IMG/VR virus record: IMGVR_UViG_3300048908_000312
Coordinates: 1-39,577 of that record
From: a virus
Strand: one strand, 5' to 3'
DNA length: 39,577 nt
The notes under the pieces were generated by a model. It saw nothing but the letters and a program-made list of their open reading frames with translations, searched no databases and was not told the DNA's origin. How positions within the stretch are numbered: position 1 is the first letter of the stretch; each line of letters opens with the position of its first letter. The position numbers and the translations under genes were made by a program. Positions 1-39,577 of the stretch are shown here, piece after piece.

Positions 1-1
1 G

Positions 2-391
2 ATCGACCGGCTGGCGCGCGAGGCCGGCATTCGCGTCCTCGGCTATCCGCTCGCGGCGGCTCAGATGAAGCGCGGCGACTGCACCTGTCCCCAGGAGCTG
101 CGCGCGCTGTTCCGCCGCTTCGGCCCTGCCGACCTGTTGCGGGCCTTCGTGGCTTTGTCCGCCTCGGGCGGCGAGATTCGCGGCTATGTCTCGCCGCCTG
201 TCCTGCGTGGGCTGTGCGCGCTGTTCGGGGCCAAGCCGCTCGGGATCGACGTGATCCGCGTGTTTTTCCGGCGCGTCGATTTTCCGTCCGTGGTGACGGA
301 GGCCAAGCGTCGCGACGGCTTTTCGCTCGCCGATGAAATCCGCACGGTGCTGGCGGAGAAGATGGTTCAAGCCGCGCGGAGGGTTTCCTGA
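2..391 (+). CDS. Unidentified phage protein, 5'-truncated by the window edge
   Basis: The frame is open from base 2 with no start codon before the window edge, so this is the C-terminal 129 residues of a longer protein; an internal ATG at 65 would give 108 residues. The visible part is basic and leucine-rich, with two Cys close together (GDCTCPQEL) and a C-terminal helix ending in KMVQAARRVS. No known domain is recognised. It ends in a TGATG overlap with the next gene and lies directly upstream of the primase, so it belongs to the replication/early operon by position only. Confidence 0.6.
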   Translation: MDRLAREAGIRVLGYPLAAAQMKRGDCTCPQELRALFRRFGPADLLRAFVALSASGGEIRGYVSPPVLRGLCALFGAKPLGIDVIRVFFRRVDFPSVVTEAKRRDGFSLADEIRTVLAEKMVQAARRVS

Positions 392-648
392 TGGACGCGG
401 GGCCGGAACTTCAATTCGAGCCAGTTGGCTGGCCGCAGCCGCTCTTTGGCTGGATCCTTCCATCCTTTGAGGATCGTATCGTCAACGATGTCCGCGCCGG
501 ATTTTCTTTCGAAGCGATCTGCGCGCGGCAGACATGCGACGCCGAAGTTGCGGCGGCCGCGATCGCGCGGGCGCGCGCCCATGACTTTCTGACCGAGGAC
601 GAAGCAACCTTCCGTGGCGTCTGCAGGGAGGCCGCCGCATGCGCCTGA
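391..648 (+). CDS. Small hypothetical protein upstream of primase
   Basis: 85 residues, starting in a TGATG overlap with the preceding gene and running 10 bp into the primase gene. The N-terminal third is rich in Pro, Trp and Phe (GWPQPLFGW); the rest looks like two or three helices (FSFEAICARQ, VAAAAIARARAHDFLTEDEA), reminiscent of a small helical DNA-binding or adaptor fold, but without a motif that can be named. Tight coupling on both sides supports it being real. Function unknown. Confidence 0.6.
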   Translation: MDAGPELQFEPVGWPQPLFGWILPSFEDRIVNDVRAGFSFEAICARQTCDAEVAAAAIARARAHDFLTEDEATFRGVCREAAACA

Positions 649-1841
649 GCGACGCCCAGATCGAGGATCTGAACGCCCGCGCCGATCTCGGCGCGCTGGC
701 CGCGCAATTTGGCGCGACGTTGCGGAAATCCGGCCGCAACCTGATCGGCTCCTGTCCGCTGTGCGGCGGCGGCAAGCGCGCGACGCGGTTCGAGATCAAG
801 GACAATGGCGCGCTGTGGCTGTGCGCGGTCTGCGCCGAGGGCGGCGACGCCCTGGCGCTGGTGCAGAAGGCGCGCGGCTGCGATTTTCGCGCGGCGGTCG
901 AATTCCTGGGCGGAGCGGCGTCGCTCTCGGCCGAGGACGAGGCGCGTCTGGCGCGCAAACGCGCCGCCGAGCAGGACAAGCGCGAAAAGGCCGCCGCTTT
1001 CTTCCGCACGCAGGAAATCGCGCGGGCGCAAAAGCTGTGGGACCATGCCGAGCTATTTGGCCGCGAGGGCGTCGAAAGTTATTTGCGCGGGCGGGGCTGC
1101 CTGCTGCCCGGGACGGCTGATATTCGCGGCGCGCGGGCCGTGCCTTATTTTCATGGTGAGACGGTTGATGAGATGGGGCGGCGCTCGCCACGCGTGCTGA
1201 TGCGCGGACCGGCCATGGTGTCCGCCGTGCGCGACAATGACGGCGCCTTCTGCGCCGTCCATGTGACCTATCTCGACGCCTCGCTGACGCGGAAAGCCAA
1301 GGTGAGCGACCCCGACAGCGGCGAGGCGCTGCCGGCGAAAAAGGTGCGCGGCGCCAAGGCTGGCGGCCATATCGTGCTTCGCCTGCCGGACGATCCCAAA
1401 AGGCTGTTCCTGGGCGAAGGGATCGAGACGGTGCTTTCGGTCGCCACGGCCTTGAAGCGCGAGGGGCGAATGCGCGGCTCGGACGCGTTCTGGTCCGCGG
1501 TCGATCTCGGCAATCTTGGCGGCAAGGCTGTTTCGAGCGTGGCGCATCCGACGCTGAAGACGCCTGGCGGGAAGGCGCAGCGGGTTCCCGGAGCGGAGCC
1601 GGATTTCTCGGCGCCGGGGATCGCTCTTCCCCCCAGCGTGACCGAGCTGGTCCTGCTCGGAGACGGCGATTCCGACGCCTTCACCACCGGGCTGGCGATG
1701 CAGCGGGCGGCGGCGCGCTATGCCCGGCCCGGGCTCTCGATCCGGATCGTGATGGCCCCGGCTGGCAAAGATTTCAACGATCTCCTGGTGAGCGCCAAGT
1801 TGCGGCCAGAAGGCGCCCAAAGCAAGGAGCACGCGGCATGA
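639..1841 (+). CDS. DNA primase with zinc finger and Toprim domain
   Basis: 400 residues. The N-terminus carries a CHC2-like zinc finger with four cysteines, C39-x2-C42 (CPLC) and C62-x2-C65 (CAVC), followed by EGGDALAL, the usual end of primase zinc modules. The C-terminal half has the three Toprim motifs: GEGIET (catalytic Glu260), GDGDSD (Asp342/344/346) and KDFNDLL (377-383). This is the architecture of phage primases that make RNA primers for replication. A GGGAGG Shine-Dalgarno lies 6-7 bases before the ATG at 639. The end overlaps the next gene by 4 bp. The companion helicase is a separate gene at 3139, so the usual phage primase-helicase fusion is split here. Family-level identity is solid; substrate preference is unknown. 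Confidence 0.9.
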   Translation: MRLSDAQIEDLNARADLGALAAQFGATLRKSGRNLIGSCPLCGGGKRATRFEIKDNGALWLCAVCAEGGDALALVQKARGCDFRAAVEFLGGAASLSAEDEARLARKRAAEQDKREKAAAFFRTQEIARAQKLWDHAELFGREGVESYLRGRGCLLPGTADIRGARAVPYFHGETVDEMGRRSPRVLMRGPAMVSAVRDNDGAFCAVHVTYLDASLTRKAKVSDPDSGEALPAKKVRGAKAGGHIVLRLPDDPKRLFLGEGIETVLSVATALKREGRMRGSDAFWSAVDLGNLGGKAVSSVAHPTLKTPGGKAQRVPGAEPDFSAPGIALPPSVTELVLLGDGDSDAFTTGLAMQRAAARYARPGLSIRIVMAPAGKDFNDLLVSAKLRPEGAQSKEHAA

Positions 1842-2248
1842 CGAAATCGAGAACACGGCGGGAGACCGAGCGCGCGCTGGTCGAATTGCTGCGCGACGGC
1901 AAGACCCGGGCGGCGGCCGCCGAGGCGCTCGGGATCCAGCGCAATTCGATCGCCACCATCATCCATGAGATGCGCCGCGCGGGCCGCTGGCCACTCGATC
2001 TGGTCGAGGTTGGCGCCGCCACGCCCTTTGAGCTGGACGCCGACGAGTCGCGCCCGCCGATTGAGGCCAATGAGCGGCATTTGCGCGATCTCGCGCGCGA
2101 GCACGCCTTTGGAACGGGCGAGCTGAATTTCGAGCCCTGCGACATTGGCAAGGCGGTGATGAACACGCGGCGGCTCATGCGCCAGGTTGGCGCCAGCGCC
2201 AGCTATCTGTCCTCGCCCGCCGGGCTGTGCGCGGAGCGCCATCAATGA
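1838..2248 (+). CDS. Small helix-turn-helix protein
   Basis: 136 residues. Residues about 8-45 read as a helix-turn-helix: an ERALVELLRDGKTRAAAAEA helix, then LGIQRNSIATIIHEMRR as the turn and recognition helix, similar to the fold of short phage regulators and resolvase-type HTH domains. The remainder is acidic, without a recognisable domain, and ends with a helix-rich segment. It overlaps the primase stop by ATGA (1838-1841) and the next gene by ATGA (2245-2248). A regulatory or replication-accessory DNA-binding role is inferred from the fold only. Confidence 0.65.
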   Translation: MTKSRTRRETERALVELLRDGKTRAAAAEALGIQRNSIATIIHEMRRAGRWPLDLVEVGAATPFELDADESRPPIEANERHLRDLAREHAFGTGELNFEPCDIGKAVMNTRRLMRQVGASASYLSSPAGLCAERHQ

Positions 2249-2505
2249 GCGCGGATGATTTTTTCACACACGCTGACCAGGCCGTGCGCGGCGCCGTGGC
2301 CGATCTATGCGCCAAGGCCGGGGCTGAGGGAACGGAGCCGGAAGATGTCTGCGCGACGCTGCTGTCGATCCTCGTCGCCTGCACCTTCGACGTCGCTGAG
2401 GCGACGCCCCTGCCGTCCGACCGGGCGCTGCAGCTGGTGTGCGACATCGCGACGCGCCATGCCGCGATCTGCGCGGCCGAGGAAGGCGCGGTCGGGAATG
2501 CGTGA
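2245..2505 (+). CDS. Small hypothetical protein, replication operon
   Basis: 86 residues, start chosen at the ATG of the ATGA overlap (2245) rather than an upstream GTG at 2227. The protein is acidic and Ala-rich, with a DDFFTHADQAV start and a helical VCATLLSILVACTFDVAEA segment that is not long or hydrophobic enough to be a confident membrane anchor. No domain is recognised. It sits between the HTH protein and the methyltransferase and overlaps the latter by 8 bp. Confidence 0.6.
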   Translation: MSADDFFTHADQAVRGAVADLCAKAGAEGTEPEDVCATLLSILVACTFDVAEATPLPSDRALQLVCDIATRHAAICAAEEGAVGNA

Positions 2506-3142
2506 GATTGGCGCACGCCAAAGCGTGCGCGGCAAGAGCGAGAAAAGACCCATGAAACAGGGCGCCTCCCGCCATGCCCTGGCGGACCGGAAAGACGATC
2601 TTTACGAGACGCCCGCCTGCGCGGTTCATGCATTGTTGCGCGTCGAGCCGAGCCTGCGGTCGCCGGTCCATGTCTGGGAGCCTTGCGCGGGACGAGGCGC
2701 CATAGCGCGCGAGCTGGTTTCTGCTGGCCATTCGGTCGTTCAGATGGACCTCGTACCGCATGAAGGCGCCGATCCCGGAATTCTGACTCCGGTCGATTTC
2801 CTGATGGAGCGGCGCGCGCCGCAAGACGTCGAACTGATCGTGACCAATCCGCCCTACAAGCTGGCGAACGAGTTCATCCGCCATGGCCTGACGCTGGCGC
2901 CGCGCGTGATCGTGCTGCTGCGTCTGATGGCGCTGGAAGGGGCCGGGCGGTCCGACCTGATCGACACGCATCTCGCCCGCGTCTGGGCGGGGATCGAGCG
3001 GCTGCCGACCATGCACCGCGAGGGCTGGGAGGGGAAACGGATGTCGAACAGCGGCGCGCCCTTCGCCTGGTTCGTGTTCGAGGCCGCATCTCGCGGCGAA
3101 AGGGCGATCGAATTGCGCCGGATGAGCTGGAGGGGCGCGTGA
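2498..3142 (+). CDS. DNA adenine methyltransferase-like protein
   Basis: 214 residues from the ATG at 2498; an ATG at 2552 would give 196 and is also possible. Two SAM-methyltransferase hallmarks are visible: motif I WEPCAGRGAIA (residues 60-70, AdoMet binding) and motif IV TNPPY (116-120), the NPPY form typical of N6-adenine or N4-cytosine DNA methylases. No target-recognition domain or restriction partner is adjacent, so this looks like a stand-alone phage methylase that marks phage DNA against host restriction or affects replication timing. Those roles are inference from the family. It ends in a GTGA overlap with the helicase. Confidence 0.82.
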   Translation: MREIGARQSVRGKSEKRPMKQGASRHALADRKDDLYETPACAVHALLRVEPSLRSPVHVWEPCAGRGAIARELVSAGHSVVQMDLVPHEGADPGILTPVDFLMERRAPQDVELIVTNPPYKLANEFIRHGLTLAPRVIVLLRLMALEGAGRSDLIDTHLARVWAGIERLPTMHREGWEGKRMSNSGAPFAWFVFEAASRGERAIELRRMSWRGA

Positions 3143-4677
3143 CTGAGCCGTCCAAACTGATCGCCGATATGGTCGAAGGCGCGGCTGTCGTCTCCGACGC
3201 GCTATGCGCAGAGAACATGGCTGGAAATTTTGCGCCGAAGTCTCCCGCTCGCCCGGCTGAGGATGGGGCGGCTCTTACCCCGCGCCATTTCGGGTTCGAT
3301 ATCGATAGCCTCAATCGGGAGTTCGCGCTGGTCCTGATGGGATCCAAGGCGGTTGTCTTTCTTGAACAGCCTGACGCCATGGTGGAGGACCAGCAGCGCA
3401 TCCTGACGATCGAGGCCTTTAATGCGTGGTTCGCCAATCGCTTCACCGAAATCTGCGGCTCCGACGGCAAGATCAAGGCTGTCACCTGGGCCAAGGCGTG
3501 GTTGTCGTCGAAGCTGCGTCGCTCCTATCGCGGGGTCGAATTCTTCCCGGACCCAAACAATGCGCCGGGCACCAAGGATTATCTGAACCTTTGGAGCGGG
3601 CTGGTCTGCCTGCCGCTGCCCAGGAGCGACCCGCGCGCCTATGGCACCTTCGCCGACCATCTTCTGAACAACGTCTGTCGCGGCGATCCTGGGCTCTACA
3701 AATGGGTGTTCGGCTTTTTCGCTCACATGATCCAGCGGCCGCGCGAGCGGCTCGGCGTGGCGCTGGTGATGCGCGGCAAGATGGGCTCCGGCAAGACCAA
3801 GGTCGGCGAGGTGTTCGGGTCACTGGCGCCCCGCCATTATTTCCTTGTCGACGACCCCCGCTACGTCACCGGGCAATTCAACGCCCATATGGCGACCTGC
3901 CTGCTACTGCAGGCTGACGAAGCTGTATGGGCAGGCGACAAGGCGGCGGAAGGGCGGTTGAAGGGCCTTGTGACTTCGCCGATCCAGCAGATCGAGGCCA
4001 AGGGCGTCGACCCGATCCGGCTGAAAAATTACGTCCGGCTGATCATGACCTCCAATGAGGAATGGGTGGTGCCCGCCGGCAAGGACGAGCGGCGCTTCTG
4101 CGTGCTCGATATCGACCCGCGCTGCGCCCAGAACCATGAATATTTCGCTGAAATGGACCTCGAGCTGGCGAACGGCGGGAGAGAGGCGCTTTTGCGCGAT
4201 TTGCTGGATTTCGACCTTTCGAGCGTCAATCTGCGCCAGATCCCGCGCACCGAGGCGCTGCTGGAACAGAAAATCCGCTCGCTCGATTCCGTCGAGAGCT
4301 GGTGGTTCGAACGCCTGATGGCCGGGACGACGACGCGCGGCGGCGGCCAGTGGCGGCAGGAGATGCCGTGCGAGAGCCTGTTCGACGATTATATCGCGGC
4401 ATCCGAACGCATCGGCGTCAAGCGCAAGCAGGAGCAAACCGTTTTCGGGATGAAGCTGGCCAAGTTGGTGGCGGGGCTGGAGAAAAAGCGGCCCTGGGTC
4501 GACATCGAAGACAAGACCGGCATTCCCGTGCGCCGCCGCGCCTGGTGCTATCTGCTGCCCTCGCTCAGCCACTGCCGCGAGGCCTTCGCCGAAGCGCTCT
4601 GCCAGGACGTGACATGGCCGGACGACGATGGCGCGGGCGAAGACGAGGGTCGCGAGAAACCGGACTGGGAGGGGTAA
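3139..4677 (+). CDS. Replicative helicase, P-loop ATPase of DUF5906/SF3-like type
   Basis: 512 residues from a GTG start inside the GTGA overlap. The ATPase core shows Walker A GKMGSGKT (213-220), Walker B QADEAVW (258-264), a TSNEEW sensor (304-309) and an arginine-finger-like KDERRF (315-320). This order matches the helicase domain of DUF5906 and virulence-associated-E-type phage proteins, hexameric helicases partnered with a primase. The N-terminal 190 residues and the C-terminal 130 (winged-helix-like, basic, KRKQEQTVFGMKLAKL) are family-typical but not individually named. It lies immediately upstream of the iteron block at 4697-4987, as expected for an origin-unwinding helicase. Confidence 0.85.
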   Translation: MTEPSKLIADMVEGAAVVSDALCAENMAGNFAPKSPARPAEDGAALTPRHFGFDIDSLNREFALVLMGSKAVVFLEQPDAMVEDQQRILTIEAFNAWFANRFTEICGSDGKIKAVTWAKAWLSSKLRRSYRGVEFFPDPNNAPGTKDYLNLWSGLVCLPLPRSDPRAYGTFADHLLNNVCRGDPGLYKWVFGFFAHMIQRPRERLGVALVMRGKMGSGKTKVGEVFGSLAPRHYFLVDDPRYVTGQFNAHMATCLLLQADEAVWAGDKAAEGRLKGLVTSPIQQIEAKGVDPIRLKNYVRLIMTSNEEWVVPAGKDERRFCVLDIDPRCAQNHEYFAEMDLELANGGREALLRDLLDFDLSSVNLRQIPRTEALLEQKIRSLDSVESWWFERLMAGTTTRGGGQWRQEMPCESLFDDYIAASERIGVKRKQEQTVFGMKLAKLVAGLEKKRPWVDIEDKTGIPVRRRAWCYLLPSLSHCREAFAEALCQDVTWPDDDGAGEDEGREKPDWEG

Positions 4678-4696
4678 AACGCTTTTTGTGGGGTTT

Positions 4697-4987
4697 GGTC
4701 CAACCTTGTCACGGTTTGGTCCAACCTCAAAAACAAGGTTGGACCAAAATAACTCTTTTATTTCAATGCTTGGTCCAACCTGTCCAACCTGTCCAACCTT
4801 TTTGCCTCATGTGTGCGCGCGCGCAGGCGGGCGCGAAACCCGGCGAAGAAAAATTCCAGAAAGTTGCTTTATAGGTTGGACAGGTTGGACAGGTTGGACC
4901 AGATATAAAAAAAGCAAACGAAAACAAGTATTTATTATGGTCCAACCTTTGGTGTTTTGAAAAGTCATAGGTTGGACAGGTTGGACC
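4697..4987 (+). repeat. Iteron block: twelve 9-bp GGTTGGAC(A/C) units in both orientations
   Basis: Non-coding 324-bp gap (4678-5001), visibly AT-richer than its flanks. Units GGTTGGACA or GGTTGGACC, or the reverse complements, occur at 4697, 4718 (reverse), 4737 (forward), 4772/4781/4790 (three reverse in tandem), 4874/4883/4892 (three forward in tandem), 4939 (reverse) and 4970/4979 (two forward): six in each orientation. Every tandem run ends with the GGTTGGACC variant on the outer side. The centre is a 29-bp perfect inverted repeat (4771-4799 with 4873-4901). Repeats next to a replicative helicase suggest an origin with initiator binding sites; an operator or RNA regulatory array is the alternative. 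Confidence 0.85.
4715..4748 (+). repeat. 13-bp perfect inverted repeat with 8-base loop
   Basis: Positions 4715-4727 pair perfectly with 4736-4748 around the loop CAAAAACA. The stem is built from one reverse and one forward iteron unit plus flanking TTT/AAA. It starts 38 bp after the helicase stop and could end helicase transcription or act as a structured origin element. The downstream tract (AATAACTCTTTTATTT) is U-rich but interrupted, so terminator function is uncertain. Confidence 0.6.
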
Positions 4988-5001
4988 AAAAGGGGCGAGC
5001 G

Positions 5002-5367
5002 ATGGGCGAAATGGAAAAGGCGCTTTTACAGGTCGTGAATGGGCATGCGTTTCTGACGTGGCGCGGATTTGAGACGGGCGCGGTCGGCGCGGAATTTCAG
5101 GATCTGCGGAAGGCTTGGCCTAATCACATCGGAGAGTTCCGCCGCGCACTGGACTGGCTGCAATGCGTTCCGCCGCGCCTGACGGTCAACCGCGACTTCG
5201 ACAGCTATCGGCTCAAGCATGCCGCCGAGCATTGGGCGGGCGGCTATGTCAGCAACGGCGCGCTGATCGCCGCCGCGCTGCATCTCGGGTTTGTCGTCGA
5301 GCCGATCGCCGGGTCGCTCAACGCCTACATCTCCGTGTCCGGCGAAACCAAATGGCCGAAATCCTGA
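5002..5367 (+). CDS. Hypothetical protein downstream of the iteron block
   Basis: 121 residues. The ATG at 5002 is preceded by AGGGGCGA, a suitable ribosome site; an in-frame TTG at 4957 would read through iteron DNA and is rejected. The protein looks like a compact helical domain (EKALLQVVNGHAFLTW, LRKAWPNHIGEFRRALDWL, HAAEHWAGGYVSNGALIAAALHLGF). The last part resembles a small helix-turn-helix, so a DNA-binding role is possible, but no family is recognised. As the first gene after the repeat array it is a reasonable candidate for one regulated by, or binding to, that array. Confidence 0.6.
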   Translation: MGEMEKALLQVVNGHAFLTWRGFETGAVGAEFQDLRKAWPNHIGEFRRALDWLQCVPPRLTVNRDFDSYRLKHAAEHWAGGYVSNGALIAAALHLGFVVEPIAGSLNAYISVSGETKWPKS

Positions 5368-5376
5368 GGGCTGACC

Positions 5377-6336
5377 ATGAGCGGCGAAAAACTGAAGCGG
5401 ATGGCGGTGATTGAGCTGGCCCGGAAATGGGGCGGCGCGATGAAGGCGGCGGTCGTGGCCACGCCGAAGCAGCGGATCGACATAGAGGCGCTGCTCGCCT
5501 GGGCCTATCTGCGTGAGTTGCCCAAAGTGCCGCGCATTCCCGCCGCGCCGGAGGAATGGCGTCGCGCCTGGGACAAGGTGAGCCAGATGGGCGAGGAATT
5601 GTCGCTGGCCGGTCTCGACGACAATCGCTTCGGCGTCGTGCCGGATTTATTCGCGCAGGATCTGCCGCACAATGACGCGCTGCTCGTCCATGACGCCGTC
5701 TGCGCGCTCGACGCCTTCTGCTTGAACTTGCCCGAGGATTGGTCGCCGCTGGACGATCTGGGCGATCTGGGCGGCCATGCCGGCGAGGTGGCGGCCAAGG
5801 CGCTGGAGCGGCTCACGTCGATCGATGACAAGGGCCAACGCCATCTGCGCCGCACGCCGCGCCGCCTGCTGATGCGCCACGCCATTCTCGGCAGCGCGCC
5901 GGATTGGGAGATCGAGCCCCCGGATGTGCGCTTCGTGCAGGAGTTTGGCGCTGACAAATGGTTTGTGCGCGAGGTGATCGTGACCGATGGCGCGTTCGGG
6001 CCGTCGCGGTTCGAAGTGGAGGTCGACGGCTTCGACCATGTGCGGCGCATGCCCAAGCCCTTCGCCTATCGCAAGACTGAACTCGTGCCCGATCCGACCG
6101 ACGGCTGCGTCGCGCGGGCCGAATATGAGGTCTGGCGCTATGCGCTTGACGCTCTGGCGGCCGATCTGGACGGCCGGCTTGAGCGTTTCGACGTCGTGCC
6201 AAGCGTTCGTCCGATGCGCCCATGGGAGGAGCCTGCGCCGCAGATGGGGCGCGTGCTGCCAGATCTGACGCGGCGCGCGGCGCATGATTCGGGAAGGGTG
6301 CGCGGTCGGCGAAAAAAGATCACAAGCGCTGCTTGA
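5377..6336 (+). CDS. Hypothetical phage protein (319 aa)
   Basis: 319 residues, with GAGGG upstream of the ATG and a 9-bp gap from the previous gene. It begins with a basic helical region (KLKRMAVIELARKWGG) and has an acidic middle (SPLDDLGDLGG). The C-terminal half has regular strand-like segments (FVREVIVTDGAFGPSRFEVEVDGFDHVRRM) and a basic tail GRRKKITSAA. Nothing matches a family I can name. It is the last gene before the strong terminator at 6386-6415, so it closes the early/replication transcription unit. Confidence 0.6.
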   Translation: MSGEKLKRMAVIELARKWGGAMKAAVVATPKQRIDIEALLAWAYLRELPKVPRIPAAPEEWRRAWDKVSQMGEELSLAGLDDNRFGVVPDLFAQDLPHNDALLVHDAVCALDAFCLNLPEDWSPLDDLGDLGGHAGEVAAKALERLTSIDDKGQRHLRRTPRRLLMRHAILGSAPDWEIEPPDVRFVQEFGADKWFVREVIVTDGAFGPSRFEVEVDGFDHVRRMPKPFAYRKTELVPDPTDGCVARAEYEVWRYALDALAADLDGRLERFDVVPSVRPMRPWEEPAPQMGRVLPDLTRRAAHDSGRVRGRRKKITSAA

Positions 6337-6385
6337 CTTGCGACAGATATTTGGTGCAGTCTCAGTCACAGACAAACAGGTTTAG

Positions 6386-6421
6386 AAAACCCGCTTCGGA
6401 AACGAGGCGGGTTTTGCTTTT
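6386..6421 (+). terminator. Intrinsic terminator ending the early region
   Basis: AAAACCCGC (6386-6394) pairs with GCGGGTTTT (6407-6415); the inner bases extend the stem (with one G-T wobble) to a GAAA tetraloop at 6399-6402. It is followed by GCTTTTGG. A GC-rich stem, GNRA loop and flanking A/T tracts are what a Rho-independent terminator needs, and the flanking A-run makes it potentially bidirectional. It separates the early genes from the packaging/structural genes. Confidence 0.85.
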
Positions 6422-6445
6422 GGCGGCTTGGGGAGTTGGCCGATC

Positions 6446-6763
6446 ATGGCGCTGAAATGCCGGCCGCTGAAAGTGCGCGTCGGCCCCTGTGGATCGGTGC
6501 GGCCGGCGGAGAAGAAGGCGGATTCGTTCTATTCGACGCCTGAGTTCAAACAATGGCGAACACTTGTTATCCGCCGCGCGGGCAATGTCTGCCAGTGGCC
6601 TGGGTGCACCAGGTCGGAACGGCGCATGTTCGCCGACCACATCGTCGAGATCAAGGATGGCGGCGCACCGCTTGACCCCGCGAACGGCCAATGTCTTTGC
6701 GGCTCGCATCATTCTCTCAAGACCATCGAAGAGCGTCGGAAGCGCGCCGGAATTCAGCGCTGA
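6446..6763 (+). CDS. HNH endonuclease of the packaging module
   Basis: 105 residues from the ATG at 6446, 10 bases after GGGGAG. The ββα-metal core is clear: zinc-site cysteines C49-x4-C54 and C83-x-C85, the DH pair (D64-H65 in ADHIVEIKDGG), N80 (DPANGQ) and H88/H89 (SHHSLKT). In HK97-like cos phages a small HNH protein encoded just before the terminase small subunit is needed for specific cos cleavage by the terminase; the gene order here is the same. It is therefore probably a packaging nuclease, not a selfish homing enzyme. Confidence 0.88.
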   Translation: MALKCRPLKVRVGPCGSVRPAEKKADSFYSTPEFKQWRTLVIRRAGNVCQWPGCTRSERRMFADHIVEIKDGGAPLDPANGQCLCGSHHSLKTIEERRKRAGIQR

Positions 6764-6930
6764 GATTGGCTGGAGAGGGGAGGGGGTTAAAATCCTCGGA
6801 GGGCCACGCGCGTTACACCGCAACTACCCTCACGCGCACAAAAAATTTGTTGGCGGCGGACCTTTGATTTCGCGCTTTGATTACTCGGGAAATCAAACTT
6901 GAGCGATCAGCCTCCGGAAAAGAAATCAAA
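6764..6930 (+). other. Putative cos region with repeated GAAATCAAA motifs
   Basis: The 135-bp gap between HNH and the terminase small subunit, extending into the first codons of the latter. It contains a purine-rich AGGGGGTTAAAATCC stretch (6781-6794), CACGCGCGT (6805-6813) and CACGCGCAC (6831-6839) 26 bp apart, and a 9-bp element seen as TTTGATTTC (6863-6871), near-copy TTTGATTAC (6876-6884), GAAATCAAA (6889-6897) and GAAATCAAA (6922-6930). HK97-like phages have cos at this place; cos as the nick site and the 9-bp repeats as terminase-binding sites is inference. Confidence 0.45.
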
Positions 6931-7531
6931 TCGCGGCGGGAAGAGGCCCGGCGCCGGCCGCAAGCCAAAGGGCCACGTCGCGCAAACGTCGCTGTCCGAC
7001 CTCCATCGCGCCCGCGCTCTTTCCGAGCCGCCGCCGGACGAGATCGACGGCGTCGCGCAGCGCCATGCGCACCAGGTCATCGAGGCCCTGGTCTTGATCC
7101 TGTCCCACGGCAAGAGCGAGGCCGCCAAGATCGCCGCCGCCAAGGAAATTCTTGACCGCGGCTACGGCAAGCCGACCGTCGAGATTGGCGGCGACGCGGC
7201 CATGCTGCCCTTCATGCGCGCGCCGTCCCGAGAAGACGCCGAGGCCGCCCATGCCCAGACGATCGAGGCGCAGATCCGCGCCGAGGCGCGCAAGTTCGCG
7301 AGAATAGCCATAGCAGTGCTGCACAAGATCGTGTCCGACGGGGCCAGCGAATCGGCTATCGCCTCCGCTTCGAAGGCCCTTCTGGATCGCGGGCTCGGCA
7401 CGGTCGGCAAGGCCCGTATGCCCGAGGAACAGCGCGAGCGCCCACTCGGCAAGAAGGAAGAACTGGCCCGCGCCGCAGAAGTCGCCGCGTCGGGCCCCTA
7501 CGCCACGCCGGCCTCGCCGCGCCGTCACTGA
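6899..7531 (+). CDS. Terminase small subunit
   Basis: 210 residues from a TTG at 6899; no ATG or GTG gives the conserved N-terminus, and a TCGGGA stretch lies upstream. The N-terminus NRGGKRPGAGRKPKG is the basic signature found at the start of many phage terminase small subunits. The middle is a helical DNA-recognition segment (AAKIAAAKEILDRGYGKP), echoed by a similar second segment (AIASASKALLDRGLG), suggesting an internal duplication. Small subunits recognise cos DNA and regulate the large-subunit motor. It sits 3 bp before the large subunit. Identity rests on N-terminal motif and position. Confidence 0.8.
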   Translation: MSDQPPEKKSNRGGKRPGAGRKPKGHVAQTSLSDLHRARALSEPPPDEIDGVAQRHAHQVIEALVLILSHGKSEAAKIAAAKEILDRGYGKPTVEIGGDAAMLPFMRAPSREDAEAAHAQTIEAQIRAEARKFARIAIAVLHKIVSDGASESAIASASKALLDRGLGTVGKARMPEEQRERPLGKKEELARAAEVAASGPYATPASPRRH

Positions 7532-7534
7532 CGC

Positions 7535-9307
7535 ATGCCGCCCACCTGGTCCACCGCGTGCCCGGACTGGCGCGAGCGCCTGCTCGACCGCCGGACGCTG
7601 ATCCCGTTCGATCCGCTCTTTCCGGGCGAAGCCACGGCGGCGCTGGAGATATTCAAATCGCTGCCGGTGGTGGACGTCACCGGCAAACCGAACTTCGGCG
7701 AGATCGGCCGCCCTTGGGTGTTCGATTTCGTGCAGGCCATCTTCGGCGCCTATGACGCCGAGACCGGCCGCCGGCTGATCCAGTATTTCTTAAAACTGAT
7801 CAGCAAGAAGAACGGCAAGTCCACGCTCGCCGCCGGTATCATGGTCACCGCTTTGATCCGCAACTGGCGCGAGTCGGCGGAATTCTACGTCCTGGCGCCG
7901 ACCAAGGAAGTCGCCGACAACAGCTATATCCCGGCCTGCGACATGGTCCGTGCCCATCCGGTGCTCTCGACCATCCTGAAGCCCTCGGCCGGACGCGTCA
8001 TCGAGCATCGCAACACCGGCGCCATCCTCAAGGTCGTCGCCGCCGACAATGAAACGGTCTCCGGCAAAAAGACCTGCGGGCTGCTGGTCGACGAGTTGTG
8101 GCTGTTCGGGAAGCGCGCCAACGCCGCGGCGATGCTGCAGGAAGCCGAAGGCGGCCTCGCCAGCCGCCCGGAAGGCTTCGTCATTTATCTGTCGACCCAT
8201 TCTGACCGGCCGCCGGAAGGCGTGTTCCGGCAAAAGTTGGACGAGTTTCGGGCGATCCGCGACGGCAAGATCGTCGAACCGTCGAAACTGCCTGTCCTTT
8301 ACGAGCACCCGGAGCAAATCCTCAAGGACGAGCAGTTCCGCGAGCCGAAATACTGGTACGTCACCAATCCGAACCTCGGCGCGTCCGTCGACGAAAACTA
8401 TATCTCGGTCAAACTCGCCGAGGCCCAGCGTGCCGGCAAGGCCGATCTGGCGATCTTCTTCGCCAAGCATCTCAACGTCCAGATCGGTAACGCCCTGCGC
8501 GCCGACGGCTGGGCGGGCGCCGAGCTGTGGGAGCGCCGCGCCGACCGTTCGTTGACGCTGGAGGAAATCCTGCGGCGTTCTGAAGTGGTCACAGTCGGCA
8601 TCGACGGCGGCGGCCTGGACGATCTGCTCGGCGTCGCGATCATCGGTCGGGAGCGCGAAACCAAGCGCTGGCTCGGCTGGGGCTGCGCCCTCATCTCGAC
8701 CATCGGCGTCGGTCGCCGCAAGGCTAACGCCAATTCCTACATCGAGTTCAAGAAAGCGGGCGACCTCCACGTCTTCCGCTACGATCTCGACACGCCAGAT
8801 CTTTCGACGGACGACGCCGACCTGGCGGCGCTGACCGACGATGCGCTCTCGCCGGGCGCCGACGAGGACGGCAATGCGCCGGACGTCGCCTTTATCGTTC
8901 GACTTGTCGCCGACATTCACGCGCGCGGACTGCTCGCAGAGGTCGGCGTCGACGCCATGGGCATCGGAACCGTGGTCGACGCCCTGGCGAAAAAGCAGAT
9001 CACGCAGGACGAAAAGCTGCTGTCTGGCGTGCGGCAGGGCATCGGCCTGATGGGCGCCTTCAAGACGCTCGAGCGCAAGCTGGCCGACGGCACGTTCCAG
9101 CACGGCGGCGCTCCGCTGCTCGGCTGGTGTATCGGCAATCTGCGCCTGTTGCAGACGCCGACCGGCGTCCGCGTCGCCCGCGAGGACAGCGGGTTCGGAA
9201 AAGTCGATACGGCGATGGCGCTCTTCAACGCCGCCGCCCTGATGGCCCTCAATCCGGAACCGGCCGGCTCCGTCTACACCGCCGATCGCGGCTTTCACGT
9301 CTGGTAA
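7535..9307 (+). CDS. Terminase large subunit (HK97 family)
   Basis: 590 residues, full length for the family. ATPase: Walker A SKKNGKST (90-97), Walker B GLLVDELW (182-189) with catalytic Glu187, coupling motif STHSD (220-224). RNase H-like nuclease: metal-binding acids in GIDGGGLDD (Asp357), GVDAMG (Asp473) and GKVDTAMA (Asp558). This is the DNA-packaging motor and cos-cutting nuclease, acting with the small subunit and HNH protein on the prohead portal. An insertion-like acidic segment (about 420-450, DLSTDDADLAALTDDA) lies between nuclease motifs. All catalytic residues appear intact. Confidence 0.95.
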   Translation: MPPTWSTACPDWRERLLDRRTLIPFDPLFPGEATAALEIFKSLPVVDVTGKPNFGEIGRPWVFDFVQAIFGAYDAETGRRLIQYFLKLISKKNGKSTLAAGIMVTALIRNWRESAEFYVLAPTKEVADNSYIPACDMVRAHPVLSTILKPSAGRVIEHRNTGAILKVVAADNETVSGKKTCGLLVDELWLFGKRANAAAMLQEAEGGLASRPEGFVIYLSTHSDRPPEGVFRQKLDEFRAIRDGKIVEPSKLPVLYEHPEQILKDEQFREPKYWYVTNPNLGASVDENYISVKLAEAQRAGKADLAIFFAKHLNVQIGNALRADGWAGAELWERRADRSLTLEEILRRSEVVTVGIDGGGLDDLLGVAIIGRERETKRWLGWGCALISTIGVGRRKANANSYIEFKKAGDLHVFRYDLDTPDLSTDDADLAALTDDALSPGADEDGNAPDVAFIVRLVADIHARGLLAEVGVDAMGIGTVVDALAKKQITQDEKLLSGVRQGIGLMGAFKTLERKLADGTFQHGGAPLLGWCIGNLRLLQTPTGVRVAREDSGFGKVDTAMALFNAAALMALNPEPAGSVYTADRGFHVW

Positions 9308-9317
9308 GCGAGCGCAA

Positions 9318-9503
9318 ATGAAAGTCGTCGCCATCCTCATTCGTGATCTGGTCGGGATCGCCGGCGCGGGTTCCGTCGCCTATGGCGCGTGGCTGCTCCA
9401 TCCGGCCGCCGGCTTCATCGTCGGCGGCGCGCTCGCGCTGGCCGGCGCGATCGCCCAGGGCCGCGCCGACGCGTCGATCCAGCCGATGGAAGGCGAGGTC
9501 TGA
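9318..9503 (+). CDS. Small two-helix membrane protein between terminase and portal
   Basis: 61 residues with two hydrophobic stretches (VVAILIRDLVGIAGAGSVAYGAWLL and AAGFIVGGALALAGAIA) and a short polar tail. Its stop overlaps the portal start (TGATG). Small membrane proteins at this position are common in alphaproteobacterial siphophages, but none has a role I can name; the hydrophobic pair could be an accessory lysis or membrane-association factor. Confidence 0.7.
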   Translation: MKVVAILIRDLVGIAGAGSVAYGAWLLHPAAGFIVGGALALAGAIAQGRADASIQPMEGEV

Positions 9504-10822
9504 TGCGCGGTTTGTTCGGGTCTATGGCGGCGCCCGTCCGCCGCGGCGGCACGTTCGAAAACGGCGCGTGGTTTCCGTTTCTCGGGTCCGTCAAGTCGGC
9601 CTCGGGCGTCGCCGTCAACCAGTCGACGGCCATGCGCTGCTCGGCCGTGTTCGCCTGCGTCAACATCATCAGCGAGGACATCGCCCGCGCCGAACCCAAG
9701 CTTTACCGCCCGTTGCCGGATCGTGTCATCGCAGGCGACCGCAAGGCGCCCGGCGGACGCGAACAGGTCAAAGATCATTTCATCGCCCGCCTATTCCGGC
9801 GGCCGAACCGCGTGCAGGACTGGTATCAATTCGCCAGCATGATGGAGCGCTCGGTCCAGCTGAAATCCAACGCCTACGCCATCATCCGGCGCGATCTCCG
9901 CGGTCAGCCGTCCGAACTCATCCCGATGAACCCGGACAATACCACCGTGCTTGAGGCCGCCGACGGCTCGATCTTCTACCAGTTCGCCCCGACCGGGCTA
10001 TTCGAACTCTCGATTTTCCAGAAGTTGCGCGACGCCTATCAAGGCTTCCGCGTCCCGGCCGAGCATGTGTTCCACATGCAGGAGCTGGGGTTCAACATGC
10101 TGGTCGGGTCGAGCCGCATCGCCTTCGCCGCCGATCCGATCGGCCTGGCTCTCGGGCAGGAGCAGCAGTCCGGACGCTGGGTCGCCAATGGCGCCCGGCC
10201 TTCGGTTGTGCTGACGACGGACAAGACCCTGACCACCGAAGGCGCTAAGCGCATGCGTCAGGATTGGGAGGAAATGAACGCCGGCCTCGCCAATACGGGC
10301 CGCACCGCCGTGCTCGAACAGGGGCTGAAGCCGGAAAAACTGTCGCTGACCTCCGTCGATCTGGAGTTTCTGGCCAGCCGCGGCTTTCAGGTCGAGGACA
10401 TCTGCCGCTTCTTCCGCGTCCCGCCGCACAAGGTCGCCAAGACCGATCGTGCGACGAACAACAATATCGAAGCGCAGGACATCGATTACACCAACAACAC
10501 GCTCTCGCCCAAGTTCACGCGCTGGGAGCGTCGGCTCGAATTTCATTTCGGCCTCGATCTCGAAGACCTCGAAGTCGATTTCGATCTATCCGACTTGTTC
10601 CGCGCCTCGCCGGCCGCGCGCATGCTGACCGGCAGGCAAGGCGTCGCCGGCGGCCTCCTAACGCAAAATCAGGCCCGGACGCTTTACGACCCCAATCTGC
10701 CGATGGAGCCGGATGGCGACCGGCTTCTCGCGCCGACCAATCTCGCCGCGGCCGGCAGCCAGGCGTCAGGCAGCGCGCCGGACGGCGCCGGCCGCCCCGC
10801 CGCCGGCGAAGAACAAATCTGA
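9503..10822 (+). CDS. Portal protein (HK97 family)
   Basis: 439 residues from the ATG at 9503, coupled to the preceding gene. Typical HK97-type portal features: an N-terminal AVNQSTAMRCSAVFACVNIIS segment (variant of the family's xAVxxCVxxIA), the DIDYTNNTLSP helix region near residue 330, and the final RWERRLE helix. The C-terminal 60 residues are the usual low-complexity Pro/Ala/Gly tail. Twelve copies form the ring through which terminase pumps DNA and onto which the connector and tail assemble. Size and order (terminase-portal-protease-capsid) are canonical. Confidence 0.93.
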   Translation: MRGLFGSMAAPVRRGGTFENGAWFPFLGSVKSASGVAVNQSTAMRCSAVFACVNIISEDIARAEPKLYRPLPDRVIAGDRKAPGGREQVKDHFIARLFRRPNRVQDWYQFASMMERSVQLKSNAYAIIRRDLRGQPSELIPMNPDNTTVLEAADGSIFYQFAPTGLFELSIFQKLRDAYQGFRVPAEHVFHMQELGFNMLVGSSRIAFAADPIGLALGQEQQSGRWVANGARPSVVLTTDKTLTTEGAKRMRQDWEEMNAGLANTGRTAVLEQGLKPEKLSLTSVDLEFLASRGFQVEDICRFFRVPPHKVAKTDRATNNNIEAQDIDYTNNTLSPKFTRWERRLEFHFGLDLEDLEVDFDLSDLFRASPAARMLTGRQGVAGGLLTQNQARTLYDPNLPMEPDGDRLLAPTNLAAAGSQASGSAPDGAGRPAAGEEQI

Positions 10823-10831
10823 GGATCGATC

Positions 10832-11773
10832 ATGGCCTTGCAGCGTAAATTCTTCCCCTCGGCGGCCAAGGCTGAGGGGCTTGGCGATCGTCAGGTGCGC
10901 GTCGTCGTCTCGACCTCAGGCGTGGATCGCGCCGGCGATATCGTCATCCCGGAAGGCATCGACCTATCGTCCTACAAGGCCAACCCGGTCATTCTCTGGA
11001 ACCATAATCCATCCTGCCCGGTGGCGCGCTGCCTCGATATCGCCGTCAAGGGCGATGCGGTTGAGGCGCTGGTGCAGTTCCCTCCGGAAGGCGACGATCC
11101 CGAGGCGGACACGCTTTACAAGCGCATCAAGAACGGCGTCGTCAACGCCGCCTCGATCGGCTTCGATCCGACCAAGGCCGAGCCGATCAAGGGCGGCGGC
11201 CTCAAATTCGTGGCGTCGGAATTGATGGAGTTTTCCTTCGTTACGGTCCCCTGCAACGCCGACGCGCTGATCGTCGAGCGGTCTCTGAAAACCAAGGAAG
11301 CCAAGCCAATGAAGCTCAAGGGCCTCTATGACGTGGCGCAACTCGCCTATCTGCTGTCGAGCCTCGGCTATCTCGCCCAGGACGCCGAATGGGAGGCCGA
11401 TTACGAGGGCGACGGCTCAGATGTCCCGGCCATGCTCGCCGACGCCATGAGCCGTCTCGGCGCGGCGCTTGTCGCCATGACGGCGGAAGAGGTCGGCGAA
11501 CTGCTGGCCACGCTGGGTGGCGCGGACAAGGCGGTCGCCGTCGGCCAACTCAAGACCTTTGGCCGCATTGTCAAGGCCGGCCGCGCCTTGTCTGCGGCAA
11601 ACGAGACAGAAATCCGCGCCGCTTGCGAATTGATCGAGGGCGCGTCCGGAAAACTCTCCGGCATCCTCGACACGGTCAACTCCGATGACGATCCGGGCGA
11701 AGACGCGGAAGAAAAATCCGCCGCAGACCGCCGCCGCCGCAAGGCCCGTCTCGCCGCCCTCGGCATCGCCTGA
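10832..11773 (+). CDS. Prohead maturation protease (HK97, S78-like) with C-terminal extension
   Basis: 313 residues. The first ~155 residues are the protease: catalytic His58 in ILWNHNP, catalytic Ser108 in VNAASIGF, and the closing ELMEFSFVTVPCNADA strand. Prohead proteases cleave the capsid delta domain and themselves during head maturation. Residues about 160-313 form a further helical domain (LKGLYDVAQLAYLLSSLGYLAQDAEW... and LIEGASGKLSGILD) ending in an acidic then basic tail, longer than the ~200-residue minimal enzyme. That extension may act as scaffold, as capsid-assembly appendages on proteases do in related phages; that part is inference. Confidence 0.88.
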   Translation: MALQRKFFPSAAKAEGLGDRQVRVVVSTSGVDRAGDIVIPEGIDLSSYKANPVILWNHNPSCPVARCLDIAVKGDAVEALVQFPPEGDDPEADTLYKRIKNGVVNAASIGFDPTKAEPIKGGGLKFVASELMEFSFVTVPCNADALIVERSLKTKEAKPMKLKGLYDVAQLAYLLSSLGYLAQDAEWEADYEGDGSDVPAMLADAMSRLGAALVAMTAEEVGELLATLGGADKAVAVGQLKTFGRIVKAGRALSAANETEIRAACELIEGASGKLSGILDTVNSDDDPGEDAEEKSAADRRRRKARLAALGIA

Positions 11774-11830
11774 TCCAGATTCCGGCCTTCCATCCCGGAT
11801 CGGCCGGCCCGCCACGAAAAGCCCTTTGGC

Positions 11831-11858
11831 AAGGCGCGGCTCGTCATCGACGCGCCTT
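11831..11858 (+). repeat. 8-bp hairpin upstream of the major capsid gene
   Basis: AAGGCGCG (11831-11838) and CGCGCCTT (11851-11858) form a perfect stem with a 12-base loop, in the 107-bp protease-capsid gap. No U-tract follows, so it is more likely an mRNA-stabilising or processing structure than a terminator. Function is inferred only from position. Confidence 0.4.
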
Positions 11859-11880
11859 CCCCGAAAACATGGAGCCCAAA

Positions 11881-13191
11881 ATGGCAGTCAAGATGGCTGA
11901 CCTGCTCGCCAAGCGCGCGCAGAGCGTGGACAAGATCAAGTCCATTGCAGACAAAATGAAGGAACTCGCCGGCCTCGAAAAGTTGAGCGCCGATCAGGCC
12001 AAGGACTTCGACGCCCTCGAAATCGAGGTCAAGGCGGCTCAGGACGAGCGCGACGCGTTCGATGTTCAGATCAAGCGATTCCAGAGCGCCGAGGCCGCCG
12101 CCGCCGAAAAGGCGCTCCCGGTCGAAGGCCAGCAGAGCCCCACGGCGCCCGCCAGCCCGAAGGAAAAGCTTTATCCGGTCGGCAGCATGGTCAAGGCCTT
12201 CTACCACGCTGGCGGCAACGCCATGCTGGCTGGGCAGTGGGCCGAGAAGAACTATGGCGAAAACCATCCCGTCACCAAGGCGCTCAACACCTCGACCGCC
12301 GCCGCCGGCGGCGCGCTGGTGCCGGAGGACTTCGCCAACCAGGTTATCGAGCTGCTGCGCCCGGCGACCGTCGTGCGCTCGTCTGGCGTCCCTGTCATCC
12401 CGATGCCGCGCGGCACCATGCGCATGGGCAAGCAAACGGGCGGCGTCACCGGCACCTATGGCGCCGAAGGCGCCAAGGCCGGCACGCAGCAGGCCTCGAC
12501 CGGCAATATCGTCGCCAGCTTCAAGAAGCTGACCGTGCTCACGCCGATCAGCAATGACTGGCTGCGCTACGCCAGCCCGGCGACCGACAGCCTGGTGCAG
12601 AGCGACATCGTGCTCGGCCTCGCCCGCACCGAGGATCTGGCCTTCCTGCGTGGCGACGGCACGGCGGATTGGCCGAAGGGCCTGCGCAACATCGCGTTGA
12701 GCGGCAATCAGATCGCTTCCAATGGGACCCCGACGCTGACCACCGTCGATTCGGAGCTGTCTCAGGCCATCCTGGCGCTCGAGGGCGCCAATGTCCCGAT
12801 GATGAACCCGGTGTGGTATTTCCACCCCCGCATCAAGCAGTTCCTGCTCACCCTCAAGAATAGCAACGGCTTCTACGTCTATCGCGACGAGATGGTCAAC
12901 AACGGCACCCTGCGCGGCTATCCGTTCAAGACCACGACGCAGATCCCGACGTCGCTGACCGACGGCACGCAGACGGAAGTCTATCTGCTCGACGCCTCGC
13001 AGGCGCTGATCTTCGACGCGCTGGCGCTGTCGCTCGGCATGTCGCAGGACGGCTCCTATACCGACGCCGGCGGCAACCAGCGCAACGCCTTCGAGCGCGA
13101 CGAAACCCTGATCCGCGCCATCGCCGAGCATGATTTCCACCTGCGCCACGATGAGGCTGTCGCCGTCATCACCGGCGTCAAGTGGGCGTAA
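11881..13191 (+). CDS. Major capsid protein (HK97 fold) with N-terminal delta domain
   Basis: 436 residues from the ATG at 11881, which has GGAG 6 bases upstream; an in-frame ATG at 11869 supplies that GGAG and lacks its own ribosome site. Residues ~1-75 are a charged coiled coil (KIKSIADKMKELAGLEKLS...), the delta/scaffold domain removed by the prohead protease, with a Pro/Ala linker (~85-97) at the probable cleavage zone. The rest is the HK97 shell fold: NTSTAAAGGALVPEDFANQVI, the FKKLTVLTPISNDWL strand and VWYFHPRIKQFL. Gene order and the embedded scaffold both fit the HK97 group. Confidence 0.93.
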   Translation: MAVKMADLLAKRAQSVDKIKSIADKMKELAGLEKLSADQAKDFDALEIEVKAAQDERDAFDVQIKRFQSAEAAAAEKALPVEGQQSPTAPASPKEKLYPVGSMVKAFYHAGGNAMLAGQWAEKNYGENHPVTKALNTSTAAAGGALVPEDFANQVIELLRPATVVRSSGVPVIPMPRGTMRMGKQTGGVTGTYGAEGAKAGTQQASTGNIVASFKKLTVLTPISNDWLRYASPATDSLVQSDIVLGLARTEDLAFLRGDGTADWPKGLRNIALSGNQIASNGTPTLTTVDSELSQAILALEGANVPMMNPVWYFHPRIKQFLLTLKNSNGFYVYRDEMVNNGTLRGYPFKTTTQIPTSLTDGTQTEVYLLDASQALIFDALALSLGMSQDGSYTDAGGNQRNAFERDETLIRAIAEHDFHLRHDEAVAVITGVKWA

Positions 13192-13213
13192 CCGGCCTCG
13201 GCTGAATCAACGA

Positions 13214-13235
13214 ACGGCCGGGACGTTCCGGCCGT
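13214..13235 (+). terminator. GC-rich hairpin after the capsid gene
   Basis: ACGGCCGG (13214-13221) pairs with CCGGCCGT (13228-13235) around a 6-base loop, followed by CTTCCC. It begins 23 bp past the capsid stop. The short pyrimidine tract suggests a weak terminator or an mRNA 3' stabiliser that would raise capsid mRNA over downstream messages. Confidence 0.5.
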
Positions 13236-13265
13236 CTTCCCGATCTCCATTGAGAAAGACCTCCC

Positions 13266-13736
13266 ATGAATCGCGTCATCCAGACCGATATCGCCTCGGT
13301 CATCACCGAATGGACGGCTTCGGCCTTCACCTCGCTCACCGCCGGCGGGACCGGCGACAACACCTCCGTCGTCGGCCTCACACTCGACCGCGCCTCGGTC
13401 GGCGTCCCGCTCTGCGGCGAGATCGTCATCGCCTTCGAGGCGGTGCTGGCCGCCGCCGCCACGCTGTCCGTCACCGCGCTCAAGATCGAGCATTCGGCCG
13501 ACGCCTCGACCTGGGCGGATTACCTCGCGCTGACCGCCCCCGGCGTGGTCGCCACCGGCCCGGGCGGCGGCGGCACGGTGCGCGGCCAGGCCACGGCCGC
13601 CGTCAACCTGTCGAGCGCCTATCGCTATATCCGCGTCACCCACACGCCTGATCTCTCGGCCGCCAATACCGACACGGCCAAGACACTCGCGCTGCTGGTG
13701 CTGGCCGGCTTCGCCGCCATCCCGGCGCCGCTCTGA
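13266..13736 (+). CDS. Probable head decoration protein
   Basis: 156 residues, beta-rich with alternating hydrophobics, Gly/Thr-rich loops (TAGGTGDNTSVVG, GPGGGGTVRG) and a LKIEHSADASTWADY strand pair common in small virion surface proteins. It follows the capsid gene and hairpin, the usual place for a decoration or cement protein. No transmembrane or catalytic motifs are visible. Assignment is from position and composition, not a recognised family; an alternative is another capsid-associated protein. Confidence 0.55.
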   Translation: MNRVIQTDIASVITEWTASAFTSLTAGGTGDNTSVVGLTLDRASVGVPLCGEIVIAFEAVLAAAATLSVTALKIEHSADASTWADYLALTAPGVVATGPGGGGTVRGQATAAVNLSSAYRYIRVTHTPDLSAANTDTAKTLALLVLAGFAAIPAPL

Positions 13737-13743
13737 CCAACCT

Positions 13744-13769
13744 GACGGGGCGGCCCGCGCCGCCCTGTC
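13744..13769 (+). terminator. Hairpin between decoration and connector genes
   Basis: GACGGGGCGGC (13744-13754) pairs with GCCGCCCTGTC (13759-13769) with one wobble and a 4-base CCGC loop, then GTTTCCC. The stem is strong but the U-tract short; a partial terminator separating capsid/decoration transcripts from connector genes is likely. Confidence 0.55.
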
Positions 13770-13793
13770 GTTTCCCGCCGGGGTTTTTCCGTT

Positions 13794-14102
13794 ATGGCCA
13801 TTTCGCCCGCTCACGCCAAAGTCAAGTTTCTGAAGCATGCGCCGCCCTATATGCCCGGCGACGTGACGACGATCCCCGTCGACAAGGCCGCCGTTTTTGA
13901 AGGCAGGGGCGTCGTCGCCATCCTCGGCAAGGCCGAAGCGCCGCCGGAGCGCCGCGCCCCGCTCGCGTTCGACCCGGCCTTCGCGCCGATCGACGAAGTG
14001 CGCGCCTTTATCGCCGGACGCGGCAAGGATATTCCGGAAAAGGCCGCGGAGCCGAAACTGCGCGAGCAGGCGGCGGCCCTTCTGGCTGGATCGGTCGCGT
14101 GA
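13794..14102 (+). CDS. Small head-region hypothetical protein
   Basis: 102 residues. It opens with a small beta module (AKVKFLKHAPPYMPGDVTTIPVDKAAVFEGRGVVAIL), a pattern often found in a short protein between capsid and connector genes of siphophages, then a linker and a helical tail (LREQAAALLAGSVA). No assigned role. Its stop overlaps a tiny GTG-started ORF (14099) by GTGA. Confidence 0.65.
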   Translation: MAISPAHAKVKFLKHAPPYMPGDVTTIPVDKAAVFEGRGVVAILGKAEAPPERRAPLAFDPAFAPIDEVRAFIAGRGKDIPEKAAEPKLREQAAALLAGSVA

Positions 14103-14218
14103 AGAAGCCCGGCGCCTATCAGACCCGGGTCATGACGCCGACGCGCCCGGCTGCGGCGCCTGCGCCAGCCGTCGCAAAGCCGCAGGCTCCGGCCAACCCG
14201 CCGAAGGACAAGCGCTGA
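14099..14218 (+). CDS. Tiny Pro/Ala/Lys-rich ORF coupled on both sides
   Basis: 39 residues from GTG (14099) to TGA (14216-14218), beginning MKKPGAYQTRVM and ending NPPKDKR, with about a quarter proline. The start lies in a GTGA overlap with the previous stop and the stop in a TGATG overlap with the adaptor gene, the same coupling used between true genes here. It fills what would otherwise be an anomalous 115-bp gap. Composition suggests a disordered, basic peptide. It may be translated as a protein or serve only to carry ribosomes to the next gene. Confidence 0.5.
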   Translation: MKKPGAYQTRVMTPTRPAAAPAPAVAKPQAPANPPKDKR

Positions 14219-14862
14219 TGGCCCGCACCGTCGTCACGACGATCACGGCGCCAGCTTCGTCTTTTGCGCTGATCGATCTCGCGACGCTCAAGAGCGACCT
14301 TGGCGTGACGATCACGGCCGACGACGCTTTTCTGACGCGGCTGATCGCGCGCGCCTCGACGGCGATTTCGCAATTCTGCAATCGCGTCCTGGTCGCGGAA
14401 ACCCTGAGCGATTCCTTTTCGGCCGGGCGTTCCAGTTCGGCGCGCATGGTCCTCGACCGTGACATGCCGCTGCAATTGTCGCGTTGGCCCGTGATCGAGC
14501 TCGGCGCGGTGATTGAGAATGGGACGACGCTGACCGTCGGCGTCGATTTCTTATTGGACGGGCCTTCGGGTCAGTTGACGCGGATCGACGCCGACGGCGC
14601 CCGCAAACCCTGGCTCGATGCGCCGATCAGCGTCGCCTATTCGGCCGGCTATGACCCGATCCCCGACGACATTGTCGACGCCTGCGAAAAGCATGTCCTC
14701 TCGACCTATATGGCCCGCGGCCGCGACCCTGCGCTGAAAACAGAAACCCTCGTGGGCGTCTTCCAGGCGCAATATTTCGGCGACCAGGCGAAGGGCATGG
14801 CCAATATTATGGATGTGCTGGCGCCGACGCTTTCGAATTACCGCGTTCCCGTGATCGCGTGA
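14218..14862 (+). CDS. Head-tail connector/adaptor protein (gp6-like)
   Basis: 214 residues. The helical core matches phage head-tail adaptors: DLATLKSDLGVTITADDAFLTRLIARASTAISQFCNR, then a beta region (SRWPVIELGAVIENGTTL) and a C-terminal helix (IPDDIVDACEKHVLSTYMARGRDPALKTETL). Such proteins form a ring under the portal and carry the head-closure proteins. The start at 14218 is coupled to the tiny ORF before it; the end overlaps a possible GTG (14859). Confidence 0.8.
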   Translation: MARTVVTTITAPASSFALIDLATLKSDLGVTITADDAFLTRLIARASTAISQFCNRVLVAETLSDSFSAGRSSSARMVLDRDMPLQLSRWPVIELGAVIENGTTLTVGVDFLLDGPSGQLTRIDADGARKPWLDAPISVAYSAGYDPIPDDIVDACEKHVLSTYMARGRDPALKTETLVGVFQAQYFGDQAKGMANIMDVLAPTLSNYRVPVIA

Positions 14863-14873
14863 GGGCCGGGCGA

Positions 14874-15260
14874 ATGGATCTGACCGGCGGCACGACGCGC
14901 ATGTTGCGGATGGCCTATAAGGCGGCGGCAACGCCTCTCGCTTTCCGAAGCCCGGTCAACAGCAAGCCGGTTGCGCTCGCCGCGATCGACCGTAGCGCGG
15001 CGGCCGTCCTTGATGAAAAAGGCCTTCTCGTCGCCGCCGTCAAACCTTGTTGCACGGTGCTGCGCGCGGATCTCGCCACAGCCGGAATCGCGCCGGAGCA
15101 GATGGCCGACGTCAATGTCTCCTTCGCCGGGAAAAACTGGCGCGTGCTATCGGTTCAGGACAAGCCTGACCCGTCCTGGCGCGTCACGGCCGGCCAACTC
15201 AAGCCCGTGCCGAATTGGAACGCGCTGGGCGAAGTCCTCTTCACGTTGATGGAAGTCTGA
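14874..15260 (+). CDS. Head-tail joining protein candidate
   Basis: 128 residues from ATG at 14874, with GAGGG 7 bases upstream; a GTG at 14859 within the preceding stop (GTGA) would add five residues. The C-terminal part is a small beta-barrel-like sequence (VNVSFAGKNWRVLSVQDKPDPSWRVTAGQL), typical of head-closure/stopper proteins. Position directly after the adaptor and before the tail-terminator candidate fits. Family identity is inferred. Confidence 0.6.
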   Translation: MDLTGGTTRMLRMAYKAAATPLAFRSPVNSKPVALAAIDRSAAAVLDEKGLLVAAVKPCCTVLRADLATAGIAPEQMADVNVSFAGKNWRVLSVQDKPDPSWRVTAGQLKPVPNWNALGEVLFTLMEV

Positions 15261-15727
15261 TGGACCGGCGCGAAGCAATCCTATCGCGGCTGTTCACCGT
15301 GCTTTCCAGCATTTCGGGGTTCTCAGCGGTCTATCGCAACCGGCCGCTGAACCCGGCCGCTTCGCTGCGGCCCGCGCTGTTCCTGCTCGACGCCCATGAG
15401 GCGCCCGATCTGGAAAAGGGCATGGAGCCGGCCTTTCGCCGTCTCGGCATCACGCCGATGCGGATGACGCCGGAGATTTTCATTTCGCTCGGCGAAGCGC
15501 CTGAAAATGTCGGGCCGTCGTTGAACGCCATCCGCGTCGAAGTGCTGAAAGCCGTTTTCAATGACGTCACATCAACCGACGCCGCAGGCCTTGGTTCTCT
15601 CGTCACGCCGAGCGGAGACGTTCGCTATGAGGGCTGCGCCACGGCGCTCACCATGGCGTCCGGCGTCGAGGGCGAGATGGGCGTCTCGCTGACCTTCCTC
15701 TACCCGCTCAAGCCGAGCGAATTCTAG
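15260..15727 (+). CDS. Tail terminator/completion protein candidate
   Basis: 155 residues from ATG at 15260 (TGATG overlap). Pattern of a tail-terminator fold: N-terminal helix (REAILSRLFTVLSSISGF), central strands (PALFLLDAH, MRMTPEIFISLGEA), a helix (SLNAIRVEVLKAVFND) and C-terminal strands (VEGEMGVSLTFLYPL). These proteins cap the tail tube and join it to the head. It comes just before the terminator and the tube gene. Assigned on position and secondary-structure pattern. Confidence 0.6.
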   Translation: MDRREAILSRLFTVLSSISGFSAVYRNRPLNPAASLRPALFLLDAHEAPDLEKGMEPAFRRLGITPMRMTPEIFISLGEAPENVGPSLNAIRVEVLKAVFNDVTSTDAAGLGSLVTPSGDVRYEGCATALTMASGVEGEMGVSLTFLYPLKPSEF

Positions 15728-15751
15728 CCTTTCACAGAACTAACAGAACCA

Positions 15752-15780
15752 AAAACGATCGGCTTCAGGCCGGTTGTTTT
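15752..15780 (+). terminator. Intrinsic terminator before the tail tube gene
   Basis: AAAACGATCGGC (15752-15763) pairs with GCCGGTTGTTTT (15769-15780) around TTCAG, with two G-T wobbles. The A-run/T-run flanks are ideal for a bidirectional intrinsic terminator. It sits 25 bp after the tail-terminator candidate and closes the connector operon. Confidence 0.8.
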
Positions 15781-15857
15781 GCGCCCCGATCCGGTCCTTG
15801 GGCAAGACCGACCCGCGCCGTGGTGATGACGCCGCAAGCCCCTAGATGGAGCCTCCT

Positions 15858-16556
15858 ATGACCCAATGGACGGTTGGTCCTCAAAACTACATGATCGGCA
15901 AGGGCGTCGTGTCCGTTGTGACCGGCGTTCCGAATGTCGATTATTGGCAGCCGCTGACGGCCTATGCGGTCGGCGCCGCCGTGGTCAATTTCGACGCCAC
16001 CGCGACGGATGGCTATCCGATCAAGGTGTTCGTGTGCGCGACCGCCGGCACGTCGGCTTCCTCGACCGGCCCGCATACCGGCACGCTGACCGATGACACG
16101 GTGGTCTGGACGATCTCGGCACCGACCGACGTTGGCAACGTCTCGAAATTCGAGATCAACATCAAGTCGGATTACGAGAAGCACAAGACTTCGCGCTCCG
16201 GCGCCGTGGTGCAGGATTTCGTCGCCGAAACCGGCCGCGACGGCTCGTTTTCCGCGACCCTCGAGGAATATTCGCTCGAAAACCTTGCCCTCGTCTCCTA
16301 TGGCGTGATTTCGGGAACGTCGCCGAACCGTCTCGGCAAGATGGGCGGCCAGTCGTCGCAAAATCAGTGCTGGATGTTCCGTGGCACCGGCGCCCATGGC
16401 GCGCATTTCCAGGTCGTGGTTCCGCGCGCCCTGGTCCATCCGCCGAAGACGATCGGCTTCATCTCCGAAAAACTCGCCAATTTCGAATGCGAAGCGGACG
16501 TGTTCGGCATGCCGTCCGACGCCTACGCTTTCTATTACGTGGCCGAAATCGCGTAA
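15858..16556 (+). CDS. Major tail tube protein with inserted carbohydrate-binding-like module
   Basis: 232 residues from ATG 15858, which has GGAG 6 bases upstream within an in-frame ATG at 15846. The first 28 and last ~140 residues form a tube-type fold (NVSKFEINIKSDYEKHKTSRSG, CWMFRGTGAHGAHFQVVVP, the EIA end). Residues ~29-90 are an insertion: YWQPLTAYAVGAAVVN then KVFVCATAGTSASSTGP and TDDTVVWTI, the W-x-TAY-x-G / TAGTS / D-x-TVVW pattern of small carbohydrate-binding-like domains in phage tail proteins. Such an insert would project from the tube surface in hundreds of copies. The gene has its own terminator upstream, as expected for a high-copy protein. Confidence 0.82.
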   Translation: MTQWTVGPQNYMIGKGVVSVVTGVPNVDYWQPLTAYAVGAAVVNFDATATDGYPIKVFVCATAGTSASSTGPHTGTLTDDTVVWTISAPTDVGNVSKFEINIKSDYEKHKTSRSGAVVQDFVAETGRDGSFSATLEEYSLENLALVSYGVISGTSPNRLGKMGGQSSQNQCWMFRGTGAHGAHFQVVVPRALVHPPKTIGFISEKLANFECEADVFGMPSDAYAFYYVAEIA

Positions 16557-16615
16557 ATCTCCAGCAGCAATTGTGGCGCCCCGAACCATCTGGGCGCCCT
16601 TTTTGAGGTCATTCC

Positions 16616-17011
16616 ATGCCCAACATTTTGAATTTTCGGCGCGCGCAAAAAGAGGTCGAGATCGCAGGCGAACGCCTCAATATCTGCGGCTGGCGGCTCG
16701 GTATTTTATCGGATGTGCTCAACGCCAATCCGAAACTTGCCGCCATTATTGACGCCGGGAAAACTCCGGCGCCGGGGGAGATGGTTAGCGCGATCGTTGA
16801 AGCTGATATCGGGCGAATTCTTTCGCAGGGCTGCGGATATGCGCCCGAAGATGATGCGGCAGCGGCAGCGTTCGGCAATGATCTTCTCATTGGTGAGCAA
16901 ATGGAACTGTTGGGCCACATTCTCGCTGTCACCTTTGAGAAGCAGGCCGCCGGCCCTTTGGCCCCAGCGATTGCGACATTGACAGGCGCGACCCTGTCCT
17001 TGAACGCCTAG
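16616..17011 (+). CDS. Tail assembly chaperone (G-like frame)
   Basis: 131 residues, GAGG 7 bases before the ATG. Beta-rich N-terminus (ILNFRRAQKEVEIAGERLNICGW) followed by a helical bundle (EMVSAIVEADIGRILSQG, NDLLIGEQMELLGHILAVTFE), typical of the first chaperone between tail tube and tape measure genes. In lambda and relatives a fraction of ribosomes slip -1 near the end of this gene to make a G-T fusion; a fitting site is at 16954-16960. Name assigned by position and fold pattern. Confidence 0.75.
   Translation: MPNILNFRRAQKEVEIAGERLNICGWRLGILSDVLNANPKLAAIIDAGKTPAPGEMVSAIVEADIGRILSQGCGYAPEDDAAAAAFGNDLLIGEQMELLGHILAVTFEKQAAGPLAPAIATLTGATLSLNA
16954..16960 (+). other. Candidate -1 ribosomal frameshift site CCCTTTG
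   Basis: In the 16616 frame the codons read ggC|CCT|TTG, so C CCT TTG fits X XXY YYZ exactly. A -1 slip lands in the frame that is open from 16939 (after a TGA at 16936-16938) to 17325. A 6-bp hairpin (16981-16986 with 16993-16998) lies 20 bases downstream, farther than the usual 5-9 bases. Confidence 0.6.
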
Positions 17012-17031
17012 GCTTCTACGGTCGCAAGGAA

Positions 17032-17325
17032 ATGGCGGCGAATGACGCGCCGCCGCCTGTCGGCGCGCCGCTATGGCGCCCAAATGAAAAGCGCAGTGTC
17101 CTTACCGAATTCGCGATCGCATATGACCTTCTGGTCGAAGCAAATTACCCGCCGGATGACATATGGGAAATGACGCCGCGCCAGATGAATGCGGCGCTCC
17201 ATTTTGCCGGAAAGCGGCGGCGCCTACGTCAGGCCGAAAGGCTCAGCCTCCACGCGCTCGCCGCGCAGGGCGACGGCAAGGAAATCGAAAAGCAGATCAA
17301 GAGGCTGGCGCCGCTGGGTAAGTGA
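17032..17325 (+). CDS. Tail assembly chaperone T-like frame (likely made only as fusion)
   Basis: 97 residues if started at the ATG 17032, but AAGGA abuts that ATG with only one base between, a poor ribosome site, while the frame is open back to 16939. Slipping at 16954-16960 would give a 236-residue fusion passing through DPVLERLGFYGRKEM before this part. The sequence is helical and basic (EFAIAYDLLVEANYPPDDIWEMTPRQMNAALHFAGKRRRLRQAERL), like the C-terminal tape-measure-binding part of GT chaperones. Independent translation cannot be excluded. Confidence 0.65.
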   Translation: MAANDAPPPVGAPLWRPNEKRSVLTEFAIAYDLLVEANYPPDDIWEMTPRQMNAALHFAGKRRRLRQAERLSLHALAAQGDGKEIEKQIKRLAPLGK

Positions 17326-17328
17326 CCG

Positions 17329-17970
17329 ATGAAATTTCGCTTCGAAAAGAATGATCGCGGCCCCATTATCGACATCGAAGCATTGGGAACTCTTGTCTCC
17401 AATGCCGCGACGGCGGCGATCGAAGACGCGGCCGATCTTATTCGCGCCAAGGGTTCGGCCGATGTTGTAGCAGCCGGGTTCTCGCGTGATTTTTCGGATG
17501 CGCTTGACGTCACGACGCATATTTCGCAGGGATTCAAAACCCGCAACTCGGTCACGGCGCGGCTTCGCATCCCCTACGCCATTGTGTTCGAATATGGCGC
17601 CACGGTCGAAGGCAATCCGCTCTTGTGGATCCCGCTTCCCGGCGTTCCGAAGATGATCGGGGCCAAGAAGACGACCGCGAAACTTTATGCGGCCGAGGTT
17701 GGCCCGCTCACCTACGTCAAGACTGGCCGATTTCCGATGCTTTACGGCTATGGCGGCGGCGCGCCGGCGGAATCGGCGTTGAAGGCTGAACCGTCACGCT
17801 CGAAACGGCTGACGACCGCCGGGTTGAAGGCCAAAACCGGCGCGAAAATCCCGCTGTTCATCGGGCTGCATGCGACCGAAATCGCCAAGCGATTGCATAT
17901 CCTGGAAATCTGCCAAGACGCAGAGCGTCGCATTCCAGAATTTTACTCGAACTATGCGGGAGGGCGTTAA
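17329..17970 (+). CDS. Pre-tape-measure tail protein (DUF6441-like)
   Basis: 213 residues. The segment IPYAIVFEYGATVEGNPLLWIPLPG (~83-107), a strand pair around YGATVEG followed by LWIPL, resembles the uncharacterised phage family DUF6441, which occurs next to tape measure genes in alphaproteobacterial phages. A long N-terminal helix (LVSNAATAAIEDAADLIRAKG) precedes it. It directly abuts the tape measure gene (TAA then ATG). A minor tail or tail-completion role is inferred. The DUF match is from memory of the pattern and should be treated as tentative. Confidence 0.6.
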   Translation: MKFRFEKNDRGPIIDIEALGTLVSNAATAAIEDAADLIRAKGSADVVAAGFSRDFSDALDVTTHISQGFKTRNSVTARLRIPYAIVFEYGATVEGNPLLWIPLPGVPKMIGAKKTTAKLYAAEVGPLTYVKTGRFPMLYGYGGGAPAESALKAEPSRSKRLTTAGLKAKTGAKIPLFIGLHATEIAKRLHILEICQDAERRIPEFYSNYAGGR

Positions 17971-20900
17971 ATGGCTGGCGGCGCTTTCACGCAAACCGTC
18001 GTTCTCGACGGCGGCGACAAGGTCGCCAAGCAGCTTGCCGAGATCGGGAAATCAGGCGAACAGGCGTTCAAGCAGATCGGCGACGCGACCAAATCGGCGT
18101 CGCAAAATCTCAATTCCGCGCAATCGGTTTTCGGCCAGATAGCGTCTGCCTTTCAAGGCATGGTCCAGCAAGTCGCGGATGCGGGGCAGGCCTTTGGCCG
18201 CGCCTTCGATCCGCTGATTTCCGCAGGCTCGGCGGCGCTTGGCGCTGCGACCAGGACCGGGGCGGGGTTCGGAGCGGTTGCGGGCGCGGCGGCCGGCATT
18301 TCCGGGGCGATCGGCAAGATCGGGCAGGAGGCGGCCAATTCGGTCGCCAAGCTGAACGACGCGGCGACCGCCGCCGGCCTGACGATGGAGAAATATTCCG
18401 CGCTCCGCGCTGCGTTCGAAGGCGTTGGCGTTGGCGCCAATGTCCTCGATAAAATGGTGCAGGCCTCCGAAAGAGCCGCTCGCGGCGCCGAATTGAAGGG
18501 CGGCCCGTCGCATTTCCGCCGCGCGCCAGAGAGCGCCGATCAGGGCGATGATGCGGAGAGCGCCGACAAGGCGGCGGCGTCGGTTGGAAAGCTGACAGAA
18601 AGCATTCTCGGGGCCGAACGCGCGGCGTCTGATCTTCCCCGCGTTTTCAAGGCCGTCAATGGCGCCTTTGAGGAAGTCCACGCCGGCGACAGCAAATCCC
18701 AAGGCCTTGGCGGCTATGCCCAGGCGGCGGGTGAGCTCGGCGTCGCTTTGCGCGATATGTATGGCAAAGCGCGCCCCGGCATCGAGATCGCGCGCGATGT
18801 CGTGCTGTCGTTGGGCAAAATGGCGGATGGCGCGCGCCGCGCGGACATCGCCGCCCGGGCCTTTGGCGAAGGGCTGGCGCGGGAAGTGCTGGCCGTCGCG
18901 GACAATCGGGAGGCCATCAACGCCCTGGCTGCGGCGCACGAGAGGTCCGCCGCCACTATGTCGGAGGCGCAGAAGAAACAGGCCGACGACGCCCGCGCGA
19001 CCGGCGCCATTCTCGCCTCGGTCAAGGCGTCGTGGCTCGAATATTATCGATCACTGGCGACGCCGGTCACGATTGATCAGAACAACGCCATCATCGTCTT
19101 TTTCGAGCGCAACAAACAGGCGTTGAAGGATTTCGGCGACAATGTCGTCGGCCCGGCGATTCGTTGGCTCGGGCAGTTCCAGAATTCTTTCGGCGCGGTT
19201 TCGATCGCCGCCGCCGCCCTCGGCTCGTCGCTTCGCCTGTTATCGCCGGTCGCCGCCACGGCCTTTGGCGCGGCGGGCATCGCGGCGATTGTTTTCGGCG
19301 ACAAGATCAAAGACGGCGCGCTCGCCGCCATGACCGAATTGACGCGCATCGTCAAGGCGAACGATCTTTCGACCTTCGCGGGCTGGAAAAACGCCGCGGG
19401 GGCGGTTTGGGAAGACATTAAACAAATCGCCTTCGACGCTTGGGCGGAAATTCGCCAGCGCGTTGCGGCGGTCGATTGGGCGGCGGCCTGGGCCGATTTC
19501 AAGGCGGCGGCGTTCAACGCCTGGGACAATCTGCGCCAGCAAATTGCGGCGATTGATTGGGCCGGCCTATGGGACCGGTTTACCTCGATCGCATCCGACG
19601 CGATGGGCGCAGCCGTCAAGATCGCGGGCGACGCCTATGGCGCGATCAAGAGCGCGGCGGTCGCGGCGTTCCCCGGCCTGGTCGAAACCTTTGTGCGGTT
19701 CGAGCAATTCGCGAAAGACACAATGACCGCGATCAAGGGATTTTCGAAAGAAACCTGGATTGCGATCGGCGTCGGGCTAGCGGCGGCCGCGATTGTCTGG
19801 CGCGGGAGCTTTCTTGGCCTCGCGCTTGGCGCCGCGCCGTTTTGGGAAGAAATCCTTGTCGGCGCGGCGCGTATTTCTCCGGCCTTTCGCGCCATTGTCG
19901 CGCCCATTCGCGCGTCTATGGCAGGGCTGATCGATGGCATGTTGCAGCTTTGGCGCAATTTTTGGACGGTCCTGTCCAACCCCGCCGACGTTGGCGGCGC
20001 CGCCAATCTTGAACGCGCGGCTGGCTTCGCCGGATTTCGCGCGGCAGCGATTCGGGTTTGGGGAGAAGTCCAGCGCATATTCGTGGCTGGCGTGCGCGGC
20101 ATTCGCTCGACCATCGAAGGAGCGTTCCCGGAGGCGAAAGAATTATTCAGCGGCTTCGCGGCGTCCGCGTCACGCCTTTATGCTGCGCTTCGTATCCTCG
20201 GAGTCGAACTTTCGGCGTTTCTCGCCATGATCACGCTCGGCAAGGTTTCTCTCGGGCCGTGGGAGGCGCTATTTCTGGCTTTCGGGTTGCACATCGCCGG
20301 CATCTTGCCGCTGTTCACGTCCCTGATCACGTTCATCGGGTTGGCGATCACCGGCATCGGCCATCTAGCCGGCGCGATCGTCGCCATCCCCAGCGCGATT
20401 CAGACGATGGGCGGCGTTATCGCCAGTTTCTGGGCGGTCGTGACAAGCCCCGCTGTGCTGGCGATCGCCGCGATCGTCGCTCTCGCCGTCGCGGTCGGCA
20501 ATCTCTACAACCATTGGAACGAACTGACTGCGGCTGGCCGCGCGTTTTATTCATCGCTCGCAGTCGGCGCGGCGGGGGTTCTCGCTTACGTCGCGGCGAT
20601 CAATATTATCCCCGCCGTTGCGACTGCCGCCGGCGCAGCGATCACTGTATTCACGGCGATCGTGCGCGGCCTTTCCGCAGCATTCCTGTTCATGTCAGCT
20701 ACACCTTGGGGCGCAATTATTGCTGCGGCCATCATCCTTGTCGCCGTCGCGCTCTACGCACTCTACACCCATTGGGACCAGGTCAAATTAGGCGCCCAGG
20801 CGGCGTGGAGCGCGATCACCAACGGGGCGAATGCCGCCTGGTCCTCGATCAAGAGCGCGGCGGAAGGTTTTTTCGGCTGGCTCGAAGCCAAATGGAACGC

Positions 20901-22089
20901 GCTGAAGGACCTCGGCGGCAGCCTTTGGGACAAGTTCAAGACCGGCGCCAATAGCGCATGGGAAGGCGTCAAAGCCGCCTTTACCGACAGCATCACGTGG
21001 ATCGAAACCAAATGGGACGCGTTGATCGCCAAAATCAAAGGCGGCCTTGCGGCGGTCGGCTTACTTCCGTCGGGGGGCGCCTCGTCCGATTCCGGCAGTT
21101 CCAACAGTGAGACCGCCAGCTCCAGCTCCGGCGCCCCGGGCTTCGCCGGCGGCGGCGTCATCAATGGACCTGGCACGGGGACATCGGACAGCATCCTTGC
21201 CAGGCTTTCGAATGGCGAATTTATTGTCACCGCTAAAGCCGTGAGGGCTTATGGCGCGCGTCTGTTCCACGCGTTCAACAACCTATCCTTTCCCGGTTTC
21301 GCAGACGGCGGCGATGTTTCGGACTCAGCACAAGTCGATCTCGGCGATCTTGCTGATAGCTTCGGAGCATCATCGGGACAGATTGACCTTGGCGCGCTCA
21401 CCGACAGACTCGGAGCATCGTCGGGACAAGTCGATCTCGCCGATCTTGCTGACAAGATCGGAACATCGTCGGGACAGGTCGATCTCGCGCAGATTGCCAA
21501 CAAGCGCAGAAAATCGTCGGGGCAAGTCGATCTCGCGGCGCTCGCCGACAAACTCGGAATATCGTCTGCGATAGTGGATCTCTTTGGAGGAGATTCCGAC
21601 TTCAAGGCTACGGGCTTCGGCGTTAGCGGCTTCAAAGACGGCGGCTTGATCGGAGCGATTAAATCGATCGGCAGCGCCTGGCGAGGGGCGTCGAAATTTT
21701 TGAGCGGCGGCCTGCTGTCCGGCCCTGGAACCGGAACGTCGGACAGCATCCTCGCGCGGTTGAGCAACGGCGAATTCGTCATGAACGCCAAGGCCGTTGG
21801 CGCGTTCGGCGCGGATTTCTTCCACTCGTTGAACAACCTGAAAATGCCAGGCTTCGCCATGGGCGGCGCAATCGGAACGCCGGCGCTGGCCTCGCTCCCG
21901 GCCTTTACGGGCGGCGGCGTCGCGCGCCAGCCTGCCCACGCTGGCATGATCCCCTTCACGCTCGATCAGGGCGGCCGTTCTTATGAACTGATGGCGCCTC
22001 ATGAAACAGTGCGGGAATTGCGGCGCCATTCGACGGCTTCGCGCATGACTTCGACCACCAAACGCGCGCCGAGCTGGGATAGGGGCTGA
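17971..22089 (+). CDS. Tape measure protein with internal and C-terminal repeats
   Basis: 1372 residues, the longest gene. The N-terminal 65 residues are coiled-coil-like (VAKQLAEIGKSGEQAFKQIG), followed by Ala-rich helices, several hydrophobic stretches (~800-950) and Trp-rich repeats: a 27-residue duplication at ~487-540 (AFDAWAEIRQR / AFNAWDNLRQQ) and a second pair at ~952-1025 (GANAAWSSIKSA / GANSAWEGVKAA). The C-terminus has two copies of GPGTGTSDSILARLSNGEF with GFAGGG/GFKDGG and NNLxxPGFAxGG flanks, separated by five 16-residue repeats. At ~1.5 Å per residue a tail of about 200 nm is expected, as in siphophages. It scaffolds tube polymerisation and probably forms a membrane channel during DNA entry. 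Confidence 0.92.
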   Translation: MAGGAFTQTVVLDGGDKVAKQLAEIGKSGEQAFKQIGDATKSASQNLNSAQSVFGQIASAFQGMVQQVADAGQAFGRAFDPLISAGSAALGAATRTGAGFGAVAGAAAGISGAIGKIGQEAANSVAKLNDAATAAGLTMEKYSALRAAFEGVGVGANVLDKMVQASERAARGAELKGGPSHFRRAPESADQGDDAESADKAAASVGKLTESILGAERAASDLPRVFKAVNGAFEEVHAGDSKSQGLGGYAQAAGELGVALRDMYGKARPGIEIARDVVLSLGKMADGARRADIAARAFGEGLAREVLAVADNREAINALAAAHERSAATMSEAQKKQADDARATGAILASVKASWLEYYRSLATPVTIDQNNAIIVFFERNKQALKDFGDNVVGPAIRWLGQFQNSFGAVSIAAAALGSSLRLLSPVAATAFGAAGIAAIVFGDKIKDGALAAMTELTRIVKANDLSTFAGWKNAAGAVWEDIKQIAFDAWAEIRQRVAAVDWAAAWADFKAAAFNAWDNLRQQIAAIDWAGLWDRFTSIASDAMGAAVKIAGDAYGAIKSAAVAAFPGLVETFVRFEQFAKDTMTAIKGFSKETWIAIGVGLAAAAIVWRGSFLGLALGAAPFWEEILVGAARISPAFRAIVAPIRASMAGLIDGMLQLWRNFWTVLSNPADVGGAANLERAAGFAGFRAAAIRVWGEVQRIFVAGVRGIRSTIEGAFPEAKELFSGFAASASRLYAALRILGVELSAFLAMITLGKVSLGPWEALFLAFGLHIAGILPLFTSLITFIGLAITGIGHLAGAIVAIPSAIQTMGGVIASFWAVVTSPAVLAIAAIVALAVAVGNLYNHWNELTAAGRAFYSSLAVGAAGVLAYVAAINIIPAVATAAGAAITVFTAIVRGLSAAFLFMSATPWGAIIAAAIILVAVALYALYTHWDQVKLGAQAAWSAITNGANAAWSSIKSAAEGFFGWLEAKWNALKDLGGSLWDKFKTGANSAWEGVKAAFTDSITWIETKWDALIAKIKGGLAAVGLLPSGGASSDSGSSNSETASSSSGAPGFAGGGVINGPGTGTSDSILARLSNGEFIVTAKAVRAYGARLFHAFNNLSFPGFADGGDVSDSAQVDLGDLADSFGASSGQIDLGALTDRLGASSGQVDLADLADKIGTSSGQVDLAQIANKRRKSSGQVDLAALADKLGISSAIVDLFGGDSDFKATGFGVSGFKDGGLIGAIKSIGSAWRGASKFLSGGLLSGPGTGTSDSILARLSNGEFVMNAKAVGAFGADFFHSLNNLKMPGFAMGGAIGTPALASLPAFTGGGVARQPAHAGMIPFTLDQGGRSYELMAPHETVRELRRHSTASRMTSTTKRAPSWDRG
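19429..19590 (+). repeat. Two-copy 81-bp duplication in the tape measure gene
   Basis: Units 19429-19509 and 19510-19590 encode 27-residue copies beginning AFDAWAEIRQRVAAVDW and AFNAWDNLRQQIAAIDW. Identity is high at protein level but diverged at codon level, so the duplication is old or under selection. Tail-length change by unit gain or loss is a plausible consequence. Confidence 0.65.
21331..21570 (+). repeat. Five 48-bp tandem repeats in the tape measure gene
   Basis: Units start at 21331, 21379, 21427, 21475 and 21523; each encodes 16 residues of the form QVDLADLADKIGTSSG (residues 1121-1200), and a broken sixth (IVDLFGG) follows at 21571. Copies differ at several positions but keep CAAGTCGATCTCG-like starts and GCATCGTCGGGA-like ends. 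The array lies between the two GPGTGTSDS modules, outside the helical length-determining region. Confidence 0.85.
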
Positions 22090-22535
22090 TGACCATTCCT
22101 CCCGCTTCAGGAACGCTGCTTGTCCTCTCGACGCCGATGGGCATCCCGCTCTATTCGGCGCGCGGGCTGAAGCAAAGCCTCAACGTGATCCGCCAGGCGC
22201 AACAGCTCCGGCGCACGGTCAACGGCGGCCTGATCGATCTGTCGCTGTCGCAATTCCGCAAATACGCTTCGACGATTTCCTGCACCGATCAGCGCGCCCC
22301 GGCGATTGATGGCATCTGGCCGGGGCAGATCCTGACCGTCTCCTGCGTCGCGGAATTATCCTACCTGACCGCCGGCGGCTCGCCGCAGCGCACCGTTGTG
22401 TCGGGCTCTTCCTATACCGAAGGCGATTACACCTTCTATCGTCCGCAGCTCACAATGCGCGTCATCACGCCCAAGACCGAAATGGACGAGTGGAAATGCT
22501 CGGTCGGCTGGGCGCTGGACTTGGAAGAGGTCTAG
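22089..22535 (+). CDS. Minor tail protein after tape measure
   Basis: 148 residues, starting in a TGATGA overlap with the tape measure stop. Beta-rich, with VNGGLIDLSLSQFRKYASTISC and a C-terminal MRVITPKTEMDEWKCSVGWALDLEEV. Position between tape measure and hub suggests a distal tail or tail-tip component. No family recognised. Confidence 0.6.
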   Translation: MTIPPASGTLLVLSTPMGIPLYSARGLKQSLNVIRQAQQLRRTVNGGLIDLSLSQFRKYASTISCTDQRAPAIDGIWPGQILTVSCVAELSYLTAGGSPQRTVVSGSSYTEGDYTFYRPQLTMRVITPKTEMDEWKCSVGWALDLEEV

Positions 22536-22538
22536 CCC

Positions 22539-25184
22539 ATGTCCGGACCCGGTCCCGGCTCTGGCGGCCCGTTCTACGCCCATTACGTCGCGGATTCGAC
22601 CGTCGGCTTTTCCTCGGACTGCACCACAGAAGACGAGGCGATTTTCTCGTTCCGGCTGCGGCATGACGAAGGGCAAATCCCCGTCCTTGAGATGGAAATC
22701 AAGAACCCCGGCGTTGGGATGCTCTCGACCGGGCGCAAGCAATGGCTGTGGTTTTCATGGTGGAACGGATCGAGCGTCGTCCCGCTGTTTTTCGGGCGCC
22801 TTGTCGGCATTCCGTCCGGCCTTCGCGCGCAAGTTCTCAGGGTGCAATTCATCGCTCGAGCGGTGAATTATATTGCGCTCAAGCAGTCCGTGGCCGAGAC
22901 GCTGAAAATCGCGCCGAATTATGACCCGGTCTTTCTCGACGAGAGCCATCGCGACGACCCGGACGCGATCCTTGAAGCCTGGTCGGCGGCCTTCCATGTC
23001 GATCGCACCTCGCTCGCGTGGACCGTTTCCGATATCCTGATCGGCGAAGACGGGACGGTCACGTTCACCGAGGACCAAATCCTTCAAGACAGCGTCGACC
23101 CGCGTATCGGCGAGCCGCCCTTTACCTCCGTCCGCGTCGATATGACGGCCAATTGGTCGCAGACGCAGACGGGCGGCTCGATCAAGCTCGGGCCGTGGTC
23201 GATCGAGACCTATACCGGATCAAGCTTTCTGGCGGACTGGCCCAAGGCGGGGGCGTCGATCGGCGGCGGCTGGATCGTGCAATCCTCGGTGGCGCTCGAT
23301 CTCTACGGCATCGAAAACGCCCAGACCGGCAATTATTCCTACCAGTGGAAAAACGCGGATAAGAAACATAACGAAGGCGACACCATGTCGCTGTCGATGA
23401 ATTATTCCTATCCGGTGTTTCAAGGCAACCCGCCCTATTTTTCCGTTCTCACCAATGAGCGCATCGTCAGTTTCACGGTCGCGGGGGCACCGGGGGCGCC
23501 GGGGTCGAGCATCGACCAGACCTTCATCTGGGTCCCGCAATATTCCATCACCGCCTACCTCTATCTGCAATACAAGGCCGATCGCAAACGCGCGGAGCGA
23601 TTGACCTTCGCCCTGCAAAGCGACTTGCAGCCGGTGTTGACCGATCCGACCGTTCAGCAGGATTCGGAAGTCATCAAGCTCAATACTGTGGCGTTGTCCG
23701 ACCCGCTCATCGTACCGGCCAACTGGACCGTGCTGGCGGGCCAGCCCGTCGCGCTCGGCCAGGTTTGCTTTCCGAACAACCCGACGCTGCCGGGCGGAAC
23801 GAGTTTCCAGATTTGCGTCGTCGCGGGAACGGCCGGAGCGACCGAGCCGGTGTTCTCGGATACGATCGGCGCGCCGACGACGGACGGCGGCGTGACCTGG
23901 GCCTGCCTCGGCGCCAGCCTGCCGAGCATTCCCGATTGGTCGCCCTCGACCGCCGCGAGCCTTGGGACGCTGATCGCGCCGCAGACGCCGTCCTGGATCT
24001 ATTATTCGGCGCTGCTGCCTCCGGTGACGCCGTTCCGCACGGCGGGCGTCGACGTGTCCGAAGGCATGGTCATCCGGACCGATAACAATCTGTCGTTTCA
24101 GGTCTGCACCATCGGCGGCGTGACCGGCTACATTTCAACCCCGGCCTTTTCGCCGGTCTTTGGCGTCACGACCAATGACGGCTCCGCGCAATGGACCTCG
24201 CTCGGAACATCGCTGCCGTCCGGCGCAATCCAGATGTGCATTCAGGCCGGAACCTCCGGGCTGCAATTGCCGCCCGCCTTTTCGAACGTCGCGGGCAACC
24301 AGGTCACAGACAACACCATCCATTGGATCTCGCTCGGAACCGGAGGGCAGTCGATCTCGATTCCCGCAGGCGGGCAGGTTGGCAACGTCCCGGCGCGGTC
24401 TTATTTCTCAACCGATCGGGGCCGGCAGAGCCTCGAATATGGCCTCATGAAAGCCCGCGCCCATCTGCGCAAGAAGGCGCGCTGCGTCGAGATTGATTTC
24501 GCGGTTCCCTTCGCTCTGGGCGTTGGTCTGTCCTGCCGCAAGAATGCGACCATCGTCGATCCGGAACAGCTTGCGGTTTTTGGCGGCGCGGCGACGGGGA
24601 AAATCATTTCCTATGAATTGTCCTGCGACGGCGACAGCGGCGAGGCGCTGACCAAGGTGCGGATCGGCTGCGCGGCCGGAACCGGCGGAACGGCGCTCGC
24701 CGTGGACCCGACCGATTTCTATATCGAGGAAGGCTATATCGACGACGGCTATTACGAGGATGTCGGCGCCACGGTGCTGACCTCCTCCAGCGACCTCGGC
24801 TACGCGCCGCCGCTCGACAATCCGAATGATGATGGCCTGACCTTCCCGCTGTCCGCCTCGCAAGTGGTCTTGAACAATGGGATCGTCGGCGACGCCGCGA
24901 CGCAACTGGCGGCGCTCAACGCCGCGCTGCCGGACATCAACAAGGAAATCGTCCTGCAGGCCAAGCAGCAATCGGGGACGGGGACCATCGCCGATCAGCT
25001 CAGATATGCGCAACAGATCGCCGCGCTCGGCAATGTCACGGTCGAAAGCGTTTTGGCCGAGCCGGGCAATTCTGTTTATCTCGATCTGCAATTGAAGCCG
25101 GTGACCGGAACGAGTTTCACTACGGTTTACACGGTCGCGACGACGAAATTGCAGATCCCGCAGCAAATCAACCTCGCGGCGTGA
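22539..25184 (+). CDS. Tail hub/tip protein with three inserted surface modules
   Basis: 881 residues. The N-terminal ~390 residues form a hub-like beta framework (FSFRLRHDEGQIPVLEMEIKNP, VPLFFGRLVGIP) like the central tail-tip proteins of siphophages. Three related modules follow: ~420-458 (SFQICVVAGTAGATEP...TDGGVTWACLG), ~518-556 (SFQVCTIGGVTG...TNDGSAQWTSLG) and ~564-601 (IQMCIQAGTSG...TDNTIHWISLG). Then the hub fold resumes (YFSTDRGRQSLEYGLMKARAHLRKKARCVEIDFAVP) and a C-terminal ~90-residue alpha/beta tail follows. The modules resemble the insert in the tail tube protein. A host-facing adsorption role for them is inferred. Confidence 0.72.
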   Translation: MSGPGPGSGGPFYAHYVADSTVGFSSDCTTEDEAIFSFRLRHDEGQIPVLEMEIKNPGVGMLSTGRKQWLWFSWWNGSSVVPLFFGRLVGIPSGLRAQVLRVQFIARAVNYIALKQSVAETLKIAPNYDPVFLDESHRDDPDAILEAWSAAFHVDRTSLAWTVSDILIGEDGTVTFTEDQILQDSVDPRIGEPPFTSVRVDMTANWSQTQTGGSIKLGPWSIETYTGSSFLADWPKAGASIGGGWIVQSSVALDLYGIENAQTGNYSYQWKNADKKHNEGDTMSLSMNYSYPVFQGNPPYFSVLTNERIVSFTVAGAPGAPGSSIDQTFIWVPQYSITAYLYLQYKADRKRAERLTFALQSDLQPVLTDPTVQQDSEVIKLNTVALSDPLIVPANWTVLAGQPVALGQVCFPNNPTLPGGTSFQICVVAGTAGATEPVFSDTIGAPTTDGGVTWACLGASLPSIPDWSPSTAASLGTLIAPQTPSWIYYSALLPPVTPFRTAGVDVSEGMVIRTDNNLSFQVCTIGGVTGYISTPAFSPVFGVTTNDGSAQWTSLGTSLPSGAIQMCIQAGTSGLQLPPAFSNVAGNQVTDNTIHWISLGTGGQSISIPAGGQVGNVPARSYFSTDRGRQSLEYGLMKARAHLRKKARCVEIDFAVPFALGVGLSCRKNATIVDPEQLAVFGGAATGKIISYELSCDGDSGEALTKVRIGCAAGTGGTALAVDPTDFYIEEGYIDDGYYEDVGATVLTSSSDLGYAPPLDNPNDDGLTFPLSASQVVLNNGIVGDAATQLAALNAALPDINKEIVLQAKQQSGTGTIADQLRYAQQIAALGNVTVESVLAEPGNSVYLDLQLKPVTGTSFTTVYTVATTKLQIPQQINLAA

Positions 25185-25186
25185 CC

Positions 25187-25396
25187 ATGGCGCTTGAGAC
25201 GATTGTTCGACCCTATCAGACCGCCGATTACGCGCCGGGCGCGCAGGAAATCGAGCCCGGATTTTCCGAAAGCGCCGCGCCGGTGCGGCTGCGGCCGGGC
25301 CTCATCGGCAAGCCCAAGATTTGCAACATGCATTTTTCGTCGAGCACCTCGGTCTACGCCATCCGGCGCCCGAAAGAGACGCAGACCGGGGGGTGA
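25187..25396 (+). CDS. Small tail-tip hypothetical protein
   Basis: 69 residues from ATG 25187; a GTG at 25181 overlapping the hub stop is an alternative. Sequence is Pro/Arg-rich with KICNMHFSSSTSVYAIRRP near the end, no motif recognised. Short proteins between the hub and the host-recognition genes are usual in this phage type. The gap to the next gene is 3 bp. Confidence 0.55.
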   Translation: MALETIVRPYQTADYAPGAQEIEPGFSESAAPVRLRPGLIGKPKICNMHFSSSTSVYAIRRPKETQTGG

Positions 25397-25399
25397 TCG

Positions 25400-27364
25400 G
25401 TGCCGCAGGAGATCGCCCGCAAGACCTCGACGCGGCGGGTCACCAATCCCGACGTGGCCAATTCGGACGGGAGCCCGCCCGCACCGTCCGACGCCGATAT
25501 CATTGTCGAAGTCATCGATGAGATCACCTTCATCGATCCGGAGCAGCAATACCAGCAATTCACCTGGAGCTTTGACAATTCGGATGAAAGCTCGCGCGAG
25601 GTCCATGTCGTCACGGTCAATAAGGATGGCCCGGCCCATGGCGCCGAAGGCGGTGGAACTCTCAAGGTCGAGCGGGTCGATGAATATGCGGCGATCGACT
25701 CCAGGGACAATTACCAGGAGACGCGCACTACGCTGGATAATTCCAGTGAAGACCGCTTTGCGGTCGATTATACGCCGGCGCCGGGGGACAGCCGGAAAAC
25801 CCATGACGTCAAGATTCATTCCAAGGACGGCTCGGCGTGGCTTCTGATCCGGCGCACCGATGAATTCACGACCAAAGCGGGGGCCGACGATCAATATTGG
25901 GAAACGGTTTTCGCGCTCGACCAGAAAGACGGCGACGCCGGCGACCCGCCGCCGGAGTTGGATGCTCCGACGACGACATGGGACGGCACAACCATCAATC
26001 CGCCGTGGCGGCTCGATCCGTTTCAGAACATCGTCGATGTGTCATGGGGCAAGCTGCTCGTTGTATTCTACGGCGGAAACAGCATCGCCGCATGGCCGAT
26101 GAGCGTCTTGGACGATATGACTAAATTCGGGGAGCCACTGGTCGATAGGGTTTTGGCGCAAAGCAATTGGCAATGGATAAACAATGACGGCAACCCCGAT
26201 CATACCGTGTTCGCCACCCAATTGAAAATTTCAGCGGACTTCCATCCGGTCGTCGCGGGATTCGCCCTCGTTGAAGCGACGGGGCCGAGCGGCGAGCAGC
26301 GGTTCAAAATCACCACGAATGGGAAATATAACTGCTGTGACACGGGGGATTTTACGGGCGCGCGAGTCGCGCTGAGTGTTGGGCCGAACGATATGAACCC
26401 AATCATCAACGGGGCGGGAACGAAGATTTTTGCGGCTGGCGGCAATAGTATCACCGCAGTTGTAACCCGCGATCCTGCCACGCATCAAGTAACCAGCAGG
26501 ACGCTGACGGTCGCCGCCTCCGATGATATTTATCGCCCGACAGTCGTGACAACCGGGGGTGAATATTATTATGGGGCATCCAATAATGCGGTGATGAGTT
26601 TTGATGGCGACGGCACGCCGGCGACTATTGATTTTAGTCAAAGCTACACGCAATCACCCAACCCGCTTCCAAGTCCAATCCCCAGCGGGACGGTGGAAAC
26701 GCAGACATGGACGCCGACCGTCTGGAATTATGTTTATGGTCCCGGTCCCGATGCGGTGCAAGTTTCGTCCGGAGGGACGCAAACCGGTATCACCTATTTC
26801 GGCCCTCCGGACACCTTTACGGATGACGCCACCTGGGCCGTCTCGGTCGATTGCCCGTTTATGGCGTATCAACATGCAAGCGGCGGAATCGACACCGTAG
26901 GTCTACGTTGGTCGGAGCTGGCGCAGAGCGGAACGACGCACCGAGAAGGCGATCTGGCTGGCCATACTAGTGCGACGGTAAGCGGTTCGGCGTCGTTCAA
27001 TGGAGTCACGACTTTCTTCGTGCTGAACACTCCCGACCTAGTGCGATTTTATTCTTGGCCATATTGGATAGACGGCATTCCTTATTACTGGCGATTTGGT
27101 GATACGGCGGGCAGTGTATACACGCCCTATGGGCAAACCTTCGCTGTCGAATTTGGGAACGGTTTTCCTGAGTTCCAAGGGAATTTCCACGCCTCCAACG
27201 GCAAGCACGCGGTGCAAGGGTTCGACGTCTCGGGAACGCGCCATGTCTTCATTGATGGGCACGACCGAACCGCTCTCATCGCCGGCAAGATCGGTATCTC
27301 GGCAAGCGACATTGATTGCGTCTTGCTCGATATGAAGGCCGGCCAGATCGGCTCTCTCATCTAA
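25400..27364 (+). CDS. Repeat-bearing tail protein, possible receptor-binding/tip protein
   Basis: 654 residues from a GTG at 25400 preceded by a G-rich ribosome site. The N-terminus has three related segments: 36-60 (VEVIDEITFIDPEQQYQQFTW), 90-114 (VERVDEYAAIDSRDNYQETRT) and 150-174 (IRRTDEFTTKAGADDQYWETV), each DE-x3-7-QY-x2-T and followed by strands. The C-terminal ~450 residues are Gly/Thr/Trp-rich strands without catalytic motifs, resembling a beta-propeller or beta-jelly tip protein. DNA for about 26100-27200 is visibly AT-richer than neighbours, a sign of module exchange. Tip or receptor-binding function is inferred. Confidence 0.6.
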   Translation: MPQEIARKTSTRRVTNPDVANSDGSPPAPSDADIIVEVIDEITFIDPEQQYQQFTWSFDNSDESSREVHVVTVNKDGPAHGAEGGGTLKVERVDEYAAIDSRDNYQETRTTLDNSSEDRFAVDYTPAPGDSRKTHDVKIHSKDGSAWLLIRRTDEFTTKAGADDQYWETVFALDQKDGDAGDPPPELDAPTTTWDGTTINPPWRLDPFQNIVDVSWGKLLVVFYGGNSIAAWPMSVLDDMTKFGEPLVDRVLAQSNWQWINNDGNPDHTVFATQLKISADFHPVVAGFALVEATGPSGEQRFKITTNGKYNCCDTGDFTGARVALSVGPNDMNPIINGAGTKIFAAGGNSITAVVTRDPATHQVTSRTLTVAASDDIYRPTVVTTGGEYYYGASNNAVMSFDGDGTPATIDFSQSYTQSPNPLPSPIPSGTVETQTWTPTVWNYVYGPGPDAVQVSSGGTQTGITYFGPPDTFTDDATWAVSVDCPFMAYQHASGGIDTVGLRWSELAQSGTTHREGDLAGHTSATVSGSASFNGVTTFFVLNTPDLVRFYSWPYWIDGIPYYWRFGDTAGSVYTPYGQTFAVEFGNGFPEFQGNFHASNGKHAVQGFDVSGTRHVFIDGHDRTALIAGKIGISASDIDCVLLDMKAGQIGSLI

Positions 27365-27379
27365 CAACGGCGGAACAGA

Positions 27380-28447
27380 ATGACGATCTCTCTCACGACG
27401 CGATCTGGCGTCGGGCGCGCTTTGACATGGGCCGAAGGCGACGCCAATTGGTCCGCGATCCAGGGCGCGGTCAATGGTCTGCTTGCGGCAAGCCCGGGCG
27501 TCGGCATTTCCTCGATCACCCAGCCGACGCCAACGACGCTGATGATCCATCTGACTGACAGCACCACGGCGACATTCACGCTGCCGATCGCGTCCTATGC
27601 CTATCGCGGGACATGGGCGGCTTCGACCGGCTATTCGGTCAATGACACCTTCCAGCAGAACGGCACGCTTTACGCGGTCATTTTCGCCCATACGTCGGCT
27701 TCGACTTTCTCGGCGGGCGCCAATGACGGCGCGGGCCATGATTATTACCAGGTACTGCTTTCCACGCCATCGAATGTGCTGCCGGCTGGCGGGACGGCGC
27801 GACAGGCGCTCGCGAAAATCGACGGGACCGATTTCAACACAGCGTGGACGACGCTCCGCGAACTGCCGACGGGCGGCTCGGACGGACAGATCCTGACCCG
27901 CGTGTCGGGCGCTCCGGCATGGGGCGCGCCGTCGATCGATCTCGCCGCCGATGTCGGCGCCACCATTCTCCCGGTCGCCAATGGCGGCACAGGAACGGCC
28001 ACGCCGGGACTTGTCGAGGGGGCGGGCGTCTCGATTACCGGAACATGGCCCGATCAGACCATTGCGGCGAGCGCGGTCAATGACGCCATTCAATTCGTGA
28101 TCGACGGCGGCGGCGCGACGCTCACGACAGGCATGAAGGGCTATATCGAGGTCCCGTTCGCTTGCACGCTCACGCGAGCGACATTGCTGGCGGACCAAAG
28201 CGGGTCCGTCGTCATCAACATCTATAAATGCACCGAAGCGCAATTCGACGCCGGCGCGACGCATCCCGTTTCGGGCGACAAGATCACCGCCTCAGCGCCG
28301 CCGACCATTTCATCTGCGACCAAATCCCAGGACGCCACGCTGACCGGGTGGACGACCTCGATTTCTGCCGGCGATATTCTCGCGTTCAATGTCGATAGCG
28401 CGACGACCATTCAGCGCGTCACGATCTCGCTAAAGGTCACGCGATGA
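27380..28447 (+). CDS. Tail fibre protein
   Basis: 355 residues. The start has the fibre N-terminal pattern SGVGRALTWAEGDANW; next come strands with a W-ASTGYSVNDTFQQNG module like the tail tube insert, then LPTGGSDGQILTRVSGAPAWG and VANGGTGTATPGLVEG, repeats seen in many phage fibres. The C-terminal ~110 residues (GYIEVPFACTLTRATLLADQSGSVVINIYK... TGWTTSISAGDILAFNVDS) match the beta-sandwich tip domain recurring on phage fibres, which contacts the receptor. It ends in an ATGA overlap with the LamG gene. Confidence 0.78.
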   Translation: MTISLTTRSGVGRALTWAEGDANWSAIQGAVNGLLAASPGVGISSITQPTPTTLMIHLTDSTTATFTLPIASYAYRGTWAASTGYSVNDTFQQNGTLYAVIFAHTSASTFSAGANDGAGHDYYQVLLSTPSNVLPAGGTARQALAKIDGTDFNTAWTTLRELPTGGSDGQILTRVSGAPAWGAPSIDLAADVGATILPVANGGTGTATPGLVEGAGVSITGTWPDQTIAASAVNDAIQFVIDGGGATLTTGMKGYIEVPFACTLTRATLLADQSGSVVINIYKCTEAQFDAGATHPVSGDKITASAPPTISSATKSQDATLTGWTTSISAGDILAFNVDSATTIQRVTISLKVTR

Positions 28448-29175
28448 TCATCGGCTATTCGCGCGCCTCTGCGGCGCCTCCGCCGTCCGATCCCAATTGG
28501 GCCAACGTCAAATTGCTGATGGGGTTCGAAGGCGCCAATGCGTCGATTGGGTCGCCCGGCATGGACGACATCAGCTCGGCGGCGCATGGCACGGCGTCGG
28601 GCGGCAACGCCAGCTTTTCGGCTATCAATACCGCGCAGCAAAAATTTGGCTCGTCGTCGCTCTATTTGAGCGGCAATTCCATCTGGTTCGGAGATAGCGC
28701 CGACTGGGCCTTCGGAAGCGGGACTTTCACCATCGAGACGTTCATCCGGCCAACCTCGATCGGCAGCATGCAATTCCTCGTCTGTCAGTTTGGCGCGATA
28801 GCCCCAAATCTCGGCTGGGTGCTTTACATGAATGCGAGCGGCACGCTCGGATGGAATGTCTCGACGACGGGATCGGACAATCTCAACGACATGACGAGTT
28901 CTGGCGCGCTCTCAAATGGCGTCTGGCGTCACGTCTGCGTCGATTATGACGGGACCAAATATCGCATGTATTTGGACGGCGCGATGGTGGCTTCGTCCAC
29001 GACGGCGCGCACCATTTATCATCCATCGCAGAACCTAGGCATCGGTTCGAACAGCAACCAGTCCGCCTTCGAGTTTCAAGGCTACATGGACGAGTTGCGG
29101 ATCACCAAAGGCGTCGCGCGCTATGCCAGCGACAGCGGCTTCACGGCGCCGACGTCGGCTTTCCCGCGAAGCTGA
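28444..29175 (+). CDS. LamG/concanavalin A-like lectin tail protein
   Basis: 243 residues. Residues ~15-230 are a LamG-type beta-sandwich: VKLLMGFEGANAS, FGSSSLYLSGNS, WAFGSGTFTIETFIRP, VWRHVCVDYDGTKYRMYLDG and FQGYMDELRITKGVARY. This pattern (laminin_G_3 type) is common in phage adsorption proteins and binds glycans or calcium. Overlaps the fibre gene by 4 bp. Role: surface polysaccharide binding, inferred from family. Confidence 0.85.
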   Translation: MIIGYSRASAAPPPSDPNWANVKLLMGFEGANASIGSPGMDDISSAAHGTASGGNASFSAINTAQQKFGSSSLYLSGNSIWFGDSADWAFGSGTFTIETFIRPTSIGSMQFLVCQFGAIAPNLGWVLYMNASGTLGWNVSTTGSDNLNDMTSSGALSNGVWRHVCVDYDGTKYRMYLDGAMVASSTTARTIYHPSQNLGIGSNSNQSAFEFQGYMDELRITKGVARYASDSGFTAPTSAFPRS

Positions 29176-29224
29176 CCTCATTTCCTCGCGCTTCCCTCAA
29201 CATTCTAAAAAGGACCGATGAACC

Positions 29225-29632
29225 ATGACCGTTCAGTTCTCCACGGCTGTCCGCAACGCGCAGCTCGACGCCATCGAAACCGCGATCGGCACGGCGCCGA
29301 AGCTGCGGTTTTATACCGGCTCGGCGCCGGCCAGTTGCGCCGCGTCCGAATCCGGCACGCTGCTGGTCGAATGGACGCTCGCCTCGGATTGGGCGGCGGC
29401 GGCGTCTGGCGGCTCCAAAGCGTTGAATAATCTTCCGCTCACCGTGACGGCGACCGCCGGCGGCACGATCGGCCATTACCGCATCTATGATTCCGCCGGA
29501 ACGAGCTGCCATGAGCAGGGCACGATCACCGCGACGGGCGGCGGCGGCGACATGACGGTCGATAACACCTCGGTCGCGGCGAGTCAGACGGTCAACGTGA
29601 CGTCAAAGACGCAGACGGCCGGCAACGCCTGA
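29225..29632 (+). CDS. Virion-associated hypothetical protein (small beta-rich)
   Basis: 135 residues, AAAAGGA upstream of ATG 29225; another ATG at 29218 is out of frame. Opens with VRNAQLDAIETAIGTAPKLRFYTGSAPASC, a sequence start that recurs in uncharacterised tail-region proteins of alphaproteobacterial phages, then Thr/Gly-rich strands (GGTIGHYRIYDSAG). Probably a small tail-tip or virion surface protein; function unknown. Confidence 0.6.
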   Translation: MTVQFSTAVRNAQLDAIETAIGTAPKLRFYTGSAPASCAASESGTLLVEWTLASDWAAAASGGSKALNNLPLTVTATAGGTIGHYRIYDSAGTSCHEQGTITATGGGGDMTVDNTSVAASQTVNVTSKTQTAGNA

Positions 29633-29645
29633 AGGGGGACGCGAC

Positions 29646-30128
29646 ATGAGCCGCATTTACAAAGTTCTGTTCGGCGATTCCGCCGGCGGCGTCGCGGTTT
29701 CGGCGGCGCAAGACCTGATCCAGATCACCGGCGCCTCCGGAAAGATGCTCCGCATCCTGCATCGCTGGGTCGGCTCGGTCGACACCACGATTCCGACCGC
29801 ACAGATGATCCAATTGCGCGAGCGGCTATTGCCGGCGACCGTCACCAATGGGTCCGGCGGATCGACGCCGACGATCTACAAGATGGACCCCGGCGACGCT
29901 TCGGCGTCCTTTACGGCGCTGGCGAACAATACGACCAAGGCGACGACGTCCGGAACGGCGAGCGAAAGCTTCGCGACCGGCGTCCATATCTACAACGGCT
30001 TCGACGACGAATATGTCTCGCCGCCGGTGATCGGGCCGAGCGAAGCCTGGGTCTTTGAGCTGCTCTCGACGGTTTCGGGCACGGTTCACCTTTCTGGCGG
30101 CGTCCTGGTCGAAGAAATCGGCGGCTGA
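29646..30128 (+). CDS. Virion hypothetical protein
   Basis: 160 residues with GGGG before ATG 29646 and 13 bp from the previous gene. It is mixed beta (AAQDLIQITGASGKMLRILHRWVGSVDTT) ending in VSGTVHLSGGVLVEEIGG, the pattern of a small virion or baseplate accessory protein. No motif recognised; placed between the LamG lectin and the repeat protein. Confidence 0.55.
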   Translation: MSRIYKVLFGDSAGGVAVSAAQDLIQITGASGKMLRILHRWVGSVDTTIPTAQMIQLRERLLPATVTNGSGGSTPTIYKMDPGDASASFTALANNTTKATTSGTASESFATGVHIYNGFDDEYVSPPVIGPSEAWVFELLSTVSGTVHLSGGVLVEEIGG

Positions 30129-30165
30129 TGATGACCCAACTGCCCGTGAATAAAGGATTTGGCGC

Positions 30166-30657
30166 ATGACCAGCAAAACAGCATGGGTCGCGGGCAACGG
30201 CCAGGGCTTGACGTGGGGAACCGCGATCAATTCGTCCGACTTGGCGTCGATGGCGAACGCCAAGACCGTGCTGTCGAGCGTCGCAGATATTGCCAACGGA
30301 ACGAATCTTGACCAGTTCATGGACGTTTCGGTGCGCTGCGCCATTTCGTCCAGCACCATTGCCGCCGGCGCGAATCTGGCGCTGTGGATTTATGAACTGC
30401 TCGACGATGGATCGACCTATGGCGACGGCCAATTGACGGCCGGCACGGCGGCGACGATCACGCCGACTTTCCCGCCTTGCGCGATTATCCCGCTTGTCGC
30501 CGCCGCTTCGCAAACGACGCTGGTCGGCTACGCCAACGGGATCATCATCCCGCCTGGAGCGTTCCGGCTGGCGATCCAGAATAATTCCGGCTTTGCGCTG
30601 ACGAGCGGGACACAGGTTGTCAAATATCGAACCTATAATATCAACCTCAATTCTTAA
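30166..30657 (+). CDS. Virion hypothetical protein
   Basis: 163 residues, AAAGGA upstream of the ATG. The core is beta-rich with small polar residues (LDQFMDVSVRCAISSSTIAAGANLALWIYELLDDGSTYG, FRLAIQNNSGFALTSGT). No signal peptide or transmembrane helix. Belongs to the tail surface gene run by position; function unknown. Confidence 0.55.
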   Translation: MTSKTAWVAGNGQGLTWGTAINSSDLASMANAKTVLSSVADIANGTNLDQFMDVSVRCAISSSTIAAGANLALWIYELLDDGSTYGDGQLTAGTAATITPTFPPCAIIPLVAAASQTTLVGYANGIIIPPGAFRLAIQNNSGFALTSGTQVVKYRTYNINLNS

Positions 30658-30666
30658 GGCGCGACG

Positions 30667-32688
30667 ATGGGGCTCATCCTGCCGCGCAATCCGCTCGCCT
30701 ATCGGGGCGGCTCGCCTCGGATAAATTCCGCGCATCCGACCGCGCGTGGGCTGCGTTACGCTGGCGTCGCGCAGGGCGGCTCGTTCGTCAATCTACTGAA
30801 GCCAACGCCGCCAACCGTAAATGGCGCCCCTACGGCGGCCCTGACGGGGCAGGGTCCCGGCGTGAAGCTGGCGGCCGACGCGAATTATCTGACGACAACA
30901 GTCAACGGAGCCGCGCTGGTCAATGGCGTCGTCGTCGCCGCAATTGTTACGCCGACCACCACCGGCCAATCATTCGGAACAATATTCACCACGGGCAATT
31001 TTGGCGGCAATGATTATGGCCTGATTTTATCCAGCGGCAAAATAGGCCTTTTCGCCAACGGCAACATTCAAACGACCGGCGCATCGCCGACTTTTGCCGC
31101 CAACGTCCCCTATTTTGTCGCCTATTGCTGGTTCCCTTCAAGCAGCACCGGCAACCCGATAATGTATGGGATATCGGTCAATCTGTTAACCGGGGCTACC
31201 CTCGCCGCCCAAGCTAACGGCACTAACACGCTGCACACCCCGGCGAGTTCTAGCTTCGCTATCGGAGGTCTGAACGGCACAAACGGCGCGCACACGCCGG
31301 GCGCGATCGTTCACGCGGTCGCTTATGCGGACGCCGCGATCACGCTGCCCCAACTTATGGCGTGGGCACAGGCGCCCTGGGATTTATGGTACCCGCCGAC
31401 CGTCCAGCAGCAAATATTCGCCTCTTTAAGCACGCCGCTCGCCGCCTATGTTCCGCCGCCGGCCAATAATGGCAACGGCAAGGGAGTGGGTGGCGGAAAT
31501 GGCAATGGCAACGGCAACGGAAGCGGCAAGGGCAATCAAAAACCCGCGCCGGCGTGGCAAGCCCCGGCTTCCATGGGCGCGCCTGACCTGCCGCTGCAGC
31601 ATTGGCGGAAGAAAACGGCCAAGCTGGCGGCGCTTCTCACGGCCTCGATCAATGCGGCGGCCTCTCAGCAATTAGACAATGTCGCGCAAGCGGCGGCGGC
31701 GGCGCTGTCCGATAACGCCGCCGCGTCGCAAACGCTGGGCGCGGTCACGCAAGCGAGCGCGGCGGCTGTTCTCGTTCAGGCGAGCGGGGCGCAGGCGCTC
31801 GGAGCGGTCACGCAGGCTTCGGCGGCTTCGGTCCTGATCGGCGCGGCGTCTTCCGTCACGCTCGCCGGCGTCACGCAATCGGGCGCGGCGACGGTTCCGG
31901 ATGGCGCGGCCGGAACCGAAACCCTCGCCAACGTCACGCAGGCCGGGGTCGGGGCGCTAGTCGTCGCCGCCGCAGGTTCGCAGACCCTCGGCAATATGAC
32001 GCAGGCCGGCGCGTCCGGCGTCGTCGTTTCCGGGGCGTCCTCGGTTTCGCTGGCCAATCTGACGCAGAGCGGCGCGGCGGCCGTCGTGGTTTCGGCCTCG
32101 GCGGCGCAGGGCCTTGGCGATATCGCCCAAAGCGCGCAGGCCGGCGCCCTCGTCTCGGCGGCGGCGAGCCAAACGCTTGCCGATGTCACGCAGACGGCGA
32201 CGGCGACCGACGTCCCGAACATCAACGCCAGCGGCGCGCAGACGCTTGGCGATGTGGCGCAATCCGCGCAGGCATTCGTCCCCGTCAACGCCTCTGGCGC
32301 GGCCACGCTCGGCGATGTCGCGCAAGCAGCGTCGTCGCGCCTGCCAGACAGCGCGCAGGGCACAGAACCGCTTGGCGACGTCGTCCAGTTCGCATCGGCG
32401 CAAGCGCTCGTTCAAGGCGCGGCGTCCGCGCTATTGGATTCGGTCACGTCGCAGGGCGCCGCGAGCGTCATCATCGGCGCGGTTGGCGTTCAGGCTCTCG
32501 GCGATGTGACGCAAAGTGCGGTGCTTCAGGTCACAACCTTTGTCCGCACCATTGAACTTCCCGGCCTGATTCAGCGGTCGGCGCTCCTGCAGGGCGGCCT
32601 GACGCGATCTGTTTCATCCGATGGATCGATCGTCCGCGACATCACGCTCGACGGAAGCCTGCCGCGCCAGGAAAGGCGAATCCTATGA
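30667..32688 (+). CDS. Lectin-like tail protein with fourteen 21-residue repeats
   Basis: 673 residues. Residues ~60-230 read as a ConA/LamG-like sandwich (GVKLAADANYLTTTVNGAAL, VNGVVVAAIVTPTTTGQSFGTIFTTG, IGLFANGNIQTTG, HAVAYADAAITLPQLMAWAQAP). A Gly/Asn/Lys-rich linker (~270-290) follows, then ~330-622 consists of about fourteen 21-residue units of the form SQTLGDVTQAxAAxVxVxAA. Regular LGDVTQ spacing suggests a beta-solenoid stalk. A 50-residue end (FVRTIELPGLIQRS...) closes the protein. A lectin on a long rigid stalk is a plausible tail-spike or side-fibre design. Confidence 0.7.
   Translation: MGLILPRNPLAYRGGSPRINSAHPTARGLRYAGVAQGGSFVNLLKPTPPTVNGAPTAALTGQGPGVKLAADANYLTTTVNGAALVNGVVVAAIVTPTTTGQSFGTIFTTGNFGGNDYGLILSSGKIGLFANGNIQTTGASPTFAANVPYFVAYCWFPSSSTGNPIMYGISVNLLTGATLAAQANGTNTLHTPASSSFAIGGLNGTNGAHTPGAIVHAVAYADAAITLPQLMAWAQAPWDLWYPPTVQQQIFASLSTPLAAYVPPPANNGNGKGVGGGNGNGNGNGSGKGNQKPAPAWQAPASMGAPDLPLQHWRKKTAKLAALLTASINAAASQQLDNVAQAAAAALSDNAAASQTLGAVTQASAAAVLVQASGAQALGAVTQASAASVLIGAASSVTLAGVTQSGAATVPDGAAGTETLANVTQAGVGALVVAAAGSQTLGNMTQAGASGVVVSGASSVSLANLTQSGAAAVVVSASAAQGLGDIAQSAQAGALVSAAASQTLADVTQTATATDVPNINASGAQTLGDVAQSAQAFVPVNASGAATLGDVAQAASSRLPDSAQGTEPLGDVVQFASAQALVQGAASALLDSVTSQGAASVIIGAVGVQALGDVTQSAVLQVTTFVRTIELPGLIQRSALLQGGLTRSVSSDGSIVRDITLDGSLPRQERRIL
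31654..32535 (+). repeat. About fourteen 63-bp tandem repeats in the tail lectin gene
   Basis: Each unit encodes 21 residues with invariant hydrophobic-Gly-x-Val-Thr-Gln (LGDVTQ, LANVTQ, LGAVTQ) six to twelve residues into the unit. A few units carry one extra residue (TDVPNI, RLPDS). Codons differ among units, so this is not a recent slippage array, although ACGCAG-rich ends are shared. The end coordinate is approximate. Confidence 0.8.
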
Positions 32689-33050
32689 TCTCCAATATCA
32701 AGATGTCGATGCCGGCCGGCGATACGCTAACCCTGAAAATTCCCTTGAATGTCGACGCGCCGCCGGCGTTCGACCCGACCGGCGCCACCGGAACATGGAC
32801 TCTGGCGAAAGCGGCTGCTTCCACGGGCGCCGATATTCTGCTGACCAAGACCACGACGGATGGCGGGGCGTCGTTCCAGCAGGATGCGGATGGCCTCTGG
32901 TGGATCTGGGTTCCGCTCGCGGAAGATGACACCGCTACGCGCGCATCGACTACCGCCTATTTCCAGACCGCCCGCGTCAATGAAGCGAACGGCGGCCGTT
33001 TCCACGTCATGAGCGGAACATTGACGGTGACCGCCGTCCCGGACCCGTGA
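32685..33050 (+). CDS. Small tail-associated beta protein (adaptor-like)
   Basis: 121 residues; starts in an ATGA overlap. The pattern GDTLTLKIPLNVD..DPTGATGTWTLAKAAA..DILLTKT..DGLWWIWVPLAEDDTATRA..YFQTARVNEANGGRFHVMSGTLTV resembles BppU-like or fibre-adaptor domains that link receptor-binding proteins to the tail. The family name is a weak match by pattern. Confidence 0.55.
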   Translation: MISNIKMSMPAGDTLTLKIPLNVDAPPAFDPTGATGTWTLAKAAASTGADILLTKTTTDGGASFQQDADGLWWIWVPLAEDDTATRASTTAYFQTARVNEANGGRFHVMSGTLTVTAVPDP

Positions 33051-33119
33051 CCACGTTCACAAAAAGCGCGCGCTCTCCCTCGTTTAGCTGATCCATTCGC
33101 CCAGTCTGGAGCAAGAATA

Positions 33120-33590
33120 ATGGCTGACATAACCTATGCCGTGCTGACCGGCCAAAATAAAAAGCTCAAGGACATGGGCGACGGCACTTATGCCGATGTC
33201 GTCTATGTGGCCGGCTCCGGCAGTTCCGTCGCGCAGGCCGGTTCGGTCGGGGCCGATTACAGCGCCAACAAGCCGACGCTGCCCAATGTCGGCGCCAATT
33301 TCGCGGCGTCGGGCCCCTATGCCTCTTATGTGCTGATCGCGACGGTCGCGGCGTCGCCGTCGCGCAACAATATCGACATCGAAAACACCTCCGGCGCGCA
33401 GATCGCAATTGTCCGCGACGACGGCACGGCGGCGAACGCCGCGGCGCCCGTCAATGCGAGCGTATTCGCGCTTGGCGGCGGCTCCGGCGCTGGCGCGCAA
33501 GGCGGGTCATGGACCAGCCAAACCTTCAAGGGGCGCGTCCAGGTCTATGCGGCGTCGTCTTCCGCGCAAGTCGCCATCTTCGTCGATTGA
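33120..33590 (+). CDS. Virion hypothetical protein
   Basis: 156 residues; LKDMGDGTYADVVYVAG near the N-terminus is a recurring start of small phage virion proteins, followed by beta strands (YVLIATVAASPSRNNIDIENTSGAQIAIVRDDG) and a Gly/Ala loop. The ATG at 33120 follows GGAGCAAGAATA, a modest ribosome site. Function unknown; next to the esterase gene. Confidence 0.55.
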   Translation: MADITYAVLTGQNKKLKDMGDGTYADVVYVAGSGSSVAQAGSVGADYSANKPTLPNVGANFAASGPYASYVLIATVAASPSRNNIDIENTSGAQIAIVRDDGTAANAAAPVNASVFALGGGSGAGAQGGSWTSQTFKGRVQVYAASSSAQVAIFVD

Positions 33591-33602
33591 TCGGAGCAAA
33601 TT

Positions 33603-35078
33603 ATGAGCAATCTTCCTCCGATCCCGTCGCTGAGCCTTGTCGCGCCCAGCAACCGCATCACCCTGCCGCCAAGTTTGCGGCACGCCACCAACCGCGTTTG
33701 CATCCCCAACCAGCGCTCCGGCTCAAACACGCAGAGCGGCGGCCGCTGCTGGCAGATCAGCTATGTTCCGATCAATGGCGTCGTCCGCATCGGTTTCTGG
33801 AACGGCGCGATCCTGACCGGCGGCGCGGGCGAGAGTGGCAACGGCGGCACAATGACGCTGCGCTGCTCGATCACGCAATCGGATGGCACAACGACCGCGA
33901 CCTATTCGTCGGCGGCGGTCGCGAATAACGCCCTCGGCTATGTCGATATTCCTGGCGTCGTCAATCCGGCGTGCAAGAAATTCATCATCAATTGGGACAT
34001 CGGAATGGGCAGCGGCGGGTTCATTCCGTCGATGGGCTATTCCAATTGCGCCGATCGCGGCAATGGCGACCAATATCAGGCGGGCTCCGGCGGCTACGGC
34101 CATACGCAGGATTCGACCTATCTCGGCTCCGGCGAGGCCAGCAACTGGCTTCCGCAATATGTCTCGGTGATGTCCGACCGCAAGGTCTGGGTTCTGATCA
34201 CGGATAGCCTCGGCGAGACGGACGATACCGTGTTTGATCCGGCCGGCGGGCGTGGCCTGTTCGGGCGCGGCGCGGCGCTGGTCGGGCCGCATCTCAATTG
34301 GGCGGCTCCGGGCGATCGCGCCAGCGTCGCGGCTGCTGGCTTCACGGCGCGCGCGGCGTTGCTCGTCGCTGCTGGCGCTTCTTCTTCGTCCCCGTTCTCG
34401 GCAATTCTGCAACTCGGGCGCAATGACATCACCGCTGGACGATCCGCCGCGCAGATCATCCCAGACCGCAACACGATCACCACCACGCTCAAGGCCAACG
34501 GCGTTGACCGGGTCTATGGCACGACGATCACGCCTTACACGACCTCGTCGGATCTCGGCAACACGACTGCGGGACAGGCTCCGCAGAGCGCGCCGCAGGA
34601 GATCGTGCGTTGCACCGCCAATGACTTTTGGCGCGGTGCTGGAGCCTATGCGACGACCGGCACGCTGACCAATGGCAGCGCCAACATTACGGCGGTCGCG
34701 AGCCTGACGCTGCTTGGCTTGTTCCCGGGCCAGGTCATGACATCAACGACTTCTGGCATCGCGGGCGGCGCCACGATTTCATCGATCAATTACAGCACCA
34801 GCACGATTGTGATGTCGGGAGCCTTTACCGGGACCACGACGCCCGGCGCAGCGATCACGGCGACATCGCCATCGACCGGACAGACTTTCCCGACCAACCA
34901 AGACGGCTTGGCGGATATCTGCGCGCTGCTCGAAGGCGCGACGACGCTGGCCTATACGCCCGTCCGCAACGGCGGTGTCTGGGTTCCGGGTATGGCGGCG
35001 CTCGACATGCTGCACATGACAACGAACGGCTATCTCACCAACCGCCCGCTCGTAGACGGCCTGATGGCGGTCCTCTGA
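33603..35078 (+). CDS. SGNH/GDSL-type esterase tail protein with inserted beta domain
   Basis: 491 residues. Three SGNH blocks are visible in order: block I VLITDSLGETDD with Ser202, block III LQLGRNDITAG with Asn274 (GxND), block V DMLHMTTNG with Asp468 and His471 (DxxH). This makes a plausible catalytic triad. The ~190 residues before it are a beta domain, and between blocks III and V sits a Ser/Thr-rich module (TTGTLTNGSANITAVASLTLL...) of the kind inserted into many tail proteins. SGNH enzymes deacetylate or de-esterify polysaccharides, so this is a candidate surface-polysaccharide trimming enzyme on the tail. Block II (Gly) is not clearly identified. Confidence 0.72.
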   Translation: MSNLPPIPSLSLVAPSNRITLPPSLRHATNRVCIPNQRSGSNTQSGGRCWQISYVPINGVVRIGFWNGAILTGGAGESGNGGTMTLRCSITQSDGTTTATYSSAAVANNALGYVDIPGVVNPACKKFIINWDIGMGSGGFIPSMGYSNCADRGNGDQYQAGSGGYGHTQDSTYLGSGEASNWLPQYVSVMSDRKVWVLITDSLGETDDTVFDPAGGRGLFGRGAALVGPHLNWAAPGDRASVAAAGFTARAALLVAAGASSSSPFSAILQLGRNDITAGRSAAQIIPDRNTITTTLKANGVDRVYGTTITPYTTSSDLGNTTAGQAPQSAPQEIVRCTANDFWRGAGAYATTGTLTNGSANITAVASLTLLGLFPGQVMTSTTSGIAGGATISSINYSTSTIVMSGAFTGTTTPGAAITATSPSTGQTFPTNQDGLADICALLEGATTLAYTPVRNGGVWVPGMAALDMLHMTTNGYLTNRPLVDGLMAVL

Positions 35079-35106
35079 GGCTCCCATAAAATTCGAGGGG
35101 TTTGAC

Positions 35107-35364
35107 ATGCGAGCCTTGTTTCTCGCGGCGATGCTGTGCGCCTCGCCGGCCGTCGCCGCGCCCTGCGATCACGATTGCAAGGTCAGGATCACCGCCTGCC
35201 GCGCCGCGGAACCTGCGCGCTGCGTGACGGAGGACAAGTTCCCTGAACGCGCGGGAATCTGCGCCTTCATGGTGATGGGCGTGGTCGCGGAATGGATCAA
35301 CAAAAACCCCGGCTTCGTCTTCCGCGTCGCGGAATGCGTCACGCCGGACGACCAGAAGGTGTGA
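35107..35364 (+). CDS. Exported Cys-rich small protein
   Basis: 85 residues. A signal peptide is clear: MRALFLAAMLCASPAVAA with probable cleavage before PCDHD. The mature ~67 residues have six Cys (20, 24, 31, 39, 52, 77), consistent with disulfides in the periplasm, plus a hydrophobic stretch (FMVMGVVAEWI). Position at the head of the lysis cassette suggests a lysis-timing, superinfection-exclusion or secreted effector function; none is established. Confidence 0.68.
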   Translation: MRALFLAAMLCASPAVAAPCDHDCKVRITACRAAEPARCVTEDKFPERAGICAFMVMGVVAEWINKNPGFVFRVAECVTPDDQKV

Positions 35365-35367
35365 GCT

Positions 35368-35448
35368 ATGATCACGCCGGAACTGGGCTTGGCCGCCTTC
35401 GCCTGCATCGCCTCCGCCTTCACCATCTGGGCGATTTTCTGGCCATGA
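35368..35448 (+). CDS. 26-residue hydrophobic peptide
   Basis: MITPELGLAAFACIASAF continuing to TGA at 35446-35448, essentially one transmembrane helix. It begins 3 bp after the previous stop and its stop overlaps the next start (ATGA at 35445-35448), so it is embedded in the coupled operon. Tiny membrane peptides are found in phage lysis cassettes; function is unproven. Too short for usual gene callers. Confidence 0.45.
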   Translation: MITPELGLAAFACIASAFTIWAIFWP

Positions 35449-35669
35449 TCGGGAAGGCCGCCGTGCTCGCCGTCAAGATCGTCGGCGTCTTGCTGATCGT
35501 CCTGACCTGCGGCGTCGGCGTCATCTTCACGGTCCTGATGCTCGCGCTGGAGGCCGTCGGCCGCCTCGCGCTGGAGTTCGTCCGCTCGCCCTTCGCGCGC
35601 TCCGGCGGCTTGCTCGCGGCGCTGTTTGGCGGCGCGCTGTGGCTTTTCCTCTCCGCATTCCGAAACTGA
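35445..35669 (+). CDS. Small membrane protein, lysis region
   Basis: 74 residues from ATG 35445, coupled to the previous peptide. Hydrophobic stretches KAAVLAVKIVGVLLIVLTCGVGVIFTVLMLALEAV (one long or two short helices) and LLAALFGGALWLFLSAF. Two or three membrane spans suggest a holin or antiholin candidate. No family name is assigned. Confidence 0.62.
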   Translation: MIGKAAVLAVKIVGVLLIVLTCGVGVIFTVLMLALEAVGRLALEFVRSPFARSGGLLAALFGGALWLFLSAFRN

Positions 35670-35683
35670 AAAAGGAGGCGCTT

Positions 35684-35947
35684 TTGCTCGCGCTGACAAA
35701 ACTTCTGGCTGCGGCCAACGCTCGCATGATCGACGGCTGGCGGCGGGAAATCATGCGGCTGTGGTCGCTTCGGGTCGCACTGATCTGGATCACGGTCGGC
35801 GCCGTCATTTTTGTCGCGCCGATGATCTCGGACGAAGCCAAGGCGCTGATCGGCGCATGGCCTTTCGCCGGCGGCCTGTTCCTGGCCTCGGTCTCGTTCG
35901 GGCTCGCCCGCATCCTCAAACAGCCGGGGACCGACGCCAATGGCTGA
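35684..35947 (+). CDS. Holin-like membrane protein (DUF7940-like)
   Basis: 87 residues from a TTG at 35684 with a strong AAAGGAGG 5 bases upstream; a longer GTG (35639) frame has no good ribosome site and overlaps the previous gene. The WRREIMRLWSLRVALIWITVGAVIF start (amphipathic then hydrophobic) and second hydrophobic stretch GAWPFAGGLFLASVSFGLARIL fit DUF7940-type proteins that precede endolysins. Holin role is inferred from position and topology; overlaps the lysozyme by 8 bp. Confidence 0.65.
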   Translation: MLALTKLLAAANARMIDGWRREIMRLWSLRVALIWITVGAVIFVAPMISDEAKALIGAWPFAGGLFLASVSFGLARILKQPGTDANG

Positions 35948-36425
35948 CGCCCCGAAGAAACTCAACCGCCTGCACAAGAGCGGCATCGCGGCGGCTTTGG
36001 CTGTCTCGGTCGTCGGCGGCTTCGAGGGCCTGCGGCAGAATGCTTATCCAGACCCCGCAACGAGGGGCAAGCCGTGGACCGTCTGCTACGGCCACACCGG
36101 CCCGGACGTGACGCCCGGCGAGCGCGCCAGCCTGGCCGAATGCAAGGCGCTGCTGCTGGCCGATCTCGACCGCGAGGCCGACGGTATTGAGAAGTGCGTC
36201 CACGCGCCGATGACCGACGCGCGCTATGTCGCCGTCCTGAGCCTCGCCCACAATATCGGGGTCGGCGGCGTCTGCCGCTCGAGCGTCGTCGCCAGGCTCA
36301 ACGCGGGCGACATCCGGGGCGGCTGCGACGCGCTGCTGCATTTCAACCGCGCCGCCGGATTCGTCATGCCTGGCCTCACCCGCCGGCGCGAAAAAGAGCG
36401 CGAATTGTGCCTGATGGAGGGCTGA
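35940..36425 (+). CDS. Endolysin: GH24 lysozyme with signal-arrest-like N-terminus
   Basis: 161 residues. The catalytic segment is FEGLRQNAYPDPATRGKPWTVCYGHTG with Glu29, Asp38 and Thr47, matching phage GH24 lysozymes (E-x8-D and a later T; the loop here is three residues longer than in T4-type enzymes, as in many signal-arrest-release endolysins). The weakly hydrophobic SGIAAALAVSVVGG start just before Glu29 fits a signal-arrest-release anchor, as in P21 lysozyme. It hydrolyses peptidoglycan. Cys at 49, 68 and 86, and two later, could rearrange on release. Confidence 0.88.
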   Translation: MADAPKKLNRLHKSGIAAALAVSVVGGFEGLRQNAYPDPATRGKPWTVCYGHTGPDVTPGERASLAECKALLLADLDREADGIEKCVHAPMTDARYVAVLSLAHNIGVGGVCRSSVVARLNAGDIRGGCDALLHFNRAAGFVMPGLTRRREKERELCLMEG

Positions 36426-36429
36426 TACC

Positions 36430-36603
36430 ATGCAAAAAGGCGTTCTCAGGGTCATCCAGGGCGATCACATCGGGTTTTATTGCCCTGGCTGCAAATCGCT
36501 CCACGCGATCAATGTCGGCCCCAACGGCTGGGGCTTCAGCGACAGCAGCCACGCGCTCGCCGGTCAGACTGTCGATCTCGTCGCGCGTCCGGAGGCTGAG
36601 TGA
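36430..36603 (+). CDS. Small zinc-ribbon-like protein, DUF6527-like N-part
   Basis: 57 residues: MQKGVLRVIQGDHIGFYCPG, then CKSLHAINVGPNGWGFSD and a short end. FYCPGCKSLHAI is a one-knuckle Cys pair with His, as in the first half of DUF6527-type small phage proteins. The TGA overlaps a GTG/ATG at the start of the following gene. Too short for many gene finders. Zinc binding and function are inferred; together with the next gene it may be a split version of one family. Confidence 0.5.
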   Translation: MQKGVLRVIQGDHIGFYCPGCKSLHAINVGPNGWGFSDSSHALAGQTVDLVARPEAE

Positions 36604-36992
36604 TGGTTGACATCAAAGGGCGTCGTTGGCCCTCGGACTTTCCCTTCACGACCGGGATTACCGACGGCGCGACGAACAAAACGCTGGTTCGCGACGGCTT
36701 TGTTTTCGAGGCGCGTCACGGCGATTTCAAGTTCAAGGATGCGGAAGGCAAAGGGACCGATGATCCGGCCAAGGTCGATCGGCTCGAATTCAATTGCCCT
36801 GATCCGCGCCGTTCCGTCGACTATTGCGGCTCGATCAAGATCGGCCACCTGAAAAAGCCGGAAGGGCCGCACGCGTCATGGCTCTGGGACGGCAACTTTG
36901 AAGCGCCGACTCTCACGCCTTCCGTCAACTGCCAGGGGTGCGAATGCAAATGGCACGGCTGGCTGCAAGGCGGCGTTTGGAGGTCGTGCTGA
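36603..36992 (+). CDS. Cys-rich hypothetical protein, DUF6527-like C-part
   Basis: 129 residues from ATG 36603 with GGAGG 7 bases before; overlaps the previous stop by one base. The end WLWDGNFEAPTLTPSVNCQG with CECKWHGWLQGGVWRSC has the GNFExPTxTPSV and Cys-His pattern of the second half of DUF6527-type proteins. The N-terminal 80 residues are unrelated in appearance. Function unknown; sits between the lysozyme and the spanins. Confidence 0.55.
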   Translation: MVDIKGRRWPSDFPFTTGITDGATNKTLVRDGFVFEARHGDFKFKDAEGKGTDDPAKVDRLEFNCPDPRRSVDYCGSIKIGHLKKPEGPHASWLWDGNFEAPTLTPSVNCQGCECKWHGWLQGGVWRSC

Positions 36993-37450
36993 TGCTCTCT
37001 CTTTTCGACGTGATCGGCCATGCGGGCACGCTGGTTTCCATCCTCGCCGTGGCGGCGGCTGTGGCGGCTCTGGTCTATGTGCCTTCCCCTCTCAAGCATT
37101 ATGCGGTCGCGGCCTGTCTCTGCGCCGCGCTCGCCAGCCAGATCTATGCCGAGGGCTATCACCACGCTGACGCTGGATGGCAGGCCCGTTACGATCGGCA
37201 GATCGCCGCGATCAACGACGAAAACGAAAAAGCCGTGATCGCCGCCGAACAGAAGGCGCGGGCCGAAGCCGCCGCCAACGCCGCCAATCTGAAGGCGCAG
37301 CTTGACGATCTCGCCCGGCAGAAGGCGGCGAGCGACGCCGATCTCGCCGCCGCGCAAGCCCTGATCGACGCCGCGCCGCAGGACGCGAAGCCGGACGGCT
37401 CCGACGCCCCGGCGCATTCCGTCATTCTCGACGCCATCCGGGGGAAATGA
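36992..37450 (+). CDS. Inner-membrane spanin (Rz-like)
   Basis: 152 residues from ATG 36992 (GGAGG upstream, TGATG overlap). The N-terminus has two hydrophobic spans (HAGTLVSILAVAAAVAALVYV and HYAVAACLCAALASQIYA) and then a long Ala/Glu/Lys/Arg coiled coil (INDENEKAVIAAEQKARAEAAANAANLKAQL). This is the arrangement of an i-spanin: anchored in the inner membrane with a periplasmic coiled coil that, with the o-spanin encoded next, spans the periplasm for outer-membrane disruption. Two spans instead of one is slightly unusual. Confidence 0.72.
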   Translation: MLSLFDVIGHAGTLVSILAVAAAVAALVYVPSPLKHYAVAACLCAALASQIYAEGYHHADAGWQARYDRQIAAINDENEKAVIAAEQKARAEAAANAANLKAQLDDLARQKAASDADLAAAQALIDAAPQDAKPDGSDAPAHSVILDAIRGK

Positions 37451-37719
37451 TGCGCGCCTTTCTCCTTCTCGCTGCGCTGGCCCTGTCCGGCTGCGCCAGC
37501 TCGCCCGCCGTTCTCACCGCGCCGCCGCAAGTCGCGCGCCCGCTGTTGCGCGACACCATCCCGCAAAGCCTGCTGGCCTGCCTCGACGAGCCGAACGGCG
37601 GCAAGGTCGCCACCAATCGCCAGGCCGCAACCTACGTCCTCGATCTCAAGCGCGCGGGCCGCGACTGCCGGCAGAAGCTGCACTCGGTCGGGGCGCTGAT
37701 CGAGGGCGAGGGCCAATGA
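37447..37719 (+). CDS. Outer-membrane spanin lipoprotein (Rz1-like)
   Basis: 90 residues; ATG in the ATGA overlap with the Rz-like stop. MMRAFLLLAALALSGCASSP has a lipobox LSGC with lipidated Cys16. The mature protein is short, Pro-rich at its start (VLTAPPQVARP), with a C-terminal DLKRAGRDCRQKLHSVGAL. Together with the preceding gene it forms a two-gene spanin set, downstream of the endolysin as in other Gram-negative phages. Confidence 0.78.
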   Translation: MMRAFLLLAALALSGCASSPAVLTAPPQVARPLLRDTIPQSLLACLDEPNGGKVATNRQAATYVLDLKRAGRDCRQKLHSVGALIEGEGQ

Positions 37720-37946
37720 GCGCGCGCTTTCACACCCTTTCGGCGGTGCTCTGCCGGATCGGCCTGCTGCGGGCTGTTTCCGCGCGGGAAGCGGCGCAAT
37801 TGCATGACGCGATCGATCAGATCCTGATCGCGCGCGGCGATGTGCTGGATATCCCGCGCGAGGCCGCGCCGCAGGGCGAAGCGCCCAAGCCCGTCGTGCT
37901 GGACCGGAGCGATGGGCCAAAGATCGAGGAATGGCCGAACGAGTGA
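37716..37946 (+). CDS. Small hypothetical protein after the spanins
   Basis: 76 residues, ATGA overlap with the o-spanin stop. A helical N-terminus (HTLSAVLCRIGLLRAVSAREAAQLHDAIDQIL) and a charged Pro-rich C-terminus (EAAPQGEAPKPVVLDRSDGPKIEEWPNE). No motif recognised. Last gene before the hairpin at 37950. Confidence 0.55.
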   Translation: MSARFHTLSAVLCRIGLLRAVSAREAAQLHDAIDQILIARGDVLDIPREAAPQGEAPKPVVLDRSDGPKIEEWPNE

Positions 37947-37949
37947 AAC

Positions 37950-37977
37950 AAGGCCGGGGCCAACGCGCCCCGGCTTT
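37950..37977 (+). terminator. Intrinsic terminator closing the lysis cassette
   Basis: GCCGGGGC (37953-37960) pairs with GCCCCGGC (37967-37974) around a 6-base loop; A-T and wobble pairs extend it to 37950 and 37977. CTTTCTG follows directly, so the U-tract is short but the stem is very stable. Located 4 bp after the last small gene. Confidence 0.75.
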
Positions 37978-38016
37978 CTGCAAGAGCGGGCGGATGTCTC
38001 GCCGGAGGCTTTTGAA

Positions 38017-38400
38017 ATGGGACTGGATCTCGATGCGCTGGCGAAATGGGCGCAAATTCTGTCGGTCGTGATCGTATTGGCCGCGGCCATTTTCGGCGTG
38101 GTGCTGGCGGCGCGGCTGTCATCGCAAAGCGCGGCGGCGGCGGCGGCCGAGGCGAAGGCGGCGGCCAAGGACGCCAAACTGATCGCGTTGGCGACCGACG
38201 ACAAGATCGACAAGGTCGCGGCCGATCTCGCCGCCTTCAAGACGCAGGCCGTCAAGGAATTCGTTTCCGCCGAAGCCGTGGGGCGGATCGAGGGGCGCAT
38301 CGAGGAGGTCGGGCGCGAGATGCGCGCCGGAATCGCCAGCATCCAGGACAAATTGATTGAATTGTTTTCGCGCCCGCCGCGCGGCAAGCCGGGAGTCTGA
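38017..38400 (+). CDS. Membrane-anchored coiled-coil protein
   Basis: 127 residues from ATG 38017 with GGAGG 8 bases upstream. One transmembrane helix (WAQILSVVIVLAAAIFGVVLAARL) near the N-terminus, then Ala/Lys-rich and amphipathic helices (VGRIEGRIEEVGREMRAGIASIQDKLIELF). The plan recalls small membrane proteins found near terminase or lysis genes of some phages, but a family cannot be named. A second spanin-like or superinfection role is possible; evidence is only topology. Confidence 0.55.
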   Translation: MGLDLDALAKWAQILSVVIVLAAAIFGVVLAARLSSQSAAAAAAEAKAAAKDAKLIALATDDKIDKVAADLAAFKTQAVKEFVSAEAVGRIEGRIEEVGREMRAGIASIQDKLIELFSRPPRGKPGV

Positions 38401-38401
38401 C

Positions 38402-39577
38402 ATGGCGAAATTGACCAAGGGCGAAGCCCGCCGCCGCATCGCCGCCGTCAACAAGGCCCTGCGCGCCGGCGCGCCGCCGCCCGGGGTCAGCCTCGGCAGC
38501 CGCAAACCCGGCGCCTTGCGCGCCGCGGCGGAAAAGCTCGGCGTCGATGCGGAGAGCCTGCGCGGTTCGATTGCGACCGCCGAGCGGCTTTACGGCCTCA
38601 TCCCGGACTGGTCGCTCTACAAGCCCCCGCCGGCGTCGCCTGAAAAGCCGAAGGCCGCCACCGAAAAACCGTTGGAACCGCCGGTTGAGCCTTTGACGCT
38701 GCGGCGCATCGCCGACCAGCTCACGCGCGAAAAAAACTTGCGCGCCTCGGCCGAGCGCGCCGCGGTTTCCGGCGCCGCGCTGCGCGAGGGCGTGTTCAAG
38801 CTGGCGGCGACGCCGCCGACGCCGCTCTCCTGGGCGCCCGACAAATCGCCGGAGGGCAAGCACCGCGAGGCCATCGTGTTGCCGATCTCCGACGTCCACA
38901 TGGGCGAGGTGATCGACCTCGACCAGATGGGCGGGCGCAACAGCTACAACCGAAGCATCGCCGCGCGGCGGCTCGAGCGCCTGTTCCAGTCCGCCGTCAA
39001 GCTCGGGACGACCCATTGGGAGGGCCCGGCGCCGGCGGTGATCTATGTCGTTCTGCTTGGCGACCTGATCACGGGCGAGATCCACGACGAGCTGGCGAAA
39101 ACCAACGACCTGCTCTCGATTCCCGCCGTGCGGGAATTGTCCGGCTTGCTGATTTCCGGGCTCGACCTGCTGCTCAAGAGCTTTTCCTGCGAGATCCGCG
39201 TCGTCGCGCTGCCGGGCAATCATGGCCGCACGACCCGCAAGCCCGAGGCCAAGGGCCACGCGATCAATTCCTATGACACGCTCGTCGCCTGGCAGATCGA
39301 GTCCTGGTACCGCGCCAAGGGCGAAAAGCGGCTGTCCTTCTCGGCGCCGCTCTCCGGCGACGCCCTGATCTCGATCTGCGGCTGGAATGTGCTGTTCACC
39401 CATGGCAACAATATCGGGTCGCGCGGCGGCATGGGCATGGTCGGCCCGGCCGCGACCATCTCGCGCGGCATGCAGCGGGTGATTCAGGATTACGCCGCGA
39501 TCGGGACCGTGATCGACTATGTCGTCACCGGCCATTTCCACACGCCGATCGAGCTGGAATACGGCTTCTGCAACGGC
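38402..39577 (+). CDS. Calcineurin-like metallophosphoesterase, 3'-truncated by window end
   Basis: 392 residues visible, no stop in the window. The metallophosphoesterase signature motifs are all present: SDVHMGE (~166-172), GDLITGE (~225), LPGNHGR (~273), FTHGNNIG (~336) and GHFHTP (~383), the metal-ligand Asp/His/Asn sets of calcineurin-like enzymes. The N-terminal ~75 residues have a helix-turn-helix-like segment (ALRAAAEKLGVDAESLRGSIATAERLYGL). In phages such enzymes are probably DNA nucleases/phosphatases or repair factors; here it sits at the end of the late region and may begin the next early/replication operon. Start ATG 38402 is 1 bp after the previous stop. Confidence 0.85.
   Translation, partial: MAKLTKGEARRRIAAVNKALRAGAPPPGVSLGSRKPGALRAAAEKLGVDAESLRGSIATAERLYGLIPDWSLYKPPPASPEKPKAATEKPLEPPVEPLTLRRIADQLTREKNLRASAERAAVSGAALREGVFKLAATPPTPLSWAPDKSPEGKHREAIVLPISDVHMGEVIDLDQMGGRNSYNRSIAARRLERLFQSAVKLGTTHWEGPAPAVIYVVLLGDLITGEIHDELAKTNDLLSIPAVRELSGLLISGLDLLLKSFSCEIRVVALPGNHGRTTRKPEAKGHAINSYDTLVAWQIESWYRAKGEKRLSFSAPLSGDALISICGWNVLFTHGNNIGSRGGMGMVGPAATISRGMQRVIQDYAAIGTVIDYVVTGHFHTPIELEYGFCNG

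Follow-up and report, generated by a model that had tools for sequence, protein, structure and literature searches.

A mirrored array of twelve iterons 3′ of a DUF5906 helicase gene as a probable PICI/SaPI-type replication origin of temperate phages

An array of twelve short iterons was found directly 3′ of a helicase gene in a viral DNA stretch of 39,577 nucleotides (IMG/VR record IMGVR_UViG_3300048908_000312), referred to below as the window. With a probability of about 0.85, we consider this array to be a replication origin of the PICI/SaPI type, at which the DUF5906 helicase encoded upstream would read the twelve iterons and two helicase hexamers would load across a central core. That the array is an origin, whatever its reader, is very probable. 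Origins of this kind have already been described, until now for satellites (Fillol-Salom et al., 2018; PMC6092414). The original prediction of a new phage origin or initiator-binding array was therefore supported as regards a helicase-linked origin array, but not as regards its kind, which is known. New are the breadth of its occurrence in full phages, a near-constant 12-site geometry combined with switching words, candidate recognition residues in the helicase and a polar alternating tract in the core.

An exact word search showed twelve copies of GGTTGGAC(A/C) at 4697–4987, six on each strand. Those of the left half start at 4697 (−), 4718 (−), 4737 (+), 4772 (−), 4781 (−) and 4790 (−), and those of the right half at 4874 (+), 4883 (+), 4892 (+), 4939 (−), 4970 (+) and 4979 (+). 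They lie in a non-coding gap of 324 bp between the helicase stop codon (4677) and an ATG at 5002, the first iteron being located 19 nt past the stop. The array was divided into the following features:

4697–4726 (4697–4705 and 4718–4726), minus strand: distal iteron pair of the left half; exact matches, order kept in relatives
4737–4745, plus strand: middle inverted iteron of the left half; exact match, an opposite-strand single copy being found 33–40 bp outside the triple in most relatives
4746–4771, no strand: left AT-rich spacer (81% AT), separating the middle iteron from the triple; composition
4772–4798, minus strand: left proximal triple of iterons with a period of 9; exact matches
4799–4873, no strand: central core; composition, polarity also found in relatives
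4808–4825, no strand: alternating purine-pyrimidine tract CATGTGTGCGCGCGCGCA, Z-DNA-prone; run-length comparison
4874–4900, plus strand: proximal iteron triple of the right half; exact matches, inverted repeat with the left triple
4901–4938, no strand: right AT-rich spacer (82% AT), exceeding the left spacer by about one helical turn; composition
4939–4947, minus strand: middle inverted iteron of the right half; exact match
4970–4987, plus strand: distal iteron pair of the right half; exact matches

Only one further exact GGTTGGAC copy was found in the window, at 19973 (−) within a 1372-aa ORF (17971–22089). In 300 simulations with a first-order Markov model of the window, the expectation for a whole window was 0.8 copies, and no 300-bp stretch contained more than two. 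The number of 9-bp iterons noted for the gap and the specificity of their clustering are confirmed. Because an A precedes every copy, the unit is better written AGGTTGGAC, with a period of 9 bp. The C described earlier as a variant at the outward end of each run was indeed seen there, but it is the base that follows the final AGGTTGGAC copy of a run, inner copies continuing into the A of the next unit, and not a separate variant. The order of the copies is −− + −−− (75-bp core) +++ − ++, i.e., 2-1-3 mirrored as 3-1-2, and the left and right triples form a perfect inverted repeat of 29 bp. The symmetry initially noted thus holds for the order, but not for the spacing, as the distance from the single copy to the triple is 35 bp in the left half and 47 bp in the right half.

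For the downstream ORF, a start at the ATG at 5002, located behind GGGGCGAG, is likelier than the alternative TTG start at 4957, which would overlap the last two copies. An Rfam search of 4000–6000 gave no match and no terminator was found in a terminator scan. A weak sigma-70-like promoter match (4963–4934, minus strand) is directed leftward across the array's right half.

The gene neighbourhood of the array in the window is as follows:

639–1841, plus strand: DnaG-like primase (zinc ribbon and Toprim; profile matches), probable partner of the helicase
1838–2248, same strand as the helicase: small HTH protein
2255–3142, same strand as the helicase: match to phrog_799 (‘DNA methyltransferase’), between the HTH protein and the helicase
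3139–4677, plus strand: DUF5906 helicase of predicted hexameric type, the proposed initiator (Pfam PF19263, AlphaFold model, Foldseek)
5377–6336, plus strand: phrog_9306 protein, a frequent, not universal neighbour of the arrays

The array is followed by the small ORF (ATG at 5002), the phrog_9306 gene and, 2.5 kb downstream, a gene for the terminase large subunit. Since the window contains its own terminase and, in the 1372-aa ORF, a gene of tape-measure size, it was classified as phage and not as PICI (satellite). In Rhodoblastus sp. 17X3 (locus L028), a helicase with 98% identity is accompanied by 11 of the 12 copies; a phrog_799 relative is also present at this locus. Primase relatives were likewise found near the array in L028, L004, L044 and L046.

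Like the PICI/SaPI-type origins, the array is located directly 3′ of a helicase gene and consists of two sets of short iterons flanking a centre. PICI origins were described with an AT-rich centre, whereas the core in the window is AT-rich in one half only. Autonomous replication from rep and ori is known for EcCICFT073, SaPIs and EfCIV583 (PMC6092414), and pri and ori of EcCICFT073 were shown to sustain a plasmid in E. coli (Fillol-Salom et al., 2018; PMC6092414). In the CFT073 record, this origin was found to contain 11 GGTAGA copies just 3′ of a gene for a DNA primase family protein (D5_N, DUF5906), in the order −−(47)+(21)−−−, centre, ++(21)−(47)++, i.e., 2-1-3 and 2-1-2; our motif caller counted a doubtful twelfth copy. 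The EcCICFT073 origin thus resembles the array in its position 3′ of a DUF5906 replication protein gene, in its two sets flanking a centre and in a nearly identical order. It differs in belonging to a satellite, in its word (GGTAGAnA, 11 clear copies), in its spacings (9/47/21/11/9 compared to about 9/18/36/9/9 in phage arrays) and in a 32-bp step across the centre that contains no alternating tract.

For both SaPI Rep (Ubeda 2007, cited in PMC7581432) and Cch2, a C-terminal domain is reported to recognize iterons located just 3′ of the respective gene, and SaPI Rep apparently binds as two hexamers (PMC7581432). The SaPI Rep-ori system and SaPI5 PriRep1 share with the organization proposed here a self-loading helicase whose C-terminal domain reads iterons 3′ of the gene; the primase is fused in PriRep1 and separate in the window, and SaPIs are satellites of Gram-positive bacteria. 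For SCCmec Cch2, hexamers as well as dodecamers were seen and the C-terminal domain binds direct repeats downstream of the operon, but the putative origin contains only three 5-nt iterons and no mirrored dodecamer (PMC7581432). Marinobacter phage PS3 contains twelve iterons of the word GGGGTGACC in the same 2-1-3:3-1-2 order with 36-bp spacings, but there the array follows a VapE-like and not a DUF5906 helicase; the record stretch examined contains no origin annotation. Inverted short repeats (GGTAAC; GGTAGTCA) are also found after a VapE-like helicase in Streptococcus thermophilus phage SW6 and Streptococcus satellite Javan315, though in irregular order, with an AT-rich centre and without the 3-1-2 geometry.

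Three other origin types were rejected: a P4 alpha/P4-family primase origin (the helicase scores 16.6 bits against a TIGR01613 cut-off of 108.7), a lambda O-type origin, in which the iterons lie inside the initiator gene (the array is intergenic), and an iteron-plasmid origin of the RepA/TrfA type, whose direct repeats are about 20 bp long and share one orientation (the array has 9-bp units on both strands).

Matches to the 26-bp triple were found in 19 stretches from IMG/VR and 35 from genomes. True arrays repeated the order found in the window, the single inverted copy being separated from the triple by 35–36 bp or, with an additional helical turn, by 47 bp, and a DUF5906 or VapE-like helicase scored above the family cut-off in 13 of 17 viral records. 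Many genome matches were one-strand tandem repeats lacking an inverted partner, in Bacteroidales MAG16 and others. Likewise, a control word, GGTGTTACA, had an inverted partner in only two of 21 contigs (L236 and L253), the rest resembling one-strand tandem repeats; a 9-bp triple alone thus proves nothing. As a separate observation, one-strand tandem 9-bp repeats of GGTTGGACA are abundant in one Bacteroidales MAG16, an odd genome-wide expansion unrelated to the array (loci include L030, L033, L035, L039, L041, L042 and L043).

Eighty viral loci were compared on the basis of the helicase, having been collected by a search with the helicase alignment. A mirrored tandem array was detected just 3′ of the helicase gene in 75 of the 80 loci (motif caller, within 900 bp), compared to 0/80 shuffled sequences, 3/76 stretches located 1.5 kb further downstream and 1/79 stretches inside the gene, so that the expected conservation of repeat position in relatives was found. 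A strict detector of the triple/inverted-triple core was positive for 40/80 loci and 0/160 shuffled sequences. Full 12-site layouts were counted automatically in 45–51 of 79 loci, a conservative number, since a locus is not counted if it has additional weak sites or if a single site was missed. Typically, the copies are laid out as −(9)−(17–20)+(35–38)−(9)−(9)− core +(9)+(9)+(35–38)−(17–30)+(9)+. Distances of the middle copies cluster at 33–40, with fewer at 47–52, and those of the distal copies at 54–56, 63–66 and 73–75, in steps near the helical repeat to which the 9-bp period of the pairs also contributes. Differences in spacing between loci amount to roughly one helical turn (36 or 47; 18 or 28).

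The words showed far less constancy, with about 50 different consensus 9-bp words in the 80 loci. Loci L002 and L003, with helicases of 57–58% identity, contain no GGTTGGAC but twelve GCTTGGACC-like and GGTGGACCA-like copies in the order of the window. Similar arrays with more variable distal copies were found beside VapE-like helicases, and in some phages one word is common to the DUF5906 and VapE helicase families. Because of the divergence of the words, blastn of the array against phage records gave only chance matches. No array was seen in the lytic relatives of the motor (Epa43, RHph_TM26, RHph_X2_30, FP1, YuA and phiVC8). This comparison supports the occurrence of one kind of origin, with about 50 words, across a large family of temperate phages, and would make replication origins predictable from sequence in phages with DUF5906 or VapE helicases.

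The core contains 47% AT compared to 36% in the window, and is GC-rich on the helicase side (31% AT) and AT-rich on the far side (70% AT). Thus, the array is symmetric and the core is polar. The tract CATGTGTGCGCGCGCGCA was the longest alternating run among the 75-bp stretches sampled in the window. In 35 of 44 cores, the longest alternating run fell in the top 5% of stretches of the same length from the same locus (about 2 expected); this count includes the window and L063, which have identical sequences, and related loci that are not independent. The tract consists mostly of (CG)n, at times with CA/TG steps, and its start lies on the helicase side at a median of 10% of the core length; AT content by quarters is 0.33, 0.37, 0.41 and 0.58 from the helicase side to the far side. 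A search limited to open papers found no description of an alternating tract at phage or PICI origins, and a role for it is one that we infer; the tract raises a new, testable question about origin melting. The spacers between middle copy and triple were AT-richer than their own locus, on each side, in 61 of 63 relatives. These spacers often hold TTGATTT-like words, and in L081 and L086 the left and right spacers are nearly reverse complements of each other; conservation may therefore extend beyond the iterons.

An AlphaFold model of the helicase built from 23 related sequences (pLDDT 83, pTM 0.75) replaced a poor one built from nine sequences (pLDDT 60). It predicts an N-terminal domain (~45–165), an AAA+ motor (~165–395) and a C-terminal winged helix (411–487) with a recognition helix at 433–443 and a wing at 448–472, the names being assigned by reading the secondary structure of the model. 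Foldseek matched the model to the C-terminal region of NrS-1 (6k9c, E 1.5e-17), to ASFV PrimPol and to the SaPI5 primase-helicase PriRep1 (7ola, 7om0 and 7pds, about 1e-8 to 1e-9); NrS-1 was the only one of these matched in a profile search with the helicase. NrS-1 is the closest solved fold (6k9c, 6k9e and 6lrb) and its C-terminal region forms a hexameric ring, but it is a single polypeptide that includes a polymerase, and only two 8-nt recognition sequences in its genome, but no iteron array, were reported (PMC7102993). The predicted fold fits a hexameric SF3/AAA+ self-loading initiator with a C-terminal DNA-binding domain.

A word recognized by the helicase tail would be expected to vary in step with that tail. 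Among 56 loci with distinct motors, word distance was correlated with C-terminal-domain distance after removal of motor distance (partial Mantel r 0.35, p 0.0005), but not with motor distance after removal of the tail (r 0.008, p 0.43). In a per-residue scan, T434, F415, P452 and K449 ranked on top and G437 sixth, all within the winged helix. T434 accompanied GGT words (31/31 loci, compared to 4/25 loci with other words; Fisher 9e-12), P452 accompanied GGACC words (13/16 compared to 1/40; 4e-9) and K451 accompanied GGGGC words (9/9 compared to 7/47; 1.5e-6); the residues were picked after viewing the alignment, so these p-values are optimistic. Word switches on the motor tree were nearly as frequent as with shuffled labels. 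Nearest-neighbour contrasts, which are greedy tip pairs and not a full phylogenetic model, agreed in 21/25 (T434-GGT), 13/16 (P452-GGACC) and 7/9 (K451-GGGGC) cases, with none reversed. As the end of the gene encoding the winged helix adjoins the array, co-transfer could inflate the covariation. Co-transfer would, however, place the extreme C-terminus on top, while the top residues are located in the recognition helix and the wing, which speaks against co-transfer alone. The reader of the iterons is thus most probably the DUF5906 helicase itself, through its predicted C-terminal winged helix. These loci provide a natural set of co-evolved reader/site pairs for deriving and testing a DNA-recognition code.

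The original prediction had also named the 1838 HTH protein and the 5002 product as possible binders. Neither has detectable relatives beside other GGTTGGAC arrays, and both were rejected as readers. It is unlikely that the array is an origin read by another phage or host protein (phrog_9306, a winged helix like that of phrog_15967, or a host factor) that recruits the helicase in the manner of lambda O, although GGTTGGAC was found beside DUF5906 helicases, VapE-like helicases and, in L013, a phrog_15967 protein. The word switches track helicase winged-helix residues, phrog_9306 is missing from many array loci and was rejected as reader on that ground, and SaPI Rep and Cch2, with a comparable gene position and, for SaPI5, a related fold, read their own iterons (PMC7581432). 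In L013 (2726–3833), the GGTTGGAC array lies 3′ of the phrog_15967 gene, again with an alternating CG tract on the gene side. The phrog_15967 protein contains a winged-helix-like segment and shows a weak lambda-O-like match, whereas a search of the 16.6-kb fragment gave neither a DUF5906 nor a VapE match; this protein is possibly a second kind of reader for GGTTGGAC.

Clustered operator sites are common in phages, the array sits between genes of the same strand and the weak sigma-70-like match lies on the minus strand within it. An operator bound by a phage repressor or early regulator for transcription control, with the origin located elsewhere, is nevertheless very unlikely, as twelve mirrored sites are kept 3′ of the helicase whatever gene follows, the words covary with the helicase C-terminus and the arrays have no conserved phage regulator next to them. 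A site for packaging or recombination (pac/cos, att or resolution) is extremely improbable in spite of the terminase gene downstream, since relatives consistently have the helicase and not the terminase as neighbour of the array, and EcCICFT073, reported to have separate cos sites and no TerS homologue, contains the same array at its tested origin (PMC6092414).

With the array taken as a helicase-read origin, initiation would proceed as follows. The C-terminal winged helix of the helicase would dock on the iterons, about one per iteron, as suggested by the covariation and the relatives. The six sites on each side (three tandem, one inverted, two tandem) would gather one hexamer each, and the two hexamers would face each other across the core; this stoichiometry is suggested by the 6 + 6 count, the relatives and the fold family. 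The hexamers may then melt AT-rich DNA, either in the right part of the core, in the 81–82% AT spacers of each half, or in both, before loading themselves onto single-stranded DNA and moving away bidirectionally, after which the DnaG-like primase encoded at 639 would prime synthesis. A GC-skew check had been suggested for a replication start near 4800; the skew of the window changes sign near 6.5 kb and in an unexpected direction, a result that gave the prediction no support but weighs little because the phage is mosaic. More speculatively, and at odds clearly below even, the twelve sites may be a stoichiometric template that phases the two hexamers, the CG tract a B-Z switch that gives polarity, and the tail code (434, 449, 451 and 452) a means of switching origin identity that separates phages of the lineage from each other's replicons and satellites. 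The array may offer a simple system for the assembly of two hexamers at an origin by self-loading helicases (fold relatives of NrS-1 and SaPI5).

Two further observations were made in phage records. In Paenibacillus phage Bloomfield (L233: 2718–3006), about ten ACTGCAACA/TGTTGCAGT copies were found in non-mirrored order around the end of the VapE-like helicase gene, perhaps representing a different origin architecture. Besides, DUF5906 helicase/primase proteins were found annotated as ‘integrase’ in many records (ON014755, MN988465, KY000218, JF712866 and others), by which lifestyle prediction could be misled.

Follow-up and report, generated by a model that had tools for sequence, protein, structure and literature searches.

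How two overlapping open reading frames of an uncultivated phage, lying between its tail tube and tape measure genes, come to be expressed is the question raised by this locus. The window, the whole stretch of 39,577 nucleotides analysed here (IMG/VR record IMGVR_UViG_3300048908_000312), carries its genes in the order terminase, portal, protease, capsid, adaptors, tail tube, TAC1, TAC2, DUF6441 and tape measure. The TAC pair sits between the major tail protein and tape measure genes, as in pairs of the lambda G/GT kind, with DUF6441 intervening, and this is the classical place for frameshifted tail chaperones. A conserved tail assembly chaperone frameshift in long-tailed phages was reportedly established by Xu et al. 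in 2004. The features needed for the argument are these:

15846 to 16556, plus strand: major tail or tail tube protein (phrog_807, E 1.1e-12; NF052337, E 3.7e-14, under the cut-off of that model)
16616 to 17011, plus strand: TAC1, first tail assembly chaperone or pre-tape-measure frame, 131 aa, in a lambda gpG-like position (open reading frame; hhalign homology to relatives)
16939 to 17325, plus strand: TAC2, the -1 open frame, of which 16960 to 17325 would be used after slippage (phrog_13355; relatives)
16954 to 16960, plus strand: C_CCT_TTG heptamer, the proposed -1 slip site (sequence, frames, conservation)
16616 to 17325, plus strand: predicted TAC1-TAC2 frameshift fusion, 236 aa, lambda gpGT-like (by arithmetic)
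16966 to 17014, plus strand: possible, weak stimulatory RNA structure after a 5-nt spacer (MFE -16.3 kcal/mol, z -1.58)
17032 to 17034, plus strand: in-frame TAC2 ATG, the sole ATG/GTG/TTG candidate of the -1 frame before the conserved core (absent from this place in relatives)
17329 to 17970, plus strand: DUF6441 gene (PF20039, E 2.3e-06; counterpart in locus L029 66% identical)
17971 to 22089, plus strand: tape measure protein (phrog_3547, E 4.7e-38)

The initial annotation of this DNA had proposed that the two frames are joined by a -1 frameshift at CCCTTTG, and its geometry was exact to the base: the heptamer occupies 16954 to 16960 with codons GGC, CCT and TTG in the 16616-17011 frame, and the -1 frame is free of stops from 16939 to 17325, as claimed. 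The 236-residue fusion it had predicted is obtained from 115 frame-0 codons up to TTG and 121 codons in the -1 frame (16960-17322), giving the junction ...AAGPL-GPSDCDI. The ATG of TAC2 had been described as having no good ribosome site, and the AAGGA found there indeed lies only about 1 nt 5' of ATG 17032, which is too close; this ATG is the earliest ATG, GTG or TTG of the window's -1 frame. Taken with the comparisons below, the pair is very probably joined by -1 programmed ribosomal frameshifting at CCCTTTG within a siphophage tail module, yielding the predicted 236-residue fusion.

The motif itself carries little of this conclusion. The overlap of TAC1 and TAC2 in the window is 24 codons long, CCCTTTG is its sole X_XXY_YYZ heptamer, and GGGGG is absent from it; about 4% of overlaps of this length would hold some heptamer by chance, and the motif by itself is therefore weak evidence. 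Across 33 chosen ORFs of the window (10,927 codons) there are 20 in-frame X_XXY_YYZ heptamers, CCCTTTG occurring just once. With CCT making up 9% of proline codons and TTG 12% of leucine codons in the window, the probability that Gly-Pro-Leu would be written as CCCTTTG is 0.0074 (about 0.7%). Of the remaining 19 in-frame heptamers, 12 had one or more alignable homologs among the collected loci, and a single one of these was kept, in its only homolog. TTTTTTC at 20868 in the tape measure gene aligned to TTTCTTC in L030. The case for CCCTTTG is strong because of conservation in relatives, and for no other reason.

Such relatives were reached only through neighbouring genes. Searches by tblastn with TAC1 and TAC2 against 50,697 phage records gave no match, nor did TAC2 against 72,556 plasmids, and none of the isolated phages in the searched collection has a detectable relative of either protein. 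Single-protein scans of IMG/VR (TAC1, TAC2, tail tube and DUF6441, and also alignment A1) returned the identical copy only, two scans of genome contigs returned no relative, and phages that share the capsid genes (RcapNL, phiKM1, AS1) have different tail modules. The useful relatives came solely from two alignments, that of the terminase, which led to 80 IMG/VR loci of which two, L029 and L030, had the tail cassette, and that of the neighbouring gene at 14859-15260, which led to 12 loci. Nine distinct TAC loci resulted: the window, L029, L103, L104, L030, L105, L106, L111 and L112. Left out of the set were L107 (the same as L029), L108, L109 and L110 (which carry the TAC genes of L030), copies of the window, and L113, which ends before the TAC genes. 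A second IMG/VR record, IMGVR_UViG_3300048907_000350 (49,676 bases), is identical to the window across the stretches compared within window positions 9846-23967.

Compared with the window, TAC1 identity is 34% for L029, 28% for L103 and 33% for L104, with values of 24-26% across the L030 clade (only 24% for L030 itself), and TAC2 identity is 44% for L029 and 34% for L030. For the automatic alignment of in-frame heptamers tblastn gave no TAC1 homolog, and conservation of CCCTTTG rests instead on the locus comparisons and on hhalign, which related the window's TAC1 to that of the L029 clade with 98.1% probability (E 7.8e-14) and to that of the L030 clade with 90.3% probability (E 1.5e-6), and which paired the window's GPL with GPL of L030 and APL of L029. 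The window's TAC1 had no significant family match in profile searches and gave no match to Pfam PF23789 (Pre_tape_measure). Against the gathering cut-off of 27 bits for that family, L030 (61.3) and L105 (59.6) pass, L103 falls below (23.3), and L029 gave no match. Given the hhalign homology to the L030 clade, the window's TAC1 is likely a distant relation of PF23789, membership not being claimed. For TAC2 the sole significant family match was phrog_13355 (E 5.7e-07), a family without known function that was matched at E <= 1 by 7 of the 8 TAC2 members scanned. The match to PF09550 (Phage_TAC_6; E 0.0013) reached 19.6 bits, short of the 23.4-bit gathering cut-off; TAC2 is TAC-like by its position, with no PF09550 membership assigned. 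Family searches found no match to a lambda family for TAC1 or TAC2. AlphaFold modelled the two proteins with low confidence (mean pLDDT 54.5 and 67.3), and a fold search with the models gave no match at E <= 0.001.

A homologous CCCTTTG is present in six of the nine distinct loci, the window included. In the window, L030, L105, L106 and L111 it lies in frame 0 with TAC2 in the -1 frame; in L112 it lies at 5658, out of frame with that locus's own TAC1 start, TAC1 (5357-5704) being broken upstream of the heptamer by what is apparently an indel. In L029, L103 and L104 the heptamer is lost. These three loci read TTG GGG GAG, that is G_GGG_GAG, two codons past the homologous place (at 15302, 8050 and 6136, respectively), with the same -1 arrangement; L104 reads GGA CCC TTG GGG GAG and reaches its contig end soon after. 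Loss of the slippery site in relatives that keep both genes had been named at the outset as evidence against the frameshift, and such loss is literally found in L029 and L103 (L104 being cut at the contig end), but a substitute GGGGGAG stands two codons downstream. The absence of CCCTTTG from these three loci does count against the CCCTTTG reading. The -1 relation of the second ORF is nevertheless common to all six relatives in which TAC1 is intact and TAC2 complete (L029, L103, L030, L105, L106 and L111), and the frameshift reading is well supported because relatives either keep CCCTTTG or carry another slippery site. Chances are about even that one lineage of uncultivated siphophages retained C_CCU_UUG, followed by a hairpin after 5-6 nt, as the frameshift signal of its tail chaperones and that its sister lineage swapped to G_GGG_GAG, L104 having an intermediate look.

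Conservation around the heptamer was then expressed as invariant columns among L030, L105, L106 and L111. These amount to 58 of 88 upstream (-100 to -12), 9 of 12 in the next stretch and all 7 of the heptamer, followed by 20 of 23, 28 of 30 and 24 of 27 up to the TAC1 stop, and 37 of 43, 53 of 70 and 64 of 90 past it (the last being +200 to +290). In the four relatives nucleotide conservation climbs at the heptamer and stays high across the dual-coded overlap. Where the amino acid is invariant, 30 of 76 upstream codons are also invariant in nucleotides, as compared with 3 of 3 heptamer codons and 19 of 23 in the overlap (frame 0). Pairwise codon differences show frame 0 constrained upstream of the site (74 synonymous, 34 nonsynonymous) and the -1 frame constrained past the TAC1 stop (103 and 48); in the overlap the counts, 12 and 13 in frame 0 and 8 and 16 in the -1 frame, are too small to tell the frames apart. 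Among L029, L103 and L104, the 30 columns preceding the site include 16 invariant ones and the 30 following it include 23. Site, frames, conservation and dual-coding signature are all direct observations, as is the lack of a second-frame start in the four relatives: in each of L030, L105, L106 and L111 the earliest -1 ATG, GTG or TTG comes only past a conserved W..TPR core, such that independent initiation there would drop the core. In the sister clade candidate -1 starts do precede the core, TTG 15437 in L029 and ATG 8200 in L103, and these speak against a strict no-start claim for that clade. The initial reading as a frameshift is thus upheld by the homologous CCCTTTG, the -1 relation, the conservation from the heptamer on and the lack of a second-frame start in relatives.

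These observations also bear on the alternatives. TAC2 could be an independent gene of 97 aa read from ATG 17032, for example by re-initiation 20 nt past the TAC1 stop, the heptamer being incidental; the ATG does stand in frame shortly after the stop at 17011, and L103 and L029 offer the pre-core starts just mentioned. This is improbable, since the four CCCTTTG relatives whose TAC1 is intact all lack such a start, residues of the -1 frame are conserved already ahead of ATG 17032 (similarity to L029 in this frame is seen from TAC2 residue 18 on, at nt 16990, 42 nt upstream of the ATG), Shine-Dalgarno spacing is poor, and the rise in conservation starts at the heptamer rather than at a start codon. 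A genuine frameshift elsewhere in the window's 24-codon overlap, for instance by single-tRNA slippage on a nearby codon, was judged marginally less probable still. The different place and motif in L029, L103 and L104 do indicate that the slip position can move, but in the window's overlap no other X_XXY_YYZ heptamer and no GGGGG is available, and within the L030 clade the homologous codons show no nucleotide variation.

Two further explanations are very remote, and about equally so. A single gene split by a sequencing or assembly indel has a precedent of sorts in the broken TAC1 of L112, which shows that such indels are possible in these contigs; it is refuted by the independent relatives, the -1 relation recurring in the window, L029, L103, L030, L105, L106 and L111, and a second IMG/VR record matches the window exactly wherever the two were compared. 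No evidence was found in favour of transcriptional slippage in place of ribosomal frameshifting; it usually needs long homopolymers, and the runs in the heptamer are three identical bases at most.

The occurrence of slippage at CCCTTTG, its rate and the roles of the proteins are inferred. The majority of ribosomes would translate TAC1 and terminate at 17011. A minority would slip, tRNA-Pro moving from CCU to CCC and tRNA-Leu from UUG to UUU, and would read on in the -1 frame as far as 17325, joining TAC1 and TAC2 in one protein of 236 residues. Analogy with lambda gpG and gpGT suggests a role for TAC1 in coating the tape measure protein and one for the fusion in recruiting tail-tube subunits. 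The UUG to UUU re-pairing is near-cognate, and a low shift rate is therefore expected, fitting a minor fusion product; for lambda a ratio of 30:1 is given in PMC5009743. The heptamer had been presented as outside the common A/G types, and it is rare, but it had already been measured: a survey in E. coli that covered all 64 heptamers (PMC4066793) places C_CC.U_UU.G among 18 with more than 0.10% frameshifting unaided. The same survey reports that these 18 patterns, C_CC.U_UU.G included, are also underrepresented, that motifs with cognate A-site re-pairing perform best, and that U_UUG alone gives 1.8-3.6 times background.

Evidence for a downstream hairpin as stimulator is suggestive only. A predicted hairpin begins 5-6 nt past CCCTTTG in all five relatives carrying the heptamer (MFE -12.6 to -18.7 kcal/mol, z -1.17 to -3.04), and its stretch is nearly invariant in the L030 clade, leaving covariation unable to test it. 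In the window the structure (z -1.58, MFE -16.3 kcal/mol; other spans -0.10 to -1.63) is not clearly beyond shuffles, and downstream of the site in L029 and L103 no structure was better than shuffles. The energies of an upstream Shine-Dalgarno-like stimulator are mixed and not consistent across loci: matches are strong in L103 (-9.5 kcal/mol) and L104 (-9.3 kcal/mol), while CCCTTTG loci give -3.0 to -5.9 kcal/mol and the TAC1 background in the window is -3.3 kcal/mol.

The window is then a well-supported case of a known mechanism, the tail chaperone frameshift of lambda G/GT type, ordinary in kind with an uncommon heptamer, and the points of interest are the heptamer itself and its replacement in the sister clade. 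An evolutionarily supported pyrimidine-type slippery heptamer in phages would be useful for training frameshift predictors, and annotation of fused tail chaperones in metagenomic phages would be aided. In the neighbouring clade a different slippery site lies almost at that codon, and how a recoding signal can be exchanged with both proteins retained can be tested there directly. The retention of C_CCU_UUG in one lineage and the change to G_GGG_GAG in its sister would, if true, let a natural exchange of slippery sites be traced at a single locus.

The lambda G/GT pair and the conserved frameshift of long-tailed phages are described in PMC5009743. As in lambda, an overlapping -1 ORF pair stands between the tail tube and tape measure genes and a longer minor fusion is predicted; unlike lambda, the window's heptamer is CCCTTTG and not of A/G type, and DUF6441 precedes the tape measure gene. 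The arrangement of a frameshifted pair, one extra tail gene and then the tape measure gene resembles that of KL1 and HK97 in PMC3483164, where the site predicted for KL1 is GGGAAAC rather than CCCTTTG. G_GGG_GAG of L029, L103 and L104 has the form of the 'fivetwo' sites (GGGGGAA) described for TACs of SEA-PHAGES in the PRFect paper (PMC10885494), except for its final G, and it is not the site used by the window itself. The C_CC.U_UU.G of the E. coli survey (PMC4066793) is exactly the window's heptamer, there in a reporter context and not in a tail gene. A literature search, supplements lying outside it, found nothing tying CCCTTTG to a frameshift or CCCTTT to tail assembly chaperone frameshifting; for CCCUUUG with frameshifting it returned only a flavivirus alternative ORF.

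Rhodobacter phages RcKemmy and RcOceanus are similar in having an annotated, joined TAC frameshift and a relative of DUF6441 (annotated as minor tail protein). They differ from the window in the heptamer near the end of TAC1, which is GGGAAAC, and in the place of DUF6441, which there precedes the tail tube gene, and their TAC2 has no detectable similarity to the window's TAC2. The presence and place of the DUF6441 gene vary. It follows TAC2 in the window (17329-17970), L029 and L112 (5957), and lies about 400 nt further on in L103 (8786). No copy was found in L030, and in the Rhodobacter phages the gene comes before that for the tail tube (3743 in locus L006 was among the positions compared). 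Separately, Pseudomonas phage VW-6B (MF975721.1; 2002-2325 in locus L011) has an unannotated -1 open frame after the gene in the TAC1 position, with AAACCCG in the overlap, and this frame is probably the missing second chaperone.
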